Positions 1 through 64,000 of a stretch of DNA of 64,000 bases are shown piece by piece. This DNA comes from Kineococcus mangrovi (GTDB lineage: Bacteria > Actinomycetota > Actinomycetes > Actinomycetales > Kineococcaceae). The notes under the pieces are model-generated. The model searched no databases. It saw only the letters and a program-made list of their open reading frames with translations, and was not told the DNA's origin. Position numbers and translations under genes: made by a program. Within the stretch, counting starts at the first letter, position 1; every line of letters starts with the position of its first letter. The stretch spans positions 248,001 to 312,000 of the forward strand of contig NZ_JBGGTQ010000006.1 in NCBI RefSeq assembly GCF_041320705.1, read 5' to 3'.

Positions 1-1
1 G

Positions 2-2644
2 CGCCCCGTGCTCGCCCTGCCCGCGCACCGGGCGCAGGAGGTCGTGCACGCCGCCCGCGCCGGCCGGGCCACCCACTGGATCGTCGGCGACCTCGACGGT
101 CCCGCGTCCGACCTCCCCGACCTCACCGCCCGCGTCCACGCCGGGCTGGGGTCCACGGAGCTGAAGGTGCTGCACCGGCCCGCCGGGACGGTTCCCCGGT
201 CCGGCCGGCCCCACCCGGTCCGGCCGGAGGCCGACGCCGGGGAACTGGCGTTCTTCCAGCTGTCCGGCGGCACCACCGGTCCCTCGAAGCTCGTCCCGCG
301 GGCCCACCGCGAGTACGCGTACTCCTTCCTGCGCAGCAACGAGCTGTGCGCGGTGGACGCCGCGACCGTCCTGCTCGTCCCGTTGCCCGCGACGCACAAC
401 TTCCCCCTGAGCTCCCCCGGGTGGTTCGGGGTCCTCGCCGCCGGCGGCACCGTCGTCTTCCCGGCGGGCGCCGATGCGGCCACGGTCCTGACCGCGGTCG
501 CCGAGCACCGCGTCACCCACGTCGTCGCCGTGCCTCCGCTCGTGCAGCTCTGGCTCGACAGCCCCGACCTGACCGCGGCCGACACCTCCTCGCTGCGCCG
601 CGTGCTCGTCGGCGGGGCCCGCCTGTCGCCGGCGGTGGCCCGCCGGGTCCACGAGGAGCTCGGCCCGCTGCAACAGGTGTACGGGATGGCCGAGGGCCTG
701 GTCTGCTACACCTCCCCGGACGACCCGCTGGACCTGCTGATCACGAGCCAGGGCCGGCCGATGTCCCCGCTCGACGAGGTCCGCGTCGTCGACGCGACCG
801 GGGCCGACGTCCCGACCGGGCAGACCGGTGAACTGCTCGTCCGCGGGCCCTACACGATCCGCGGCTACTACGCGCCCGAGGCGGCCGACCCCGCGACGGC
901 GGCGGTCAACCTCGACGCGTTCAGCGCCGACGGGTCCTACCGCACGGGGGACCTGGTGCGCCGCAGCGCCGACGGGTCGCTGCGCGTCGTCGGCCGGGTC
1001 AAGGAGCAGGTCAACCGCGGCGGGGAGAAGATCTCCCCGGCCGAGGTCGAGGACCTGCTGCTCACCCACGACGGGGTCCACGACGTCTGCGTCGTCGGCG
1101 AACCCGACGACCACCTCGGGGAACGCTCGGTCGCCTACGTCGTCCCGCGCCCCGGACGGCGCGACGGGCTGGACCGCCGCACCCTGCGCCGGCACCTGGT
1201 CGACGCCTCGCTGGCCGCCTACAAGGTCCCCGACGTGTTCCGCATCGTCGAGGACCTGCCCGCGACGGCCGTCGGGAAGGTCTCGCGCCGCTGCACGCGG
1301 GACCGGGCGGCCCGGCGGCCGGAGGTGCTGGACGTCGTCGGCGTCGGGTTCGGCCCGGCGAACCTCGCCCTGGCCGCCGCCCTGGCCGAACAGGCCGAGG
1401 AGGACCGGCGGGCCGGCCGGGAACCCCTGCGCGCCCGGTTCTTCGAGGCCGCGCCGGAACTGCGCTGGCACGAGGGGATGCTCCTGCCGGACGCGTCGAT
1501 GCAGATCGCCTTCGCCAAGGACCTCGCCACCTTCCGGGACCCGCGGTCGGAGTTCACGTTCCTGCAGTTCCTCGCCGAGCGCGACGGGCTCGCCGACTTC
1601 TTCAACCGCGGGTCGATGACGCCGCTGCGGGTCGAGTTCGCCACCTACCTGCGCTGGGCGGCGGCCAAGCTCGACGACGTCGTGCGCTACGGCAGCCGGG
1701 TCGAACTCGTCCGTCCCGTCCTGGACGGCGGGGTGCTGCAGCACTTCGAGGTCACCGTCGCCAGCACCGGCGGCGTCACCCGGGTCCTGGCCCGTGACGT
1801 CGTCCTCGCCGCGGGTCTGCAACCGGAGCTGCCCGCGGGCGTCGTCCCCTCGGACCGGTTGTGGCACACGGCCGAGCACCTGCACCGGGTCGGTGACGTG
1901 GACCCGGCGACCGTGCGCTCGGTCGCCGTCGTCGGCGGTGGGCAGAGCGCGGCGGAGGTGCTGGCCGACCTGCACGCGCGGTTCCCCCGCGCGCGGCTGC
2001 ACTCGGTGCAGAGCCGGTTCGGGATGTCGCCGTCGGACTCCAGCCCCTTCGCCAACCGCATCTTCGACCCGGCCAGCGTCGGCGAACTGTTCGACGCCCC
2101 CGCGGCCGAACGCGACCGCCTGGACGACCTGCACCGCGGGACGAACAACGCCGTCGTCAACCCCGAGACGCTGCAACGCCTCTACGACCTCGACTACGCC
2201 GACCGCTGGGCGGGCCCGGCGCGGTTCGTGTGGCACCGCGCGGCCCGGCTGGTGGACGTCCGGGACGCGGGTGACCACCTCGACCTCGGGGTCCACGAGG
2301 GACTCACCGGGCGCACCGAACGGGTCCGGGTCGACCTCGCCGTCTGCGGGACGGGGTACCGGCCGCTGGACCCGGCCGTGCTGCTGGGGCAGGACGCCGA
2401 CCTGCTCGTCCGCGACGAGCGGTCCCGGCCCGTGGCCGCCCGCGACTACAGCGCCCGGTGGACCGTCCCGGCCCGGGGCCGGGTGTTCCTCGTCGGCTCC
2501 ACGGGGCACCAGCACGGCATCTCCGCCACGCTCCTGTCGAACGTCGCCGTGCGCGCCGGGGAGATCGCGGCGGCCCTGCGCTCGGGCCCGGGCGAGGCCC
2601 CGCAGACCGTCGACCCCGTCCTCGTCGCGGAACCCGGCCCGTGA
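2..2644 (+). CDS. DHB-AMP ligase / ornithine N-monooxygenase fusion (5' partial)
   Basis: The first part is an adenylating enzyme of the EntE/DhbE type, which activates 2,3-dihydroxybenzoate or salicylate and loads an aryl carrier protein. The SGGTTG loop lies at nt 263-280, the HNFPLSSPG stretch typical of aryl-acid ligases follows, and the C-terminal GKVSRR with the catalytic Lys is near nt 1273. With almost no linker and no stop, a flavin N-hydroxylase of the SidA/PvdA/IucD family begins near nt 1321: FAD motif GVGFGPANLAL, NADPH motif VVGGGQSAAEV near nt 1930, and CGTGYRP near nt 2345. The product should supply both the catecholate starter and N-hydroxy-ornithine (or -lysine). The ligase N-terminus lies before the window, so the true start is not visible; a GTG at nt 8 is not the start. 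The ligase and hydroxylase are normally separate proteins. It overlaps the next gene by 4 bases. Confidence 0.88.
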   Translation, partial: RPVLALPAHRAQEVVHAARAGRATHWIVGDLDGPASDLPDLTARVHAGLGSTELKVLHRPAGTVPRSGRPHPVRPEADAGELAFFQLSGGTTGPSKLVPRAHREYAYSFLRSNELCAVDAATVLLVPLPATHNFPLSSPGWFGVLAAGGTVVFPAGADAATVLTAVAEHRVTHVVAVPPLVQLWLDSPDLTAADTSSLRRVLVGGARLSPAVARRVHEELGPLQQVYGMAEGLVCYTSPDDPLDLLITSQGRPMSPLDEVRVVDATGADVPTGQTGELLVRGPYTIRGYYAPEAADPATAAVNLDAFSADGSYRTGDLVRRSADGSLRVVGRVKEQVNRGGEKISPAEVEDLLLTHDGVHDVCVVGEPDDHLGERSVAYVVPRPGRRDGLDRRTLRRHLVDASLAAYKVPDVFRIVEDLPATAVGKVSRRCTRDRAARRPEVLDVVGVGFGPANLALAAALAEQAEEDRRAGREPLRARFFEAAPELRWHEGMLLPDASMQIAFAKDLATFRDPRSEFTFLQFLAERDGLADFFNRGSMTPLRVEFATYLRWAAAKLDDVVRYGSRVELVRPVLDGGVLQHFEVTVASTGGVTRVLARDVVLAAGLQPELPAGVVPSDRLWHTAEHLHRVGDVDPATVRSVAVVGGGQSAAEVLADLHARFPRARLHSVQSRFGMSPSDSSPFANRIFDPASVGELFDAPAAERDRLDDLHRGTNNAVVNPETLQRLYDLDYADRWAGPARFVWHRAARLVDVRDAGDHLDLGVHEGLTGRTERVRVDLAVCGTGYRPLDPAVLLGQDADLLVRDERSRPVAARDYSARWTVPARGRVFLVGSTGHQHGISATLLSNVAVRAGEIAAALRSGPGEAPQTVDPVLVAEPGP

Positions 2645-3495
2645 GGCCGGTCGCACCGCTGCTGCACGCCGAGGGGGTCACCGTCGGCCGCCCCGGTCGC
2701 CCGGAGGTGCTCCGCGCGGTCGACGTCACCGTCCCGGAGGGCGCCTTCACCGCCGTCGTCGGCCCGAACGGCTGCGGCAAGTCGACGTTCCTGCTGACCC
2801 TGGCCCGCATCCTGCGACCCACCGCGGGGCGCGTCCTCGTGCAGGGCCGCGACCTCGCGACGTTCCGCCCGCGCGAGCTGGCCCGCACGCTGGCGCTGCT
2901 GCCGCAACAGCCCACGGCCCCGGACGGGATCCTCGTGCGCGACCTCGTGCTGCGCGGCCGGCAACCGCACCGCGGGGCGCTGACCCCCGTGCGTGCCGCG
3001 GACCGCGCCGCCGTCGAGGACGCGCTGCGCACCACCCGGACCCTGGACCTGGCGGACAGCCCGCTGGCCCGGTTGTCCGGCGGCCAGCGCCAGCGGGTCT
3101 GGATCGCGATGGCGCTGGCGCAGCGGACGCCCGCGGTGCTGCTGGACGAACCCACGAGCTTCCTCGACGTGGCCCACCAGGTCGAGGTCCTGGACACCTG
3201 CTCCGCGCTCGTGCGCGGCGGGCGCACCGTCGTCGCCGTCCTGCACGACCTCAGCCTCGCCGCCCGGTACGCCGACCACGTCGTCGTCCTGCGCGAGGGG
3301 GCCGTCGTCGCGGCGGGGACCGCGGACGACGTCGTCACCGAACGGCTCGTCGCCGAGGTGTTCGACCTGCCGGCCCGCGTCCTGGCCGACCCCGAGACGG
3401 GTCGCCCCCTCGTCGTCCCGCGCGACCGCCGTCCCCCGGCCGGCGCGCCGCAGCCCGTCCCGACCGTGGAGGACCACCCGTGCCCGCACCCCTGA
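2641..3495 (+). CDS. Iron-siderophore ABC transporter ATP-binding protein
   Basis: A cytoplasmic ATPase of the FepC/FecE family that powers uptake of ferric siderophore. About 284 residues, normal length. Walker A GPNGCGKST (nt 2764-2790), signature LSGGQRQRVW, Walker B VLLDEPTS and switch VLHDLS are all intact. The GTG start sits inside the GTGA overlap with the preceding fusion gene and removes an upstream in-frame extension that would overlap it. Its binding protein follows at 3747, but its two permeases are 18 kb downstream at 21991-24059, beyond the NRPS genes. The import cassette is therefore split within one operon. Confidence 0.93.
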   Translation: MRPVAPLLHAEGVTVGRPGRPEVLRAVDVTVPEGAFTAVVGPNGCGKSTFLLTLARILRPTAGRVLVQGRDLATFRPRELARTLALLPQQPTAPDGILVRDLVLRGRQPHRGALTPVRAADRAAVEDALRTTRTLDLADSPLARLSGGQRQRVWIAMALAQRTPAVLLDEPTSFLDVAHQVEVLDTCSALVRGGRTVVAVLHDLSLAARYADHVVVLREGAVVAAGTADDVVTERLVAEVFDLPARVLADPETGRPLVVPRDRRPPAGAPQPVPTVEDHPCPHP

Positions 3496-3743
3496 CCCCC
3501 CTGACCCCCTTGACCGTCGAGGCGGTCCTGTCCGACCTGGCGAGCGCTGCCGGCCTCCCGCGCGAGGAGGTCGCGCGCGAGGACCCGCTGGACGACCTCG
3601 GCGTCGACTCGATCCGGCTCATGGCGCTCGTCGACCGCTGGCGCCGCGCGGGGGCCGACGTCTCGTTCCCGCGCATCGCCGCCGCCCGCACCGTCGAGGA
3701 CGTGCTCATCGTCCTCGTCCCCACCCCCTCCCGGAAGGCCTGA
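3480..3743 (+). CDS. Stand-alone aryl carrier protein
   Basis: A free carrier protein of 87 residues, similar to the C-terminal aryl carrier domain of EntB but without the isochorismatase part. The phosphopantetheine attachment site is the Ser of LGVDSIRLM, near residue 42. It should carry the acyl starter (DHB or salicylate) from the upstream ligase domain to the first condensation domain at 4811. The GTG start lies 16 bases inside the ATPase gene and the next gene begins 3 bases after its stop, so it is translationally coupled. The residues before the core are a Pro/Leu/Thr-rich run (PLTPLTPLT). The small size and overlap make it easy to miss. Confidence 0.85.
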   Translation: MPAPLTPLTPLTVEAVLSDLASAAGLPREEVAREDPLDDLGVDSIRLMALVDRWRRAGADVSFPRIAAARTVEDVLIVLVPTPSRKA

Positions 3744-3746
3744 CCC

Positions 3747-4814
3747 GTGACCGCACCCCTGTCGACCCCCGACCGCACCCCCACCCGGACGACCACGACC
3801 CGGACGACCACGACCCGGACGACCACGACCCGGCGGGGGGTGGTCGGCGCGCTGGGCGCGTCGGTGCTCCTCGCCCTCGCCGCCTGCGGGGGGCCGGACG
3901 ACGCGGCGGCCGGCACGAGCGCGACCGGTGGGACGAGCGGAGGAGCGACGCGCTCGGTCCAGACGGCGTTCGGTGCCGTCGACATCCCCACCGAACCCCG
4001 CCGCGTCATCGCGCTCGAAGGGGCCGTGGGCCCGCTGCTCGGCGCCGGGATCACCCCGCTGGCCACGGCCGACGGCGACTACGAGGACGCCTTCCTGCCG
4101 CAGGAGTACGAGCAGGTCTCCGACCTGCCGGTCGTCCTGGGCGCCGACGGCTGGGACTACGAGCGGATCTCCTCCCTCGAACCGGACCTGATGATCGGGT
4201 TCGTCCGCGGCGGGACGACCGAGGAGCTGTCCGCCGAGGCCACCGCGACGTGGGAGAAGCTCAACGCCATCGCCCCCACCGTCCTCGTCCGCTCCGACGG
4301 CTCGGCCCGCACGAAGGACGCGACGCTGGAGATGTCGCACGTCCTCGGCGACGGCGACGACGCCGACCGGGCGAAGGCCGCCTACGACGCCAAGGCCGCC
4401 CAGATCCGCACCGACTACGCCGACGTGCTGGCGGGCAACGTGTTCGCCCCCCTCGACTTCTACGAGGAGGTCACGGTCTACTCGCCGATCTCCTGGCCCG
4501 GGGACACGGTCGTGGACGCCGGGGGGACCCTCACCGCCGTCTCGCGGGACATCACCGACGAGAACGCCGCGTTCCTGTCCGCCGAGCAGCTCGGCACCGT
4601 GACCGACGCGACGGCCGTCCTGTACGAGCAGAGCCTCGACGGGGAACCCGGCGTGGGGGCCGCCGAGATGATGGCGCTGCCGACGTGGCAGCAGTTGCCC
4701 GCCGTGCGCGACGGTCACGCCTACGGTCTGCGGTACTTCTTCGCCGACCGGTACGAGACCGCCCTGGTGGCGCTGGAGGACTTCGAGGAGGCCCTGGTGG
4801 CGATGCGGGGATGA
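3747..4814 (+). CDS. Siderophore-binding lipoprotein of ABC importer
   Basis: A periplasmic-binding-protein-type receptor (FepB/FecB family) anchored to the outer face of the membrane. About 355 residues. The leader has twin arginines (RRGVVG), a hydrophobic stretch and a lipobox ending LLALAAC-G, so lipidation at the Cys near residue 51 is expected. The region before the signal sequence is odd: three perfect 15-bp repeats encode TRTTT units (see repeat). The body has the usual family start (GAVDIPTEPRRVIALEG), where the ligand is gripped between two lobes. It sits between the carrier protein gene (3-base gap) and NRPS1, with which it overlaps as ATGA. Confidence 0.92.
   Translation: MTAPLSTPDRTPTRTTTTRTTTTRTTTTRRGVVGALGASVLLALAACGGPDDAAAGTSATGGTSGGATRSVQTAFGAVDIPTEPRRVIALEGAVGPLLGAGITPLATADGDYEDAFLPQEYEQVSDLPVVLGADGWDYERISSLEPDLMIGFVRGGTTEELSAEATATWEKLNAIAPTVLVRSDGSARTKDATLEMSHVLGDGDDADRAKAAYDAKAAQIRTDYADVLAGNVFAPLDFYEEVTVYSPISWPGDTVVDAGGTLTAVSRDITDENAAFLSAEQLGTVTDATAVLYEQSLDGEPGVGAAEMMALPTWQQLPAVRDGHAYGLRYFFADRYETALVALEDFEEALVAMRG
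3783..3834 (+). repeat. Three tandem 15-bp repeats in a lipoprotein leader
   Basis: The unit acccggacgaccacg occurs three times without mismatch at 3783-3797, 3798-3812 and 3813-3827, followed by a partial copy. Each unit adds five residues (TRTTT register) upstream of the twin-arginine signal peptide of the siderophore-binding protein. Repeat units are a multiple of three, so copy-number change keeps the frame. Alternatively, translation could begin after the repeats, but no better start codon is visible. Confidence 0.9.
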
Positions 4815-7800
4815 CGACCCGCACCGGATCGTCCGCCGGGACGCTCACCGAGGCGCAGCGGGGGGTCGTCCACGCCCAGCTCGTGGCCGACGACCCCGCG
4901 TCGTTCACGGTCGGGGAACTCGTGCACCTCACGGTCCCCGCGTCCGCGCCGGGGCTCGTCCCGGCCGACGTCGCCGCCGCCGTGGCGCAGGCCGTCCGCG
5001 AGACCGGGCTGGACGCCGTGCGGGTGGCGGTGGACGGGGCCGTGACGACCGGTCCGGACCGGTTCACCGGCCCGGGGACCACCCCGGTCGCCGACGTCGC
5101 CGCGGCCCGGGCGTGGGCAGCGCTGCGGATCGCCCGCGGCCTGCCGCTGGGACCGGACCCGTTGCACGAGCAGCACCTCCTCGTCGTCGGTCCCCGGCAC
5201 GTCGCGTGGTTCACCGGGTGGCACCACGTCCTCGTCGACGGCTGGGGGGTGGGTCTCGTGGTGCGGCGGGTCACCGAGCTCCTGGCCGCGCGCCGCGGGG
5301 GGACCCCCGCTCCGGCGGCCTGGTTCACCCCGGTCGCCGACGTCGCCGCGGCCGAGCAGGAGTACCGGGCCTCGGCCGCCTCCGCGCGCGACCGGGCGTT
5401 CTGGGTCGACCGGGCGGGGACCGAGGGCGCCGCCCGCGGGTTCGGCGACCCGGCCGCCGCGCGCTCCGGCGGCCCGGTGACGGTCCGCTCCGGGCGGTTC
5501 GAGATCACCGGGCCGGACCTCGACCGCGCCGCCGGGCGGTTCGGCGCCACGTGGGCCGAGCTCGCCCTCGCCGCCCACCTCCTCGTCCTGTCCCGGCTGC
5601 GCGGGACGCAGGACGTCGTCCTCGGCGTCCCCCTCATGAACCGCACCGGCACCACCGGGTCCCGGGCCGCGCTGTGCCCCACGACCGTCGTCAACGTCGT
5701 GCCGCTGGCGGTCCGCGTCGACCCCGCCGCCGCGGTGGCCGACCTCGTCGGCGGTGTCGTCGACGCGCTGCGCGAGGTCCGCCGCCACGGCCGGTTCCGC
5801 GCCGAGGAGCTGGCCCGCGCCACGGGGCGGTTGCACCACGACCGCCCCCTCGTGGGGACCGAGCTGAACCTCAAGACCTTCGACCACCCCGACACCGCGG
5901 CCGACGTCGCGGTCGCCGTCGAGAACCTCGGGGAGGGGCCGGTCGACGACCTGTCGGTCTCGCTCACCCGCGCCCGCGACGGCCGGCTGGACTGGCGGGC
6001 CCACGCGCCCGCCGGGCTGCTGCGGGACGAGCAGGTCGACGCCGTGCTCACCGAGTGCGCCGCGCTGCTGCGCGGGTTCTGCGGTGCGGACCCGCGCACG
6101 CCCGTGGCCGCGCTGGCGGGGGCCGCCCCCACCGGGCTGACGACCCCCGCGGTGGACCCGGTCGGCGCCGTCGACCTGCTGCGGGACACGGCCACCCGGT
6201 TCCCCGACCGCCTCGCGCTCGTCGACGGCGGCACCCGCTGGACGGTCACCGACCTCGTCCGGGAGGTCGCCGAGACCGCCGGCTGGCTGGACCGGGCCTG
6301 CCCGCCCGCGACCCCCGTCGCCCTCGACCTGCCCCGCGGCGCCGACGCGGTCGTGGCGCACCTGGCGTGCCTCGTCGCCGGCCGCACGGCCGTCCCCCTC
6401 GACACGACCTGGCCCCTCGCGCGCCGTGACGACCTCGTGCGGCGGCTCGGCCCGGGCGAGTTGCGGCTCACCCCGGGGACCGTCGGCCGCCGGCCCGGGA
6501 CCCGGCTGACGGACCTGCCCGTCCCGGCCCCCGGGACCCCGGCCCACGTGATCCACACCTCCGGGTCCACGGGTGAGCCCAAGGCCGTCCTCGTCACCCA
6601 CGGCGCGTTCGCGGCGTTCCTGGCCCACCACCGCGCGACGACGTTCGCCCCCGGCCGCGGAACCCCCGCCGACCGCGGGCTGCGCGTCGCGCAGACGCTG
6701 CCGCTGGTGTTCGACGGGTCGTGGGACACGCTGCAGGCCGTGCTGTCCGGGCACGAGGTGCACCTGCTGGCGCGGGAGGTGGCGCAGGACCCCGCCGCGA
6801 CGGTCGCCGCCGTCCGCGCGCACGGCCTGGAGTTCGTCGACACGACGCCCACCGTGGCGGCCGCCCTGCTCGACGCGGGCCTGCTCACCCGACCGCACCC
6901 GGTGCGGGTCCTGACCGTGGGCGGTGAGGCCTGCCCGCCCGCGCTGTGGGCGCGGCTGCGGGGCGAACCCGGTCTCGTCGTGCGCAACCTCTACGGGCCG
7001 ACCGAATCCACCGTCGACGCGGTCGGCCTCGAGGGTGAGGACGCCGCCGTCGGCGGAACCCCCATCGGCCGGCCCGTGCACGGCACGACCGCCCGGGTCC
7101 TCGACACCCACCTGCGGCCCGTCCCGGTGGGTTTCCCCGGCGAGCTCCACCTCGCCGGCCCCCAGCTCGCCCTCGGCTACCGCGGCGCGGGGGCGCTCAC
7201 CGCCGCCCGGTTCGTCGCCGACCCGTGGGGCCCGCCGGGCAGCCGGATGTACCGCACGGGTGACCTCGTCGCGCTGCGGGCCGACGGGTTGCTGGACTAC
7301 CTCGGCCGCGCCGACCGGCAGCTCAAGGTGCGCGGGTACCGGGTGGAACCGGCCGAGGTCGAGAGCGCGCTGCTGCGCCTGGCCGGTGTCCGGCAGGCGG
7401 CCGTCGTGGAACGCGGGGGCCGGCTCCTCGCCTACGTCGTCGGACCCCGCGACACGCACGGGGCGGGGGACGCCCTGCGCGCGGCGGCCGCCGACGTCCT
7501 GCCCGAGCACCTCGTCCCCGCGGCCGTCGTCGTCCTCGACGCCCTGCCGCGCACCGCCACCGGCAAGCTGGACCCGACCGCGCTCCCGCAGCCGACGGCC
7601 GGTGCCCCGGCCCCCGGCCGCCCCCCGCACGGCCCGGCCGAGACCGCGTGGGCGCGCTCGCTGGCCGACGCCCTCGGGCTGCCGGTCGCCGACGTCCGGG
7701 CCGGGAGCGACTTCTTCGCGCTCGGCGGGGACTCCATCACCGCGATCCGCGCCGTCGCCGCGTTCCGGGGCCGGGGTTTCTCCGGTTCCGTGAGCACCGT

Positions 7801-7954
7801 CTTCACCCGCCGCACCGTCGAGGCGGTCGCCGCGGCGGCCACCCCCGTCGTCGCCGCGGTGCCCGCGCCCGCGGTGCCGCAGTTCGACGCCGCCCAGATC
7901 TCGCAGGTGCAGGACCTCCTCACCCGCCGCCGCACCGGAGGACGCCGCGCATGA
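4811..7954 (+). CDS. Siderophore NRPS module 1: C-A-T
   Basis: A 1047-residue peptide synthetase with one complete module. The condensation domain (about residues 10-430) has intact HHVLVDG near residue 138, and its opening (LTEAQRGVV) resembles starter C domains of the EntF type that accept an aryl acyl group. The adenylation domain (about 450-920) has TSGSTGEPK near 583 and TATGKLD near 915. The carrier domain has GGDSIT near 973. My reading of the ten-residue pocket is DGDDTGLVDK: two acidic side chains in the pocket suggest a basic substrate such as ornithine or a relative, but this is inference. It likely joins DHB (from the free aryl carrier) to the first amino acid. ATGA overlaps at both ends. 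Confidence 0.93.
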   Translation: MTTRTGSSAGTLTEAQRGVVHAQLVADDPASFTVGELVHLTVPASAPGLVPADVAAAVAQAVRETGLDAVRVAVDGAVTTGPDRFTGPGTTPVADVAAARAWAALRIARGLPLGPDPLHEQHLLVVGPRHVAWFTGWHHVLVDGWGVGLVVRRVTELLAARRGGTPAPAAWFTPVADVAAAEQEYRASAASARDRAFWVDRAGTEGAARGFGDPAAARSGGPVTVRSGRFEITGPDLDRAAGRFGATWAELALAAHLLVLSRLRGTQDVVLGVPLMNRTGTTGSRAALCPTTVVNVVPLAVRVDPAAAVADLVGGVVDALREVRRHGRFRAEELARATGRLHHDRPLVGTELNLKTFDHPDTAADVAVAVENLGEGPVDDLSVSLTRARDGRLDWRAHAPAGLLRDEQVDAVLTECAALLRGFCGADPRTPVAALAGAAPTGLTTPAVDPVGAVDLLRDTATRFPDRLALVDGGTRWTVTDLVREVAETAGWLDRACPPATPVALDLPRGADAVVAHLACLVAGRTAVPLDTTWPLARRDDLVRRLGPGELRLTPGTVGRRPGTRLTDLPVPAPGTPAHVIHTSGSTGEPKAVLVTHGAFAAFLAHHRATTFAPGRGTPADRGLRVAQTLPLVFDGSWDTLQAVLSGHEVHLLAREVAQDPAATVAAVRAHGLEFVDTTPTVAAALLDAGLLTRPHPVRVLTVGGEACPPALWARLRGEPGLVVRNLYGPTESTVDAVGLEGEDAAVGGTPIGRPVHGTTARVLDTHLRPVPVGFPGELHLAGPQLALGYRGAGALTAARFVADPWGPPGSRMYRTGDLVALRADGLLDYLGRADRQLKVRGYRVEPAEVESALLRLAGVRQAAVVERGGRLLAYVVGPRDTHGAGDALRAAAADVLPEHLVPAAVVVLDALPRTATGKLDPTALPQPTAGAPAPGRPPHGPAETAWARSLADALGLPVADVRAGSDFFALGGDSITAIRAVAAFRGRGFSGSVSTVFTRRTVEAVAAAATPVVAAVPAPAVPQFDAAQISQVQDLLTRRRTGGRRA

Positions 7955-10900
7955 CCAGCCCGACCGGACCCCTCGTGTGGCCCACGACCCCGCTGCAGCG
8001 CGGGTTGCTCGCCCTGGCCGAGACCGGCACCACCGGTCCGGGACGTCCCGACCCGTACACGGGGCAGGCCGTCGTGCGGATCCGCGGCCCCCTGCCCGCC
8101 GGGGCCCTGCGCCGGGCGGTGGAGGGGCTGGTCGCGGACGAGCCCCAGCTGCACGCGGGGTTCGTCGTCGCCGACGACCTCGACGCGGTGCAGTTCGTCG
8201 AACCCGGGACCCGTCCGCGCCTGCGCACGGTCGTCCTCGACGACCCCGCCGACCTCGACGCGGCGCTGGCGACCACCCGCTCCTCGGACCTCGCCGCCGG
8301 GTTCGCCCTCGACGACCCGCCGCTCGTGCGGTGGACCCACCTCGACGCCGGCGGGGAGTCCGTCCTCGTCGTCACCGCGCACCACGCCGTGCTGGACGCC
8401 TGGTCGATGCCGTTGCTGACCGGGCAGATCGCGCGCCGGCTCGCCGCGGAGGTCCCGGGACCGCACGACGTGCCCGCCGCACCCGCGGCCCGGTACCAGG
8501 ACCACCTCGGGTGGCTGGCCGCGCAGGACACCGCCGCCGCCACCGGGTTCTGGGAGCGGCACCTCGGGCACCTGGTGGGAACCCCCGGCGCGCCCGCCGT
8601 CGAAGGGCACGAGCGGCGGCGGTCGCGCGCCACCGTGCGTCCGCCGGGCGGCGCCGCCTGGGACGGGCTGACCGCGGCCGACCGCGCCCGGACCTGCTGG
8701 GGCCTCGCCCTGGACGCCGTGACCGGTCGTGCGGCGACCCCGTTCGCCGTCCCCGTCTCGGGCCGGGACCCGCAGGTCCCCGGTGTCGAGACCGCGATCG
8801 GGTTGTTCACCGACTCCGTCCTCGTCGCCGACCCCGTCGACGCCGCGACCCCCGGCCGCACCCTGGCCGACCTCACCCGCGCCGGGGCCGACCGGTGGCG
8901 GGCGTCCCTGCCCCACCACCACGTCGGCACGACCGGCATCCTCCGCGCCCTGCGCAGCCCGGAACTGGCCACCAGCCTGCTGGCCGTGGAAGCAGCGCGA
9001 CCGCCGCGGGTGTGGCGGGTCGGCGGGACGACGCTGGAACTGCAGGACGTCGAGGACGACACGCACTACCCGTTCGCCCTCACCGTCCGGCCCGGCGCGC
9101 AGGAGTGGGAACTCCTGCTGGACCACACGGGCGACGAGCCCACGGCCCGCCGCCTCCTGCACGCCGTCGGGGCGTTCCTCGCGGCCGACCCGCACGTCCC
9201 CGTCGCCGCGGTCCCCCTGCTCAGCGGTGCCGACCTGGACGCGCTGCGGCGCAGCGGCACCGGGCCCGACGTGGGGGCCGCGGTGCCGCCGCTGCTGCCC
9301 CACCGGTGGGCCGAGGTCTCCGCGCGCTGCGCCGACCGCGACCTGCTGGTGAGCGCGGGGCCCGGGGGCGAGACGTCCCGGCAGACCGGCGCCGACCTCG
9401 CCCGGGCCGTCGACGCGCTGCGCGAGCAGGTGCTCGCCGCGCTGCCCGCGGGGACCCCGCGGGGGACCCGCACCGTCGCCGTCTCCGTGCCGCGGGGCGA
9501 GCGCACCGTCGAGGCCCTGCTGGCCGTCCTGTCGGCCGGGGCGACCGTCCTGGTCCTGGACCCGGCCCTGCCCGCGGCCCGGCGCGCCGACGTCCTCACC
9601 GGCGCCGGGGCGCTCGTCCTCGTGACGGCCGACGCGGTGCGGGCGCTGCACGACGGCCCGCGCGGGGCGGTGGCCGTCGAACCCGGCCCCGACGACGTCG
9701 CCGCGGTCGTGCTCACCTCCGGTTCCACCGGGACCCCCAAACCCGTCGCCGTCCCGCACCGCGCGCTGGCGCACCTGTGCGCCCGGCACTCGACCGACCT
9801 GCACCCCGCGGAACCCGTCCAGGTCGCCCACACCGCGGCGTTCCACTTCGACGCCCAGTGGGACGCGCTGCTCGCGCTGTTCGGCGGGCACACCGTGCAC
9901 GTCCTCGCCGAGGACCTGTTCCTCGACCCGTTCGCCCTGGCCGGGTACGTCCGCGAGCACGCCATCGCCTACCTCGACCTGACCCCGACGGTCTGGTCGG
10001 CCCTCCTCGCGGCCGACGCGTTCGGGGAACTGCCCGCCGTGTGCGTCGTCGGCGGGGAGGCGTTCGGTGCGGACCTGTGGACGCGGATGCGCGAACTCGC
10101 GGCCCGCACGGGATCGAGGGTCCTGAACCTCTACGGCCCCACCGAGGCCACGGTCGACGCCTTCGCCGCGGACGTGCGGGACGCGGACGTCCCCGTCGTC
10201 GGGACCCCCGTCGGGGTGACCGGCGCGGTCGTCCTCGACGCGTGGCTGCGGCCCGTCCCGCCGGGGACGGAGGGGGAGGTGCACCTCGCCGGTGCGCAGC
10301 TGGCCCACGGCTACCTCGGCCTGCCCGCGCGGACCGCCGAACGGTTCGTGGCGAACCCCTTCCCGACGTGGTTGCCGGGGGACCGGCTGTACCGCACGGG
10401 GGACCGGGCCCGCTGGGACGAGGCCGGCCGCCTGCACGTCGCCGGTCGCACCGACGACCAGATCTCGCTGCACGGTCTGCGGATCGAACCGGGGGAGGTC
10501 GAGCACGTGCTCACCGACCACCCCGGGATCTCCCGCGCGGTCGTCCTGGCCCCGCAGGTGGGGCGCGGGCGCCGGCTCGTGGCCTGGGTCGTGCCCTCGG
10601 GGGGGACCCCGACCGCCGAGGAGGTCCGCACGTGGTGCGCCGAGCGGTTGCCCGCCCACCTCGTCCCGCGCGACGTCCTCGTCGTCGCGGACCTGCCGCT
10701 CACCCCGAACGGGAAGCTCGACCGGAACGCGCTGCCCCTGCCCGGGGCCACCCCCACCTCCACGGGCCCGGAACCACCGACCGGCGTCGCCGGGGTCGTC
10801 GCCGACGTCGTCGCCGAGGTCCTGGGGGTTCCCGTCGGCGCGCACGAGGACTTCTTCGCCCTCGGCGGGGACAGCATCTCCGCCGTCCGGGTCGCGGCGC

Positions 10901-13900
10901 GGTTGCGCGCGACCGGCTGGTCGGTGCGCCCGGGCGACGTCCTCCTGGCCCGCACCCCCGCGGCGATCGCCACGCGCGCCACCCCCGGGGTGAGCGCCCC
11001 CTCACCGACCGGCACCGGGGTTCCCGACCTCGCCGACCTCGTCGCCCTCGACCCCGCGGTGCGGGCGGAGCTGACCGCCCACGTGCGCACCGCCGTCCCC
11101 GGATCACCGGCGCTGCAGGCGGTCTGGCCCCTGACCCCGACGCAGCTCGGCCTGCACGTCGACGCTCTGCGCTCGGTGCGCGACCCGTACCGCACCACGG
11201 TGCTGCTGCGCCTGGACGACCCCGCCGGCCGCGTCGACGAGACCGCCGTGCGTCGGGCCGTGGCGGGTCTGACCGCGCGGCACCCGGTGCTGCGCACCGG
11301 TGTCTGGCAGGGGCCGTTGCGAGAACCCGTCGCCTTCGTCGTCGACCGCGTCGAGGTCCCCGTCGACGTCGTGCGGGTGCCCGGTCCCGTCCCGGACGAC
11401 CTGCTGGAGCAGGTGCACCGCGGCGAGCTCGACCGGCCGGTCGACGCGGCCGCGGCCCGGCTGGCCGGGGCGACCTGGGTGCAGGGCGGCGGCAGCCGCA
11501 CGTCCTGGCTCGTGCTGTCCCTGCACCACCTCCTGGTCGACGGGTGGTCGCTGCCCGTCCTGGCCGACGAACTGCGCCGCGACCTCGACGGCCGGGCCGT
11601 GGCCGCCGAGACCGGGGGTTTCCCCGACCACCTGCGCGCCGTCGCCGCCCTCGACCGGGAGGCCCTCGCCCGGACCTGGCGCTCCGAGCTCGCCGGTGCC
11701 CGTCCGACGCTGCTCGGTGGCGGGCGCCTCGCCGACGCGGGTCGGGTCGTCCGCCGGGGACGGACGCTCACCCCGCAGCGGAGCGCCGCCGTCCGCGCGG
11801 GGCTGCGGAGCCGGGGAGCGAGCGTCGCCGCCGTCGCGCAGGCCGCGTGGGCGCACGTCCTGGCCGCCCGCACCGGGCAGCGCGACGTCTGCTGGGCGCT
11901 GACCTCCGCCGGCCGCGGCGCCGACGTCCCCGCCTCGGCCGTGGGGATGTTCGTCACCACCCGCACCGTCCGGGCCGACACGACGTCGCCCACCCTCGTG
12001 CGCGACGTCGCCGGTGCGACCGCCCGCACCGAGGAGGCCGCCGTCCTCGGCCTCGGCGGCATCGAACGCGCCACCGGCCGCCTCGCCGACACCCTCGTCG
12101 TCGTCGAGAACTACCCGTCGGTCCCGCCCGCGGGCGACGGCGTCGCGGTCACCCTCGTGGAGGGCCGCGACGCGACGACGTTCCCCGTCACCGCCACGGT
12201 GTTCCCCGGCGCGGACGAGGTCCGGTTCGAGCTGGAGGTCGACCCGCACCTCCTCGGCGGCGACGTCGGCCCGGAACTGCTCGACGGGTGGGTCGCCGCC
12301 GTGGAGGCGCTGGCCGCGGGAGCGGTCCCGGACCTCGCCGTCCCGCAGGCGCCGCCGTCCCCCGAGGCGACCGTGCCGCGGGCGGACCCCGCCGGCGGCG
12401 CGGTCCCGGACCTCGCCCGCCGCATCGCCGACGTCGCCACCGAGGTCCTGGGCGCACCCACGGGCCCCGGCGACGACTTCTTCGCCGCCGGCGGGGACAG
12501 CATCTCCGCGGTCCACCTCGTCGGTGCCCTGCGCGCCCGGTCCATCGCCGTCGGCATCGCCGACGTCTTCGCCGCCCGGACGCCCCGGGGGATCGCCGCG
12601 GTGGCCCGGGACGTCGACGTCCCGGCCGGTCCCCCCGCGGGAACGCCCGTCGCGACACCGGCCCTGGCCTGGTTCACCGACCTGGCCCGCACCGCCGACG
12701 TCACCGCGCTGCGGGGTTTCCAGCAGGTCCGCGTCGTCGACCTGCCCGCCGGGACCGGCGCGCAGGACGTCGCCGCCGCGGCGACGGAACTGCTCGCCCG
12801 GCACGAGGCCCTGCGCCTGCGCGCCCTCCCGGACCCGGGTCTGGCGGCGCCGGGGGCGGCCGTCGTCACCGCCGTCGCGGGCGCGGAGCTGGAACCCGCG
12901 CTCGCCCGCGCCGCCCGGGCGATCGACCACACCACCGGTGACCTCGTCCGCTGGGTCGTCACCGACCCGGGCGGACCGGGGCCGCGGCTGGCCGTCGCGG
13001 CCCACCACGTCGCCGTCGACGCCGTGTCGTGGCCGGTGCTGCTCGACGAGCTCCGCGTCCTGCTGGCGGGCGGGACCTTGCCGCCCGCCCCGTCGTTCAC
13101 CGCCTGGACGCACGCGCAGCAGCGGGCCGTGGAGGCCGCGCGCGAGCACCGCGCGCACTGGAGACGGGAACTGCGCCCGTGCCCACCGCTGACCGGGGAC
13201 CAGGCGGACCCGGGCGACCTCGGCACGGCGGGGGCCGCGCTGACGCGCGAGGTCGTCCTCGACCCGCTGCGCAGCAAGCGGTTCCTCGACCTGGCCGCCG
13301 CCGGGTGGCGACCCGACGCCCTGCTCCTGGCCGCGCTCACCGCCGCCCGCGGGCAGGACCTGCTCGTGGAGCTCGAAGGCCACGGCCGCCCCACCGCGCT
13401 GCCCGCCGGCGACCCGCGGCAGAGCCCGGACGCGGCCGCCGTCGGGTGGTTCACCGCGACCTGGCCGGTCCGCCTGCCCGGCCGGGACCACTCGCGGGCG
13501 CTGGGCGACCACGTCGCGAGCACCGCCCGCGCCGTGCTGGCCTCGGCCGCGCTGGGACCGGACTTCGGCCTGCTGCAGCACCTCGACCCCGCCTCGGCCG
13601 ACCTCGCCGCGGCGTGGGCGGCGAACCGCCCGCAGGTGCTCGTGAACTGGCTGGGCCGCGACGTCCCCGCCGGGGCGGGCCACCGGCCGTGGCGGACGAG
13701 CCTCGACGCCGCCGGTCTGGAGGACCGCCTGGGTCTGCACGCCGGTCTGCCCGTCTCGCACGGCTGGGAGCTGAACGCCTGGGCCACCACCCGGGACGGC
13801 GAACCCGCCGTCGTGGCGCGCTGGCAGGTGGCCGCTGCCCTGCGGCACCACGCCGGCGACGTCCTGGACCGGTGGGTCGCCGACCTCGCCGCCGTCCTGG

Positions 13901-15597
13901 ACGCCACGGCCGGGACCGCGCCGCCGGCGGTGCACGACGCCGTCGGGCTCGACGCCGCCGACCTCACCCGGCTCGCCGTGAACACCCCTGCGCCGCAGGC
14001 GGTCTGGCCGCTCACCCCGGTGCAGCGGGGGATGCTGTTCCACGCCGGGGACGGCCCGGACCGCTACACCTCGCACGTCGAGCTGCGCCTGGGCGGCGCG
14101 CTGGAGGCGGACCGGCTGCGGGTGGCGCTGGAGCGGACCGTCGCGGCGCACCCGCAACTGCGCTGCCACGTCGCGGACACGGCGTCCGGTCCGGTGCTGG
14201 TGAGCGTCGCCGACGTCGCGGTGCCCTGGTCCCGGCACGACCTCGCCGTGCGCGGGAGCCTCGACGCGCACCGTCGCGCCGACCTGGAGGAGCCGTACGA
14301 CCTGCGCTCCGGCCCGCTGCTGCGGGCCCGGCTGGTGCGCACGGCACCGGACGAGCACGTCCTGCTGCTCGGGTCGCACCACCTGCTCCTCGACGGGTGG
14401 TCGGTGCCCGCCCTCGTCGACGAACTCCTCGGCCGGTACGCCGGGACGTGGCGGGAACCGGACGAGGACCTCGTCCGCGGCCCGTTCGCGCGGGCGACCG
14501 CGCGACGGTCGGGGTCCACCGGTTCCACCGAGCGGTGGCGGGACCTGCTCGCGCCCGTCGCCGCGGACCTCGTCCCGGCGTTGCCGCCGGGGTTCGACGA
14601 CGGCACGCCCGTCGCCGCCGTGACCGCGGACCTGCCCGCCGGTGCGCTGACCGTCGCCGCCCTGGCCTGCGGGGCCACCCCGGCAGCGGTCGTCGCGGCG
14701 GCCTGGTCGCTCGTGCTGGCCGCGCTCGCGGGGCGGGACACCGTCTCGCCCGGGGTCGTCGTCTCCGGTCGTGACGCCGGTGCGCGGGACGTGCTGGGCA
14801 TGTTCGTCGACACCGTGCCGCTCGTCGCGCGCTGCCGGGGGGACGTGGGGGGCCTCGTGCGCGACCTCGCGGGGCAGACCCTGCACGCGGGGGCGGAGAA
14901 CCCCGTCGGGCTCGCGGCCCTGGCGGCCGACCTCGGTCGCGCCCCGTGGACGGACACCCTGCTCGTCGTCGAGAACTACCCCGGTGGCGGTGCCGAGCGG
15001 GCCGCCGCGGCCGCCGGCCTGGAACTGCGGGACGTCACCGGCCGCGACGGCACGCACTACGCGCTGACGCTGACGGCGGAGGACACCGCGGGGGCGGGCT
15101 CGCTGCGCCTGGAGCACCACCCGCGGTTGCTGTCCGCGACGGAGGCGGCCGACGTGCTGGCCGCCGTCACCGACGTCGTCGTCCGCGCGGCCGACCCGTC
15201 CACGGACGTCACCGACCTGCTGCCCCGCCGCCGGTTCGCCGCCGTCCGCGCGCGGTGGGACGCCGTGGACGGACCCGCCGGCGCCGGGGGACCGGTCGAG
15301 GACGTGCGGGCCGTGTTCGCCGACCTGTTCGGCCGCCCCGTCGGGGACGACGAGGACTTCTTCGCCCTCGGCGGCGACAGCGTCCTGGCGATGTCCCTCG
15401 TCACGGGGTTGCGGGCGGTGGGGTGGTCGGTGCGGCCCTCGGCCGTCTTCACCGCCCCGACCCCGACCGCGCTCGCCGCCCTCGCCGCACCCGTGGCCGC
15501 GGCGCCCACGCCCCGGGAAACCCCGGCCGCCCCGCTCGTCGACCTCGACGCGCGCGCGACCGCCGCCCTCGACAGCCTGCTGAGGAACCTCGCGTGA
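7951..15597 (+). CDS. Siderophore NRPS 2: C-A-T-C-T-E-C-T with two A-less modules
   Basis: A 2548-residue synthetase. Domain order with approximate residues: C1 9-430, A 450-935, T1 around Ser 975 (GGDSIS), C2 1054-1457 (HHLLVDG near 1192), T2 around 1517 (GGDSIS), E 1571-2004 (HHVAVDAVSW near 1685), C3 2015-2434 (HHLLLDG near 2144) and T3 around 2476 (GGDSVL). There is one adenylation domain for three carrier domains, and the missing ones are not present as remnants: the spacing from C2 to T2 and from C3 to T3 is short. C1 has HHAVLDA in place of HHxxxDG, keeping the His and Asp. The A pocket reads DADDVGLVDK, again acidic. T2 and T3 must be charged in trans, by another A domain here or elsewhere. 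The E domain predicts a D-residue at module 3. Confidence 0.92.
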   Translation: MTSPTGPLVWPTTPLQRGLLALAETGTTGPGRPDPYTGQAVVRIRGPLPAGALRRAVEGLVADEPQLHAGFVVADDLDAVQFVEPGTRPRLRTVVLDDPADLDAALATTRSSDLAAGFALDDPPLVRWTHLDAGGESVLVVTAHHAVLDAWSMPLLTGQIARRLAAEVPGPHDVPAAPAARYQDHLGWLAAQDTAAATGFWERHLGHLVGTPGAPAVEGHERRRSRATVRPPGGAAWDGLTAADRARTCWGLALDAVTGRAATPFAVPVSGRDPQVPGVETAIGLFTDSVLVADPVDAATPGRTLADLTRAGADRWRASLPHHHVGTTGILRALRSPELATSLLAVEAARPPRVWRVGGTTLELQDVEDDTHYPFALTVRPGAQEWELLLDHTGDEPTARRLLHAVGAFLAADPHVPVAAVPLLSGADLDALRRSGTGPDVGAAVPPLLPHRWAEVSARCADRDLLVSAGPGGETSRQTGADLARAVDALREQVLAALPAGTPRGTRTVAVSVPRGERTVEALLAVLSAGATVLVLDPALPAARRADVLTGAGALVLVTADAVRALHDGPRGAVAVEPGPDDVAAVVLTSGSTGTPKPVAVPHRALAHLCARHSTDLHPAEPVQVAHTAAFHFDAQWDALLALFGGHTVHVLAEDLFLDPFALAGYVREHAIAYLDLTPTVWSALLAADAFGELPAVCVVGGEAFGADLWTRMRELAARTGSRVLNLYGPTEATVDAFAADVRDADVPVVGTPVGVTGAVVLDAWLRPVPPGTEGEVHLAGAQLAHGYLGLPARTAERFVANPFPTWLPGDRLYRTGDRARWDEAGRLHVAGRTDDQISLHGLRIEPGEVEHVLTDHPGISRAVVLAPQVGRGRRLVAWVVPSGGTPTAEEVRTWCAERLPAHLVPRDVLVVADLPLTPNGKLDRNALPLPGATPTSTGPEPPTGVAGVVADVVAEVLGVPVGAHEDFFALGGDSISAVRVAARLRATGWSVRPGDVLLARTPAAIATRATPGVSAPSPTGTGVPDLADLVALDPAVRAELTAHVRTAVPGSPALQAVWPLTPTQLGLHVDALRSVRDPYRTTVLLRLDDPAGRVDETAVRRAVAGLTARHPVLRTGVWQGPLREPVAFVVDRVEVPVDVVRVPGPVPDDLLEQVHRGELDRPVDAAAARLAGATWVQGGGSRTSWLVLSLHHLLVDGWSLPVLADELRRDLDGRAVAAETGGFPDHLRAVAALDREALARTWRSELAGARPTLLGGGRLADAGRVVRRGRTLTPQRSAAVRAGLRSRGASVAAVAQAAWAHVLAARTGQRDVCWALTSAGRGADVPASAVGMFVTTRTVRADTTSPTLVRDVAGATARTEEAAVLGLGGIERATGRLADTLVVVENYPSVPPAGDGVAVTLVEGRDATTFPVTATVFPGADEVRFELEVDPHLLGGDVGPELLDGWVAAVEALAAGAVPDLAVPQAPPSPEATVPRADPAGGAVPDLARRIADVATEVLGAPTGPGDDFFAAGGDSISAVHLVGALRARSIAVGIADVFAARTPRGIAAVARDVDVPAGPPAGTPVATPALAWFTDLARTADVTALRGFQQVRVVDLPAGTGAQDVAAAATELLARHEALRLRALPDPGLAAPGAAVVTAVAGAELEPALARAARAIDHTTGDLVRWVVTDPGGPGPRLAVAAHHVAVDAVSWPVLLDELRVLLAGGTLPPAPSFTAWTHAQQRAVEAAREHRAHWRRELRPCPPLTGDQADPGDLGTAGAALTREVVLDPLRSKRFLDLAAAGWRPDALLLAALTAARGQDLLVELEGHGRPTALPAGDPRQSPDAAAVGWFTATWPVRLPGRDHSRALGDHVASTARAVLASAALGPDFGLLQHLDPASADLAAAWAANRPQVLVNWLGRDVPAGAGHRPWRTSLDAAGLEDRLGLHAGLPVSHGWELNAWATTRDGEPAVVARWQVAAALRHHAGDVLDRWVADLAAVLDATAGTAPPAVHDAVGLDAADLTRLAVNTPAPQAVWPLTPVQRGMLFHAGDGPDRYTSHVELRLGGALEADRLRVALERTVAAHPQLRCHVADTASGPVLVSVADVAVPWSRHDLAVRGSLDAHRRADLEEPYDLRSGPLLRARLVRTAPDEHVLLLGSHHLLLDGWSVPALVDELLGRYAGTWREPDEDLVRGPFARATARRSGSTGSTERWRDLLAPVAADLVPALPPGFDDGTPVAAVTADLPAGALTVAALACGATPAAVVAAAWSLVLAALAGRDTVSPGVVVSGRDAGARDVLGMFVDTVPLVARCRGDVGGLVRDLAGQTLHAGAENPVGLAALAADLGRAPWTDTLLVVENYPGGGAERAAAAAGLELRDVTGRDGTHYALTLTAEDTAGAGSLRLEHHPRLLSATEAADVLAAVTDVVVRAADPSTDVTDLLPRRRFAAVRARWDAVDGPAGAGGPVEDVRAVFADLFGRPVGDDEDFFALGGDSVLAMSLVTGLRAVGWSVRPSAVFTAPTPTALAALAAPVAAAPTPRETPAAPLVDLDARATAALDSLLRNLA

Positions 15598-18500
15598 CCA
15601 CCGCCAGCCACACCGCCAGCCACACCACCAGCCCCCCGGCCGTCGAGGTGCTCCCGCTCTCGCCGCTGCAGGCGGGGCTGCTGTTCCACGCCGTCGCCGG
15701 TGACGGGTCGCTGGACGTGTACTCGATGCAGTCGACCTACCGGTTCGCCCCGGGGACCGACCTCGCGGTGCTCCGGTCCGCGTGCGCGGCCCTGCTGGAA
15801 CGCCACGGCGCTCTGCGCGCGGGGTTCTCCGCGGCCCTGCTGGACCGGCCCGTGCAGTTCGTCCCCGCCGCGGTCCCGCTGCCGTGGCGCGAGGTCGTGT
15901 CCGACCCGGCCGACGACGCGGCCGCCCAGGCGGAACTGTCCGCCCTGCAGCGCCGGGAACGCGAACGCCGGTTCGACGTCGACCGCCCACCCCTGGTCCG
16001 CTTCGTCGGTCTCGACCTCGGCACCCACGGCGTGCACCTCCTCGTCACCAACCACCACCTCGTCCTCGACGGCTGGTCCGACGCGCTGCTGGTCGTCGAG
16101 CTCCTGCGGCACGTGCGGGCCGGGGGCCGGGACACCACGCTGCCGCCCGCTCCGCAGTTCCGGGAGTTCCTCGGCTGGCTCGCCGGCCGGGACGCCGAGG
16201 CCGACCGCGCCGCGTGGCGTCGTGCGCTGGGCGGGCTCACCGCGGGCACGACCGTGGCCGAACCCTCCGCGGTGCGCGAGCAGGTGCTGCCCGACGTGGT
16301 GGAACGCGACCTGCCCGGTGACCTCACCGACCGGCTGATCACGACCGCCCGCGCCGCCGCCGTCTCGGTGAGCACCGTCTGCTCGACGGTGTGGGCCCTC
16401 GTCCTGCGGTCCCTCACCGGGGCCGACGACGTCGTGTTCGGCCAGACCGTCTCGGGCCGGCCACCGGAACTGCCCGGTGTCGACGAGACCGTCGGGTTGT
16501 TCCTCAACACCGTCCCGCACCGCGTCCGGCTCGACCCCGCGCTCGACGTCACGGCGCTGCTGCAGCGGGTCCACCGCGAGTCCGGCGCCCTGGTCGAGAA
16601 CCACCACGTCGGTCTGGGCGACGTGCAGCGCGACGCGGGGGTCGGCCCGCTGTTCGACACGCTGTACGTCATGCGCAACACCCCGGAGGACGACGCCGCG
16701 TTCGCCGAGCTCGCCGCCGCGACGGGGTTGGCCGACGTCGAGGGCGGCGACGCCACGCACTACCCGCTGACGTTCGTCGTGCACCCGGGCGAGCCCTACC
16801 GGTTCATCCTGTCCCACGCCCCGGACGTGTTCCCCGCCGCCGCGGCCGAGGACCTGCTCGAGCGCGCCGTCCGCGTCCTGGAGGCGGTCACCGCGGACCC
16901 GCACCGGTTGCTCGGGACCGTCCCGACGCTGGACCCCGCGAGCGCCGGGGACCTCGTCGCGTCGTGGGCCGGGGACCACCGCGCCCTGCCCGCCGACTCC
17001 CTCACCGCACGCCTGGCCCGGACCGCGGCGCGGTTCCCCGACCGGACCGCCCTCGTCGACGACGACGTGGCGCTCGACTTCGGGCGGCTCTGGGCCGCGG
17101 TCGTCGTGCAGGCGGAGGCGTTGCGGCGCGACGGTGTCCGTCCCGGCGACCTGGTCGGCGTGGAACTGCCGCGCGGGGTGAGGACCGTCGTGGCCCTGCT
17201 GGCCGTGCTGGCCGCCGGGGCCGCGTACGTGCCGGTCGACCCGTCCCACCCGGCCGAGCGCCGCGCGCGGGTCCTGCGTCGGGCCGGGGTCGTCACGACC
17301 CTGGACACCTCGACCGCCTCGCCCCTGCCGGGACCGGGCGCCCGCAGTTCCGCGACGGCCGAGGAACTCCACCCGGCGTACCGGCACGACGACCTGGCCT
17401 ACGTCATGTTCACGTCGGGTTCCACCGGTGACCCCAAGGGGGTCCAGGTCGAGCACCGCGGGCTGGTGAACATGGCCGAGAACCACCGCCGGCGGATCTT
17501 CGAGCCCGCCGGGGCGGTACCCGGCGGGGAACCCTGGCGCGTCGCGCACGCCGTCTCCTTCGCCTTCGACATGTCGTGGGAGGAGCTGCTCTGGCTGCTC
17601 GACGGCCACGAGGTCCACCTGCTGTCCGAGGACGTGCGCCGCGACCCCGCCCTGATGGCCGCGCTCGTGGACCGGCGACGGGTCGACGTCCTGAACGTCA
17701 CCCCGTCGGTGGCTTCGGCGCTGCTGGCCGAGGGGTTGCTCGACGCCGGGCGGCACCGCCCCCGGCTGGTGCTGCTGGGCGGGGAGGCCGTCGGTCCCGA
17801 CGTCTGGGACGCCCTGCGGGACACCCCCGGGACGGAGGGGTACAACCTCTACGGCCCCACCGAGTACACGATCAACACGCTCGGCGGGGGCACCGCCGAC
17901 AGCGCCACCCCGACCGTCGGCCGGCCCGTCGACGGCACCGACGTGCGCGTCCTCGACACGTCGCTGCAACCGGTGCCCGACGGGGTCCCCGGGGAGTTGT
18001 GGGTGAGCGGGGCCGGGTTGGCCCGCGGGTACCACGACGCCCCGGCCCTGACCGCCGAACGGTTCGTCGCCGACCCGTGGGGGCCGCCGGGGCGGCGCAT
18101 GTACCGGACCGGTGACGTCGTCTCCCGCCGCCCCGACGGCGGTTTCGACTTCCACGGCCGCAGCGACACCCAGGTCAAGGTCCGCGGGTTCCGCGTCGAA
18201 CCCGGGGAGGTCGCCGCCGTCGTCGCCCGCGACGAGCTCGTCGCCCGCGCCGCCGTCGTGGTGCGCCCGGCACCGGGCGGGAACCCCGTCCTCGTCGGGT
18301 ACGTCGTCCCCGCCGTGCCGGACCTGGCCGGTCGGCTGGGCGAGGTGACCGAGCGGCTGCGCGCGCAACTGCCCGAGCACATGGTCCCGGCCGCCCTCGT
18401 CGTCGTCGCCGACCTGCCGCTGACGGTGAACTCCAAGCTCGACCTGGGGGCCCTGCCCGTCCCGGACCTGAGCGCCACCGGCCGGGCGCCCCGCACGGCC

Positions 18501-19598
18501 GAGGAGGAGACGGTCTGCGCCGCGTTCGCCGAGGTGCTCGGCCTGCCGCGGTTCGGGGCCGACGACGACTTCCACACCGCGGGTGGGCACTCCCTGCTGG
18601 CCATGCGCCTCGCGGCGCTGCTCACCGACCGGCTCGGCACCCGCGTCGGGGTGGCCGCCGTCCTGGGGAACCCCACCCCCGCCGGGCTGCTGGCCGCCCT
18701 GCACCGGCCGCAGGCCGACCCCTGGGGGCCGGTGCTGCCGCTGGGCGGTCGGGACCGGGCGCGGGGGACCGTCGTCTGCGTCCCGCCGCTGCTCGGGCTG
18801 GGCTGGACGTTCGCGGCCCTCGCGGCGCGACTGCCCGGCGGGCAACGGGTCCTGGCGCTGCAGTCCCCGGCGCTGGCGGCCGACCCCGCCGAGGTCGCGG
18901 CCCTGCCCACGACGCTGGAGGGCCTGGCCGACCTGCTCGTCCCGCACGTGCTCGCCGGCACCGACGGCGAGCCCGTGCACCTCGTCGGGTTCTCCTTCGG
19001 GGCCCACCTCGCCCACGTCCTCGCCTCCCGGCTGGAGGAGCGGGGCGTCGACCTGGTGTCCCTGACGCTGCTGGACCCCGGCGCCCCGGGGGGTGCCCTG
19101 CCCGCCGGGGTCGAGGTGGGCGAGCCGGTGGGCGCGGACCAGGAGGCGCTGGAGTACCTGCTGACGCTGTCCCTGCGGGACCGGCCCGACTGGCTCACCC
19201 GCCCCTACGAGCCCGACGACGTGCTGGAGTTCCTCGCCGAGGGCAACGGGGTGCTCGCCGGGTTCGGCCGGGCCGAGCTGGACCGGGTCGTGCGGTCCGC
19301 GGTCCACTCCGCGTCCGTCCCGGGTCCGGTCGAGCACCGTCCGGTCACCGTCCCCGTCCTGCTCGTGGCCAGCACCGCCCCCGGCCACCGGACCGGGCAC
19401 GTGCCCACGGCCGCCGACCTGGAGGCCGAACGGGCGGCGTGGCAACCCCTGTGCCGCCGGCCGGTGCAGCTCGCCACGGTCGACGTGGTCCACACCGCGA
19501 TCACCTCCCCGGCGGGCTCGGACCAGGTCGCCCGCCTCCTGACCCCGTTCGCCGCCGCCGCCCTCGCCCGGCGCACCACCCCCGAGGAGACCCCGTGA
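15594..19598 (+). CDS. Siderophore NRPS 3: C-A-T-TE, predicted N-hydroxyornithine module
   Basis: The 1334-residue terminal synthetase. C domain with HHLVLDG near residue 153; A domain with TSGSTGDPK near 607 and VNSKLDL near 945 (Ser where Gly is usual before the catalytic Lys); T domain with GGHSLLAM near 997; thioesterase with GFSFG near 1132 and a C-terminal VHTAI holding the likely catalytic His. My reading of the A pocket is DMENLGLINK, the code I recall for L-N5-hydroxyornithine in coelichelin synthetase. That fits the N-hydroxylase half of the first gene. The thioesterase should release the peptide by hydrolysis or cyclisation. GTG start inside a GTGA overlap; the next gene, mbtH-like, overlaps the same way. 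Confidence 0.93.
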   Translation: MTTASHTASHTTSPPAVEVLPLSPLQAGLLFHAVAGDGSLDVYSMQSTYRFAPGTDLAVLRSACAALLERHGALRAGFSAALLDRPVQFVPAAVPLPWREVVSDPADDAAAQAELSALQRRERERRFDVDRPPLVRFVGLDLGTHGVHLLVTNHHLVLDGWSDALLVVELLRHVRAGGRDTTLPPAPQFREFLGWLAGRDAEADRAAWRRALGGLTAGTTVAEPSAVREQVLPDVVERDLPGDLTDRLITTARAAAVSVSTVCSTVWALVLRSLTGADDVVFGQTVSGRPPELPGVDETVGLFLNTVPHRVRLDPALDVTALLQRVHRESGALVENHHVGLGDVQRDAGVGPLFDTLYVMRNTPEDDAAFAELAAATGLADVEGGDATHYPLTFVVHPGEPYRFILSHAPDVFPAAAAEDLLERAVRVLEAVTADPHRLLGTVPTLDPASAGDLVASWAGDHRALPADSLTARLARTAARFPDRTALVDDDVALDFGRLWAAVVVQAEALRRDGVRPGDLVGVELPRGVRTVVALLAVLAAGAAYVPVDPSHPAERRARVLRRAGVVTTLDTSTASPLPGPGARSSATAEELHPAYRHDDLAYVMFTSGSTGDPKGVQVEHRGLVNMAENHRRRIFEPAGAVPGGEPWRVAHAVSFAFDMSWEELLWLLDGHEVHLLSEDVRRDPALMAALVDRRRVDVLNVTPSVASALLAEGLLDAGRHRPRLVLLGGEAVGPDVWDALRDTPGTEGYNLYGPTEYTINTLGGGTADSATPTVGRPVDGTDVRVLDTSLQPVPDGVPGELWVSGAGLARGYHDAPALTAERFVADPWGPPGRRMYRTGDVVSRRPDGGFDFHGRSDTQVKVRGFRVEPGEVAAVVARDELVARAAVVVRPAPGGNPVLVGYVVPAVPDLAGRLGEVTERLRAQLPEHMVPAALVVVADLPLTVNSKLDLGALPVPDLSATGRAPRTAEEETVCAAFAEVLGLPRFGADDDFHTAGGHSLLAMRLAALLTDRLGTRVGVAAVLGNPTPAGLLAALHRPQADPWGPVLPLGGRDRARGTVVCVPPLLGLGWTFAALAARLPGGQRVLALQSPALAADPAEVAALPTTLEGLADLLVPHVLAGTDGEPVHLVGFSFGAHLAHVLASRLEERGVDLVSLTLLDPGAPGGALPAGVEVGEPVGADQEALEYLLTLSLRDRPDWLTRPYEPDDVLEFLAEGNGVLAGFGRAELDRVVRSAVHSASVPGPVEHRPVTVPVLLVASTAPGHRTGHVPTAADLEAERAAWQPLCRRPVQLATVDVVHTAITSPAGSDQVARLLTPFAAAALARRTTPEETP

Positions 19599-19786
19599 AC
19601 CCGTTCGACAACCCCGACGCCGACTTCCGCGTGCTCGTCAACGAGGTCGGTCAGCACAGCCTGTGGCCCGTCTTCGCCGAGGTGCCCGCCGGGTGGACCG
19701 TCGTGCACGGCCCCGTCCGCCGGGACGCCGCGCTGGCGTACGTCGACGAGCACTGGAGCGACATCACCCCGCGAACCCCCGCGTGA
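19595..19786 (+). CDS. MbtH-like NRPS accessory protein
   Basis: A 63-residue MbtH-family protein, the small partner that binds and stabilises adenylation domains. The family landmarks are all present: NPFDNPDADF at the start, GQHSLWP, the PAGW turn and the terminal EHWSDITP with the conserved tryptophans. It lies directly after the last NRPS gene with a GTGA overlap and overlaps the exporter gene in the same way, so it is made in step with the synthetases. Confidence 0.95.
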   Translation: MNPFDNPDADFRVLVNEVGQHSLWPVFAEVPAGWTVVHGPVRRDAALAYVDEHWSDITPRTPA

Positions 19787-21129
19787 GCCGTCTGCTCGAC
19801 CTGTCCGGCTGGGCCGTCGACCTCACCCCGCTGCGGGTGAACCGGCAGTTCCGGCTGCTGTTCACCGGCCGCCTCGTCTCGGTGTTCGGCCTCGGGATGC
19901 TCGCCGTCGTGCTCTCGGTGCAGGTGTACGACCTCACGGGGTCGTCCCTGCAGGTGGCCGCGGTGAACACCGTGCTCGGGACGGCGACCCTGCTGGGGTC
20001 GCTGGCCGGTGGGGTGCTGGCCGACCGGGTGGACCGCCGCAAGGTCGTGCTCGTGAGCCGGGCGCTGGCCGTGGCCGGGTTCGTCGCGCTCGCGCTGAAC
20101 GCCACCGCCGAGCACCCCTCGGTCGCCGTCCTCTACGTCTTCGCCGTCTGGGACGGCGCGACGGGGGCGGTGGGGGCCAGCGCGTTCGGGGCGGCCGTGC
20201 CCGCGGTGGTGCCGCCGTCGATGCTGCCCGCCACCGGCGCGCTCATGGCGTTGTGCCTGGACCTCGGCTCGGTCGCGGCCCCGCTCGTGGCGGGGTTCGT
20301 GACCGGCGCCGGTGGTCCCGCGGCCGTGTACTGGTCCGTCGTCGCGGTCAGCACCGCGTCCTGGCTCGTGCTCTTCCGGCTCGACCCCGTCGTGCCGGAA
20401 CGGTCCGCCGGGCAGGGGCCGGACGCCCGGACCGGGTGGGCGGTGGGGCGCGCGGTCGCGGACCTGCGGGAGGGTTTCGCCTTCGCCCGCTCCGACCGCG
20501 TCGTCGGCGGGGTCCTGCTCGTCGGGTTCCTGCAGATCTTCTTCGCCTCCCCCCACGTGCTGGTGCCCGAGTTCGTCGGGGACGACCTCGGCGGCGGTCC
20601 CGAGGCGGTCGGCCTGGTCTACGCGGCCCCGGCGGCCGGGGCGCTGCTGGCGGGGGTCTGCAGCGGCTGGATCCCCCGCGTGCGGCGCACCGGGGTCCTG
20701 CTCGTCGTCGTCCCGGCGGTGTCCGCGCTGGCGGTCGCCGCGTTCGGGCTCGCCCCCGCGGTGTGGTTCGCCGTCGTCGCCATGACGGTCGTCGGGGTCA
20801 CCGACGTCATCGGTGAGGTGCTGCGCTTCACGGTGCTGGCCGAACGCACCCCGGACCGGCTGCGCGGCCGGGTGCAGAGCATCTGGTCGGCCCAGGTGAC
20901 GGTGGGCGACACCCTCGGCGGCCCGCTGCTCGCGCTCGGTGCGCGGGCGTTCGGGACCTCCCCCGTCATCGCCGTCGGCGGTCTGTTCGCCGCCGTCACC
21001 ACGCTGGTCTTGCTGCTGACCCGGCCGGAACTGCGCCGGCACACGTCGGGCGGCGCGCCCGGAACCCCGCACGAACCCGAGAACGAACCCCCGCACGAAC
21101 CCCACGAGAACCTCCAGGAGTCCCGGTGA
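19783..21129 (+). CDS. EntS-like major facilitator siderophore exporter
   Basis: A 448-residue major-facilitator protein with about twelve hydrophobic segments, resembling the enterobactin exporter EntS (start DLTPLRVNRQFRLLFTGR; loop LADRVDRRKVVL after the second segment). It should carry the finished siderophore out of the cell. The C-terminal tail is hydrophilic and repetitive (PHEPENEPPHEPHEN, near nt 21069-21110), beyond the last membrane segment and unlike the core. GTGA overlaps with both the mbtH-like and the reductase genes. Confidence 0.9.
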   Translation: MSRLLDLSGWAVDLTPLRVNRQFRLLFTGRLVSVFGLGMLAVVLSVQVYDLTGSSLQVAAVNTVLGTATLLGSLAGGVLADRVDRRKVVLVSRALAVAGFVALALNATAEHPSVAVLYVFAVWDGATGAVGASAFGAAVPAVVPPSMLPATGALMALCLDLGSVAAPLVAGFVTGAGGPAAVYWSVVAVSTASWLVLFRLDPVVPERSAGQGPDARTGWAVGRAVADLREGFAFARSDRVVGGVLLVGFLQIFFASPHVLVPEFVGDDLGGGPEAVGLVYAAPAAGALLAGVCSGWIPRVRRTGVLLVVVPAVSALAVAAFGLAPAVWFAVVAMTVVGVTDVIGEVLRFTVLAERTPDRLRGRVQSIWSAQVTVGDTLGGPLLALGARAFGTSPVIAVGGLFAAVTTLVLLLTRPELRRHTSGGAPGTPHEPENEPPHEPHENLQESR

Positions 21130-22001
21130 GCACCCCCACGACCGTGTCCGGCTTCACGGCCGACGTCGAGAACGAGCGGACGGCCCAGTTCTGGTTCGAC
21201 CTCGTCCCGCGCGTCCTGCAGGTCCAGGAGGTGACCCGCCTCGCCGCGCGGATGGTGCGCGTCCGGTTCACCGGCGAGGACCTGCACGGTTTCCCGACCG
21301 TCGCCCCCGAGGACCACCTCAAGCTGTTCTTCGACCGCGCGCCCGACGGGTCGCCGAACGTCCCCGTCCTGGACGCCGACGGGCGCTGGAACCCCGGTGC
21401 GCACGTGCACCGCGACTACACCGTGCGGGCGTTCGACCCCGCCGGCCCCCACCTGGACGTCGACTTCGTGCTGCACGACCACGGGATCGCCGGGCGCTGG
21501 GCGGGCACGGCCCGACCGGGTGACCGGCTCGCCGCCCTCGGCCCGCGCGGGGCGTTCCTCGTCAAGGACGTGGCCGACTGGTACGTCCTGGCCGCCGACG
21601 AGACGGCGCTGCCCGCGCTGGCCCGCTGGGTGGAGGGGTTGCGCCCCGGGGTTCCCGTGACCGCGTTCGTCGAGGTGACCGACGCGGGTGACGAGATCCC
21701 CCTGGCGTCGGCGGCCGACCTCGACGTGCACTGGCTGCACCGCGGGCAGGACCCGGCCGGGACCACGACCCTGCTCGTGGACGCGCTGCGGTCGGCGGAC
21801 CTGCCCGCCGGGACGGGGTACGTGTGGGTGGCGGGGGAGGCGCTGTCCGTCAAACCAGCCCGCCGGTACCTCGCCCGCGAGCTGGGGCTGGACCGCGACT
21901 CCTACGACGTCGACGGGTACTGGCGCCGCGGCACCCGCAACCACGACCACCACGAGGACGACCACGAGGACGACCACGAGGACCACGAGAGTGGCGAGTG
22001 A
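21126..22001 (+). CDS. Siderophore-interacting ferric reductase (SIP family)
   Basis: A 291-residue flavoprotein of the siderophore-interacting/ViuB family, which reduces ferric siderophore in the cytoplasm so iron is released. The flavin-binding RDYTVRAFDP motif is near residue 98, followed by the GDRLAALGPRG loop and a C-terminal NAD(P)H-binding half ending in WVAGEALSVKPARRYL. After the normal family end (YWRRGTRN) it has an added tail of His, Asp and Glu from a short tandem repeat, which could bind metal; that is inference. It overlaps the first permease gene by 11 bases. Confidence 0.92.
   Translation: MSTPTTVSGFTADVENERTAQFWFDLVPRVLQVQEVTRLAARMVRVRFTGEDLHGFPTVAPEDHLKLFFDRAPDGSPNVPVLDADGRWNPGAHVHRDYTVRAFDPAGPHLDVDFVLHDHGIAGRWAGTARPGDRLAALGPRGAFLVKDVADWYVLAADETALPALARWVEGLRPGVPVTAFVEVTDAGDEIPLASAADLDVHWLHRGQDPAGTTTLLVDALRSADLPAGTGYVWVAGEALSVKPARRYLARELGLDRDSYDVDGYWRRGTRNHDHHEDDHEDDHEDHESGE
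21945..21989 (+). repeat. Tandem repeat encoding His/Asp/Glu-rich tail
   Basis: A 12-bp unit (gaccacgaggac, encoding DHED) is repeated at 21960-21971 and 21972-21983, with partial copies on both sides, at the 3' end of the siderophore reductase gene. The encoded tail has about fifteen His/Asp/Glu residues in a row. The repeat also leads into the start codon of the next gene (21991). Confidence 0.88.
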
Positions 22002-23016
22002 CCTGCTCCGGCGCCTCCCCCCGCCCGCGACGCGCTGCCGCCTCCTGCCCGTGGTCTGCGTCCTGCTCGCGGTGCTCCTGGGCGCGGCGGGCGCCAGCCT
22101 GCTCGTGGGGTCCCGGCCGCTGCCGGTGACCGACGTCTGGAACTCGTTGCGGGGGACCGCGGACCCCGGCACCGACGCCGTGGTCCGGGGTCTGCGCGTG
22201 CCCCGCACCGTCCTGGCCGTCGTCGTCGGCGCGGCGCTGGGCCTGGCCGGTGCGCTCACCCAGGCCCTGACGCGCAACCCCCTCGCCGACCCCGGCCTGG
22301 TCGGGGTGAACGCCGGGGCGTCCCTCGGCGTGGTGGTGGCGATGGCCTACCTGGGGGTCCGCGCGCCGGCGGGGTACGTCTGGTGCGGGGTGCTCGGGGC
22401 GGTCCTCGTCGGCGCCGTCGTGCTGGGGCTGACGGGCCGGGTCCGCTCCCTGGACCCCGTGACGACGCTCGTGCTGGCCGGGTCCGTCGTCTCGGCGTTG
22501 CTCGGCGCGGCGACGACGGTGGTCCTGCTGCTGCACGAGGACTCCCTGCGCTCGTTCCAGTTCTGGAGCGCGGGCACGCTCGCCGCCCGCGACCTCGGCG
22601 TCCTGGCCGGGATCGCGCCCGTCCTCGTCCTGGGGTCGCTGGCCGCCGCCGCCGCCGCTCCCGCGCTGGCCTCCCTGGAACTGGGTGACGACCTGGCCGC
22701 GGCCCTCGGCCGCCGCGTCCGCCGCGACCGGGTGCTCGGGCTGGCCGCCGTCGTCCTGCTCGCCGCCGCGGCCACCGCCGCCGCGGGCACGCTGGGGTTC
22801 CTCGGACTGCTGGCCCCGCACCTGGCCCGGTTCCTCGCCGCCGCCCGGCCGGTCGCCACGCTCGCGCTGTCGGCCCTGACCGGGGCGGTGCTGCTCACCG
22901 TGGCCGACGTCGCCGGCCGGGTGCTGCTGAGCAGTTCCGAACTGCCCGTGGGGATCGTCCTGGCCGTCCTCGGGGCACCGGTGTTCGTCGTGCTGGCCCG
23001 CAGGCTGGACCGGTGA
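21991..23016 (+). CDS. FecCD-type siderophore ABC permease, subunit 1
   Basis: A 341-residue inner-membrane permease of the FecCD/BtuC family with about nine or ten membrane segments. Family marks: RVPRTVLAVVVGAALGLAGA then LTRNPLADPGLVGVNAGASLGVV, and the coupling region GFLGLLAPHLAR. It forms the channel with the next gene product and is driven by the ATPase at 2641. GTG chosen because it falls just inside the end of the reductase gene; the reading frame is open further upstream but would overlap that gene. Confidence 0.93.
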   Translation: MASDLLRRLPPPATRCRLLPVVCVLLAVLLGAAGASLLVGSRPLPVTDVWNSLRGTADPGTDAVVRGLRVPRTVLAVVVGAALGLAGALTQALTRNPLADPGLVGVNAGASLGVVVAMAYLGVRAPAGYVWCGVLGAVLVGAVVLGLTGRVRSLDPVTTLVLAGSVVSALLGAATTVVLLLHEDSLRSFQFWSAGTLAARDLGVLAGIAPVLVLGSLAAAAAAPALASLELGDDLAAALGRRVRRDRVLGLAAVVLLAAAATAAAGTLGFLGLLAPHLARFLAAARPVATLALSALTGAVLLTVADVAGRVLLSSSELPVGIVLAVLGAPVFVVLARRLDR

Positions 23017-24059
23017 GCGCGCCGCCCCTCGTGCGGGCCCGGACGCCGGCCTCGCCGCCCGCCGCGCTGCTGCGCCGGCGCCTGGTCGCCGCGTTCGTCC
23101 TCCTGCTCGCCGCGGCCGCGGCCGTCGTCGCCGCGATCGCCCTCGGCGACCGGGTGCTCGCCCCCGCCGACGTCGTCGCCGCCCTCACCGGTTCCGCGTC
23201 GCCGGGGGTGCGGTTCCTCGTCCTCGACCTGCGTGCCCCGCGGGCCGTCGCCGCCGTCCTCGTCGGAGCCGCCCTCGGCGCCTCCGGGGCCGTCACGCAG
23301 TCGTTGCTGCGCAACCCGCTGGCGAGCCCGGACATCGTGGGGGTGACCGCCGGGGCCTCCTGGGCCGTGGTGGCCGGGCTCCTCGGCGCGGGGGCCGGTG
23401 GCCTCGGCGGAGCGGTCGCCGCGGCCGGACCCGTCGCCGCGGCCGCGGTGGGTGCCGCGGTCGCCGCCGCGGTCGTGCTCCTGCTGGCCTGGAAGGACGG
23501 GATCTCGGCCCGCCGCGTCGTGCTCGTCGGGCTCGGCGTCAACGCCGGTCTGGGCGCGGCGACGTCCTGGACGCTCCTGCGCGCGGACCTGCCCGACCTC
23601 GGCCAGGCCCTGCGGTGGCTCACGGGATCGCTCAACGACGTCGACCCCGCCCGGTTGCCGGCCGTCGCGGTCGTGGTGGCGGTCGCGCTGGCCCTGCTGG
23701 CGGTCTGCGCGCGCACCCTCGACGTGCTGCGCCTGGACGACGTGACGGCCGCCGCCCTCGGCGTGCGGGTGGGTCGCGCGCAGGTGGGCCTGCTGGCGCT
23801 GGCCGTCGTGCTGGCCGCCGCCGCGACCGCCGTCGCCGGCCCCGTCGGGTTCGTCGCGTTCGCGGCCCCGCAACTGGCGCAGGTGCTGTTCCGGACCGCC
23901 GGGCCGCCCGTCGGGGGTGCCACCCTCGTCGGTGCGCTGGCCGTCCTGCTCGCCGACCTGGTGGCGCGCACGGCCTTCCCCCAGCCGGTGCCGGTGGGCC
24001 TGGTGACCGCGGCGGCGGGTGCGCCGCTGCTCCTGTGGCTGCTCGTGCGGAACCGGTGA
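23013..24059 (+). CDS. FecCD-type siderophore ABC permease, subunit 2
   Basis: A 348-residue second permease, paralogous to subunit 1: LRAPRAVAAVLVGAALGASGAVTQ, LLRNPLASPDIVGVTAGAS and GFVAFAAPQLAQ. It starts in a GTGA overlap with subunit 1 and is the last gene of the siderophore operon. A 35-base gap separates it from the PPOX gene, which has its own start region. Confidence 0.93.
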   Translation: MSAPPLVRARTPASPPAALLRRRLVAAFVLLLAAAAAVVAAIALGDRVLAPADVVAALTGSASPGVRFLVLDLRAPRAVAAVLVGAALGASGAVTQSLLRNPLASPDIVGVTAGASWAVVAGLLGAGAGGLGGAVAAAGPVAAAAVGAAVAAAVVLLLAWKDGISARRVVLVGLGVNAGLGAATSWTLLRADLPDLGQALRWLTGSLNDVDPARLPAVAVVVAVALALLAVCARTLDVLRLDDVTAAALGVRVGRAQVGLLALAVVLAAAATAVAGPVGFVAFAAPQLAQVLFRTAGPPVGGATLVGALAVLLADLVARTAFPQPVPVGLVTAAAGAPLLLWLLVRNR

Positions 24060-24094
24060 GGAAGAAACCCCCGGGCGCGCGGGCTTGCACCGTC

Positions 24095-24532
24095 ATGGCA
24101 GACGTCACCACGACCAGCGCGCTCCTGGACCTCGTCGGCTCGACCCGCAACAGCGTCCTGGCGACGCTCAAGCGCGACGGGCGACCGCAGCTGTCCAACG
24201 TCACCCACCACTACGACCCCGACCGCCGGCTCGTGCGGGTCTCGGTCACCGCCGACCGCGCCAAGGCCAGGAACCTCGAACGGGACCCGCGGGCCAGCCT
24301 GCACGTCACGAGCGAGGACTTCTGGAGCTGGGCCGTCGTGGAGGGCGAGGTGAGCCTGTCCGCCGTCGCGCAGCGCGAGGACGACGAGGCCGTCACCGAA
24401 CTCGTCGACCTGTACCGGGCGCTCGCGGGCGAGCACCCGGACTGGGACGACTACCGCCGCACGATGGTGCGGGACCGGCGCCGGGTGGTGCGCCTCCCCG
24501 TCGGGCACGTCTACGGTCAGCTGCCCGGGTGA
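24095..24532 (+). CDS. PPOX-class (F420/FMN-binding) split-barrel protein
   Basis: A 145-residue pyridoxamine-5'-phosphate-oxidase-like split-barrel protein, of the class often called F420-dependent in actinomycetes (Rv1155-like). Typical strings are SRNS-like STRNSVLATLKRDGRPQLSN near the start, then RVSVTADRAKARNLERDPRASLHV. Such proteins bind F420 or FMN and reduce or bind small substrates; the substrate cannot be told. ATG at 24095 is preferred over upstream GTG codons because it gives the family's usual N-terminus. It is probably outside the siderophore operon. Confidence 0.85.
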   Translation: MADVTTTSALLDLVGSTRNSVLATLKRDGRPQLSNVTHHYDPDRRLVRVSVTADRAKARNLERDPRASLHVTSEDFWSWAVVEGEVSLSAVAQREDDEAVTELVDLYRALAGEHPDWDDYRRTMVRDRRRVVRLPVGHVYGQLPG

Positions 24533-24543
24533 GGACCCCTCGG

Positions 24544-24549
24544 TAGGTT
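24544..24549 (+). promoter_or_regulatory. -10 box, leaderless type, for the 24556 gene
   Basis: TAGGTT ends six bases before the ATG at 24556. With this spacing transcription would start at or next to the start codon. See the finding on leaderless starts. Confidence 0.5.
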
Positions 24550-24555
24550 CGGGTG

Positions 24556-25173
24556 ATGGCCGTCATCCACCGCGCGCAGTTGACCCCCACCAAGCTCGAG
24601 GCGGTCGTCGGCTGGTTGCCGTCGCAGCCGTGGGCGCCGGCCCTCGACGGCGAGACCGTCGTGGCGGGGCGGTTCCGGTTCGACGACCCCGACGGTGAGG
24701 TCGGCGTCGAGACGCTCCTCGTCCGCACCGGCGACGGCACCGTCCTGACCGTCCCGCTGACCTACCGGGGTGCGCCGCTGGCGGGGGCCGAGGAGTTCCT
24801 CGTCAGCGAGATGGACCACTCCGTCCTCGGGCGCCGCTGGGTGTACGACGCGGCGGGGGACCCCGTCCACGCCGACGTCCTGCGCCGGGCCATCGCCACC
24901 GGCGGGCGCGAGGCCGACCTGCAGACCGCCGTGGACGGCCGGTTCGAGCCGGGGTCGAAGGAGGGGTTCGCGCAGGGCAGCGGATCGGCACCGGACTCCC
25001 CGACCGTGACGCAGGTGCGGGTGAGCACCGAGGGGACCGTCACGACGGTCGACACCGGGCACGGGCGGCTGCTCGTGCTGCGCGTGCCCGGCGGCGACGT
25101 CCCGGCGGGGCGGACGCTCACCGCGCGCTGGGAAGGCGCCGACCCGGCGGTCGTGGCGGTCCTGCTCGACTGA
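24556..25173 (+). CDS. Maltokinase N-terminal cap-like domain protein
   Basis: A 205-residue soluble protein whose start, MAVIHRAQLTPTKLEAVVGW-like with LPSQPWAP, matches the actinobacterial family described as maltokinase N-terminal cap-like. It lacks the kinase domain, so it is the cap fold alone, and no enzymatic role can be assigned. ATG at 24556 is chosen over the GTG three bases earlier because a -10-like box sits exactly six bases upstream of it. The gene is single, between the PPOX gene and a convergent LGFP gene. Confidence 0.72.
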   Translation: MAVIHRAQLTPTKLEAVVGWLPSQPWAPALDGETVVAGRFRFDDPDGEVGVETLLVRTGDGTVLTVPLTYRGAPLAGAEEFLVSEMDHSVLGRRWVYDAAGDPVHADVLRRAIATGGREADLQTAVDGRFEPGSKEGFAQGSGSAPDSPTVTQVRVSTEGTVTTVDTGHGRLLVLRVPGGDVPAGRTLTARWEGADPAVVAVLLD

Positions 25174-25179
25174 CCGCCG

Positions 25180-25530
25180 TCAGCCCGGCGTGACGGTCAG
25201 GGCCCCGTCGGCGCGGGTCCAGCGGGTGGTGCCGCCCTGGACGTGCTGCTCCACGCCGTCGGGGGTCGGGACCTCACCGGACGTGGGGTGGCCCAGGGGG
25301 CTGTGCTCCCACCCCAGCTGGGCCCACCGCGCCCGGCCGACCCCGTCCGGGGTGCCGAGCTCGTCGGTGACGGGGTAGCCGACCGGCCCCTGCTCCCAGC
25401 CCAGCTCGGCCCGGCTCCTGTCGGTGGGCTGCCGGGCGCGGTCACCGTACGAGAGCCGTTGCCCGGGGACGACGACCGCCGCCTCGCCGGTCGTCCGGAG
25501 GGGCAGCAGCCGGACCGGCCGAGCTGGCAC
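25180..25530 (-). CDS. LGFP-repeat protein, short
   Basis: About 116 residues containing two LGFP-type repeats: ELGWEQGPVGYPVTDE then QLGWEHSPLGHPTSGE, each followed by a TPDG turn, and a closing VQGGTTRWTR. These repeats occur in actinobacterial cell-wall-associated proteins and probably bind envelope polymers. No signal peptide is visible with the GTG start at 25530, and the N-terminal 35 residues look random, so the start is uncertain and the gene may be a shortened copy of a longer exported protein. Stop is 7 bases from the stop of the convergent gene. Confidence 0.6.
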   Translation of the reverse strand: MPARPVRLLPLRTTGEAAVVVPGQRLSYGDRARQPTDRSRAELGWEQGPVGYPVTDELGTPDGVGRARWAQLGWEHSPLGHPTSGEVPTPDGVEQHVQGGTTRWTRADGALTVTPG

Positions 25531-25554
25531 GATGCCCCGGGGAGGTGGTCGCCG

Positions 25555-25893
25555 GTGCTGCTCGGAGCTGCTGCGTGGGCCGTCGCGGTGCTGCTCAGCC
25601 TGGCCGCCGCCCGACGGCGCAGCCGCGAGAACGCGGGCCGGTACCTGCCGTTCACCGTCTGCCGCTTCGACCGCGTCACCGGGACGGTGGTGACCACCAG
25701 GACGTGGTGGGCGCTGTTCCTGGCCTCGGTGGCGTTCGCCGCCGCGGGCGGGTGGCTCGGCATGGGCCGCGTCGCCGGCGGGTACGGCGGCCTGCTGGCG
25801 CTGCTGGTCGTCTGGGGGCCCGACGTGCTGGGCACGGTCGTGCACAACCGGCGCCTCACGTCGTCCGTCGACGCCGACCTGGGGGAGCTGTAG
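25555..25893 (+). CDS. Small membrane protein, unknown
   Basis: About 112 residues with an N-terminal hydrophobic segment (LLGAAAWAVAVLLSLAAA), a positively charged loop (RRRSR), and two more hydrophobic stretches (LFLASVAFAAAGGWL and GGLLALLVVWGPDVLG). I recognise no family. GTG at 25555 is chosen because gggaggtgg lies eight bases upstream; the frame is open further upstream but runs over the divergent LGFP gene without looking like protein. Confidence 0.6.
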   Translation: MLLGAAAWAVAVLLSLAAARRRSRENAGRYLPFTVCRFDRVTGTVVTTRTWWALFLASVAFAAAGGWLGMGRVAGGYGGLLALLVVWGPDVLGTVVHNRRLTSSVDADLGEL

Positions 25894-25941
25894 GCGCGCG
25901 TGACACCGACCCGCGCGCGGGCCTGCACCGCGCCGCGGTGG

Positions 25942-25947
25942 CAGGGT
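25942..25947 (+). promoter_or_regulatory. -10-like box for the NmrA-like gene
   Basis: CAGGGT ends seven bases before the ATG at 25955, the spacing expected for a leaderless start. The GGGG between the two could also act as a weak ribosome site, so this is tentative. Confidence 0.35.
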
Positions 25948-25954
25948 GGGGACC

Positions 25955-26785
25955 ATGGGACTCATCGCCGTCACCGGCGCCACCGGACAGGTCGGGGGCC
26001 GGGTGGCCCGCGGCCTGTCGGCGGCCGGCGCCCCGCAGCGCCTCGTCGTGCGGGACCCGCGCCGCGCCCCCGACCTCGACGGCGCCGACGTGCGGGTCGC
26101 GAGCTACGACGACGGGGAGGCGCTGCGGCACGCGTTCGACGGGGCGGACGTGCTGCTGTTCGTCTCCGGCGGTGAGGACGCCGACCGGCTGGAGCAGCAC
26201 CGCACGGTCGTGGACGCGGCCGCCGCCGCGGGCGTCCGGCGGGTCGTCTACACGTCCTTCCTCGGCGCGTCCCCGACGAGCACCTTCACGTTCGCCCGCG
26301 ACCACGCTGCGACGGAGGACCTGCTGACCGCGGCGCGGTTCACGACGACGTTCCTGCGGGACAACTTCTACCTCGACGTCCTGCCCGCGTTCGTCGCCGA
26401 CGGTGCGCTGCGCGGGCCCGCGGGCACGGGCCGGGTCTCGGCGGTGGCCCGGGCCGACGTCGCCGAGGTCGCCCTGGCCGCTGTCCTCGACGAGGCGCAC
26501 GGCGGGCGCAGCTACGACCTCACCGGTCCGCGGGCCCTGTCGTTCGAGGAGGTCGCCGCGACGATCGCGCGGGTCCGGGGGATCCCCGTGGAGTTCGTCG
26601 ACGAGACCGTGGAGGAGGCCTACGCCTCCCGGGCCGCGTCGGGGGCCCCGCGCTGGATGGTCGACGGCTGGGTCAGCACGTACACGGCGATCGCCGCGGG
26701 GGAGCTGGAGACCGTCAGCGACGCGGTCCGCGCCGTCACCGGCCGGGCGCCGCGCAGCCTGGAGGACGTCCTCACCGGGGGCTGA
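25955..26785 (+). CDS. NmrA/YtfG-like NAD(P)-binding protein
   Basis: A 276-residue atypical short-chain dehydrogenase of the NmrA-like group. The dinucleotide motif GATGQVGGRVARGL is at residues 7-20, and RRVVYTSFLGA with a downstream FLRDNFYLDVLP stretch is typical of quinone/NADPH-sensing YtfG relatives. It may be a quinone oxidoreductase or a redox sensor; the sequence does not decide. It is convergent with the GGDEF gene, and the two 3' ends overlap by 14 bases. Confidence 0.85.
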   Translation: MGLIAVTGATGQVGGRVARGLSAAGAPQRLVVRDPRRAPDLDGADVRVASYDDGEALRHAFDGADVLLFVSGGEDADRLEQHRTVVDAAAAAGVRRVVYTSFLGASPTSTFTFARDHAATEDLLTAARFTTTFLRDNFYLDVLPAFVADGALRGPAGTGRVSAVARADVAEVALAAVLDEAHGGRSYDLTGPRALSFEEVAATIARVRGIPVEFVDETVEEAYASRAASGAPRWMVDGWVSTYTAIAAGELETVSDAVRAVTGRAPRSLEDVLTGG

Positions 26786-28394
26786 CCGGCCGGGCCACCA
26801 CGCGGTTGCGTCCGGCGGCCTTGGCGGCGTACAGCAGCTGGTCGGCCTGGCGCAGGAGCTCCCCACCGCCGTCGGGGTCCGGGCGGGCACCGACGACGGC
26901 ACCGAGCGACACCGTCACGCGCAACCCGTCGGCGACCTGGGACCAGTCGGCCTCTTCCACCTTGCGCCGCAACCGGTCCAGCCGTCGGCGGACCCCGTCC
27001 ACGGGACCGCCGGCGGGGGCGGAACCCCGCAGCACGCAGACGAGCGCGAACTCCTCGCCGCCGATCCGGGCGAGCAGGTCCTGGTGGCGCACGTCCTCGC
27101 GCAGCAGCGCCCCGAGCCGGCGCAGCACCTCGTCGCCGACGCCGTGCCCGTGCGTGTCGTTGACGACCTTGAAGTGGTCGACGTCGAGCAGGCAGACGCA
27201 GACCCGGTCGCCGTCGCCGGCGCCGGCCAGCAGCGCGGGCAGGGCCGCGTCGAAGGAGCGGCGGTTGCGCAGCCCGGTGAGCGGGTCCTCGTGCGCCTGC
27301 CGGTCCAGCGTCTCGGCGTGCGAGCGCAGCTGCTGCAGCTCCACGGTCTGCGTGAGCAACCGGGCCCGGACCTGGGCGGCCTCGGAACGCTGCCGGGTCT
27401 GCAGCGCGTGGAACCGTCGGTAGGCCTCCAGCGCACCCCGGAAGTCGCCGAGCTCCTCGTGGCAGCGGGCCAGCAGTTCCTGGGCCCGGACCAGGACGGT
27501 CGCGTCGTTCAGCGCGTCCGCCGTCCGCACCACCTCGGTGAACGACGCGGTGGCGGCCTCGAAGTCCCTGCGCCGCAGGGCGTCCATCGCGTACGCCTCC
27601 ACGACGCCGAGTTCCAGGCTCCGGTAGCCGTGCGTGCGGGCCAGGTCCCGGGCCGCCTCCAGGTCGCGCCGGGCCGGGCCCGGGTCGTCGAGGTAGCTGG
27701 TCAGGCCGCCGCGGTTGAGCAGCGTCAGGGCCCGCCGGTAGGGGTTGCCCGCCTCCTCGGCCAGGGCCAGCGACTGCCCCGACAGCTCCACGCCCCGCCG
27801 CAGGTCCCCCGCATCGACCGGTCGGCCGGAGTACGCGCGGTTCAGGACGAGGTCGGCCGTGTTCGTCAGCAGGCAGAACCGGGTCTCGCTCGTGACGTCC
27901 CGGCTGGTGAGTCCCGCGCTCGCCCGGTCGAACAGCTCGGCGGCCTCGTCGAAGTCGCCCATCGCCGAGCGGATCGTCCCGGCGCGGTTGAACGTGGCCG
28001 CGCGCAGGTCGGCGTCGTCGAGGGCCACCGCGCGGGCCGTGCTGCGCTCGATCGCCTCCAGCGCCTCGTCGAACAGCGCGAGCTGCAGGTAGGAGAAGGC
28101 GAGCAGGTTCAGGGCCTCGACCTGCCCGGGCACGTCCCCGAGCCGGTCGGCGACGGTGAACGCCTCCGCCCCGGCGCGGGCGGCGTCCTCCAGGTCCCCG
28201 AGGCGGGCCGCTTGGTTGCAGACGAGGCGCAGCGCCTCGGCCAGCGGGGGGTCGTCCCCGGCGGCCGCGGCCCGCGCGACGACGTGCTCGGCGAGCCGCC
28301 GGCCCTCGCGGTAGTCCCCGCGGGTGCGCGCCTGCTCGGAGCGGCGCAGCAGGACGGCGTCGTCCGCGTCCACGTCCACCGGCGTCCTCGTCAC
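26772..28394 (-). CDS. TPR-repeat diguanylate cyclase (GGDEF)
   Basis: A 540-residue cytoplasmic protein. The first 330 or so residues are helical repeats of the TPR kind (for example GDLEDAARAGAEAF, LALFDEALEAIERS, RRDFEAATASFTE), then a coiled linker (LLTQTVELQQLRSHAETL), then a GGDEF domain starting DPLTGLRNRRSFDAAL. The active site is RIGGEEFALV (GGEEF, competent), and the product-binding RxxD inhibitory site is present as RHQD five residues before it. It should make cyclic di-GMP, with the TPR part as sensor or docking platform; no membrane segment. GTG at 28394 has ccaggggg next to it. Confidence 0.92.
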   Translation of the reverse strand: MTRTPVDVDADDAVLLRRSEQARTRGDYREGRRLAEHVVARAAAAGDDPPLAEALRLVCNQAARLGDLEDAARAGAEAFTVADRLGDVPGQVEALNLLAFSYLQLALFDEALEAIERSTARAVALDDADLRAATFNRAGTIRSAMGDFDEAAELFDRASAGLTSRDVTSETRFCLLTNTADLVLNRAYSGRPVDAGDLRRGVELSGQSLALAEEAGNPYRRALTLLNRGGLTSYLDDPGPARRDLEAARDLARTHGYRSLELGVVEAYAMDALRRRDFEAATASFTEVVRTADALNDATVLVRAQELLARCHEELGDFRGALEAYRRFHALQTRQRSEAAQVRARLLTQTVELQQLRSHAETLDRQAHEDPLTGLRNRRSFDAALPALLAGAGDGDRVCVCLLDVDHFKVVNDTHGHGVGDEVLRRLGALLREDVRHQDLLARIGGEEFALVCVLRGSAPAGGPVDGVRRRLDRLRRKVEEADWSQVADGLRVTVSLGAVVGARPDPDGGGELLRQADQLLYAAKAAGRNRVVARPVSPR

Positions 28395-28454
28395 CCCCTG
28401 GTCATCGGTCCCCGGTCCCCGGTCTTGACACGGGCCACCCGGACGGGCGCTGCG

Positions 28455-28460
28455 TAGGGT
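28455..28460 (+). promoter_or_regulatory. -10 box, leaderless type, for the 28467 gene
   Basis: TAGGGT ends six bases before the GTG at 28467. A perfect TTGACA lies at 28425-28430, but the 24-base gap is too long for a normal -35 partner. Confidence 0.5.
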
Positions 28461-28466
28461 GCCCCG

Positions 28467-30128
28467 GTGCCAGGACCCCGTGACACCCTCGCCGGAACCC
28501 TCGAACGCCTCGACGGTACGCCCTACGCCCGCTACCGGTCCCTGACCGGTCGTGCCTGGCCCCTGCGGCAGGGGGCGACGGCGACCCTGCGGCACGGGCA
28601 GGCCGACCCCTTCGCCCCGCCCTCGCGGTGGGAGGTGCACTGCCCGCGGACCCCGTTCGCCGCCCTCGACCTCACCTCCCCGGTCCGCCGCCGCGCCCTC
28701 GCCGGGTTCCTCGCCCGCACCGCCCGGGCGGTCGCCGGACCGTTCCGCGTCGACGCGGGCGGGCAGGAGGTGCTGCAGCGCAGCAGTTGCGAGGTGTCCG
28801 CCGACGGGTCGACCGTCCTGCGCCTCGCCTACCCGCTGCCGGGGCCGCGACGGCGCATCGACGGCCGGCGGGCCGCCGCCGACCTCGCCGGGACGCTGCC
28901 GGACCTCCTCGACCACGTCCTCGGCGCCGACCTCGACGCGGCCCGCGCGTTCTGCGACGCCGTGCAGGACGCCGACCACCTGCGCTCGTCGCTGCCGGGG
29001 CTCGGGCTGGTCGCCTTCGTCGCCGACGGCGCGGTCCTGCCGCGGGCCAGCGGGGTCGACGACCGGCCCCTGCCCGGCGCGGTCCCGTTCACGTCCCCGC
29101 CCTCGCTGCGCGTCGAGGTCGACCTGCCCCACCGCGGCCGCACGACCGGCGCGGGCGTCCCCACGGGGGTGACCGTGCTCGTGGGCGGGGGTTTCCACGG
29201 CAAGTCGACGCTGCTGCGGGCGCTGGAGGCCGGGGTCCACGACCACGTGCCCGGCGACGGCCGGGAGCTCGTGGTCACCGACCCCGGTGCCGCCGCCGTC
29301 CGCGCCGAGGACGGCCGGGCGGTGACCCGGGTCGACGTGGGCGCGTTCGTCAGCGGGCTGCCCGGCGGCGCCGACCCGCGGGACTTCTCCACGGCCGACG
29401 CGTCGGGGTCGACGTCCCAGGCCGCCGCCACCGTCGAGGCGCTGGAGGCCGGCTCGCGCGTGCTGCTGCTCGACGAGGACACCACCGCGACGAACCTCAT
29501 GGTCCGCGACGCCCGCATGCAGGAACTCGTCGCCAAGGCGTCCGAACCGCTGAACCCGTTCGTCGACCTCGTCCAGTCCCTCTCCGAGGACCACGGCGTG
29601 TCCACCGTCGTCGTCGTCGGGTCCAGCGGCGACTACCTCGACGTCGCCGACCGCGTGCTGCTCCTGGACTCCTACCGCTGCCACGACGTCACCGGACGGG
29701 CCCGCGAGGTCGCCCGCCGCCCCACCGGCCGGGTCGTCGAGGCCGGCACGTTCCCCCGGGTGCGCGAACGGGTCCCGGACCCCGCCGGCGTCGACACGAC
29801 CGCGCGGGGCCGGCGGCGGGTGTCCGCCGTCGGCACCGACACCCTGCGGCTGGGCGAGCACGACGTCGACGTGCGCGCCGTGCGGCAGTTCACCGACGCC
29901 GGCCAGGTGACCGGTGCCGGCCTCGCGCTCGACCACGCCGTCGCGGCCGGCCACCTCGACGGCCGCCGGACGCTGCCGGAGGTCCTGGACCGCCTCGAGG
30001 CCGACCTGACCGGGCCCACCGCGGACTGGACCGGCGGGGCCGCCGCCGACGTCGCCGTGCCCCGCCGGCACGAGGTGGCCGCCGCGCTGAACCGGCTGCG
30101 GTCGGTGCGGGTGCGCGAACTGCGCTGA
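28467..30128 (+). CDS. ABC-class ATPase of the PF09818 family
   Basis: A 553-residue predicted ATPase of the group named ABC_ATPase, distinct from transporter ATPases. The N-terminal third is family-specific; the P-loop is GGGFHGKSTLLRALEAG near residue 241, Walker B is RVLLLDEDTTATN near 332, and VVVVGSSGDYLDVADRV follows. It has no membrane partner genes nearby. A homologue in trypanosomes (MRB1590) takes part in RNA editing and the family likely acts on nucleic acid, but the bacterial role is unknown to me. It is divergent from the TPR-GGDEF gene and 62 bases before the GGDEF-EAL gene. Confidence 0.85.
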   Translation: MPGPRDTLAGTLERLDGTPYARYRSLTGRAWPLRQGATATLRHGQADPFAPPSRWEVHCPRTPFAALDLTSPVRRRALAGFLARTARAVAGPFRVDAGGQEVLQRSSCEVSADGSTVLRLAYPLPGPRRRIDGRRAAADLAGTLPDLLDHVLGADLDAARAFCDAVQDADHLRSSLPGLGLVAFVADGAVLPRASGVDDRPLPGAVPFTSPPSLRVEVDLPHRGRTTGAGVPTGVTVLVGGGFHGKSTLLRALEAGVHDHVPGDGRELVVTDPGAAAVRAEDGRAVTRVDVGAFVSGLPGGADPRDFSTADASGSTSQAAATVEALEAGSRVLLLDEDTTATNLMVRDARMQELVAKASEPLNPFVDLVQSLSEDHGVSTVVVVGSSGDYLDVADRVLLLDSYRCHDVTGRAREVARRPTGRVVEAGTFPRVRERVPDPAGVDTTARGRRRVSAVGTDTLRLGEHDVDVRAVRQFTDAGQVTGAGLALDHAVAAGHLDGRRTLPEVLDRLEADLTGPTADWTGGAAADVAVPRRHEVAAALNRLRSVRVRELR

Positions 30129-30190
30129 CCGCCCGCGCCGACGTTCGACCCGAACGGCGCAGCCAGCCGCCCCCCGGCGTGACCGATGTC

Positions 30191-32413
30191 ATGCGGGTGA
30201 CCCCCCGTCCGAGCCTGGCCAGAGCGCGCGCCGCCCTGCTCGCCCTCGCGGCCGGTCTCACCGTCGGAGCCGTCCTCCTGGGCGCGCCCCCCGCGCGCAC
30301 CCACCTGGTCCTGTTCGCCGCGCAACTGGCCGGCGTGCTGGTCCTGGTGCTCGCCGGCCGGCGCGAGGCCGCCGTCTGGCGCTGGTGGGCGGGCGCTCTC
30401 GCGGTGATCGCCCTGGGACCGGCGGCCCTGGCCACCGTCGACCTCGCGGCGGGCGCGCTGCCCGGCTTCTCGGTCGTGGTCGCGACCCCGCTGGTCTACG
30501 CGGCCCTCGTGCGGTGGAACCGGTTCCGCACGTACGTCTCCGACCCCGGGGACTGGCTCAACGGGCTCAGCGCCGTCGTCGCGCTCGCCGCGGCGGTGCT
30601 CGTGGCGCAACGGTGGTTCGGCTTCCTGCCCGCCGCCTGGCCCTCCTGGCAGGAGCAGCTGTGGGCGCTCGTCGTCTCCTCGCTCGTCATCCTGCTCGGG
30701 ACGGCGGCCACGGTCGCCGGCGTCGGCGGCCTGTCGCGCGACGTGCGGATGTGGCTCGTCCTGCTCGTCCTGGCCGGGCTCATCACGCTCAACCTGAGTC
30801 TTCGCGGGGGTCCCTCGGACGGTCCGCACACCCAGCTCGGCTGGACCGTGGCCACCCTGGGCATCGCCCTGGCCTCCGTCCTGCCCCGTCGCGCCGTCCC
30901 GGTCCCGGCGACCAGCCAGGCCCCCGCGGTGGGCGCGCTCCTCGTCCTCCTCCTGGCGGCGGCCGCGCTCGGCCTCGACGGCCACCGCGACGGCTGGACC
31001 GCCTCCTGCTACGCCGCGGCCGCCGTCGTCGGCATCAGCCTGCGGATGGTCCACCTCGTCCGCGAGCTCAAGCACCTCGCGGACTCCCGCCAGCAGGCGC
31101 TCACCGACGAGCTGACGGGCACGGGCAACCGCCGGGCCCTCCTGCGCGAGCTGGACCTGCTCGTGGCCGACGGCCGTGCCGGAGCCCTGCTGCTCCTGGA
31201 CGTCGACCGGTTCAAGGAGGTCAACGACCGCGACGGCCACCACGCCGGGGACGACCTGCTGCGCCGCGTCGTGGCGGCCGCCCGGCACGCCCTGCCCCCC
31301 GACGCGGTGCTGACGCGCATCGGCGGTGACGAGTTCGCCGTCCTGCTGCCCGGCCGCGACGAGTGCCAGGCCGCGCGCATCGGGCAGGCCGTGCACGCGG
31401 CCGTCGTCGAACGGGCCGAGATCGGGGTGTCCGTGGGTGTGCGCTCCGGCCCGGCCGGTGCGCTGGACGCCGACCGCCTGCTGCGCCAGGCCGACACCGC
31501 CATGTACTCGGCCAAGACCGCCGGGGGCGGGGTCAGCGTCTACGACTCCGAGGTCGACGCCCGGCTGCGCGAACGCGCCGGTCTCGCCGACGAGGTGCGC
31601 CGCCTCGTGCGGTCCGGCCACGAGCGCATGGGGCGCGAGGTCGTCCTGCACTACCAGCCCCAGGTCGACCTCACGAGCGGTCGCGTCGTCGGCGTGGAGG
31701 CCCTCGTCCGCTGGCAGCACCCGACCCGGGGGTTGCTGCCGCCGCTGGTGTTCCTGCCGCTGGTCGAGGAACTCGGCCTCATGCAGCTGCTCACCGGGCA
31801 CGTGCTGCGCCGCGCCGCCGCCGAGGCCGCGACCTGGAGCCACGACGGGGTGCCCCTGCGCATCTCCGTCAACGTCTCCGCCAGCTGCCTGGGGCACCCG
31901 GACCTGCTGCCGCTGGTCGACGAGGTCCTGACCGGCAGCGGTCTCGCGCCCGGGCGGCTGGTCCTGGAGGTCACCGAGACCACGCTCATGGCCGACCCCG
32001 ACCTGGCGCTCGCCGTCACGCACGCCCTCACCCACCGCGGCGTCCAGCTCAGCATCGACGACTACGGGACGGGCTACTCCTCCCTGGCGTACCTGACCGA
32101 CCTGCCCGCCACCGAGCTCAAGCTGGACCGGGCGTTCACCGTCCGGGTGCTCGGCGAACCGCGGACGGCGGAGATCGTCGAGGCCACCGTCGCCCTCGCG
32201 CACCGGCTGGGTCTGCGCGTCGTCGCCGAGGGGGTGGAGGACGAGGAGACCCGGGCGGTGCTGCACGGGCTCGACGTCGACGAGTCCCAGGGGTACCTGC
32301 ACGCCCGCCCGTTGCCGCCGGCGGACCTGGTGCGCTGGCTGACGACCGTGCCGTGCCCGGGCCGCCCGGGCCGCCCGGCCCTGGTCGTGGGGTCGGAGTC
32401 CCGGGACCGCTGA
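30191..32413 (+). CDS. Membrane GGDEF-EAL cyclic di-GMP enzyme
   Basis: A 740-residue protein with about eight hydrophobic segments in the first 285 residues, then a GGDEF domain (DELTGTGNRRALLREL; active site RIGGDEFAVL, with no RxxD inhibitory site at the usual place) and an EAL domain. EAL residues look complete: EALVRWQHP, the Asn of SVNVSA, VTETTL, IDDYGTGYSSL, LKLDR, AEGVED and QGY. It could synthesise or, more likely, degrade cyclic di-GMP under control of the membrane part. An in-frame GTG at 30179 is an alternative start; neither has a good ribosome site. Confidence 0.92.
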   Translation: MRVTPRPSLARARAALLALAAGLTVGAVLLGAPPARTHLVLFAAQLAGVLVLVLAGRREAAVWRWWAGALAVIALGPAALATVDLAAGALPGFSVVVATPLVYAALVRWNRFRTYVSDPGDWLNGLSAVVALAAAVLVAQRWFGFLPAAWPSWQEQLWALVVSSLVILLGTAATVAGVGGLSRDVRMWLVLLVLAGLITLNLSLRGGPSDGPHTQLGWTVATLGIALASVLPRRAVPVPATSQAPAVGALLVLLLAAAALGLDGHRDGWTASCYAAAAVVGISLRMVHLVRELKHLADSRQQALTDELTGTGNRRALLRELDLLVADGRAGALLLLDVDRFKEVNDRDGHHAGDDLLRRVVAAARHALPPDAVLTRIGGDEFAVLLPGRDECQAARIGQAVHAAVVERAEIGVSVGVRSGPAGALDADRLLRQADTAMYSAKTAGGGVSVYDSEVDARLRERAGLADEVRRLVRSGHERMGREVVLHYQPQVDLTSGRVVGVEALVRWQHPTRGLLPPLVFLPLVEELGLMQLLTGHVLRRAAAEAATWSHDGVPLRISVNVSASCLGHPDLLPLVDEVLTGSGLAPGRLVLEVTETTLMADPDLALAVTHALTHRGVQLSIDDYGTGYSSLAYLTDLPATELKLDRAFTVRVLGEPRTAEIVEATVALAHRLGLRVVAEGVEDEETRAVLHGLDVDESQGYLHARPLPPADLVRWLTTVPCPGRPGRPALVVGSESRDR

Positions 32414-32428
32414 CGGCTCGGGGTGCCC

Positions 32429-33136
32429 TCAGGCCCCGTGGAGCTCCCCGGTGACGATGGCGATGTGCTCGCGGACGTTGCGCTCGGCGTCGGTGCCGTC
32501 CCCGCGGGCGATGGCGCGGGCAGCGGCCAGGTGCGCGTCGAGCGTGCCCGGCGCCGGGTCCGCCGGGGTCAGACCTCGCTCGGCCCGCCCGACGAGGATC
32601 TCGCGGACCGGGCCGGCCAGTTCGGCGTAGAGGGGGTTCCCGCTCGCCGCGAGCAGCAGCGCGTGGAAGTCGATGTCGACCCGCAGGTACTCGGGGGAGT
32701 CCCCCAGGCCCGCGCTGCCGAGGCGCACCAGCTCCTCCGCCAGCCGCACCAGACCGTCCCGCTGGGCCTGGTCGGCCCGTCCGGCCGCCAGCCGGGCCGC
32801 GGCGGGTTCGAGGGCCGCGCGCAGTTCCACCAGCTCGAGCAGGTGGGTCTGCCGCAGCGGCCCGTCCAGGGTCCACCGGATCGTCTGCGCGCCCAGCACG
32901 TGCCAGGAGCTGCGCGGCTGGACGGTGATCCCGACGCGGCGGCGGGAACGGACCAGGCCGAGGGACTCGAGCACGCGGACGGCTTCGCGGGCCACCGTGC
33001 GGCTGGTGCCGGTGTCGGCCTCGATGCCCGCGAGCGTGATCACCGAACCCGCGGGCAGGTCGCCGCAGGTGATGCGCCGGCCGAGGGTGTCCAGGACGCT
33101 GCCGTGGGTGCGCGAGGCGGAGCTCGGACCGGTCAT
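32429..33136 (-). CDS. FadR-type GntR regulator, probable gluconate-operon repressor
   Basis: A 235-residue regulator: winged-helix domain at residues 14-78 (TSRTVAREAVRVLESLGLV recognition region) followed by an FCD ligand domain with the metal-binding pattern (DIDFHALLLAASGN, then a closing REHIAIV). It is divergent from gntP and the two dehydrogenase genes, with a palindrome in the 186-base gap, so it most likely represses them and itself until gluconate or a relative binds. ATG at 33136 has gagggg upstream. Confidence 0.88.
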   Translation of the reverse strand: MTGPSSASRTHGSVLDTLGRRITCGDLPAGSVITLAGIEADTGTSRTVAREAVRVLESLGLVRSRRRVGITVQPRSSWHVLGAQTIRWTLDGPLRQTHLLELVELRAALEPAAARLAAGRADQAQRDGLVRLAEELVRLGSAGLGDSPEYLRVDIDFHALLLAASGNPLYAELAGPVREILVGRAERGLTPADPAPGTLDAHLAAARAIARGDGTDAERNVREHIAIVTGELHGA

Positions 33137-33186
33137 GGACCCCTCACGATCGTCGTGCCACCGGTCCCGTCACCAGGGCGAGTAGA

Positions 33187-33199
33187 AAAGTACTACTTT
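33187..33199. promoter_or_regulatory. Palindromic operator between gntR-like gene and gntP
   Basis: AAAGTA-C-TACTTT is a perfect inverted repeat with a single central base, inside an AT-rich island (33181-33200) that stands out in this GC-rich window. It lies in the shared intergenic region, 51 bases from the regulator start and 124 bases before gntP, as expected for a FadR-type operator. The arms also supply TACTTT-like -10 boxes. Confidence 0.6.
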
Positions 33200-33322
33200 C
33201 CATGACACCCTGCCCGGACCTGGCGCCGGTGGCAGCGGTCATCAGCGCCGGCGCACCGCACCGAGCGCCCCGGTGGTCCTCCCACCCGCGGCGCGACCTC
33301 CGTTCACCGTAGAAGGAAGTCA

Positions 33323-34714
33323 ATGGAAGACTGGACTCAAACGCTCGGAGCAGGTCCGCTCCTGGGCATCGCAGCGGGCGCGATCGCCCTGATCCTCGTG
33401 CTCGTCATCGTCTTCAAGCTGCACGCGTTCCTGACGCTGATCATCGTCTCGGCCCTCACCGCCATCGCCACGGGCATCCCGACGAACCAGATCGCCAGCA
33501 CGCTGGTCAGCGGTTTCGGGACCACCCTGGGCTCCGTCGCCCTGCTCGTCGGTCTCGGGGCCATGCTCGGCCGGCTCGTGGAGTCCTCCGGCGGCGCCCG
33601 GGTCCTGGCCGACAAGATGATCGACGTCTTCGGCGAGAAGCGGGCACCGTTCGCCCTGGGCGTCGCCTCGCTCGTCATGGGTTTCCCGATCTTCTTCGAC
33701 GCGGGCCTCATCGTCATGCTGCCCATCGTCTTCGCGGTCGCGCGCCGCATGGGCGGGCGCTCGATGCTGCTGTACGGCCTCAGCTCCGCCGCCGCGTTCT
33801 CCGTCATGCACGTGTTCCTGCCCCCGCACCCCGGCCCCGTCTCGGCGACCGACCTGCTCGGCGCCAACATCGGCGTCGTCCTGCTCGCCGGCCTGGTCGT
33901 GGCGTTCCCGCTCTGGTACGTCTCGGGGTACCTGTGGGCCAAGGTCGCCAACGCCCGCAACCCGCTGCCGGTGCTGTCGCTGTTCGGCAGCGAGGACGAC
34001 GACGTGCAGGCGCAGAACCCGCCGAAGGCCGGGACCGTCATGGCGATCCTCGCCGTGCCGCTCGTGCTCATCCTCATGAACACCCTGTTCAGCACGCTCG
34101 GGACCTTCGGCGCGGTCGACGCCGACAACACCGTCGTCCAGGCGCTGGTGTTCATCGGGACGAGCTCCGTCGCGCTGCTCATCAGCGTCCTCGTCGCCGC
34201 CCTCGTCCTGGGCCGCGCCCGCGGCGTCCGGGGTTCGGCGCTGGAGAAGACGCTCGACAGCGCCCTCGGGCCGATCTGCTCGGTCGTCCTCATCACCGGC
34301 GCCGGCGGCATGTTCGGCGGCGTCCTGCGCACCTCCGGCATCGGTGACGCCCTGTCGACGACCCTCGGCGACCTCGGCCTGCCCGTCATCGTCGCGGCCT
34401 GGTTCATCGCCGCCATCCTGCGCCTGGCCCAGGGGTCGGCCACGGTCGCGCTCGTCACGGCCGCGGGCCTGGTGGCCCCGGCGGTCGCCGCGGCCGACCT
34501 GAACCCGGTGCAGCTGGCCGCGGTCGTGCTCGCCACCGCCGCCGGTTCGGTGTTCGCCGGTCACGTCAACGACTCCGGGTTCTGGCTCGTCGGCCGCCTC
34601 ATGGGCATGGACGTGAAGACGACGCTGAAGACCTGGACCGTGCAGCAGGCCATCGAGTCCGTCCTGGGGTTCGCGGCCGCGCTGCTCGTGTTCGCGGTCG
34701 GCGCCGCGTTCTGA
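33323..34714 (+). CDS. gntP: GntP-family gluconate:H+ symporter
   Basis: A 463-residue membrane permease with about twelve to fourteen hydrophobic segments, matching the gluconate permease family: LGAMLGRLVESSGGA, GFPIFFDAGLIVMLPI, MHVFLPPHPGPVSA, AQGSATVAL and the closing AGHVNDSGFWLV. It should bring gluconate or an idonate-like sugar acid into the cell. ATG at 33323 has agaaggaa four bases upstream. It is first in a three-gene operon with the two dehydrogenases, under the divergent FadR-type regulator. Confidence 0.94.
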   Translation: MEDWTQTLGAGPLLGIAAGAIALILVLVIVFKLHAFLTLIIVSALTAIATGIPTNQIASTLVSGFGTTLGSVALLVGLGAMLGRLVESSGGARVLADKMIDVFGEKRAPFALGVASLVMGFPIFFDAGLIVMLPIVFAVARRMGGRSMLLYGLSSAAAFSVMHVFLPPHPGPVSATDLLGANIGVVLLAGLVVAFPLWYVSGYLWAKVANARNPLPVLSLFGSEDDDVQAQNPPKAGTVMAILAVPLVLILMNTLFSTLGTFGAVDADNTVVQALVFIGTSSVALLISVLVAALVLGRARGVRGSALEKTLDSALGPICSVVLITGAGGMFGGVLRTSGIGDALSTTLGDLGLPVIVAAWFIAAILRLAQGSATVALVTAAGLVAPAVAAADLNPVQLAAVVLATAAGSVFAGHVNDSGFWLVGRLMGMDVKTTLKTWTVQQAIESVLGFAAALLVFAVGAAF

Positions 34715-34748
34715 CCCCGTCCCGCCCCACCCGCCAGGAGCCGCACCC

Positions 34749-35516
34749 GTGACCGACCTCTTCGACCTCACCGGCCGGACCGCCCTCGTGACGGGGTCCT
34801 CCCGCGGGCTCGGCCAGTCCCTCGCCCTCGCGCTGGCCCGCGCCGGGGCGCGGGTGACGCTGCACGGCCGCGACGCGGCCGCCCTCACCACCGCCGCCGA
34901 CCTGCTCGACCGGGAGACCGGCACGCGCCCGGCCACCGTCGCCTTCGACGTCACCGACGCCGCCGCCGTCGAGGCCGCCGTCGGCGGCCTGCTGGCCGAT
35001 CAGGGCGCCCCGGACGTCCTCGTCAACAACGCCGGCCTGCAGCGGCGCGCACCGTTCACGGAGTTCTCCGTGGCCGACTGGGACGCCGTCATCGCCTCGA
35101 ACCTGTCGGGCGTCTTCTACGTCTCGCGCTTCGTGGCCCCGGGCATGGTCGAGCGCGGTTCCGGCAAGATCGTCAACATCGCGAGCGTGCAGTCGGTGCT
35201 GGCCCGTCAGACCATCGCCCCGTACTCGGCCTCCAAGGGCGGGGTCGCCCAGCTGACCCGCGGCATGGCCGCCGACCTCGCGCGGCACAACGTGCAGGTG
35301 AACACCATCTCCCCGGGCTACTTCGCGACCGAGATGAACACCGCCCTGTGGCAGGACCCCGAGTTCGACGCGTGGCTGCGCCAGCGCACCCCCGCCCGGC
35401 GCTGGGGCCGGGTCGAGGAGCTGCAGGGCACCCTCGTCTACCTCGCCTCGAGCGCCAGCGACTTCGTCTCGGGGCAGAACATCTTCGTCGACGGCGGGAT
35501 GACGAGCGTCGTCTGA
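34749..35516 (+). CDS. Gluconate 5-dehydrogenase (SDR)
   Basis: A 255-residue classical short-chain dehydrogenase: TGSSRGLGQSLALAL dinucleotide motif near residue 16, NNAG near 93, catalytic Ser in NIASVQS and YSASKGG near 160-164. Close in style to IdnO/Gno, which interconvert gluconate and 5-ketogluconate with NADP(H). Position after gntP and before an idonate-type dehydrogenase supports this role. GTG start with caggag upstream. Confidence 0.88.
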   Translation: MTDLFDLTGRTALVTGSSRGLGQSLALALARAGARVTLHGRDAAALTTAADLLDRETGTRPATVAFDVTDAAAVEAAVGGLLADQGAPDVLVNNAGLQRRAPFTEFSVADWDAVIASNLSGVFYVSRFVAPGMVERGSGKIVNIASVQSVLARQTIAPYSASKGGVAQLTRGMAADLARHNVQVNTISPGYFATEMNTALWQDPEFDAWLRQRTPARRWGRVEELQGTLVYLASSASDFVSGQNIFVDGGMTSVV

Positions 35517-35563
35517 CGCCCGTCCCCGTCCCCACCGCACCCGCACTGCCACGAGGAGCACCG

Positions 35564-36583
35564 GTGAAGGTCGTCCAGATCGACGGCAGGCTCGACCTCG
35601 CCCAGCGCGAGGTCCCCACCCCCGAACCCGGCGAGGGGCAGGTGCGCCTGCGGGTCGACTACGTCGGCATCTGCGGTTCGGACCTGCACTACTACTTCGA
35701 GGGCGCCAACGGCGCGTTCGTCGTGCGCGAACCGCTGGCGCCCGGGCACGAGCTGTCCGGCCGCGTCGACCTCGACCCCGCCGGCCGGTACGCGCCCGGC
35801 ACGCCCGTGACCGTGCACCCCGCCCGGTTCGGCACCCCCGAGCGCGGGGTCGAGGACGAACCCCACCTGTGGCCCGGGGGGTCCTACCTCGGCAGCGCCT
35901 CCACCACCCCGCACACCCAGGGTGCCCTCGGGGAGTACCTCGTCGTCGAGGCCGGCATGGTCCGGGAACTGCCCCCCGGCCTGCCGCTGGACCGCGCGGC
36001 CCTGGCCGAGCCGCTGGCCGTCGCCCTGCACGGCGTCACCCGCGCCGGGGACGTCACGGGCGCCCGCGTCCTCGTCTCCGGCGCCGGGCCCATCGGCCTG
36101 CTCACCGCGGCGGCCGCCCGCGCCCGCGGCGCCGCCGAGGTCGTCGTCGCGGACCTGCTGCCCGAACCGCTGGACCGGGCGCGGGTCGTCGGCGCCGACC
36201 GCGTCCTGCGCATCGGCGTCGACGAGGTCCCGGCGGGGGAGTTCGACGTGGTCTTCGAGTGCTCCGGGGCCGCACCGGCGATCAGCGCGGCGTTCGTCGC
36301 GGCCCGCCGGCGCGGGGTCGTCGCCCAGATCGGGATGGCGCCCGACGAGGCGCGTCCGGTCAACCTCGCCCCGGCCGTCTCCAAGGAGCTCACCGTCCTG
36401 GGCGTGTTCCGGTTCAAGGACGAGATCGACGAGGCCGTGCGCCTGCTCGCCACGACCCCCGCGCTGGCCTCGGTCATCACGCACGTCCTGCCCGCCGACG
36501 AGGCGCAGCGGGCGTTCGAGGTCGCCCGGGACTCCAGCGTCAGCGGCAAGGTCCTCCTCGCCGTGTGGCCCGAGGGCGGCTGA
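35564..36583 (+). CDS. idnD: L-idonate 5-dehydrogenase-like zinc dehydrogenase
   Basis: A 339-residue medium-chain dehydrogenase. The catalytic zinc ligands fit GICGSDLHYY, PGHEL and the later EPLAVALH; the coenzyme motif is GAGPIGLLTAAAA. The family's structural-zinc lobe is altered: after the family-typical HPARF there is no cluster of four cysteines, only GTPERGVEDEPHLW, so that zinc is lost. The product should oxidise L-idonate to 5-ketogluconate, which the previous gene reduces to gluconate. GTG at 35564 has gaggag seven bases upstream. Last gene of the gntP operon. Confidence 0.88.
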   Translation: MKVVQIDGRLDLAQREVPTPEPGEGQVRLRVDYVGICGSDLHYYFEGANGAFVVREPLAPGHELSGRVDLDPAGRYAPGTPVTVHPARFGTPERGVEDEPHLWPGGSYLGSASTTPHTQGALGEYLVVEAGMVRELPPGLPLDRAALAEPLAVALHGVTRAGDVTGARVLVSGAGPIGLLTAAAARARGAAEVVVADLLPEPLDRARVVGADRVLRIGVDEVPAGEFDVVFECSGAAPAISAAFVAARRRGVVAQIGMAPDEARPVNLAPAVSKELTVLGVFRFKDEIDEAVRLLATTPALASVITHVLPADEAQRAFEVARDSSVSGKVLLAVWPEGG

Positions 36584-36610
36584 GCGCGGGGTTCCCGGGG
36601 ACCGGTGGCG

Positions 36611-37033
36611 CTACTCCTTCCCGAGCGTCGGGGTCGTGCCGCCGGACTGCGCGGCCAGGAGGTCGCGGATCTCGGTGAGCAGGACGACGTCCTCGGTGGG
36701 AGCCTTCGGTGCGGCGACCTCGCCCTTCTTGCGCAGGGCCAGCAGGCGGTTGACCGGGGTGACGATGACGAAGTAGACGACGGCGGCGACGATGAGGAAG
36801 TTGACGACCGCGCCGACGATCGCGCCGAGACCGAAGGTCGCGCCGTTGAACTCGTACCGCCACAGCGCGTCGGTGTCCGGAGCCCCGCCGAGGGCGGCGA
36901 TGAGCGGGGTGATGAGGTTGTCCACGATGGACGTGATGATCCGGGTGAACGCGGCGCCGATGACCACCGCCACGGCGAGGTCGATGACGTTGCCCCGCAG
37001 GACGAAGTCCTTGAACCCGTTGACGATCTTCAC
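36611..37033 (-). CDS. mscL: Large-conductance mechanosensitive channel MscL
   Basis: A 140-residue MscL with the standard N-terminus (GFKDFVLRGNVIDLAVAVVIGAAF, pore-lining first segment), an extracellular loop, and a second segment (LGAIVGAVVNFLIVAAVVYF). The channel opens under membrane tension to release solutes in osmotic downshock. GTG at 37033 with gagagga six bases upstream. Divergent from crtY with 30 bases between starts, and its 3' end faces idnD. Confidence 0.96.
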   Translation of the reverse strand: MKIVNGFKDFVLRGNVIDLAVAVVIGAAFTRIITSIVDNLITPLIAALGGAPDTDALWRYEFNGATFGLGAIVGAVVNFLIVAAVVYFVIVTPVNRLLALRKKGEVAAPKAPTEDVVLLTEIRDLLAAQSGGTTPTLGKE

Positions 37034-37063
37034 AGCAGTCCTCTCGGTCGTGGGCGGGCAGCC

Positions 37064-38233
37064 GTGACGAACACTAGGGCCGCCCGGCACGCGGGGCCCG
37101 CGCTCACCGTGGTGGGCCTCGGCGCCGCCGGGGCCAGCCTGGCGTGGCGGCTCGTGGACGCCGGTGTCCCGTTCGAGGTGGTCGAGGCCCCCCGGGCCGC
37201 CGACGTGCGCAGCCCGGACCGGACGTGGAGCACCTGGGGCGCCACGGGCCCGGGACCCTTCGGGCACCTCGTCTCGGCGAGCTGGCCCCGGGTCCGGCTC
37301 GTCGCCCCCGATGGTGCCGTCGTGACGGCCGACCTGGGGTCCTGGCGCTACCGCAGCCTGCACTCCCACGACCTGGACCGCGCGGTGCGCGCGAAGCTCG
37401 CCGCCGCCGGGGTGCCCGTGCACGAGCGGGTGCTGACGGGGCCGGCCCCGGTGCCCGCCGTGGACACCCGGCCGGTTCCCGTCCCCACGGACGGCCGGAC
37501 CCTGCTGTGGCAGCACTTCCTGGGGCACCGGGTGCGCGCGCGCCGTCCCGTGTTCGACCCGGCCACGGCCACGCTCATGGACTTCCGCACCCCGCAGCCG
37601 GCGGGCGGGGTCGCGTTCGGGTACGTGCTGCCGACGTCGACGACGGAGGCGCTGGTGGAGTACACGGAGTTCTCCGCCGACCTGCTCACCGACGCCGGGT
37701 ACCGCGACCGCCTCGGGGAGTTCCTGCAGCGCAGCGGCACCGGCCCGCACGAGGTGCTGGGGGAGGAGCGCGGCGTCATCCCGATGACGGACGCGCGGTT
37801 CCCGGCCTCGGGCGAACCCGGGGTGTTGCGGTGGGGGGCGAACGCCGGGTCGATCCGCCCGTCCACCGGGTACTCGTTCACCACGCTGCAGCGGCAGGCC
37901 GACGCGCTCGCCGCGCAGGTCGTGGCGCACGGGCCGCAGGGCCTGGCGTTGCCGCCACCGCACCGCCGTCGGCACCTGCTGATGGACTCCCTCGTCCTGC
38001 AGGCGCTCACCTCGGGTCGGGTCGACGGGGCCGTGTTCTTCGTCGACCTGTTCCGGCGCAACCCCGTCCACCGGGTGCTGGGTTTCCTCGACGGGACGAC
38101 GACGCCCGCGCAGGACGTGGCGCTGATGGCCACGTCCCCGCGGGCGGCGATGCTGTCGACCGTGCTGAGCCGGGTGGGGTTCAGGGGTTCGCTCAGCCTG
38201 GATCCACCGCACGGTGATCCCGGCGGGGCCTGA
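37064..38233 (+). CDS. crtY: Lycopene cyclase family protein, C-terminus altered by IS end
   Basis: A 389-residue flavoprotein of the CrtY/lycopene beta-cyclase family: Rossmann motif GLGAAGASLAWRL near residue 18, DRTWSTWG, FDPATATLMDFR, GYVLPTSTTEALVEYTEFS, EERGVIPMTD, NAGSIRPSTGYSF and FFVDLFRRNP. It should close the ends of lycopene in the membrane to give cyclic carotenoids. No other carotenoid gene is in the window. The last 14 or so codons (SLDPPHGDPGGA) come from the end of an inserted IS1380-type element: its terminal repeat starts at 38192. Nearly the whole catalytic core is kept, so activity may survive. Confidence 0.85.
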   Translation: MTNTRAARHAGPALTVVGLGAAGASLAWRLVDAGVPFEVVEAPRAADVRSPDRTWSTWGATGPGPFGHLVSASWPRVRLVAPDGAVVTADLGSWRYRSLHSHDLDRAVRAKLAAAGVPVHERVLTGPAPVPAVDTRPVPVPTDGRTLLWQHFLGHRVRARRPVFDPATATLMDFRTPQPAGGVAFGYVLPTSTTEALVEYTEFSADLLTDAGYRDRLGEFLQRSGTGPHEVLGEERGVIPMTDARFPASGEPGVLRWGANAGSIRPSTGYSFTTLQRQADALAAQVVAHGPQGLALPPPHRRRHLLMDSLVLQALTSGRVDGAVFFVDLFRRNPVHRVLGFLDGTTTPAQDVALMATSPRAAMLSTVLSRVGFRGSLSLDPPHGDPGGA

Positions 38234-39142
38234 CACCGGGTCGTGGAGCAGCCGCCGACCTGATGCCGGCTCCTCCACCGTGCTCCCTGCTCGGGCCCCG
38301 TGAGGCGAGGGACATCTGGTGGTGCTCAGGTCCTCAGCGTCGGCCTGGGCTGGCGGGGAACAACCGAGGCCGTGACCGCCAGGGCTGCGGTGAGGTCGTC
38401 GAAGCCGACCTGCCACCGCCAAACCCGTGGGGCGTGCAAGCGGAACCTGCGAGCTGAGGAGGCGAGCCGAGATGGGGGTGAGATCGACTTCCTGCGGGTG
38501 GTCCCCATCTGCTCACTGTGACGACCCGCCCCGGCCGACACCGCGACCGCCCGGGTGGGGTCGTGGGTGGTCACGGCCAGGATCAGCCAGGCGCCGTCGG
38601 TCTGGAACTGCCCCGACGGCAGATGCGCCGGCGTGTTGTCCGTCAGCTCTGCGATCGTGGATTCCACGATCGCGTGCGCGCGGTGGGACTTCTCCGCCTC
38701 CAGCACCGGGGCCGGGGAGTCGGTGAACACCGCGTGGTGGCGGCGGGTGTCGAAGAGTTCGCCCTGCCCCCTGGCGACTTCGGGGTCGAGCCGTTCGACC
38801 CGGCGCACGATCGACCGGGCGCTGACGTGCTCGGCCAAGCGTCGGCCGGTGAACGCGGTGCAGGTGGTCTCGGTGACCTCGGCGTCAGACACCCACCGCT
38901 GATCGTCCTCGTCCCAGACCGCATCGGTGTACTCGGTCGGCGTCCGCGCATCGTCGGCGATGGTCGAGATCACCTGCCGGACAGCAGGGTTGTGGCGGAC
39001 GGCGATCGAGAACCGGGCTCGGGCGCGGCGGGCGGTCGCCACGACGTCGTGGTTGCAGGTCGTGGTCGTCGCAGGTCAGCAGGCACCCGCCGCCTCACAC
39101 CACCTCGCGGTCAGCGACGACCGGCGGTGGATTCAGGCTGAG
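38192..39142 (-). mobile_element. IS1380-family remnant 1
   Basis: A decayed insertion sequence bounded by inverted terminal repeats: CTCAGCCTGGATCCACCG at 38192-38209 and its near-complement CGGTGGATTCAGGCTGAG at 39125-39142 (one mismatch). It encodes only the C-terminal half of the transposase and has lost the first part. I see no target-site duplication (TTCG on the left, GCAG on the right), so one end was probably reshaped after insertion. The left repeat forms the end of the crtY reading frame. Confidence 0.75.
38326..39042 (-). pseudogene. IS1380-family transposase, C-terminal fragment
   Basis: About 238 residues corresponding to the last half of an IS1380-type DDE transposase: FSIAVRHNPAVRQ, DEDDQRWVSDAEV, RRVERLDPE, ELFDTRRHHAVFTDSP, RAHAIVESTIAEL and HLPSGQFQTDGAWLILA are family strings, ending in RLASSARRFRLHAPRV. 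The N-terminal domain and the first catalytic Asp are missing, so it cannot be active. Full members have roughly 450-500 residues. Confidence 0.8.
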
Positions 39143-39180
39143 GCAGCGCGTTTCACGGTGCGGCGACGATGTGACCGCCG

Positions 39181-39597
39181 TCAGGGCCGGTGGTTCAGGG
39201 TGTCGAGGATCGGGCCGACAGCCGCGATCAGCTGCTCGTCCGCCGTCACGAGCGTCCACCCGTTCGCCAGGGCCGTCGCCGCGACCATCAGGTCGTTCAT
39301 CCGCTTGCGCGGGTTCTGGCCCGCGGTGAGGGCTGCGGCCGAGATGCGTCCGAACACCGCCTGGACAGCGCCGTCGATCGGCTCGGGGTCGAACAGGCCG
39401 GAGACCTGCGCGAGGGTGGCTTGCCGCAGCGTGACCTTCTGGGCGTCGCCGTCGTGCGCCGCCTTGGCGATGCCGAACTGCAGCTCCAAGACGGTGACAG
39501 CGGAGACGTGCAGCTCAGCGTTCGGGGGGACGGCGTCGAGCAAGGTGGCGTCGCTCAGCAGGTCGTAGACCGCGTTGGAGTCGAGCAGGTGCGTCAC
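39181..39597 (-). CDS. vapC: VapC-type PIN-domain toxin
   Basis: A 138-residue PIN-domain ribonuclease. The acidic metal ligands are visible: LLDSNAVYDLL at the start (first Asp), VLELQFG (Glu), MNDLMVAATAL (Asp) and VTADEQL (Asp). It would cleave RNA when free of antitoxin. GTG at 39597 overlaps the antitoxin stop by 4 bases, so the toxin is made only when the antitoxin is translated. It lies between two dead IS1380 copies. Confidence 0.9.
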   Translation of the reverse strand: MTHLLDSNAVYDLLSDATLLDAVPPNAELHVSAVTVLELQFGIAKAAHDGDAQKVTLRQATLAQVSGLFDPEPIDGAVQAVFGRISAAALTAGQNPRKRMNDLMVAATALANGWTLVTADEQLIAAVGPILDTLNHRP

Positions 39598-40010
39598 TTC
39601 TTCTCGCTGTCGGTCGTGCTGAGGCTGGTGGCGACCGGCCCGCGGGGAGCGACCGTGATCCCGTTGGCCGCAGCCCACTCGCGCACCGCGCGGGCGTCCT
39701 CAGCTCGCTCGCTGGCGATGGGCTCCGCAGGTTCGTGGGCCTCCTCGTCCGGGTCCGGGATGGCCCAGTCGGCCTCGGCGAGGTCGGCTCGAAGGTCGGC
39801 GACCTGCTCCTGCGTCATGGCGGGGCGGGAGAGGAGCGTGCGGAGGTCCGCGACGGGGACGGCTCGGCGGGGGGCGTGCGGGGCGACGTAGGGGCTGAGC
39901 TGGGCGACGGGCTGGCCGTCGCGGGTGATGGTGAAGTTCTCCCCTTCCTCGACGCGGCGGAGGACTCCGGCGTAGTCGTTGCGCAGCTCGCGCAGGGGGA
40001 TGGTCGTCAT
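39594..40010 (-). CDS. Phd/YefM-type antitoxin with Lsr2-like C-terminal segment
   Basis: A 138-residue antitoxin, longer than the usual 75-90. Residues 1-45 are a Phd/YefM DNA-binding fold (TTIPLRELRNDYAGVLRRVE, then FTITRDGQPVAQLSPY). The middle (about 55-95) is acidic and should wrap the toxin. The end, RAVREWAAANGITVAPRGPV (about residues 105-124), matches the DNA-binding C-terminal motif of the nucleoid protein Lsr2 (REWAxxNGxxVxxRG). It is thus a possible antitoxin with two DNA-binding parts. It is first in the operon, overlapping vapC as GTGA, with a TACGAT -10 box exactly six bases before the ATG. Confidence 0.85.
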   Translation of the reverse strand: MTTIPLRELRNDYAGVLRRVEEGENFTITRDGQPVAQLSPYVAPHAPRRAVPVADLRTLLSRPAMTQEQVADLRADLAEADWAIPDPDEEAHEPAEPIASERAEDARAVREWAAANGITVAPRGPVATSLSTTDSEKK

Positions 40011-40016
40011 GCTCCG

Positions 40017-40022
40017 ATCGTA
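40017..40022 (-). promoter_or_regulatory. -10 box, leaderless type, for the antitoxin-toxin operon
   Basis: TACGAT (minus strand) lies six bases before the ATG at 40010, so the antitoxin mRNA should begin at its start codon. The sequence around it on the minus strand, GCCGCGGCGGC, is an imperfect palindrome that could serve for autoregulation. Confidence 0.55.
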
Positions 40023-40032
40023 GCCGCCGCGG

Positions 40033-41208
40033 CTACAGCATTGCCAGGGATCGCGGGATCCGTGCGTTCGGCAACACCAGGGTCGTCCTTGCCCGCCACG
40101 ACGCGGGCAGATCCCGCGCGACCGGACCGCGTCCGGGACCAAGATCCACCGCGACCCTGAACGACTGCTGGCGGGCGATCTGGGAGATCGCAGTCTGCAG
40201 GTGCTCGAACCCGGACCGCCAGGGCCGACCGGACGGGGCGTGCAGCCGCAGTCGCCGAGCCGAGGACGCGACCCGGGCCGGCAAGCTGATCAGCTCGCGC
40301 CGGACCGTCCCCGCCCGCCGGCGTCGGTGTGCGGTCCCGGCCACGACGACGATCGTGCGGGTCAGGTCGTGCGCGGTCGCGGCCGGCACCGACCACGCCG
40401 CGTTCGCCTGGAACTCCTCTGACGGTAGGTGCGCCAGGGCACCGTCCTCGGCCGAGCGTCGGCCGGTGAACGCGGTGCAGCCGGGAGTTTGAGACCCCGG
40501 CTGCACCTTCGATCGTGGAGAGCCCTCGATCGCCGTCCACGCATCGTGGGCGATACCCGCGACAGCCCGCCGGACAGCGGGGATCGCTCCGTGCGGTGAT
40601 GGAGAACCGAGCCCGGCCGCGGCGACCGTGACGTGGTTGTCGTACGCCGAGTCCGCGCGCACGATCACCAACCGGTTTCTGGTGCTGGTGCGTTGCAGGG
40701 TCGCCACAGCGTCACGAAGCAGCTTTGGTGAGCCCTTGGCGCTGGCCACCGACCCCTCGTGCCGCCGAGTCCCCAGGATGGCTGGCGGGCTGGTCGGGGT
40801 GGTCGCGGTCTGCGGACCGCTGAGGAACCGCGCCGCCACCGCGTCGAGCTGACGGGCGGGGCCACGGGTGGAAGACCGCAGGGACGTCCCCGAGGTCGAG
40901 GGAGCGCGGACGTCCTCGAACAGTTTCCCGCCTCCGCCGCAGCGCAGGACGTTCATGGGCCCCGGGGCGACGGTGGGAGTGTCGATGCTGTCGGCGCCGG
41001 CGAGCATCCCGGCGATCAGGCCGGTGGCCTTCGCGGTGGCGTCGGGCGCGCCAGGGGCCCGGTCGAGGTGAGGTGCTGAGCGAAGAGGGCGTGCGGGACG
41101 TGCACTCGGCGGGTGCCTCCCCTGGCAGACGACGTGGTTCCGTGAGGAGTCCCGTCGTTGCAGGTCGGCAGGCACCCGCCGCCTCACGTCCAACCCGTGG
41201 AACCTCAC
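40033..41208 (-). pseudogene. IS1380-family transposase, internally deleted
   Basis: The frame is open for about 391 codons but the protein is damaged. Recognisable family parts are GLIAGMLAGADSID, KLFEDVRAPSTSGTSLRS, RQLDAVAARFL, VIVRADSAYDN, HLPSEEFQANAAWSV and ARVASSARRLRLHAP. The stretch with the first catalytic Asp (family VDIDDT) and the RWVSDAEV region are absent, and the part after GADSID is out of register with the family (TPTVAPGPMN), which suggests compensating frameshifts. No activity is expected. Confidence 0.75.
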
Positions 41209-41231
41209 CCGGGCGGTGGATCCAGGTTCAG
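40033..41231 (-). mobile_element. IS1380-family remnant 2
   Basis: A second decayed copy in the same orientation. Its right end is CGGTGGATCCAGGTTCAG at 41214-41231, matching the complement of the left repeat of remnant 1 closely. The subterminal region 41154-41187 matches 39066-39099 of remnant 1 at 32 of 34 positions. I find no clear left terminal repeat near 40033. The right repeat contains the stop codon of yceI. Confidence 0.7.
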
Positions 41232-41848
41232 GGGTTGAGGACGGCCTCGACGTCGAGTTCGAGGTCGACCTTGTCGGCGACGACGAGCCCGCCGTTGTCC
41301 AGGCGCGCGTCGAACTCGACGCCGAACTCGCGACGGTCGATCCGGCCCTTGGCCGAGAACCCGGCGCGCGTGCCGCCGTAGGCGTCGGGACCGAAACCGG
41401 ACACCTCGACGGTCAGCGTCACCGGGCGCGTGACGCCTTTGAGGGTCAGGTCACCGGTGAGGACGAAGTCGTCGCCGTCGTGGCCGAAGGCGGTGGACCG
41501 GAAGGTCGCGACGGGGTGGGTCTCGACGTCGAAGAAGTCGCCGGTCTTGAGGTGGCCGTCGCGCTGCTCGTTGAACGTCGTGATGGTGGTGACGTCGACC
41601 TCGGCGGTCACCGAGGAGCGACCGGGTTCCTCGCTCGTGACGATCTCGCCCGACACCGAGCCGAGGCGGCCGCGGACCTTGCTGACGGCCATGTGCCGGA
41701 CCGTGAACGAGATCTCGGAGTGGCTCGCGTCGATGGTCCAGGTGCCGGCCTGGTAGCCGGGGACGGCGGGCATCCCCGCTGGGGCCTGCGCGGGGGCCTC
41801 GAGCGTCGTCGTGCCGCTGTTCTTGTCCTTGCCGCCGAACCAGCCCAT
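41228..41848 (-). CDS. YceI-family lipid-binding-type protein
   Basis: A 206-residue YceI-like beta-barrel protein: GTWTIDASHSEISFTVRHMAVSKVRG, RDGHLKTGDFFDVETHP and LTLKGVTRPVTL are family-typical. These proteins bind isoprenoid or amide lipids; in actinomycetes they often sit with MarR regulators and respond to stress. The first 35 residues (MGWFGGKDKNSG then Pro/Ala-rich) form a flexible extension without a signal peptide, so it is cytoplasmic here. ATG at 41848 has ggagga upstream. The stop codon lies inside the terminal repeat of IS remnant 2, so the last residues may not be original. Confidence 0.9.
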   Translation of the reverse strand: MGWFGGKDKNSGTTTLEAPAQAPAGMPAVPGYQAGTWTIDASHSEISFTVRHMAVSKVRGRLGSVSGEIVTSEEPGRSSVTAEVDVTTITTFNEQRDGHLKTGDFFDVETHPVATFRSTAFGHDGDDFVLTGDLTLKGVTRPVTLTVEVSGFGPDAYGGTRAGFSAKGRIDRREFGVEFDARLDNGGLVVADKVDLELDVEAVLNP

Positions 41849-41866
41849 GGTGTCCTCCAGAAGTGT

Positions 41867-41920
41867 TTGCAGCTTCAACTGACTGAGCTCGACGATACGC
41901 CCTTGTCTTTCAAGCTGCAA
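41867..41920 (-). promoter_or_regulatory. Paired near-palindromic operator sites and -10 box of yceI
   Basis: TTGCAGCTTCAA (41867-41878) and TTCAAGCTGCAA (41909-41920) are each almost palindromic and are inverted copies of one another (11 of 12). Between them on the minus strand is TATCGT (41892-41897), a fair -10 box. The arrangement fits a MarR-type repressor clasping the promoter; no MarR gene is in the window. From 41921 to 42115 I see no gene. Confidence 0.55.
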
Positions 41921-42115
41921 GTACTTTCCCTGGACGTCCCTGCCCGGTGCGCGCACCGCACCGGTACCGCCGCACCGGCACGCGCTCGCGGAGGTGGACC
42001 GTGCCCTGGTGATCGGGTGTGCGGCCGATGCCTCGTGGGCCCGGACGAACTGCTCGACGCTGCCGGCACGCCGGTCCGAGCGACCACCTCGCCGCACCGT
42101 CGCGTGCAGGGTCCT

Positions 42116-42763
42116 TCAGACGACGGTGCCCCGCTCGAAGAACCACGTGACGGCGAGCGCCCCCGGGTCCACCACGCCGTCGACGACGGTGTGCCGGGTG
42201 CCGTCGGCCGCGGCGCGGTAGGCGGCGTTGAGGGCGGCCACGGCGGGCACGTCGGCGACGTCCGCCCCGGCGAGGGCGTCGGCTGCGGGGGCCATCGCGT
42301 CGACGAGGGACCCGGCGCCCGGGGCCGGGGCCCCGGCGCGCTGCACGGCGACCAGGCCCGCCCGGGCTGCGTCCGCCAGGGCCCGGGTGCCGGCCTCCCG
42401 GCCGCAGGAGCGGCCGAACTCGGCGAACCAGGGGGCGAGCAGCGCCGGCAGGCCCGGACCGGCGGCGAAACCGGTGGCGACGGCGGAGAAGACGTCGCCG
42501 GCGAGCTGCGGGGTCCGCTCGCGCAGGACGTCGTCGACGGCGGCCGCACCGCGCTCCAGCTCGGCGCCGACGCCGTGCAGCTCCCCGGAACGGGTCCGCA
42601 GCTGGTGCTCGAAACCCCTCCACCACACCAGGACGCGCCGCACGTCGAGGTCGGCGGCCCGGGTGCCGGCGACGGGGTCGACCCGCCGGCCGTCGTGCCG
42701 CAGTTCCAGCTCGTCCAGGGGGGACGACGCGTCCGTCGTCACCGAGCTCACGTGTCGCTCCAC
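42116..42763 (-). CDS. Unknown protein with DhaL/DAK2-like helical region
   Basis: About 215 residues, mostly helical. The stretch GLVAVQRAGAPAPGAGSLVD followed by AMAPAADAL resembles the kinase-phosphatase domain of DhaL (GDKTMVDAL region), with the preceding helices in similar order. However, the Asp cluster that binds ADP-Mg in DhaL (GDGDHG) is not visible, so if related it is a non-catalytic offshoot. GTG at 42763 is a guess, chosen for gaggcggtgg upstream. Divergent from the GNAT gene at 42854. Confidence 0.5.
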   Translation of the reverse strand: MERHVSSVTTDASSPLDELELRHDGRRVDPVAGTRAADLDVRRVLVWWRGFEHQLRTRSGELHGVGAELERGAAAVDDVLRERTPQLAGDVFSAVATGFAAGPGLPALLAPWFAEFGRSCGREAGTRALADAARAGLVAVQRAGAPAPGAGSLVDAMAPAADALAGADVADVPAVAALNAAYRAAADGTRHTVVDGVVDPGALAVTWFFERGTVV

Positions 42764-42840
42764 GGTCCACCGCCTCGTCGTCGAGGGTCCTCTCGTCTGA
42801 CGCCGTGAGCGTGCCACGGGGCCGGGGTGATCGCCAGACG

Positions 42841-42846
42841 TAGGGT
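42841..42846 (+). promoter_or_regulatory. -10 box, leaderless type, for the 42854 gene
   Basis: TAGGGT ends seven bases before the GTG at 42854. The same hexamer, similarly placed, precedes the gene at 28467. Confidence 0.5.
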
Positions 42847-42853
42847 GCCCGGC

Positions 42854-43363
42854 GTGACCGTGCTGGTGCGCAGACCCGTGGAAGCCGAGTGGGAGCACTG
42901 GCGAGACCTGCGGCTGCGGATGCTGGCCGACACCCCGGAGGCGTTCGCCGAGACCCTGGCGACGGCGCAGGGGCACGACGAGGCCGAGTGGCGGTTCCGG
43001 GTCCGCCGCACCTGGCAGCCGGGCAGCTTCACCGTCGTCGGCGTCGAGGGGGCGACCGATCGGTGGGTGGGCACGATGGGTGCCTTCACCGACCCCGCGG
43101 GGGGTGTCGTCCTCGTCTCGGTCTTCGTCGAGCCCGCCCACCGCGGCGGGGTCCTGGCCGACCGGCTGCTCGCCGCGGTGCTCGCGTGGGCGCGGGACGT
43201 GCGGGGGGTCGGGGGGATCACGCTGCACGTGCACGAGCGGAACCTGCGGGCCCAGGCGTTCTACCGGCGCCGGGGCTTCGTCGACCACGGGGTCCGGGTC
43301 CCGTACGTCCTGGACCCGACGAGCGAGGAGATCGAGATGGAGCTGCGGTTCGCGGGCGTGTGA
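42854..43363 (+). CDS. GNAT-family N-acetyltransferase
   Basis: A 169-residue acetyltransferase of the GNAT fold: acetyl-CoA-binding region VSVFVEPAHRGGVLADRLL (the RGGVLA loop stands for the usual RGxGxG/A), then ITLHVHERNLRAQAFYRRRGF, the typical late strand and helix with Tyr. The substrate is not predictable. GTG at 42854 is favoured by a -10-like box seven bases upstream; an in-frame GTG at 42827 is possible. Confidence 0.85.
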   Translation: MTVLVRRPVEAEWEHWRDLRLRMLADTPEAFAETLATAQGHDEAEWRFRVRRTWQPGSFTVVGVEGATDRWVGTMGAFTDPAGGVVLVSVFVEPAHRGGVLADRLLAAVLAWARDVRGVGGITLHVHERNLRAQAFYRRRGFVDHGVRVPYVLDPTSEEIEMELRFAGV

Positions 43364-43414
43364 GAACGCTCCCAGAGCCCCCTCCGGAAGCTCTCGGCCG
43401 GATCGCTCACACGC

Positions 43415-43444
43415 TCTAGATGATTACTCTGAGTAGCATCTAGA
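43415..43444. promoter_or_regulatory. 30-base AT-rich palindrome upstream of small secreted protein gene
   Basis: Outer arms TCTAGATG (43415-43422) and CATCTAGA (43437-43444) are perfectly complementary. Inner arms TACTC and GAGTA flank a single T at the centre, with one extra base on the left side. The element is about 60% AT in a 74% GC region and lies 97 bases before the GTG at 43541. No T-run follows, so an operator or promoter element is more likely than a terminator. Confidence 0.6.
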
Positions 43445-43540
43445 CTACCCATTCGCGGCTCAAGCGTGCTGGAATGCGGACCGATGCCTGGAGTGTCGGT
43501 GACGCACCGTCTCGACGCAGCAACGAGAAGGAGCCTCACC

Positions 43541-43765
43541 GTGACCAAGCACCGCTCGCTCGCCGCCGTCCTCGTCTCGGGTGCGCTGCTCCTGGGCGGA
43601 GCCGCCTCGGCCCCGGCCGCGTCGGCCGCCGTCAAGATCTCCGTCAAGGCCCCCGTCAAGACCTCCGTCAAGACCTCCGTCGTGAAGGGCCAGGTCACCA
43701 CCGGCCACCTGCGGTCCCTGTCCACCGGCCACCTGCGCTCGGTCTCGGAGGGCCACCTGCGCTGA
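43541..43765 (+). CDS. Small secreted repeat peptide, unknown
   Basis: A 74-residue precursor: a clear signal peptide (TKHRSLAAVLVSGALLLGG, with predicted cleavage after PAASA near residue 29) and a mature peptide of about 45 residues, very rich in Lys, Val, Ser and Thr. The mature part has three KTSVK-like units and then three copies of a GHLR motif spaced ten and nine residues (TTGHLRSLS, STGHLRSVS, SEGHLR end). No Cys. I recognise no family. GTG is supported by agaagga­g-type ribosome site at 43526-43533. A single-gene unit below the palindrome at 43415. Confidence 0.7.
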   Translation: MTKHRSLAAVLVSGALLLGGAASAPAASAAVKISVKAPVKTSVKTSVVKGQVTTGHLRSLSTGHLRSVSEGHLR

Positions 43766-43806
43766 CACGCGGGGCCCGTCGGGTCACGAGCGCTCCCCGG
43801 GCGGGG

Positions 43807-43812
43807 GAAGAT
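43807..43812 (+). promoter_or_regulatory. -10-like box for the GH15 gene
   Basis: GAAGAT ends six bases before the GTG at 43819, matching the leaderless spacing. The overlapping GGGGGAAG could instead act as a ribosome site eight bases from the same start, so the evidence is mixed. Confidence 0.35.
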
Positions 43813-43818
43813 GTGGTC

Positions 43819-45624
43819 GTGGCCAAGATCGAGGACTACGCGCTCATCGGTGACCTCCACACCGCGGCCCTCGTCGACCGCACGGGGTCGATCGACTGGC
43901 TGTGCTTCCCCCGCTTCGACTCACCCGCGTGCTTCGCGGCCCTGCTCGACACCCCGGACGCCGGGCGCTGGCGGCTCGGGCCCAGCGGCGGCGCCCGCAG
44001 CACCCGGCGCCGCTACCGCGACCGGTCCCTCGTGCTGGAGACCGAGTGGGACACCCCCGACGGCACCGTCCGCGTCACCGACTTCATGCCGCAGCGCGGC
44101 AACCACCCCGACGTCGTCCGCATCGTCGAGGGCCTCGAGGGCGAGGTCCGCATGACGTCCGAGCTCACCCTCCGCTTCGACTACGGCTCGATCGTGCCGT
44201 GGGTGCGCCGCCGCGGGGACGAGCTGGAGGCCGTCGCCGGCCCCGACTCCGTCTGGTTCTGGACCACGGCCCCCGTCGAGGGCCGCGACCTCAGCTCGGT
44301 CTCCGACTTCGTCGTCCGCGAGGGCGAGCGCGTCCCCTTCGTCCTGACGTGGGGTCGCAGCCACGAGAAGGTCCCGCACCGGCCCGACCCCTTCCACGCC
44401 CTCGAGGACACCCTGGCGTTCTGGTCGGACTGGAACCGCACCGAGACGGTCGAGGGCCGCTGGGAGGAGGCCGTCACCCGGTCCCTCGTCGTCCTGAAGG
44501 CGATGACGTACGCCCCCACGGGCGGGATCGTCGCCGCCGTGACGACCTCGCTGCCGGAGGAGCTCGGCGGCACCCGCAACTGGGACTACCGGTACTGCTG
44601 GCTGCGGGACGCCACCTACACGCTCCAGGCGATGCTGCTGTCCGGCCACCTCGAGGAGGCCGAGGCGTGGCGGGAGTGGCTGCTGCGCACCGTCGCGGGC
44701 GACCCGGGTGACCTGCAGATCATGTACGCCCTCGACGGCACCCGGCGGCTGCCGGAGATGGAACTGCCGTGGCTGAAGGGGTACGAGGGGTCCTCCCCGG
44801 TGCGCATCGGCAACGAGGCCGCCGGTCAGCTCCAGCTCGACGTCTGGGGTGAGGTCCTCGACAGCCTCTTCCTGGCCCGTCAGGCGGGGCTGGAGCGGCA
44901 GGACGACTCCTGGAACCTGCAGAAGGCGCTCATGCACCACCTCGAGGCGCGCTGGCAGGAACCGGACAACGGCCTCTGGGAGATGCGCGGGGACCGCCGC
45001 CACTTCACCCACTCCAAGGTGATGGCCTGGGTCGCGGCCGACCGCATGGTGCGCAGCGTCGAGGAGTTCGGGCTGCCCGGTCCCGTCCAGCGCTGGCGCC
45101 GGGTGCGCGAGGAGATCCGCGCCGACGTCCTGGCCAACGGCGTCTCACCGACGACCGGGACCTTCACCCAGAGCTACGGCTCCGACAACCTCGACGCCAG
45201 CCTGCTGCTCATCCCGCGCGTCGGGTTCCTCCCGTTCGACGACCCGCGCGTCGTCGCGACGGTCGAGGCCGTGCAGCGCGACCTCACCGAGGACGGCTTC
45301 GTCCTGCGGTACCGGACCGAGGAGTCCTCCGACGGGCTGCCGGGGTCGGAGGGCGTGTTCCTCGCGTGCTCGTTCTGGATGGTCGACGCGCTGCACGGGA
45401 TCGGCCGGACCGACGAGGCGCGCGCCCTGTTCGACCGGCTCCTGTCGCTGCGCAACGACGTGGGTCTGCTCGCCGAGGAGTACGACCCGGTCTCGCGCCG
45501 GCAGCTGGGGAACTTCCCGCAGGCCTTCAGCCACTTCCCCCTGGTCGTCGCCGCGCACCACCTCACCAGCGGTGAGGGCGAGCGCAGCGACGAGGCCGAC
45601 GGGCGCGAGGCCCACGACGGCTGA
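43819..45624 (+). CDS. Glycoside hydrolase family 15 protein (trehalase/glucoamylase-like)
   Basis: A 601-residue GH15-type enzyme: N-terminal beta domain (IEDYALIGDLHTAALVDRTG then SIDWLCFPRFDSPACFAALL) and an alpha/alpha barrel with the family signature GTRNWDYRYCWLRDATYTL. Actinobacterial relatives include trehalases and glucoamylase-like enzymes, so it probably releases glucose from trehalose or alpha-glucans in the cytoplasm; no signal peptide is seen. GTG at 43819 is selected over the in-frame GTG at 43813 from spacing. It ends 3 bases from the convergent DUF427 gene. Confidence 0.92.
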   Translation: MAKIEDYALIGDLHTAALVDRTGSIDWLCFPRFDSPACFAALLDTPDAGRWRLGPSGGARSTRRRYRDRSLVLETEWDTPDGTVRVTDFMPQRGNHPDVVRIVEGLEGEVRMTSELTLRFDYGSIVPWVRRRGDELEAVAGPDSVWFWTTAPVEGRDLSSVSDFVVREGERVPFVLTWGRSHEKVPHRPDPFHALEDTLAFWSDWNRTETVEGRWEEAVTRSLVVLKAMTYAPTGGIVAAVTTSLPEELGGTRNWDYRYCWLRDATYTLQAMLLSGHLEEAEAWREWLLRTVAGDPGDLQIMYALDGTRRLPEMELPWLKGYEGSSPVRIGNEAAGQLQLDVWGEVLDSLFLARQAGLERQDDSWNLQKALMHHLEARWQEPDNGLWEMRGDRRHFTHSKVMAWVAADRMVRSVEEFGLPGPVQRWRRVREEIRADVLANGVSPTTGTFTQSYGSDNLDASLLLIPRVGFLPFDDPRVVATVEAVQRDLTEDGFVLRYRTEESSDGLPGSEGVFLACSFWMVDALHGIGRTDEARALFDRLLSLRNDVGLLAEEYDPVSRRQLGNFPQAFSHFPLVVAAHHLTSGEGERSDEADGREAHDG

Positions 45625-45627
45625 CGA

Positions 45628-45999
45628 TCACCCGACGGTGACCGACACCCGGTCGGGGGAGAACGCCACGTGCCCGGCGATGCGCGCCACGGCCGGGGAG
45701 GCGTCCGGGTACCCCCAGACGCCGTCCGGCAGGTCGGTGCCGCCCGCGCTGACCGACCAGTACGACGCCTCGCCCTTGTAGGGGCACCACGTGCGGGTGT
45801 CGCTGGGCCGCAGCACGTCCGGGTCGACGTCGTCGAGCGGGACGTACTGGACCGCCGGGTGACCGGCCTCGGCCAGCGTCAGGGCCGACGTCGTGCGGGC
45901 GACGACGGTGCCCGCGACGCGCACGACGACCTCCCCCTCGGTCGGCGTCACGGTGATCGGGTGGGCCGGTCCGGGTTCGCGGTGCTCACGGGTGCTCAT
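45628..45999 (-). CDS. DUF427 family protein
   Basis: A 123-residue DUF427 protein. The conserved core TRTWCPYKGEASYW and the closing GHVAFSPDRVSVTVG-like strands are present, as is VQYVPLDDVDPDVLRPS. Function is unknown; the fold is a small beta structure. ATG at 45999 gives a normal-length protein; a GTG nine bases upstream is possible. Confidence 0.9.
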   Translation of the reverse strand: MSTREHREPGPAHPITVTPTEGEVVVRVAGTVVARTTSALTLAEAGHPAVQYVPLDDVDPDVLRPSDTRTWCPYKGEASYWSVSAGGTDLPDGVWGYPDASPAVARIAGHVAFSPDRVSVTVG

Positions 46000-46100
46000 G
46001 CCCGGCACAACCCCCGCCGTCGGCGCGCTCTTCCGCGGGACCGGCCCCCCGGCGGACGGTTGCAGGGGGGCGACCCTTGCGCCGACCGGGTTGTCGTGGG

Positions 46101-46122
46101 GCGCCGGCGGTCAAGCCGGCGC
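46101..46122. other. Perfect hairpin in leader of GGDEF gene
   Basis: Arms GCGCCGGC (46101-46108) and GCCGGCGC (46115-46122) with a six-base loop (ggtcaa), 22 bases before the GTG at 46144. There is no U-tract. It may be a terminator for the upstream region, a leader structure, or a chance hairpin in GC-rich DNA. Confidence 0.4.
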
Positions 46123-46143
46123 GGGAGCGGTCGATACGGGGGT

Positions 46144-47202
46144 GTGCAGGGAACCACCCGACGGACGGACCGCGCGTTCCGTGCTCCGCGTCGTCGTCGC
46201 CTGCTGGACTCGCTGAGCGCGCGCAACCCGCGGTCGGCCCGGACGTGGGCCGCCGTCGCCCTCGTGGTCACGATCCTCACGAACGTCGTCACCGGGGCCG
46301 CCGGCTCCGGCGGGGTGCCCGTCCCGGAGCTGTGCGCCGCCGCCGCCCTCACCGCCCTGTCGGTGGTGCTGCTGCGCCGGCGCGTGGACCGGGTGGGCCC
46401 GCTCATCGTCCTGGCGCCCCTGGCCGGCGTCCTGGCCATCGTCTGGCTCGACCTCGTCACCCGTGACGCCTCCGTCACCGGGCAGGTCTTCTTCATCGTC
46501 CCCGTCGTCTGGGCCGCGGCCCAGCTGCGCGTCGGCGGGGCCGCGCTCGTGACGGCCGCGACGATCGCGGGGGAGGGGGTCGTCGTCTGGACGCTCCTGG
46601 AACCGCAGCGGGCCGTCACGGACTTCGCCTACCTCACGGTCCTGCTCCTGCTCGTCAGCGGTGTCCTGAACCGGTCGGGCGCCGTGCAGGAACGGCTCGT
46701 GGAACAGCTGCGGCAGCAGGCGAGCATCGACCCCCTGACGGGGCTGTGGACGCGGCGGGTGCTGGACCGGGCGACCGCGCGGGCCGTCGAGCGCCGGGCG
46801 GGCGAGGCCTCCCTCGTCATCATCGACCTCGACCGCTTCAAGACCATCAACGACACCTACGGGCACCTCGGCGGTGACGCCGCCCTCACCCACGTCGCGT
46901 CGCTGCTGACCGGGCGCTGCCGGGAGGGCGACCTGGTGGCGCGCATGGGCGGGGACGAGCTGGCCGTCCTCATGCTCGACTGCCCGCGCGAGACCGCGGC
47001 CTGCCGGTCCCAGCAGTTCGTCGACGTCGTGCGGGCCACGCCCCTGCGGCTGCCGGACGGAACCCTCGTGCCGCTGTCGATCAGCGCCGGGCTGGCGTCG
47101 CTGTCCCCGACGGCCACGCGGGCCGAGGACCTCTACGCCAGTGCCGACGCCGCCCTCTACGTCGCGAAGCGGACCGGCCGGGACCGCCTGTCGGCGGCCT
47201 GA
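46144..47202 (+). CDS. Membrane diguanylate cyclase with GGDEL active site
   Basis: A 352-residue protein with about five or six hydrophobic segments in the first 165 residues (for example TWAAVALVVTILTNVVTG and GQVFFIVPVVWAAA), then a GGDEF domain starting DPLTGLWTRRVLDRAT. The substrate motif IIDLDRFKTINDTYGHLGGD is normal; the signature is RMGGDELAVL, with Leu in place of Phe, and an RxxD inhibitory site (REGD) is five residues before it. Probably an active cyclase with a sensor membrane part. It precedes a second GGDEF gene by 47 bases, likely the same transcript. Confidence 0.9.
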   Translation: MQGTTRRTDRAFRAPRRRRLLDSLSARNPRSARTWAAVALVVTILTNVVTGAAGSGGVPVPELCAAAALTALSVVLLRRRVDRVGPLIVLAPLAGVLAIVWLDLVTRDASVTGQVFFIVPVVWAAAQLRVGGAALVTAATIAGEGVVVWTLLEPQRAVTDFAYLTVLLLLVSGVLNRSGAVQERLVEQLRQQASIDPLTGLWTRRVLDRATARAVERRAGEASLVIIDLDRFKTINDTYGHLGGDAALTHVASLLTGRCREGDLVARMGGDELAVLMLDCPRETAACRSQQFVDVVRATPLRLPDGTLVPLSISAGLASLSPTATRAEDLYASADAALYVAKRTGRDRLSAA

Positions 47203-47249
47203 CCCGACGTGCCGGCCCGTTCGCCTGCACGGCTGCGCGGGGAGCACCG

Positions 47250-48356
47250 ATGATGGGAGCGGGACCACCGACGGGGTGGGTGGAGGGGGAGGGACCGGTG
47301 GCGGCACGACGGGCCGCGGGGTGGCGGGCCGACGTCGCGTGGCCCCCCGGCGTCGCCCTCGTCATCGCCGGGCTGGGCCTGTTCGCCCGGTGGGCCGGGC
47401 TGGACGTCCACCTCGCGCCCGCCGTCGCCGGCGGGTTCCTGCTCGGCGTCCAGGGCGCCCCGCGGATGCGCGTCCACGCCGACCCCCGGGGTGCGAGCTC
47501 CTGGGGGCCGTGGCCGCTGCTGGTCTCCTGCCTCCTCATCGGCGTGGTCCTCGCCGCCCTCGGGCTCGGTGTCGTCGTGCCCGGGGCCTGCGCCACGGCC
47601 GGGGTCTACGGCGTCCTGACGGTGCCGACGTGGCGACGGGTGCTGGAGACCGTCGCGTGCGTCCTCGGCAGCTCCGGCCTCGCCTTCGGCGCCCAGGCCC
47701 TCGGCTGGGTCGACGGCGTCGTGGGCCTCCTGCCGGGGCTGCTCATCGGGACCGCCCTGCTCAGCTTCTTCGTCCCCGTCCTGGCCAACGTCGCCGAGTT
47801 CTCCCGGCGCGCACGGGCCACCGCGGACGCGCTCGAGGCCGAACGCCGCGAGCACGTGGCCGTCCTGGAACGGGCCGCCGCGCACGACCCCCTCACCGGT
47901 CTGCTCGGCCGGTGGGGGCTGGAGGAACCGCTGCGCCGGGCGGCGGCCGCCGCCACCGCGGAGTCGATGACCGCGGTGCTGTACGTCGACCTCGACGGGT
48001 TCAAGGCCGTCAACGACGACCACGGCCACGGGGCCGGCGACGAGCTCCTCACGGTCGTCGCCTCCAGGCTGTCCCGCGGCCGGTGCGGTTCCGACGTCGT
48101 CGCCCGCACCGGGGGCGACGAGTTCGTGCTCGTCCTCACGGGCCTGACCGACGCGGCGCAGGCGGCCGCCGCGGCCGCCGGGTTGCGGCACGACCTCGCG
48201 CAGGACGTCGTCCTGCGCGACGGGACGGTCGTGTCCGTCGGCGCCAGCGCGGGGGTCGCGGTGGCCGCCGAACCCCGCGACCCCGACGCGCTGCTGTCCG
48301 AGGCGGACGCGGCGATGTACGCGGAGAAGCGCGACCGCGCGACCCGCAGCGCCTGA
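47250..48356 (+). CDS. Membrane diguanylate cyclase (GGDEF)
   Basis: A 368-residue protein with about five hydrophobic segments (residues 30-190) and a GGDEF domain: DPLTGLLGRWGLEEPL, YVDLDGFKAVNDDHGHGAGD and active site RTGGDEFVLV. The usual RxxD inhibitory site is absent (CGSD occupies it), so it may lack product feedback, unlike its upstream neighbour. ATG at 47250 has ggggag five bases upstream; ATG at 47253 is also possible. Its 3' end faces the GNAT gene. Confidence 0.9.
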   Translation: MMGAGPPTGWVEGEGPVAARRAAGWRADVAWPPGVALVIAGLGLFARWAGLDVHLAPAVAGGFLLGVQGAPRMRVHADPRGASSWGPWPLLVSCLLIGVVLAALGLGVVVPGACATAGVYGVLTVPTWRRVLETVACVLGSSGLAFGAQALGWVDGVVGLLPGLLIGTALLSFFVPVLANVAEFSRRARATADALEAERREHVAVLERAAAHDPLTGLLGRWGLEEPLRRAAAAATAESMTAVLYVDLDGFKAVNDDHGHGAGDELLTVVASRLSRGRCGSDVVARTGGDEFVLVLTGLTDAAQAAAAAAGLRHDLAQDVVLRDGTVVSVGASAGVAVAAEPRDPDALLSEADAAMYAEKRDRATRSA

Positions 48357-48371
48357 CGTCCCCCGCCCGCC

Positions 48372-48920
48372 TCAGCGCAGGCCGACCGCGTCCAGGTCCC
48401 AGAACACCCGGTCGTAGACGAGGGTGCCCGTCATCCAGTCCTCCCACCCGTCCAGGAGGACGACCTGGAAGCCCGCGGGCGGGATGCGCAGCGAGGGACG
48501 GCGGAACCCCAGCTCCCCGGCCGCCCGGAAACCCCTGCCCGCGTAGAAGGCCGGGTCCCCCTCGAGGAACAGCGCCGGCCACCCGCGCGTCGTGGCCGCG
48601 GCCCGCGCCGCCGCGACGAGGGCCGTCCCGATGCCCCGTCCCTGGAACGGCGGCAGGACGCCCAGCGGCGACAGCACCCCGACGTCGACGAGCCGCGCCG
48701 GGGCGTCGAGGAGGTTCCGGCCCGCCATCACGTGCCCGACCACGGTCCCGTCGACCTCCGCGACGAGGGACTCCGGCCGCCCCGGCCGCAACCCCTCGAC
48801 GACGGCGGCGACGGTCCCGCCCTCCTGCCCGAACGCGACGCGGTGGACGGCGGCCACGGCGGCGTGGTCGCGGGGTTCCTCGGGGCGGACGACCACGGGG
48901 ACGTCCCGCGCGGCCGTCAC
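48372..48920 (-). CDS. GNAT-family N-acetyltransferase
   Basis: A 182-residue acetyltransferase resembling the YhbS group: VDVGVLSPLGVLPPFQGRGI with GTALV (acetyl-CoA loop QGRGIG) followed by PALFLEGDPAFYAGRGF. The substrate is unknown. Its GTG start overlaps the stop of the TetR gene (GTGA), so the two are co-translated and the enzyme may belong to the efflux/stress unit. Confidence 0.86.
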   Translation of the reverse strand: MTAARDVPVVVRPEEPRDHAAVAAVHRVAFGQEGGTVAAVVEGLRPGRPESLVAEVDGTVVGHVMAGRNLLDAPARLVDVGVLSPLGVLPPFQGRGIGTALVAAARAAATTRGWPALFLEGDPAFYAGRGFRAAGELGFRRPSLRIPPAGFQVVLLDGWEDWMTGTLVYDRVFWDLDAVGLR

Positions 48921-49597
48921 CGGTGCCGGTCTCCCGCCCGGGAGGATCGACGGGGTGTCGTCACGGCGTCGTGGGTCAGGCCCGCGGTCAGCGGCGCGAC
49001 GGGCAGGGGGGTGAAGGTGTCGCGGCGGGTGCTCACCCCGTCGAGGAACATCGCGAGGTACCTGCGGTAGAGGTCGGGGGACACGGACCGGGTGCGTTCC
49101 ATGATCGCCGACAGGGCCACCTGGAGGAAGATGATGTCGGACTGGTCGAAGTCGGGGCGGACGACGCCCTGGTGCCTGGCCCGCTCGACCAGGGCGGTGA
49201 CCATCGGCGCGATGCGGTCCCGGACCTCGGCGACCCGTGCGTCACCCATCGCCGGGTTGTTCATGATCTCGTTGAGCCCGCGGTCCCCGAACTGCATGTG
49301 CAGGGCCCGGGTGATGAAGGTGAGGAGGCCCTCCCAGGCGTCTGGCTCGGCCAGGGCTGCTTCGGCGACGTCGGCGACGTCGCGCATCCGCTCTTCGAAG
49401 AGGGCGTCGATGACCTCCTCCTTGTTGGCGAAGCGCCGGTAGGCGGTGCCGACGCCGACGCCGGCGTGGTGGGCGATGTCGTTGAGCGTGACGTCGAAGC
49501 CGTGCTGGGCGAACAGCTCGCCGGCGGCCCTCAGGAGCCGTTCGCGGTTGCGAGCGGCGTCGCTCCTGAGCTCGGGGCGGTCCGGCCGGTCTGCCAT
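48917..49597 (-). CDS. TetR-family regulator of the adjacent MFS gene
   Basis: A 226-residue TetR-type repressor: helix-turn-helix at residues 14-60 (ARNRERLLRAAGELFAQHGF, then VGVGTAYRRFANKEEVIDAL) and a helical ligand domain. The last 25 residues are disordered and basic. Divergent from the MFS gene at 49715 across a palindrome, hence a likely self-regulating drug- or metabolite-responsive repressor. A TACGAT -10 box is exactly six bases before the ATG. Confidence 0.92.
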   Translation of the reverse strand: MADRPDRPELRSDAARNRERLLRAAGELFAQHGFDVTLNDIAHHAGVGVGTAYRRFANKEEVIDALFEERMRDVADVAEAALAEPDAWEGLLTFITRALHMQFGDRGLNEIMNNPAMGDARVAEVRDRIAPMVTALVERARHQGVVRPDFDQSDIIFLQVALSAIMERTRSVSPDLYRRYLAMFLDGVSTRRDTFTPLPVAPLTAGLTHDAVTTPRRSSRAGDRHR

Positions 49598-49603
49598 GGC
49601 CCC

Positions 49604-49609
49604 ATCGTA
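49604..49609 (-). promoter_or_regulatory. -10 box, leaderless type, for the TetR gene
   Basis: TACGAT on the minus strand, six bases before the ATG at 49597. Identical in sequence and spacing to the box of the antitoxin gene at 40010. Confidence 0.55.
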
Positions 49610-49616
49610 GCGGCGG

Positions 49617-49639
49617 AAGCGGATGCGACGTATCCGTTT
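49617..49639. promoter_or_regulatory. TetR-type operator between tetR and MFS genes
   Basis: AAGCGGAT (49617-49624) and ATCCGTTT (49632-49639) form an inverted repeat with seven bases between and one mismatch; one more base pairs on each side. It lies just upstream of the TetR -10 box (49604-49609) and ahead of a possible TAGCGT box (49647-49652) for the MFS gene, so a bound repressor would block both. Confidence 0.6.
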
Positions 49640-49659
49640 CTGGTGGTAGCGTCGTCGGA

Positions 49660-49678
49660 GCGGACGTGAGGCGTCCGC
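49660..49678. promoter_or_regulatory. Inverted repeat in MFS leader
   Basis: GCGGACG (49660-49666) and CGTCCGC (49672-49678) pair perfectly around five bases, 36 bases before the GTG at 49715. It could be a second regulator site or an RNA hairpin in the leader. Confidence 0.4.
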
Positions 49679-49714
49679 GGCAGGTGTCGACCAGGGGGAG
49701 GGTGAGGACGAGCG

Positions 49715-51127
49715 GTGACTCCCACCGACCACCGGCGCCCCGTGGCGCCCCGGCCCACCGGCCAGGCCGCGCCGACGGCGACGACCGCGACGACCGCGGT
49801 GGCCGTCCTCGGCTTCTTCGTCGTGACGCTCGACGCCGTCGTGGTCAACGTGGCGCTGCCGACGATCCGTCAGGAGTTCGGCAGCGCCATCACGGGCCTG
49901 CAGTGGGTGGTCGACGGTTACGCGTTGATGTTCGCCGCCCTGCTGCTGAGCGCCGGTTCCGCCGCCGACCGCTTCGGCGCCCGCCGGGTCTTCACCCTCG
50001 GGCTCTGCCTGTTCGTCGTCGCCTCCCTGGCCTGCGGCCTGGCGCCGGGCCTCGACCTCCTGGTGGCGGCCCGGTTCGTGCAGGGTGCCGCGGCGGCGGT
50101 CATGATGCCGGCCTCCATGGCGTTGATCGGCCAGGCCCACGCGAACCCGGTCCGGCGCGCCCGCGCGGTGGGGGTGTGGGCGATGGGCGGGGCGGTGGCC
50201 TCTTCCACCGGCCCGGTGCTCGGCGGCCTGCTCACCGAGGTGAGCTGGCGCCTCATCTTCTGGATCAACCTCCCCGTCGGTCTCGCCGCTCTCGTCCTGC
50301 TGGTCCGGGTCGCCCCCTCCCCGCGACGTCCGGCTCCCCTCGACGGGACCGGTCAGGTCTCCGCGCTGGTGGCGATGGGAGCCCTGACCTACGGCGCCAT
50401 CGAGGCCGGCGCACGGGGCTTCACGGCACCGCAGGTGCTCGCGGCCTTCGCGGCGGCGGCGCTGGGGCTGGTGGTCTTCCTCACCGCCCAGGCCCGGGGA
50501 CGGCACCCGATGGTGCCGCTGCCGTTGCTGCGCACCCCCGCGGTGGCCGTCTCGGCGGTGATCGGGTTCGCCTTCATGGTCGCCTACTACGGCCTGCCCT
50601 TCGTGTTCAGCCTGTACTTCCAGCAGCAACGCGGCCTGTCGCCCCTGGCTGCCGGGGCCCTGTTCCTGCCCATGATGCTGATCGGGCTGGTGCTCACCCC
50701 GGTCTCGGCCCGCATCGTCGAGCGCACGGGACACCGCCTGCCCATCACCGCGGGGCTGCTGGTCATGGCCCTCGGCGCCGTGGCCCTGGCCCTGCTCCCC
50801 GCCTCGGTCCCCCTCGCGGTGCCCTCGGCGCTGCTGGTGCTGATCGGTCTGGGTGGGCCGCTGGTCATGCCGCCCACCACGGCGGTGCTGCTCAACAACG
50901 TCGCCGGTCACAGCGCCGGAACGGCCAGCGGCGTCTTCAACACCAGCCGCCAGGTCGGTGGCGCGCTGGCGATCGCCGTGTACGGCGGCCTGCTCGCCGG
51001 TTCGGGCGGCTTCATGGCCGGCCTGCGCGACAGCCTGCTGATCGCCGCCGCCGTCGTGGCCCTGGCCGCCGTCGCCGCCCTGCGGCTGCGCACGACCGCA
51101 GCCGCCCGTCCCCAGGAGGCACGATGA
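49715..51127 (+). CDS. DHA2-type (EmrB/QacA) MFS exporter
   Basis: A 470-residue drug:proton antiporter-type protein with about fourteen membrane segments. Marks: LDAVVVNVALPTIRQEFG in the first segment, the loop SAADRFGARRVF and the GPVLGGLL motif of segment 5. It should export a hydrophobic or cationic compound, under control of the divergent TetR protein. GTG start with gagggtgagga-like purine-rich sequence upstream. ATGA overlap with the DUF2255 gene. Confidence 0.92.
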   Translation: MTPTDHRRPVAPRPTGQAAPTATTATTAVAVLGFFVVTLDAVVVNVALPTIRQEFGSAITGLQWVVDGYALMFAALLLSAGSAADRFGARRVFTLGLCLFVVASLACGLAPGLDLLVAARFVQGAAAAVMMPASMALIGQAHANPVRRARAVGVWAMGGAVASSTGPVLGGLLTEVSWRLIFWINLPVGLAALVLLVRVAPSPRRPAPLDGTGQVSALVAMGALTYGAIEAGARGFTAPQVLAAFAAAALGLVVFLTAQARGRHPMVPLPLLRTPAVAVSAVIGFAFMVAYYGLPFVFSLYFQQQRGLSPLAAGALFLPMMLIGLVLTPVSARIVERTGHRLPITAGLLVMALGAVALALLPASVPLAVPSALLVLIGLGGPLVMPPTTAVLLNNVAGHSAGTASGVFNTSRQVGGALAIAVYGGLLAGSGGFMAGLRDSLLIAAAVVALAAVAALRLRTTAAARPQEAR

Positions 51128-51531
51128 CGAACTGGACCCCCGACGACCTCGACACCCTCGGCGGTGCCGACGAGATCGAGATCACCACGCTGCGGCCCGA
51201 CGGGTCGGCGCGCCGGTGGACCCCGATCTGGTCGGTGCGCACCGGTGACGACCTCTACGTCCGCTCCTACCGGGGGCAGGCGGGCGCCTGGTACCGCCGC
51301 GCCCGTGGCGGCGAACCCACCCGCGTGCGCGTGCGGGGCCACCGCGAGCACGACGTCACGGTCGAGGTCCCCGGCGAGGTCCCGGGCGAGGCGGCGACCG
51401 TGGTCGACCAGGACGCCGTCGACGCGGCCTACCGGGCCAAGTACGCCCGGTTCGGCACCACCTACCTCGGCCCCATGGTCGCCCCGGCGGCCCGGGCCGC
51501 GACCCTGCGGATCACACCGCTCACGGCCTGA
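51124..51531 (+). CDS. DUF2255 family protein
   Basis: A 135-residue protein of the DUF2255 family: start TNWTPDDLDTLGGADEIEI, then TPIWSVRTGDDLYVRSYRG with AWYRRA, and a closing YRAKYARFG. It is a small split-barrel-like protein commonly linked to flavin or nucleotide handling, but with no proven role that I know of. It overlaps the exporter gene as ATGA. A perfect hairpin follows 29 bases after the stop. Confidence 0.85.
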   Translation: MTNWTPDDLDTLGGADEIEITTLRPDGSARRWTPIWSVRTGDDLYVRSYRGQAGAWYRRARGGEPTRVRVRGHREHDVTVEVPGEVPGEAATVVDQDAVDAAYRAKYARFGTTYLGPMVAPAARAATLRITPLTA

Positions 51532-51560
51532 GGCTGCGAGCACCACCGCACCCACCCCCA

Positions 51561-51580
51561 GCCCGCTCCGTGGAGCGGGC
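51561..51580 (+). terminator. Hairpin after the MFS-DUF2255 pair
   Basis: Arms GCCCGCTCC (51561-51569) and GGAGCGGGC (51572-51580) are perfectly complementary with only GT between (in practice a 7- or 8-bp stem with a small loop). It ends 29 bases before the dehydrogenase start. No T-run follows, so it may be a partial terminator that separates the exporter pair from the oxidoreductase genes. Confidence 0.5.
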
Positions 51581-51609
51581 CTCACCAGCACCTGCGAGGA
51601 GAACGAACC

Positions 51610-52671
51610 ATGAAGGCAGCCATCTTCAAGGGCAAGGGCACCATCGCCGTCGAGGAGCGGCCCAAGCCGACCGTCACCGAGCCCACCGACGCCGTCGTGC
51701 GCGTGGTGCTGGCCTGCGTGTGCGGGTCGGACCTGTGGTTCTACCGCGGCATCTCCGACCTGCCCCACGGCGGCGTCGGCCACGAGTTCATCGGCGTCGT
51801 GGACGAGGTCGGCAGCGCGGTCGGCGACCTGCAGGTCGGTGACTTCGTCATCGCGCCGTTCTCCTGGTCCGACGGCACCTGCCGCAACTGCCGGCACGGC
51901 GTCCAGACCGCCTGCGTGCACGGCGGGTTCTTCGGCCAGGGCGGCGACGGCGACGGTGGTCAGGCCGAGTTCGTCCGCGTCCCCCACGCCGACGGCACCC
52001 TGGTCACCGTCCCCGCCCCCGCGTCGGGGGAGGAGTTCTCCGACGAGACCATGGCCTCGCTGCTGGCCCTGACCGATGTCATGGCCACCGGCTACCACGC
52101 CGCGGTGTCGGCGGGCGTGACCGAGGGCATGACCGTCGCGGTCGTGGGTGACGGCGCCGTCGGCCTGTCCGGTGTCCTGGCCGCGAAGCTGCTCGGCGCG
52201 GCGCGCATCGTCGTGCTGGGCAGCACGACCGAGTCCCGCCACGTCCTGGCCCGTGAGTACGGCGCCACCGACGTCATCACCGTCCGCGGCTCCGAAGCGG
52301 TCGAGCAGCTGCAGGCGCTGACCGGAGGCTTCGGCGCGGACGCGGTGCTGGAGTGCGTCGGCACGAAGGAGTCCACCGAGACCGCCTTCGCCGTCGCCGC
52401 CGCCGGTGCCGTCGTCGGGCGCGTGGGCGTGCCCCACGACGCCGAGGTGGACGCCGAGGGGACCTTCTACCGCAACGTCGGCATGCGCGGTGGCCCCGCC
52501 CCGGCCCGCGCCTACCAGCCCGACCTGCTCCGGCAGGTCCTCGACGGGTCGATCAACCCGGGCAAGGTGTTCGACCTGACCACCGACCTGGACTCCATCG
52601 CCGAGGCCTACGCCGCGATGGACGAACGCCGGGCGATCAAGGCTCTGGTGAAGGTCAGCAGCCTGCGGTGA
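51610..52671 (+). CDS. Zinc-dependent alcohol dehydrogenase (MDR family)
   Basis: A 353-residue medium-chain dehydrogenase. Catalytic zinc: CVCGSDLWFYRG and GGVGHEFIG; structural-zinc lobe DGTCRNCRHGVQTAC keeps three of four Cys, with Asp at the first position. The coenzyme motif is VVGDGAVGLSGVLAAK. It probably oxidises or reduces an alcohol or aldehyde with NAD(P). ATG at 51610 has gaggag upstream. It heads a cluster with a cupin and an aldo/keto reductase. Confidence 0.9.
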   Translation: MKAAIFKGKGTIAVEERPKPTVTEPTDAVVRVVLACVCGSDLWFYRGISDLPHGGVGHEFIGVVDEVGSAVGDLQVGDFVIAPFSWSDGTCRNCRHGVQTACVHGGFFGQGGDGDGGQAEFVRVPHADGTLVTVPAPASGEEFSDETMASLLALTDVMATGYHAAVSAGVTEGMTVAVVGDGAVGLSGVLAAKLLGAARIVVLGSTTESRHVLAREYGATDVITVRGSEAVEQLQALTGGFGADAVLECVGTKESTETAFAVAAAGAVVGRVGVPHDAEVDAEGTFYRNVGMRGGPAPARAYQPDLLRQVLDGSINPGKVFDLTTDLDSIAEAYAAMDERRAIKALVKVSSLR

Positions 52672-52741
52672 CGTCCTCGTCGACGACGACCCCCGTCACC
52701 GCAGCGCAGTCCCCCCACCACGAGACGACCCGAGGAGAACC

Positions 52742-53143
52742 GTGAAGCACACCCGGAGCACCACCTCGTCGACGGTTCCCGGCCCGGCGCAGACCTTCAC
52801 CGGGACCGTCTTCATCGACGGCGTCCGCACCCCCGACGACCAGTCGGCCGTGGGCTGCGCCCACGTCCGCTTCGCCCCCGGTGCGCGGACCGCCTGGCAC
52901 CACCACCCCAAGGGCCAGACCCTCTACGTCACCGACGGCGTCGGACTGGTCGCCCGCCGGGGAGGGGAGGTCCAGGAGATCCGCCCCGGTGACGTGGTCT
53001 ACGTCGAGCCGGGCGAGGAGCACTGGCACGGCGCCACCGCCGACCGGTTCATGGCCCACGTCGCCATCCAGGAGGCCGACGAGAACGGCCAGGTCGTGAC
53101 CTGGCTGGACCACGTCAGCGACGAGGAGTACGGCGCTCGCTGA
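52742..53143 (+). CDS. Cupin-domain protein
   Basis: A 133-residue single-cupin protein. The metal-binding cupin motifs are FAPGARTAWHHHPKGQTLYV (three His and a following Gln/Tyr) and RPGDVVYVEPGEEHWHGA (His of motif 2). Similar small cupins are found next to dehydrogenases in actinomycete oxidative-stress sets. GTG at 52742 has gaggagaa upstream. Confidence 0.88.
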   Translation: MKHTRSTTSSTVPGPAQTFTGTVFIDGVRTPDDQSAVGCAHVRFAPGARTAWHHHPKGQTLYVTDGVGLVARRGGEVQEIRPGDVVYVEPGEEHWHGATADRFMAHVAIQEADENGQVVTWLDHVSDEEYGAR

Positions 53144-53217
53144 GGACCGCGCGCACGTGCCGGCCGGCCCGCCCGGCCCTTCGACCCGCCCGACCCCCTC
53201 CACCGGAAGGACCGCTC

Positions 53218-54237
53218 GTGCAGCGACGACTCCTCGGACGCACCGGAGTGTCCGTCAGCCCCCTGGCCCTGGGCACGATGATGTTCGGCCCCTGGGGCAA
53301 CGCCGACGAGGCCGACTCGATCCGCATCATCCACCGCGCGCTGGACGCCGGCATCAACGTCGTCGACACCGCCGACGTGTACTCCGCCGGCGTGAGCGAG
53401 GAGATCGTCGGCAAGGCCCTGGCCGGCCGGCGCGAGGACGTCGTGCTGGCCACGAAGTTCTTCATGCCGATGGACGAGGACGACGCCAACCAGCGCGGCG
53501 GTTCGCGCCGCTGGATCGTCCGGGAGGTCGAGAACTCCCTGCGCCGGCTGGGCACCGACCACCTGGACCTGTACCAGGTGCACCGACCCAGCCCCCACAC
53601 CGACGTCGAGGAGACCCTCGGCGCCCTCAGCGACCTCGTGCACCAGGGCAAGGTCCGCTACATCGGGTCCTCGTCCTACTCCGGTTCCCAGATCGTCGAG
53701 GCCCAGTGGGCCTCGCGGGAGCGGCACCTGGAACGGTTCGTCACCGAGCAACCGCCGTACTCGATCCTCACCCGGGGCATCGAGGCGGACGTGCTGCCGA
53801 CGACCCAGCGGTACGGGATGGGGACGTTGACCTACTCCCCGTTGTCGGGGGGCTGGCTGACCGGGCGCTGGCGCAAGGACCGGCCCGGCACGCCGACCTC
53901 GGCGGCCCGTCCGCCGGCACGGTTCGACATGTCCAGCCCGGCCAACCACCGCAAGCTCGACGCCGTCGAGGAACTGGCGCGGCTGGCCGAGGCGTCGGGG
54001 ATGAGCCTGATCGAGATGGCGATCGCCTTCGTGGTCAACCACCCGGGTGTCACCTCGGCGATCATCGGACCCCGCACCATGGAGCAGCTGGAGTCCCAGC
54101 TGAGCGGTGCGGAGGTCACGCTGTCGGCCGACGTCCTCGACCGGATCGACGCCGTCGTGGCTCCCGGTGTCACGATCAACCCCGACGACGACAGCTACGG
54201 GGCCGCCGAGCTCCTGCCCGCGGCCCGTCGCCGCTGA
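53218..54237 (+). CDS. Aldo/keto reductase
   Basis: A 339-residue aldo/keto reductase. The tetrad is visible: Asp and Tyr in VVDTADVYSAG, Lys in VVLATKFFMP and His in LYQVHRPSP. NADPH-binding end: VTSAIIGPRTMEQLESQL. It reduces aldehydes or ketones. GTG at 53218 with ggaagg upstream. Likely same transcript as the dehydrogenase and cupin; its stop faces the second MFS gene. Confidence 0.9.
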   Translation: MQRRLLGRTGVSVSPLALGTMMFGPWGNADEADSIRIIHRALDAGINVVDTADVYSAGVSEEIVGKALAGRREDVVLATKFFMPMDEDDANQRGGSRRWIVREVENSLRRLGTDHLDLYQVHRPSPHTDVEETLGALSDLVHQGKVRYIGSSSYSGSQIVEAQWASRERHLERFVTEQPPYSILTRGIEADVLPTTQRYGMGTLTYSPLSGGWLTGRWRKDRPGTPTSAARPPARFDMSSPANHRKLDAVEELARLAEASGMSLIEMAIAFVVNHPGVTSAIIGPRTMEQLESQLSGAEVTLSADVLDRIDAVVAPGVTINPDDDSYGAAELLPAARRR

Positions 54238-54265
54238 CCAGGACGTCCGCGCACCGGGGTCCCCC

Positions 54266-55750
54266 TCACGCGCGAGAGCCGGCCGGCTCTCCCGCGGCGG
54301 GTTCCTCGGTGCTGCGGGAGTCCGTCAGCGACGAGGCGCCGAACCCCGCGACGACGCCCACGACGACCGCGAGCACGGTGAAGGCGATCCGCTCGCCGTG
54401 GAAGAACGACTGCACGAGTTCCGAGCTCCACGTCCCTTCCGGCAGGGTGGCCGTGACGAGGGCGGCGATGAGGGTTCCGACGACCGCGGTCCCGACGCTG
54501 GTCCCGACCTCCTGCGCGGTGTCGTTGAGCGAGGCCGCCAGGGAGGTGCGGTTCTGCGGGGCCGCGCTCACGAGGGCGACGGCGCAGATCGTCATGACCG
54601 TCCGCAGGCCGACGGTGAGCACCACCATGCAGACGGCGATCACGGGGTAACCGTGGTCCACGCCGACGGCGAGACCGACCAGGGCGGCGGTCAGCGACCC
54701 GGCGCCGACGAGGCAGGCGGTGCGGTGACCGAAGCGGCGGGCGAGCGCCTCCGAGACCGGTGTCGCGGCGATCATCGTCAGGATGAGCGGCAGGTTCGCC
54801 AGCCCGGCGCGCACCGGGCTCCAGCCGTAGGCGAACTGGAAGTGCAGGATCAGGCTGAACAGCACCGCGGCCATGGCGATCGAGGTGCCGACCTGCGCCA
54901 CGGCGGCGCCGCGGACGGTCCCGTCGCGGAACAGGGCGAGGTCGAGCATCGGCTGGGCGGTGGTGCGCTCGTGGCGGACGAAGGCGAGCAGCGCGACCAC
55001 CGCGCCCAGGACCGAACCGGTGGTGGCGAACGAGGTCCAGCCGTGCTCGACACCGCTGGTGAGGGCGTAGCAGGCGAACCCGATGGTCGCGATCGACAGC
55101 GCCGCGCCGGGCAGGTCCAGGGCGTCGTCGGTGAGGTCCTCGCGGCGGTCGGCGGGGACGCCGAGGCGCACGCCGACCACGGCGACCACGGCGATGGGGG
55201 CGTTGACGACGAGCAGCCACTCCCAGCCGACGTGGGCCAGCGCGGTGCCGCCCAGCAGCGGGCCGAGGACGAAACCGCTCATGCCGACGACGATCATCAC
55301 GGTCATGGCGCGCATGCGCAGCGCCTCGTCCTCGAAGAGGCGGAACACCAGGGAGTTGGTGATCGGCGCCATGGCCGCCGCGGCGACACCGAGGCCGGCG
55401 CGCAGCGCGATGAGTTCGCCGGTGGTCGTCACGACCGCGGCGAACAGGCTCACCGCGCCGAACACGGTCAACCCGATGAGCAGGACGCGCCTGCGGCCGA
55501 ACCGGTCGGCGGCCGAGCCCGCGGTCAGCAGCAGCCCGCCGAAGGTGAGGGAGTAGGCGCCGGTGACCCACTGCAGGGCGGTGGTGCCGCTGCCGAGGTC
55601 CCGGCCGATGGTCGGCAGCGCGATGGTCAGCAGGGTGTTGTCGACCATCTCGACGAAGAAGGCCAGGCACAGCGCGAACAGCGGGATCCACGCCGCGCGC
55701 AGCGAGGTGTAGGTCCGCGGCGTCGGTGCAGGCGTCGGGGTGGGGTTCAC
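54266..55750 (-). CDS. DHA2-type (EmrB/QacA) MFS exporter
   Basis: A 494-residue exporter with about fourteen membrane segments: FVEMVDNTLLTIALPTIGRD in the first segment (Asp typical of DHA2 pumps), the SAADRFGRRRVLL loop and GPLLGGTAL. Probably exports a toxic compound. GTG at 55750 has gaggagag six bases upstream. Divergent from a TetR gene across two operator palindromes. Confidence 0.92.
   Translation of the reverse strand: MNPTPTPAPTPRTYTSLRAAWIPLFALCLAFFVEMVDNTLLTIALPTIGRDLGSGTTALQWVTGAYSLTFGGLLLTAGSAADRFGRRRVLLIGLTVFGAVSLFAAVVTTTGELIALRAGLGVAAAAMAPITNSLVFRLFEDEALRMRAMTVMIVVGMSGFVLGPLLGGTALAHVGWEWLLVVNAPIAVVAVVGVRLGVPADRREDLTDDALDLPGAALSIATIGFACYALTSGVEHGWTSFATTGSVLGAVVALLAFVRHERTTAQPMLDLALFRDGTVRGAAVAQVGTSIAMAAVLFSLILHFQFAYGWSPVRAGLANLPLILTMIAATPVSEALARRFGHRTACLVGAGSLTAALVGLAVGVDHGYPVIAVCMVVLTVGLRTVMTICAVALVSAAPQNRTSLAASLNDTAQEVGTSVGTAVVGTLIAALVTATLPEGTWSSELVQSFFHGERIAFTVLAVVVGVVAGFGASSLTDSRSTEEPAAGEPAGSRA
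54274..54291. terminator. 18-bp perfect palindrome at convergent gene ends
   Basis: GAGAGCCGGCCGGCTCTC is a perfect palindrome just inside the 3' end of the minus-strand MFS gene and 36 bases past the stop of the aldo/keto reductase gene. It could form a hairpin in both transcripts and serve as a bidirectional terminator, though it has no T-run and overlaps coding sequence. Confidence 0.4.
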
Positions 55751-55784
55751 GGCGTCTCTCCTCTCGGTGGCGGCCGCCCAGTAT

Positions 55785-55817
55785 CGAACGACGTTCGGTA
55801 ATATAGAACGACGTTCG
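55785..55817. promoter_or_regulatory. Double TetR operator between MFS and tetR genes
   Basis: Two copies of the palindrome GAACG-A-CGTTC at 55786-55796 and 55806-55816, centres exactly 20 bases apart (about two helical turns), each with a further C/G pair on one or both sides. Between them is TAATAT (55799-55804), a -10 box readable on either strand. A dimer at each site would cover both promoters. Confidence 0.7.
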
Positions 55818-55841
55818 ATGTGCTGTCCAGGGTGTGGTGGG

Positions 55842-56588
55842 ATGGAGCGCATGGCGGATGCGCGGACCAGCCCACGAGACCGACCCGGGGGAGCCCGACG
55901 CACCGGCGGTGCCCGTGCGGCCGGCAGGACCCGCCAGCGCGCGTCGCACTCCCTGGAGGCCGTCGTCGGCGAGGCCGTCGTCCTGCTCGACGAGGCGGGG
56001 GAGTCCGCACTGACCTTCCGCGCGCTCGCGGCCCGCCTCGGCGGCGGGGTCGGCAGCATCTACTGGTACGTCTCGGGCAAGGACGAGCTCATCGACCTCG
56101 CCGGTGACCACGTGATCGCCTCGGTGCTGGCGGCCACCGAGGACCGGACCGGGGCCGAGGACCCCCTCGACGACGTGCGAGCCACCGCCGTCGCCTTCTT
56201 CGACGCCGTCGTCGTCCGGCCCTGGCTCGGGGGCCGGTTCCTGGGCGACACCGAGCAGCAGCCCAACGGCATGCGCCTGTACGAGCGCTTCGGCCAGCAG
56301 GTCATGCGGCTGGGGCTGCCGCCCCGGCGCAGCTTCGAGGCCGTCTCGGCGGTCCTGGGCTACGTCGTCGGGACCGCCGCCGACCTCGGGCGCCAGTCGA
56401 CCGCGCTCGGCGCCGAGCGCGACAGCGAGCTCGCGCAGCACGTCGAGCGGTGGCGGGCGCTGGACGAGCGGGAGTTCCCCTTCGTCCACTTCGTCCTCGA
56501 CGAGTTCGCCACCCACGACGACGGCGAGCAGTTCCGCGCGGGCCTGGACCTCCTGCTGGCGGGGTTGCGGTTGCAGGCCCGCGGCTGA
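55842..56588 (+). CDS. TetR-family regulator with TetR-class ligand domain
   Basis: A 248-residue repressor. After a basic, disordered N-terminal 35 residues comes the helix-turn-helix (ALTFRALAARLGGGVGSIYW with YVSGKDEL), then a long helical C-terminal domain of the TetR_C type. The recognition helix style (GVGSIYWYVSGKDEL) is that of tetracycline-type repressors. ATG at 55842 is chosen; 55818 and 55851 are in frame and possible. Divergent from the MFS exporter, with the double operator between. Confidence 0.88.
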   Translation: MERMADARTSPRDRPGGARRTGGARAAGRTRQRASHSLEAVVGEAVVLLDEAGESALTFRALAARLGGGVGSIYWYVSGKDELIDLAGDHVIASVLAATEDRTGAEDPLDDVRATAVAFFDAVVVRPWLGGRFLGDTEQQPNGMRLYERFGQQVMRLGLPPRRSFEAVSAVLGYVVGTAADLGRQSTALGAERDSELAQHVERWRALDEREFPFVHFVLDEFATHDDGEQFRAGLDLLLAGLRLQARG

Positions 56589-56594
56589 GGAGCC

Positions 56595-57158
56595 TCAGTC
56601 GCGGGTTCCCGCCAGGTCGACCTCGTCGCTCGGAACCGCCGCGGCGGTTCGTCCCGGGGCGCGCTGGAAGCCCCAGTACAGGTTCGTGTGGGCGACGACC
56701 TGCTGCGGCGGCGGGGCGCCCCACGCCGACAGGTCCTCGGTCGTGTGCGCGTCCGTCACGAGCGTCACGTCGTAGCCGCGGGTGAAGGCGCCGTGCAGCG
56801 TCGAGCGGATGCACGCGTCGGACTGCGCACCGGCCACGACGAGCCGGCCCGCACCCCGGGCCGCGAGCACGTCCTCGAGGTCGGTGTCCTCGAAGGAGTC
56901 GCCGTACGTCTTGTGCACGACCGCCTCGCCCGCGGCGGCGACGAGCTCGGGCACGTACCGCCACGCCTCGCTACCCAGCGGCAGGTCGTCGCTGGAGTGC
57001 TGCACCCACACGACCGGGACGCCGGCCGCGCGGGCCCGCTGCACCAGCACCGCGATGGTGGCGACCACCCGCTCGGAGTCGACGCTGGCGGCCATCACGC
57101 CGCGCTGCACGTCGACGACGAGGAGGACGGAACCGGGGCGGTCGGTGAGCGTGGTCAC
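56595..57158 (-). CDS. Cysteine hydrolase (isochorismatase-like)
   Basis: A 187-residue isochorismatase-fold hydrolase. Triad: Asp in LLVVDVQRGV (residue 16), Lys in VVHKTYGDSFEDTDL, and Cys in VAGAQSDACIRST. Members hydrolyse amides such as nicotinamide or N-carbamoyl compounds; the absence of EntB-type features makes an isochorismatase role in the siderophore pathway unlikely. GTG at 57158. Its stop and the stop of the convergent TetR gene lie in the two arms of a short hairpin (CTGAGG/CCTCAG, 56585-56598). Confidence 0.88.
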   Translation of the reverse strand: MTTLTDRPGSVLLVVDVQRGVMAASVDSERVVATIAVLVQRARAAGVPVVWVQHSSDDLPLGSEAWRYVPELVAAAGEAVVHKTYGDSFEDTDLEDVLAARGAGRLVVAGAQSDACIRSTLHGAFTRGYDVTLVTDAHTTEDLSAWGAPPPQQVVAHTNLYWGFQRAPGRTAAAVPSDEVDLAGTRD

Positions 57159-57238
57159 GCCACCGATCGTGCCGTCTCGGCGATGGCCGCGCCGTCGCGC
57201 TCGACCGAGGAGCGAACGGCCCTGCACCCGCCGATCGG

Positions 57239-57721
57239 TCAGCCGTCGCCCGCCTCGGCGATCAGCCACGGCTCCTGGTCGTCGTGCCGGACCAGCACGT
57301 ACCCCCACCCCGAAGGTTCCCCCGCGGAGAAGCCCTGCCCGGGGTCGGTCACGGTGAAGGTCACCTGGACCGACACCACCTGCTCGTAGGCCTTCAACTC
57401 CTCCGGGCTCCACGTGGTGTCGTACGGCACGACCGTGGAGGAGACGTCCACGTCCTCCAGACCCGGGTCGTCCCCGTGCTGCCACCGGTCCTGCGCGGCG
57501 AACCCCGGAGTCGAGACCTGCGCGGCGCTGTCCTCGTCCCCGTGCTGGATCGCGTCGAGGTAGGTGCGGACCACGTCATCCGGTGCCTCGGAGGCCGTGT
57601 GCTGCCGGGCCACCTCGGCCCGCGCCTGCCCGGAGGATCCGCAGCCGGCCACTGCCACGACGAACGCCAGCACCAAGCCCGTCGAGGACCACGCGACCAC
57701 GCGGCGTCGCTCTCTCACCAC
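57239..57721 (-). CDS. Lipoprotein, unknown
   Basis: A 160-residue exported lipoprotein: basic start (RERRR), hydrophobic segment and lipobox VAVAGC (Cys near residue 27), then GSSGQARAE. The mature part begins with a helical DDVVRTYLDAIQHGDEDSAAQ region like the NTF2/DUF4878-type folds of small lipoproteins, and ends in beta strands (QVTFTVTDPG, WGYVLVRHDDQEPWLI). Function unknown. GTG at 57721 or the adjacent GTG at 57718. Confidence 0.75.
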   Translation of the reverse strand: MVRERRRVVAWSSTGLVLAFVVAVAGCGSSGQARAEVARQHTASEAPDDVVRTYLDAIQHGDEDSAAQVSTPGFAAQDRWQHGDDPGLEDVDVSSTVVPYDTTWSPEELKAYEQVVSVQVTFTVTDPGQGFSAGEPSGWGYVLVRHDDQEPWLIAEAGDG

Positions 57722-57836
57722 TCCGGTCTAGCAGCAACCGTGCAGGTTCGTGCGCGCCGGCGACACCTGTCCGCAACACCCGCACACGGCGCTGTCGAGG
57801 GCACCGGTGGCGGCGGGCCCGAGCTCGTGACGCCCG

Positions 57837-58409
57837 TCAGCGAGGCGCCGGCCCGGCGACCAACCTCAGGGCGCTCTCGTAGCCGCCGGCGAGGTCGATG
57901 CGGGTGACGGCCTCCACCGCACGCCGGGTGGTCGCGGTCTCCCACTGCGCAGCGGTGGTGACCTCCAGCAGCTCCACCCAGTGCTCGCCCACCTCCCGCA
58001 CGACGCCGACGAAGCAGACGTCGGGGTCTCGCCGTTCCGGGTGCAGCGCGACGATCTCCTCACTGCCGACCAGACTGGTCAACAGCCCGCGACGGGAGTC
58101 CAGGTCGAGGTGGACCGGGACGGGCGGCAGGGGCCACTGATCGCGCCGTCGGAGGGCTTCGGTGGTGAAGCGGGCGTTGGCGCGGGGTTCGACGACGCTG
58201 ACGTCGCGCAGCCGCACCGCGCTCCAACCGGTCGGCCAGACGTCGGTGGAGACGCAGGCCAGGACCAGCCAGCGTCGACCGAGGGCGACGACGTAGCCCT
58301 CGAGCCACTCCACCTCCTCCTCGCCCACGGCGCGGTGGACCCGGACCAGCACGGAGTCGGCCCGGGCCGCGGCCAGCAGCTCGGTCGTGCGGCGCGGGGC
58401 AGGAGACAC
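57837..58409 (-). CDS. Hypothetical protein, two-part beta-rich
   Basis: About 190 residues. I recognise no family. It has two similar halves, each with short strands carrying Val/Leu alternation: LVRVHRAVGEEEVEWLEGYV with VALGRRWLVLA, then VCFVGVVREVGEHWVELLEV. This hints at an internal duplication of a small beta-barrel. GTG at 58409 has a gagg upstream; frame is open further upstream but the sequence there looks random. Divergent from 58513. Confidence 0.55.
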   Translation of the reverse strand: MSPAPRRTTELLAAARADSVLVRVHRAVGEEEVEWLEGYVVALGRRWLVLACVSTDVWPTGWSAVRLRDVSVVEPRANARFTTEALRRRDQWPLPPVPVHLDLDSRRGLLTSLVGSEEIVALHPERRDPDVCFVGVVREVGEHWVELLEVTTAAQWETATTRRAVEAVTRIDLAGGYESALRLVAGPAPR

Positions 58410-58461
58410 CTCGACAACCTCGCAGACCGACGCAGGAGCGAGCCACCGACTTCCCGCACGT

Positions 58462-58478
58462 CCCGCGCGGTGCGCGGG
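58462..58478. other. Perfect hairpin in divergent intergenic region
   Basis: Arms CCCGCGC (58462-58468) and GCGCGGG (58472-58478) with a three-base loop, between the divergent starts at 58409 and 58513. Regulatory or chance; GC-rich DNA makes such hairpins common. Confidence 0.3.
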
Positions 58479-58512
58479 CACCCACCCCGCCGAGCAGTGC
58501 CAGGCTGGGAGG

Positions 58513-58893
58513 GTGAGCGGCGCTGCCTCTGCACCACCCACCGAGCCCGGCCGGAGCGCGTCCGCAGCGCACCTGCGGACCCAGGCCCGGGCGCACTGGG
58601 TCAACGCGATCGTCCTGCTCCCCTGCACCCGCCCCTTCCTGCGCCTGGACGGCGCTCAGGAACACCCCCTGGCGTGGGGCCGGACGGCGTCGTTCCCGCT
58701 GGCGGCCGGAACCCACCTGGTCGAGACCTTCGTCCGCTACCGCGGAACGCCCTGGCCCACCGGGACCGGTCGCCTGCACCTCGACGTCGGCGGAGGTGAG
58801 GACGTCGACGTCCTGGCCCGCAACGGGCCGCTGAACCACCAACCCCTGCAACCACGGCTCGCGTCGCGACGACCTCCGGTGCCACCGTCCTGA
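58513..58893 (+). CDS. Hypothetical protein, small beta-rich
   Basis: About 126 residues. The core resembles short bacterial beta-sandwich proteins in which a ligand-like LRLDGAQEHPLAWG is followed by FPLAAGTHLVETFVRYRG and LHLDVGGGEDVDVLARNG, that is, strand-turn-GxH-strand units. I cannot name a family. GTG at 58513 follows gggagg directly, which is closer than ideal. Confidence 0.5.
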   Translation: MSGAASAPPTEPGRSASAAHLRTQARAHWVNAIVLLPCTRPFLRLDGAQEHPLAWGRTASFPLAAGTHLVETFVRYRGTPWPTGTGRLHLDVGGGEDVDVLARNGPLNHQPLQPRLASRRPPVPPS

Positions 58894-58963
58894 CGGTCGT
58901 GGCACCGCGCCGGCAGCGCCGTCGTGGTCGTGCCCGGACCCCGGGGCGGTGTCCGGCGCGGGG

Positions 58964-58969
58964 CAGGAT
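58964..58969 (+). promoter_or_regulatory. -10-like box for the 58976 gene
   Basis: CAGGAT ends six bases before the GTG at 58976, the leaderless spacing seen for other genes here. Confidence 0.4.
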
Positions 58970-58975
58970 GGCGCG

Positions 58976-59629
58976 GTGACCCGTCGAGCCTCCCGCGCCG
59001 TCCACGCCGTGCTGGCGCTGGTGGTGCTCGCCGCCCTGTGCACCCAGGTGGTCCTCCTCCTGGGCGGGGGCGCCGACGCGAACTCCGGTGCGGCGGAGGC
59101 GGTGCCCGTCGTGACCCGGTTCGTCCGCTTCCTCAGCTACTTCACCGTGCAGAGCAACCTCCTCGTCCTCGTCGGGGCCGTGTCGCTGGTCCTGGACCCG
59201 GTGCGCGACGGCCGGCTCTGGCGGGTCGTGCGCCTCGACGCGCTCCTGGGCATCGCGGTCACGGGTCTCGTCTTCGGGGCCGTCCTCGCCCCCTACGTCC
59301 ACCCGACGGGTGCGGCGTGGTGGGTCAACGCCGGGTTCCACTACGTCTCGCCCGTGCTGGCGGTCCTGAGCTGGGTCCTGTTCGGGCCGCGGCCCCGGGT
59401 CGACGGCCGGACGTTCGGGTGGGCCTTCGTCTGGCCGGTCGCGTGGACGGTCTGCACGCTCGTCCGGGGTGCCGTCGTCGGCTGGTACCCGTACCCGTTC
59501 CTCGACGTGGACGAGCTCGGGTACGCGGTCGTCCTGCGGAACGTGGGGTTCGTCGTCCTGCTCTCCGTGGCGCTGCTGAGCCTGTTCCGCCTGCTCGACC
59601 GCCGGCTGCGCCCGCTGCCCCGCCGCTGA
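58976..59629 (+). CDS. Pr6Pr-family membrane protein
   Basis: A 217-residue integral membrane protein with six hydrophobic segments, of the family often annotated Pr6Pr (FAR-17a/AIG1-like). Characteristic strings are FVRFLSYFTVQSNLLVLVGA, HPTGAAWWVNAGFHYVSPVL and GWYPYPFLDVDELGY. Function unknown in bacteria. GTG at 58976 is preferred over GTG at 58949 because of the -10-like box at 58964. Confidence 0.82.
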   Translation: MTRRASRAVHAVLALVVLAALCTQVVLLLGGGADANSGAAEAVPVVTRFVRFLSYFTVQSNLLVLVGAVSLVLDPVRDGRLWRVVRLDALLGIAVTGLVFGAVLAPYVHPTGAAWWVNAGFHYVSPVLAVLSWVLFGPRPRVDGRTFGWAFVWPVAWTVCTLVRGAVVGWYPYPFLDVDELGYAVVLRNVGFVVLLSVALLSLFRLLDRRLRPLPRR

Positions 59630-59661
59630 CGGCACGGGCGCGTGCCCGCGGGAGGGCCCCC

Positions 59662-59691
59662 TTGACCCCCGCGGTGTCGGCGACCTACTGT
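59662..59691 (+). promoter_or_regulatory. Promoter of glyA-sox operon
   Basis: TTGACC at 59662-59667 and TACTGT at 59686-59691 are separated by 18 bases, a good housekeeping-type promoter. Transcription should begin near 59698, directly at the operator palindrome. Confidence 0.6.
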
Positions 59692-59698
59692 GCAGCCA

Positions 59699-59712
59699 AC
59701 TGATATACCAGT
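59699..59712. promoter_or_regulatory. Palindromic operator of glyA-sox operon
   Basis: ACTGATATACCAGT is palindromic at 12 of 14 positions and AT-rich. It sits at the predicted transcription start, 29 bases before the GTG of glyA and just ahead of the ggagg ribosome site. The form suits a GntR/FadR-type repressor responding to sarcosine, glycine or a related compound; the regulator gene is not next to it. Confidence 0.6.
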
Positions 59713-59740
59713 CAGCGCAGTCGCAGTCCTGGAGGTTGGC

Positions 59741-61087
59741 GTGACCCTGCAGCTCGAACAGCCCGTGGCCCCGGCCGGCGACCCGGTCCTGTCCGGACGC
59801 CTCGCCGACCTCGACCCCGAGGTCGCGGCCGCCGTCGACGCCGAACTGCACCGGCAGCAGTCCACCCTGGAGATGATCGCCAGCGAGAACTTCGCGCCGC
59901 TGGCGGTCATGGAGGCCCAGGGTTCGGTCCTCACCAACAAGTACGCCGAGGGCTACCCCGGGCGCCGCTACTACGGCGGTTGCGAGAACGTCGACGTCAT
60001 CGAGCAGCTCGCGATCGACCGGCTCAAGGCCCTGTTCGGCGCGGAGTACGCCAACGTCCAGCCGCACTCCGGCGCCCAGGCCAACGCCGCCGTCATGGCG
60101 GCGCTGCTGACCCCGGGGGACCGGATCCTCGGGCTCGACCTCGCCCACGGCGGCCACCTCACGCACGGCATGAAGCTGAACTTCTCCGGCAAGCTCTACG
60201 ACGTCGCCGCCTACCACGTCCGCGAGGACGACCACCGCGTCGACCTGGACGAGGTCGCCCGGCTCGCCCGCGAGCACCGCCCGAAGCTGATCGTCGCCGG
60301 CTGGTCGGCCTACCCGCGCCACCTGGACTTCGCGCGCTTCCGCGAGATCGCCGACGAGGTTGGCGCCTACCTCATGGTCGACATGGCGCACTTCGCCGGT
60401 CTCGTCGCCGCCGGGTTGCACCCCTCGCCGGTCCCGCACGCCCACGTCGTCACCTCGACCACCCACAAGACCCTCGGGGGTCCCCGCGGCGGCGTCATCC
60501 TCGCGACGGCGGAGCTGGGCAAGAAGTTCAACTCCTCCGTCTTCCCCGGCCAGCAGGGCGGACCGCTCGAGCACGTCATCGCCGCCAAGGCCGTCGCGTT
60601 CAAGCTCGCCGCCGAACCCGCCTTCGCCGACCGGCAGCGCCGCACGCTGGCCGGGGCGAGGATCCTCGCCGACCGCCTCACAGCCCCGGACTCGCGCGAA
60701 GCCGGGATCGCGGTCGTCAGCGGCGGCACCGACGTCCACCTCGTCCTCGTGGACCTGCGCGACTCCTCCCTGGACGGCAAGCAGGCCGAGGACCGGCTGC
60801 ACGACATCGGCATCACCGTCAACCGCAACGCCGTCCCCTTCGACCCGCGGCCGCCGATGGTGAGCTCCGGCGTCCGCATCGGCACCCCCGCCCTCGCCGC
60901 CCGCGGTTTCGACGAGGACGACTTCGCCGAGGTCGCCGACGTCATCGCCACAGCGCTGCGCCCCGAGACCGGGACCCACGCCCTGACCGAGCTGAGCCAC
61001 CGCGTCGCGGCGCTCGCCGCCCGGCACCCGCTCTACCCGACCCTGTCCGGCGCCCCGTCCGACCCTGCCCAGGAGGTGTCCCGGTGA
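59741..61087 (+). CDS. glyA: Serine hydroxymethyltransferase (sarcosine-operon copy)
   Basis: A 448-residue PLP enzyme that interconverts serine and glycine with tetrahydrofolate. Landmarks: [42 protein letters not shown], and the PLP Lys in [14 protein letters not shown]. In this operon it would take methylene-tetrahydrofolate and glycine from sarcosine oxidase to serine. It is likely a catabolic copy in addition to a housekeeping glyA elsewhere. GTG at 59741 has ggagg five bases upstream. GTGA overlap with soxB. Confidence 0.95.
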
Positions 61088-62385
61088 CCACCGTCGACGC
61101 GTTCTCGACCGACCCCGACGACGCGGTGCCGCACACCCCGGCACCGGAGACGAAGTCCCCCCGGACCCCGGGGGCCGACCTGCCCGAGCACCCCGACTTC
61201 CTGTGGCGCTCCCCGGAACCGAAGAAGTCCTACGACGTCGTCATCGTCGGCGGCGGCGGGCACGGCCTGGCCACGGCGCACTACCTGGCGCAGAACCACG
61301 GCATCACGAACGTCGCGGTGCTGGAGAAGGGCTGGCTCGCCGGCGGCAACATGGCCCGCAACACCACGCTCATCCGCTCGAACTACCTGTGGGACGAGTC
61401 GGCGGGGATCTACGAGCACTCCCTGAAGCTGTGGGAGGGGCTGGAGGAGGACCTCGGCTACCCGATCCTCTTCAGCCAGCGCGGCGTCCTCAACCTCGCG
61501 CACACGCTGCAGGACGTGCGCGACTCGGTCCGCCGGGTCGAGGCGAACCGGCTCAACGGGATCGACGCGGAGTGGGTCGAACCGGACGAGGTCCGCAAGA
61601 TCTGCCCGATCGTCAACACCTCCACCGACATCCGCTACCCCGTCCTGGGGGCGACGTACCAGCCGCGCGCCGGCATCGCCAAGCACGACTACGTGGCCTG
61701 GGGTTTCGCCCGCCGCGCCTCTGAGGCCGGTGTCGACCTCATCCAGGACTGCGAGGTCACCGACTTCATCCGCGAGGGCAACCGCGTCGTCGGGGTCCGC
61801 ACCACCAAGGGCGACATCGCCTGCGGCCAGGTCGCCCTGGCCTCGGCCGGTTCCACGTCGGTGCTCACCGACAAGCTCGGGCTGCGCGTGCCGATCCAGT
61901 CCCACCCGCTGCAGGCGCTGGTGTCGGAACTGCTCGAACCCGTCCACCCGACGATCGTCATGTCGAACGCCGTGCACGTGTACGTCTCGCAGGCGCACAA
62001 GGGCGAACTCGTCATGGGGGCCGGGGTCGACTCCTACAACGGGTACGGCCAGCGCGGTGCGTTCCACATCATCGAGCGGCAGATGGCGGCGGCCGTCGAG
62101 CTGTTCCCCGTCTTCGCCCGCGCGCACCTGCTGCGCACCTGGGGCGGCATCGTGGACGTCACCCCGGACGCCTCGCCCATCGTCTCCAAGACGCCGTACG
62201 ACAACGTCTACCTGAACTGCGGGTGGGGGACGGGCGGGTTCAAGGCGACCCCGGGCGTCGGTTGGACGTTCGCCCACACCATCGCCCACGACGAACCGCA
62301 CCAGTACAACGCCCCGTTCACCCTGGACAGGTTCGTGACGGGCCGGCTGGTCGACGAGCACGGCGCCGCCGCCGTGGCGCACTGA
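61084..62385 (+). CDS. soxB: Sarcosine oxidase beta subunit
   Basis: A 433-residue flavoprotein subunit of heterotetrameric sarcosine oxidase: after a 45-residue leader, the FAD motif is [17 protein letters not shown], then [21 protein letters not shown] and the C-terminal [15 protein letters not shown] and [14 protein letters not shown] motifs. It holds the site where sarcosine is demethylated to glycine. Starts in a GTGA overlap with glyA; soxD follows after 13 bases. Confidence 0.95.
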
Positions 62386-62398
62386 GAGGGGTGCAGAG

Positions 62399-62677
62399 GT
62401 GCAGTTGATCGAGTGCCCGTGGTGCGGGCCGCGCGAGGAGATCGAGTTCCACTACGGCGGTCAGGCGCACGTCGCCTACCCGCAGGACCCCGCGGCGCTG
62501 GACGACCGCGAGTGGGCCGAGTACCTGTTCTTCCGCGACAACCCCAAGGGCCTGTTCCGTGAGCGCTGGTCGCACGCGGCCGGGTGCCGGCGGTGGTTCA
62601 ACGCCGAACGGGACACCGTCACCTACCAGTTCACGACGGTCTACGCACCGCAGGAGAAGGGAACGGTGACCCCGTGA
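62399..62677 (+). CDS. soxD: Sarcosine oxidase delta subunit
   Basis: A 92-residue zinc-binding subunit. The zinc ligands known for this family are all here at the expected positions: Cys6 and Cys9 in IECPWCG, His59 and Cys63 in SHAAGC. Length normal. GTG start; GTGA overlap with soxA. Confidence 0.95.
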   Translation: MQLIECPWCGPREEIEFHYGGQAHVAYPQDPAALDDREWAEYLFFRDNPKGLFRERWSHAAGCRRWFNAERDTVTYQFTTVYAPQEKGTVTP

Positions 62678-64000
62678 GCACCGACACCACGCCCACGCCG
62701 CACGCCCCGTTCCGCACCGCCGACGGCGGCCGCGTCGACCGCAGCCGGGTGCTGGAGTTCCGCGTCGGCGGCGAGACGCTGACGGCGCACCCCGGTGACA
62801 CCGTCGCCTCCGCGCTGCTCGCCCACGGCCGGCACCAGGTGGGGACGAGCATCAAGCTCGGCCGCCCCCGCGGCATCGGTGCCGCCTGGGCCGAGGACCC
62901 GGGCGGGCTGCTGCAGGTCGAGGAACCCTTCCCCGAGCCGATGCTGCTCGCCACGACCGTCGAGGTGTTCGACGGTCTCGCGGTCGAGGGCATCCCCGGG
63001 CAGGGCCGGCTGGCCGAGGTCGCCGACACCGCCCGCTACGACACCCGTCACCTGCACGTCGACGTCCTCGTCATCGGCGCCGGCCCCGCCGGCCTGCAGG
63101 CCGCGCTCACCGCCGCCCGGTCGGGCGCGCGCGTCGCCCTCGTCGACGAGCAGTCCGAGGCCGGTGGCTCCCTGCTGGGGACGACCGACGTCCTCGACGG
63201 CGCCCCCGCCACCGCGTGGGTGGCCCGGGCGACCGCGGAACTGGCCGGCCACGCCGACGTCACCCACCTGCAGCGCACCACGGCGTTCGGCGTCTACGAC
63301 GACGGGTTCGTCCTCGCCGTGGAACGGCGCACCGACCACCTCGGGGCGCAGGCCCCGCAGCACCTGTCCCGCCAGCGCGTGCACCGCATCCGCGCCGAGC
63401 ACGTCGTCGTCGCCACCGGCTCGCACGAGCGTCCCGTCGTCTTCACCGACAACGACCGGCCCGGCACGATGCTCGCCGGGGCGGCCCGCACGTTCCTGCA
63501 CCGCTACGGGGTCCTGCCGGGTTCGCGCGCCGTCGTCTTCACGACGAACGACTCCGCCTACGCCGCCGCCGTCGACCTCGCCGACGCGGGTGTCGAGGTC
63601 GCGGCCGTCGTCGACGTCCGCCAGGAGGTCCCGGCGCAGTGGGCCGCCGAGCTCACCGCGCGCTCGATCCCGTCGCGTTCGGGCGCCGTGGTGACCGGCA
63701 CCCGCGGGGAGGGCCGCGTCAGCGCCGCCGTCGTCGCCCGCCGCGACGGGACGGACCCGGTCGAGGTCGAGTGCGACCTGCTGCTCGTCAGCGGTGGCTG
63801 GAACCCCGCCGTGCACCTGTTCAGCCAGGCCCGCGGGCGCCTGCGGTTCGACGCGGGCCTGGGGGCGTTCCTGCCCGCCGAGCGCCTGGCGGGTCTGACG
63901 GTGGTGGGCGCGGCGAGCGGGGAGTTCACCCTCGCCGGCGCGATCTCGCAGGCCCGGCAGGAGACGCAGACCGTGCTGGACGAGCTCGACCTCGAACCGG
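62674..64000 (+). CDS. soxA: Sarcosine oxidase alpha subunit (3' partial)
   Basis: The first 442 residues of a protein that is usually about 950-1000 residues; the gene continues past the window. The N-terminal ferredoxin-like region has FRVGGETLTAHPGDTVASAL and SIKLGRPRGIG, then the dinucleotide-binding motif VLVIGAGPAGLQAALTAARS near residue 135 and a second one in the disulfide-reductase-like part (VVVATGSHERPVVF). It binds NAD+ and, in its missing C-terminal half, folate. soxG should follow downstream. Confidence 0.93.
   Translation, partial: MSTDTTPTPHAPFRTADGGRVDRSRVLEFRVGGETLTAHPGDTVASALLAHGRHQVGTSIKLGRPRGIGAAWAEDPGGLLQVEEPFPEPMLLATTVEVFDGLAVEGIPGQGRLAEVADTARYDTRHLHVDVLVIGAGPAGLQAALTAARSGARVALVDEQSEAGGSLLGTTDVLDGAPATAWVARATAELAGHADVTHLQRTTAFGVYDDGFVLAVERRTDHLGAQAPQHLSRQRVHRIRAEHVVVATGSHERPVVFTDNDRPGTMLAGAARTFLHRYGVLPGSRAVVFTTNDSAYAAAVDLADAGVEVAAVVDVRQEVPAQWAAELTARSIPSRSGAVVTGTRGEGRVSAAVVARRDGTDPVEVECDLLLVSGGWNPAVHLFSQARGRLRFDAGLGAFLPAERLAGLTVVGAASGEFTLAGAISQARQETQTVLDELDLEP

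What the first reader, a model, noticed from the sequence alone, without database searches (positions are those of the whole stretch)
7951..15597. NRPS with three carrier domains but one adenylation domain (C-A-T-C-T-E-C-T)
Modules 3 and 4 of the assembly line lack A domains, yet their C, T and E domains have intact motifs. With five T and only three A domains in the cluster, two positions must be loaded in trans, perhaps by the acidic-pocket A domains here acting more than once or by an A domain from another locus. This breaks colinearity and makes the product hard to predict.
Basis: partly seen in the sequence, partly recalled or inferred. Interest (0 to 1): 0.7.

Follow-up and report, generated by a model that had tools for sequence, protein, structure and literature searches.

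The report
Siderophore assembly line sharing amino-acid loaders
This bacterial enzyme for making an iron-scavenging molecule really has two stations with no loading unit of their own; a sister species keeps the same layout with no other enzyme of the kind found, so the stations are probably loaded by units inside the same assembly line, a trick already shown in fungi and in one bacterial antibiotic pathway.

Summary
ORF 7951-15597 is C-A-T-C-T-E-C-T; linkers of about 13 and 16 residues join C to T in modules 3 and 4, and a six-frame AMP-binding search finds no second A domain. It is not an assembly error: a congener (G006) has an ortholog (78% identity over C2-T2-E) with the same layout and specificity codes. 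The A-less modules keep catalytic motifs, with dN/dS like that of the other NRPS1/NRPS2 C domains. G006 shows no Condensation match elsewhere, and none of ten other adenylating loci tested there has both Asp235 and Lys517, so a donor from another locus is unlikely. Most likely NRPS2's own A domain (Arg-like code) loads T1, T2 and T3, as SidC A3 does in fungal ferricrocin synthesis. Skipping, or loading by the hydroxyornithine A domain of NRPS3, is not excluded. A-less C-T modules recur in actinobacterial NRPSs, including a second DHB cluster of this genome. New variant of a known kind.

The parts
1..2644 (+). DHB-AMP ligase (stand-alone A domain) fused to L-ornithine N-monooxygenase; begins upstream of the window
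   Evidence: same fusion in G006
2677..3495 (+). ABC transporter ATPase (siderophore uptake); start inferred
3492..3743 (+). free-standing carrier protein, taken as the aryl carrier for DHB (function inferred)
3747..4814 (+). periplasmic binding protein (Peripla_BP_2)
4811..7954 (+). NRPS1, C-A-T; A code DGDDTGLVDK; C domain groups with first-module C domains of other DHB clusters
7951..15597 (+). NRPS2, C-A-T-C-T-E-C-T
7969..9240 (+). NRPS2 C1
9301..10725 (+). NRPS2 A, code DADDVGLVDK (Arg-like, inferred)
10789..10986 (+). NRPS2 T1
11116..12375 (+). NRPS2 C2 of A-less module 3
12376..12414 (+). C2-T2 linker, no A domain
12415..12612 (+). NRPS2 T2
12613..13920 (+). NRPS2 epimerisation domain
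13996..15246 (+). NRPS2 C3 of A-less module 4
15247..15294 (+). C3-T3 linker, no A domain
15295..15492 (+). NRPS2 T3
15594..19598 (+). NRPS3, C-A-T-TE; A code DMENLGLINK (hydroxyornithine, recalled)
19663..21129 (+). MFS transporter, taken as exporter
21126..22001 (+). siderophore-interacting protein
21998..23016 (+). FecCD permease (start inferred)
23013..24059 (+). FecCD permease

Best explanation
A DHB/hydroxyornithine siderophore assembly line: DHB on the free carrier, then NRPS1 (C-A-T), NRPS2 (C-A-T, C-T-E, C-T), NRPS3 (C-A-T-TE). The two A-less modules work, and their carriers are charged by A domains of this same cluster, most likely by NRPS2's own A domain, which loads T1 in its own module and T2 and T3 one and two modules downstream, as SidC A3 loads T3, T4 and T5. 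Predicted chain: DHB - basic residue - Arg-like - D-Arg-like - Arg-like - hydroxyornithine. Shown: architecture, conservation in two species, constraint on the A-less modules, no other Condensation match in G006. Inferred: that loading happens, its donor, the Arg identity, the product.
For: Same A-less layout and same codes in G006. G006 has 7 Condensation stretches, all within C16:82842-94686, i.e. this cluster. Its ten other adenylating loci tested have no Asp235+Lys517 pair; best NCBIfam matches are acyl-CoA, acetate-CoA or o-succinylbenzoate ligases for seven, several below the curated cut-off; two have only a Pfam AMP-binding assignment; one is an A-T-TE protein found in 10 of 10 congeners. 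C2, C3, T2, T3 and E have dN/dS 0.24-0.36, against 0.28 for C1 and 0.33 for NRPS1 C. C1, C2 and C3 form one clade (96/92; C2+C3 96/87), as tandem duplicates would. In the window genome T2 and T3 are nearer T1 (43%, 48%) than NRPS3 T (30%, 38%) or NRPS1 T (35%, 42%). Direct precedents: SidC A3 (PMC10192304, passages) and CmnA-A1 to CmnI (PMC12400406, passages).
Against: No biochemistry. The C1-C2-C3 clade rests on long branches: with C2 or C3 dropped, support is 83 or 70 (98 for C2+C3 when C1 is dropped); C+T combined gives 86 with a long-branch warning, and T domains alone do not form the clade. T identities separate the donors weakly: in G006 T3 is 38% to T1 and 33% to NRPS3 T, and T1 itself is 43% to NRPS1 T. 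NRPS3 C is under tighter constraint (dN/dS 0.13) than the A-less C domains. C1 and C2 look like DCL domains although no E domain precedes them, which this model does not explain. Three Arg-like residues in a row would be unusual for a siderophore (my judgement). In three related clusters the A-less module lies just before a Gly module, which suggests a downstream donor there.
Confidence: 0.42

Rival explanations
1. The hydroxyornithine A domain of NRPS3 also loads T3 and/or T2 (downstream donor), giving several hydroxyornithines.
For: In the contig-C3 cluster, G395 and G025 (3 of 3) the A-less module comes directly before a Gly module, and the position after E in G308, G253 and G217 (3 of 3) has its own Gly A domain, so the next A domain is the likely donor there. 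More hydroxamates would help iron binding; the cluster carries an ornithine monooxygenase.
Against: NRPS3 T is little like T2 and T3 (30-38% in the window genome); NRPS3 is a separate protein; no acyl or formyl transferase was seen among the neighbouring genes scanned, so extra hydroxyornithines would need another way to become hydroxamates.
Confidence: 0.2
2. The A-less modules are passed through or skipped: the chain moves over T2 and T3 without extension and E epimerises the residue passed to T2.
For: C1 motifs of C2 (LTPTQLGL) and C3 (LTPVQRGM) have Gly where I place the gating Arg of LCL domains (position matched by eye); PMC8097023 (passages) says C domains where carrier-bound transfer could occur bear Gly or a small residue there. 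C2 has this type although no E precedes it. No donor is demonstrated.
Against: HHxxxD and GGDS motifs are intact in both species and dN/dS is well below 1. The same passages give Gly at that site as usual (80%) for DCL domains.
Confidence: 0.17
3. NRPS1's A domain (code DGDDTGLVDK) loads T2 and/or T3.
For: Its A domain is sister to NRPS2's A domain (SH-aLRT 87); T2/T3 versus NRPS1 T is 35-42% in the window genome.
Against: It is a separate protein, and nothing found points to it over NRPS2's own A domain.
Confidence: 0.11
4. An A domain from another locus loads them, for example the Gly or hydroxyornithine-code A domain of the second DHB cluster (contig C3, 326-352 kb) or the A-T-TE protein on contig C5.
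For: The window's genome has three NRPS loci with A domains.
Against: G006 keeps both A-less modules with no Condensation match outside the cluster; the A-T-TE protein has Ser at 235 and occurs in 10 of 10 congeners, 9 of which have no Condensation match. One sub-threshold AMP-binding match in G006 was not examined.
Confidence: 0.07
5. Sequencing error or decaying modules.
For: None found.
Against: Open frame and identical layout in two genomes, intact motifs, dN/dS well below 1.
Confidence: 0.02

Closest known systems
SidC, fungal ferricrocin/ferrichrome NRPS (PMC10192304, passages)
   Same: One A domain followed in the same protein by two A-less modules; A3 loads its own carrier and carriers one and two modules downstream
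   Different: Fungal, loads acetyl-hydroxyornithine; no E domain mentioned in the passages seen; homology of the modules not tested
CmnI / CmnA-A1, capreomycin (PMC12400406, passages)
   Same: Bacterial A-less module loaded by an A domain that also serves its own module
   Different: Separate A-less protein, one A-less module, antibiotic rather than siderophore
Fuscachelin NRPS (PMC8097023, passages) and look-alikes here (G308, G253, G217)
   Same: DHB start, Arg-like first-module code, hydroxyornithine-code last module (seen in G217); A domains from the same wider clade; C1-C3 are nearest its post-E Gly module in the tree
   Different: Every complete module seen in the fetched stretches has its own A domain; E in the first module; Gly-Gly-Ser in the middle
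DHB cluster on contig C3 of the own genome, and G395 cluster
   Same: DHB ligase, Arg-like code, one A-less C-T module, hydroxyornithine-code A, TE (Pfam in G395; by eye in the own cluster)
   Different: One A-less module, after E and before a Gly module; ligase and monooxygenase in separate frames in the own C3 cluster

Membership tests
NRPS with A-less modules and inter-modular (trans-iterative) loading | C-T module without an A domain, active-site motifs intact | tested here: met
NRPS with A-less modules and inter-modular (trans-iterative) loading | A-less state conserved and under selection | tested here: met
   (two species only)
NRPS with A-less modules and inter-modular (trans-iterative) loading | Carrier charged by another module's A domain | not testable with these tools
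   needs a loading assay; no other Condensation match in G006 is indirect
SidC-like layout | A domain followed in the same protein by two A-less modules | tested here: met
   an E domain lies between, which the SidC passages do not mention
Fuscachelin-type catecholate-hydroxamate NRPS | DHB genes and ligase, Arg-like A code, hydroxyornithine A code | tested here: met
   substrate identities are inferred or recalled; in the A tree the Arg-code rows are not shown to be one clade
Fuscachelin-type catecholate-hydroxamate NRPS | E in the Arg module followed by Gly-Gly modules | tested here: not met
   no Gly-code A domain in the cluster, E after T2
Siderophore biosynthesis cluster | Siderophore uptake and transporter genes alongside | tested here: met

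The most novel reading that the evidence does not exclude
A single bacterial A domain charges three carriers in its own polypeptide, one of them feeding an epimerisation domain, after tandem duplication of a module and loss of two A domains: an independent bacterial counterpart of fungal SidC that makes a DHB siderophore with a run of Arg-like residues.
Probability: 0.3. Interest if true: 0.6.

Novelty: new variant of a known kind. Interest (0 to 1): 0.42.

Why it matters
[quoted passage not shown] G006 offers a clean case: two A-less modules, three candidate amino-acid A domains, no other Condensation match in the genome. The comparison also shows A-less C-T modules in several actinobacterial NRPSs; their ten DCL-type C domains do not form one clade (p-AU 0.002; group named after seeing the tree, long branches present). 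Product prediction from A domains alone would be one or two residues short in such lines.

Tried and rejected
Hidden A domain in the linkers: rejected. Assembly error: rejected. Aryl carrier fused to isochorismatase: not so, the carrier is free-standing. Orphan amino-acid A domain elsewhere: the only A-T protein seen outside NRPS loci (contig C5) has Ser at 235 and is general to the genus. The T-domain tree for donor choice was unresolved. Full-text search for the code strings found no paper. Searches by phrase and by related siderophores listed no paper that, from title and abstract start, describes this architecture in a bacterial siderophore; only open-licence PMC papers are searchable. A search on the ligase-monooxygenase fusion listed no paper that names it in title or abstract start. 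First code extraction mis-set position 239 for other families; redone, where Ser, Thr and Gly codes came out canonical (canonical codes recalled). The search for related loci gave 8 loci of 30-38% identity in the best segment; some served as comparison rows only. No structure prediction was run.
Full report
CHECK OF THE OBSERVATION. One A domain lies at about 9301-10725. In modules 3 and 4, C and T are separated by linkers of about 13 and 16 residues, and a six-frame PF00501 search of the whole genome shows no other A domain in this ORF. The E domain has HHVAVDAVSW, EGHGR and NWLGR; its matches in solved structures include the tyrocidine synthetase A chain 2xhg, though the best hits are PvdL chains. 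Two pieces were cut out of frame by my mistake and were redone.

WHAT THE WINDOW HIDES. The window starts inside the cluster. Upstream are an SDR (DhbA-like), an isochorismatase without carrier domain, an isochorismate-synthase-like frame (read by eye) and a DHB-AMP ligase fused to an L-ornithine N-monooxygenase. A free-standing carrier protein lies at 3492-3743. Counting these, the cluster has four A and six T domains; two amino-acid carriers still lack a cis A domain. Transport genes of siderophore type follow, so a siderophore role is sound by context.

CONSERVATION. Of 10 congeners searched, one (G006) has the NRPS2 ortholog, 78% identical over the C2-T2-E query, with the same three NRPS genes, the same A-less modules and identical 10-residue codes. 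In wider samples only these two genomes carry it: 2 of 149 in the order (5 of 149, these two included, have any match at 1e-30) and 1 of 396 in the phylum at 1e-50, the window genome itself (G006 would have matched, so it was evidently not drawn). Between the two species dN/dS is 0.36 and 0.33 for C2 and C3, 0.24 and 0.31 for T2 and T3, 0.35 for E, against 0.28 for C1, 0.33 for NRPS1 C, 0.13 for NRPS3 C, 0.06-0.23 for the other T domains and 0.19-0.24 for the A domains. The A-less C domains are constrained like the other C domains of NRPS1/2, and less than that of NRPS3.

WHO COULD LOAD THEM. In G006 all 7 Condensation stretches lie in this cluster. Of its 17 AMP-binding stretches, 5 lie in the cluster and 12 elsewhere, at eleven places; one of these is below the cut-off and was not examined. 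None of the ten tested has both Asp235 and Lys517 (one, probably a short acyl ligase, has Asp but Glu at 517 in a gapped alignment). Best NCBIfam matches of nine scanned G006 proteins: acetate-CoA ligase (2) and o-succinylbenzoate ligase (1) over the curated cut-off, acyl-CoA ligase types (4) below it, nothing at 1e-90 for two; the tenth was scanned by Pfam only. One of the two is an A-T-TE protein; its ortholog on contig C5 of the window genome has relatives at 62-89% in 10 of 10 congeners and carries Ser at position 235. So in G006 the three amino-acid A domains of the cluster are the only evident donors. In the window genome two other NRPS loci exist, so cross-loading is not excluded there, only unnecessary.

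WHICH ONE. Codes: NRPS1 DGDDTGLVDK, NRPS2 DADDVGLVDK, NRPS3 DMENLGLINK. The last is the coelichelin hydroxyornithine code by recall; no call confirms it. The first two resemble the first-module codes of G308 (DAEDSGYVDK), G253 (DADDSGCVDK), G217 (DADDTGFVDK), the contig-C3 cluster (DADDLGVVDK) and G395 (DADDVGMVDK). In a quick tree of 33 A domains these nine and the five hydroxyornithine-code rows form one group (94), a branch of 95 parts the nine from the five, and NRPS1 and NRPS2 A pair together (87); the order among the Arg-like rows is unresolved, so they are not shown to be one clade. G308 and G253 show that code, then E, Gly, Gly, Ser; G217 adds the hydroxyornithine code. This matches fuscachelin, where DHB-D-Arg-Gly and Gly are the natural substrates of the third C domain (PMC8097023, passages). 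Arg for NRPS2 A is thus an inference by correspondence. A tree of 50 of the 75 C domains extracted puts C1, C2 and C3 in one clade (96/92), next to the post-E Gly module of the fuscachelin look-alikes (93/95). Branches are long: in a 31-row subset, leaving out C2 or C3 lowers support to 83 or 70 (98 for C2+C3 without C1), and grouping C2/C3 with the A-less modules of the C3 cluster and G395 is not rejected (p-AU 0.11). T2 and T3 resemble T1 most among in-cluster carriers in the window genome (43, 48%) and NRPS3 T less (30, 38%); in G006 the contrast for T3 is small (38 versus 33%). These lean to NRPS2's own A domain; they do not prove it. Left unexplained: C1 and C2 look like DCL domains by first motif and tree place, although no E domain stands before them.

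PRECEDENTS. SidC A3 loads its own T3 and the T4 and T5 of two A-less modules (PMC10192304, passages): the closest match in layout. CmnA-A1 loads the A-less bacterial module CmnI (PMC12400406, passages). The kind is therefore known; I did not find the combination of two A-less modules, an E domain between them and a DHB/hydroxyornithine siderophore in an actinobacterium in the listings (open-licence PMC only). Passages of PMC12305651 and PMC4757757 describe related phenolate or catecholate hydroxamate siderophores; none of the passages seen reports an A-less module.

WIDER PATTERN. A-less C-T modules also occur in the contig-C3 cluster of this genome (1), G395 (1), G025 (1), G355 (2), G402 (1) and G405 (1). 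These regions were picked partly because the search hit spanned C and T, so this is no frequency estimate. Holding the ten DCL-type A-less C domains as one clade is rejected (p-AU 0.002; the group was named after the tree was seen). In the C3 cluster, G395 and G025 the A-less module stands between E and a Gly module, where G308, G253 and G217 have a Gly A domain; there the neighbouring Gly A domain is the natural donor. That is an argument for a downstream donor in general and counts against my preferred upstream donor here.

VERDICT. Real, conserved in two species and functional-looking; most likely loaded within the cluster, by NRPS2's own A domain with moderate probability. The mechanism class is known, so interest is moderate; the value is a genome (G006) in which the donor question is reduced to three evident candidates.

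Noticed in passing
window 1-2644 (continuing upstream on contig C6); G006 cluster in L030/L031: DHB-AMP ligase and ornithine N-monooxygenase are fused in one ORF in both species; in G308, G253 and the contig-C3 cluster they are in separate frames. Among the matches listed from 394 class genomes none but the window's covers both sides of the junction well; a few reach past it by up to about 45 residues, most of these with stop codons (list truncated).
   Followed up: partly
G000 contig C3 about 326-352 kb (L033, L034): Second DHB siderophore cluster, C-A-T-E-C-T-C-A-T-C-A-T with a TE-like end (by eye), with its own A-less C-T module before a Gly-code module.
   Followed up: partly
G000 contig C3 about 286-306 kb (L032): Third NRPS locus, with an aryl-AMP-ligase-like protein and Cys-like A codes (DLFNLS type; assignment recalled); may make a thiazoline siderophore.
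   Followed up: no
G000 contig C5 19.6-22 kb (L035:2575-5184): A-T-TE protein with relatives in 10 of 10 congeners and Ser instead of Asp235; perhaps activates a keto or hydroxy acid.
   Followed up: partly
G355 (L090:7303-16800): Another actinobacterial NRPS with two consecutive A-less modules, C-A-T-E-C-T-C-T-E.
   Followed up: no
window 7969-9240 and 11116-12375: C1 and C2 of NRPS2 carry DCL-type first motifs although no E domain precedes them.
   Followed up: no
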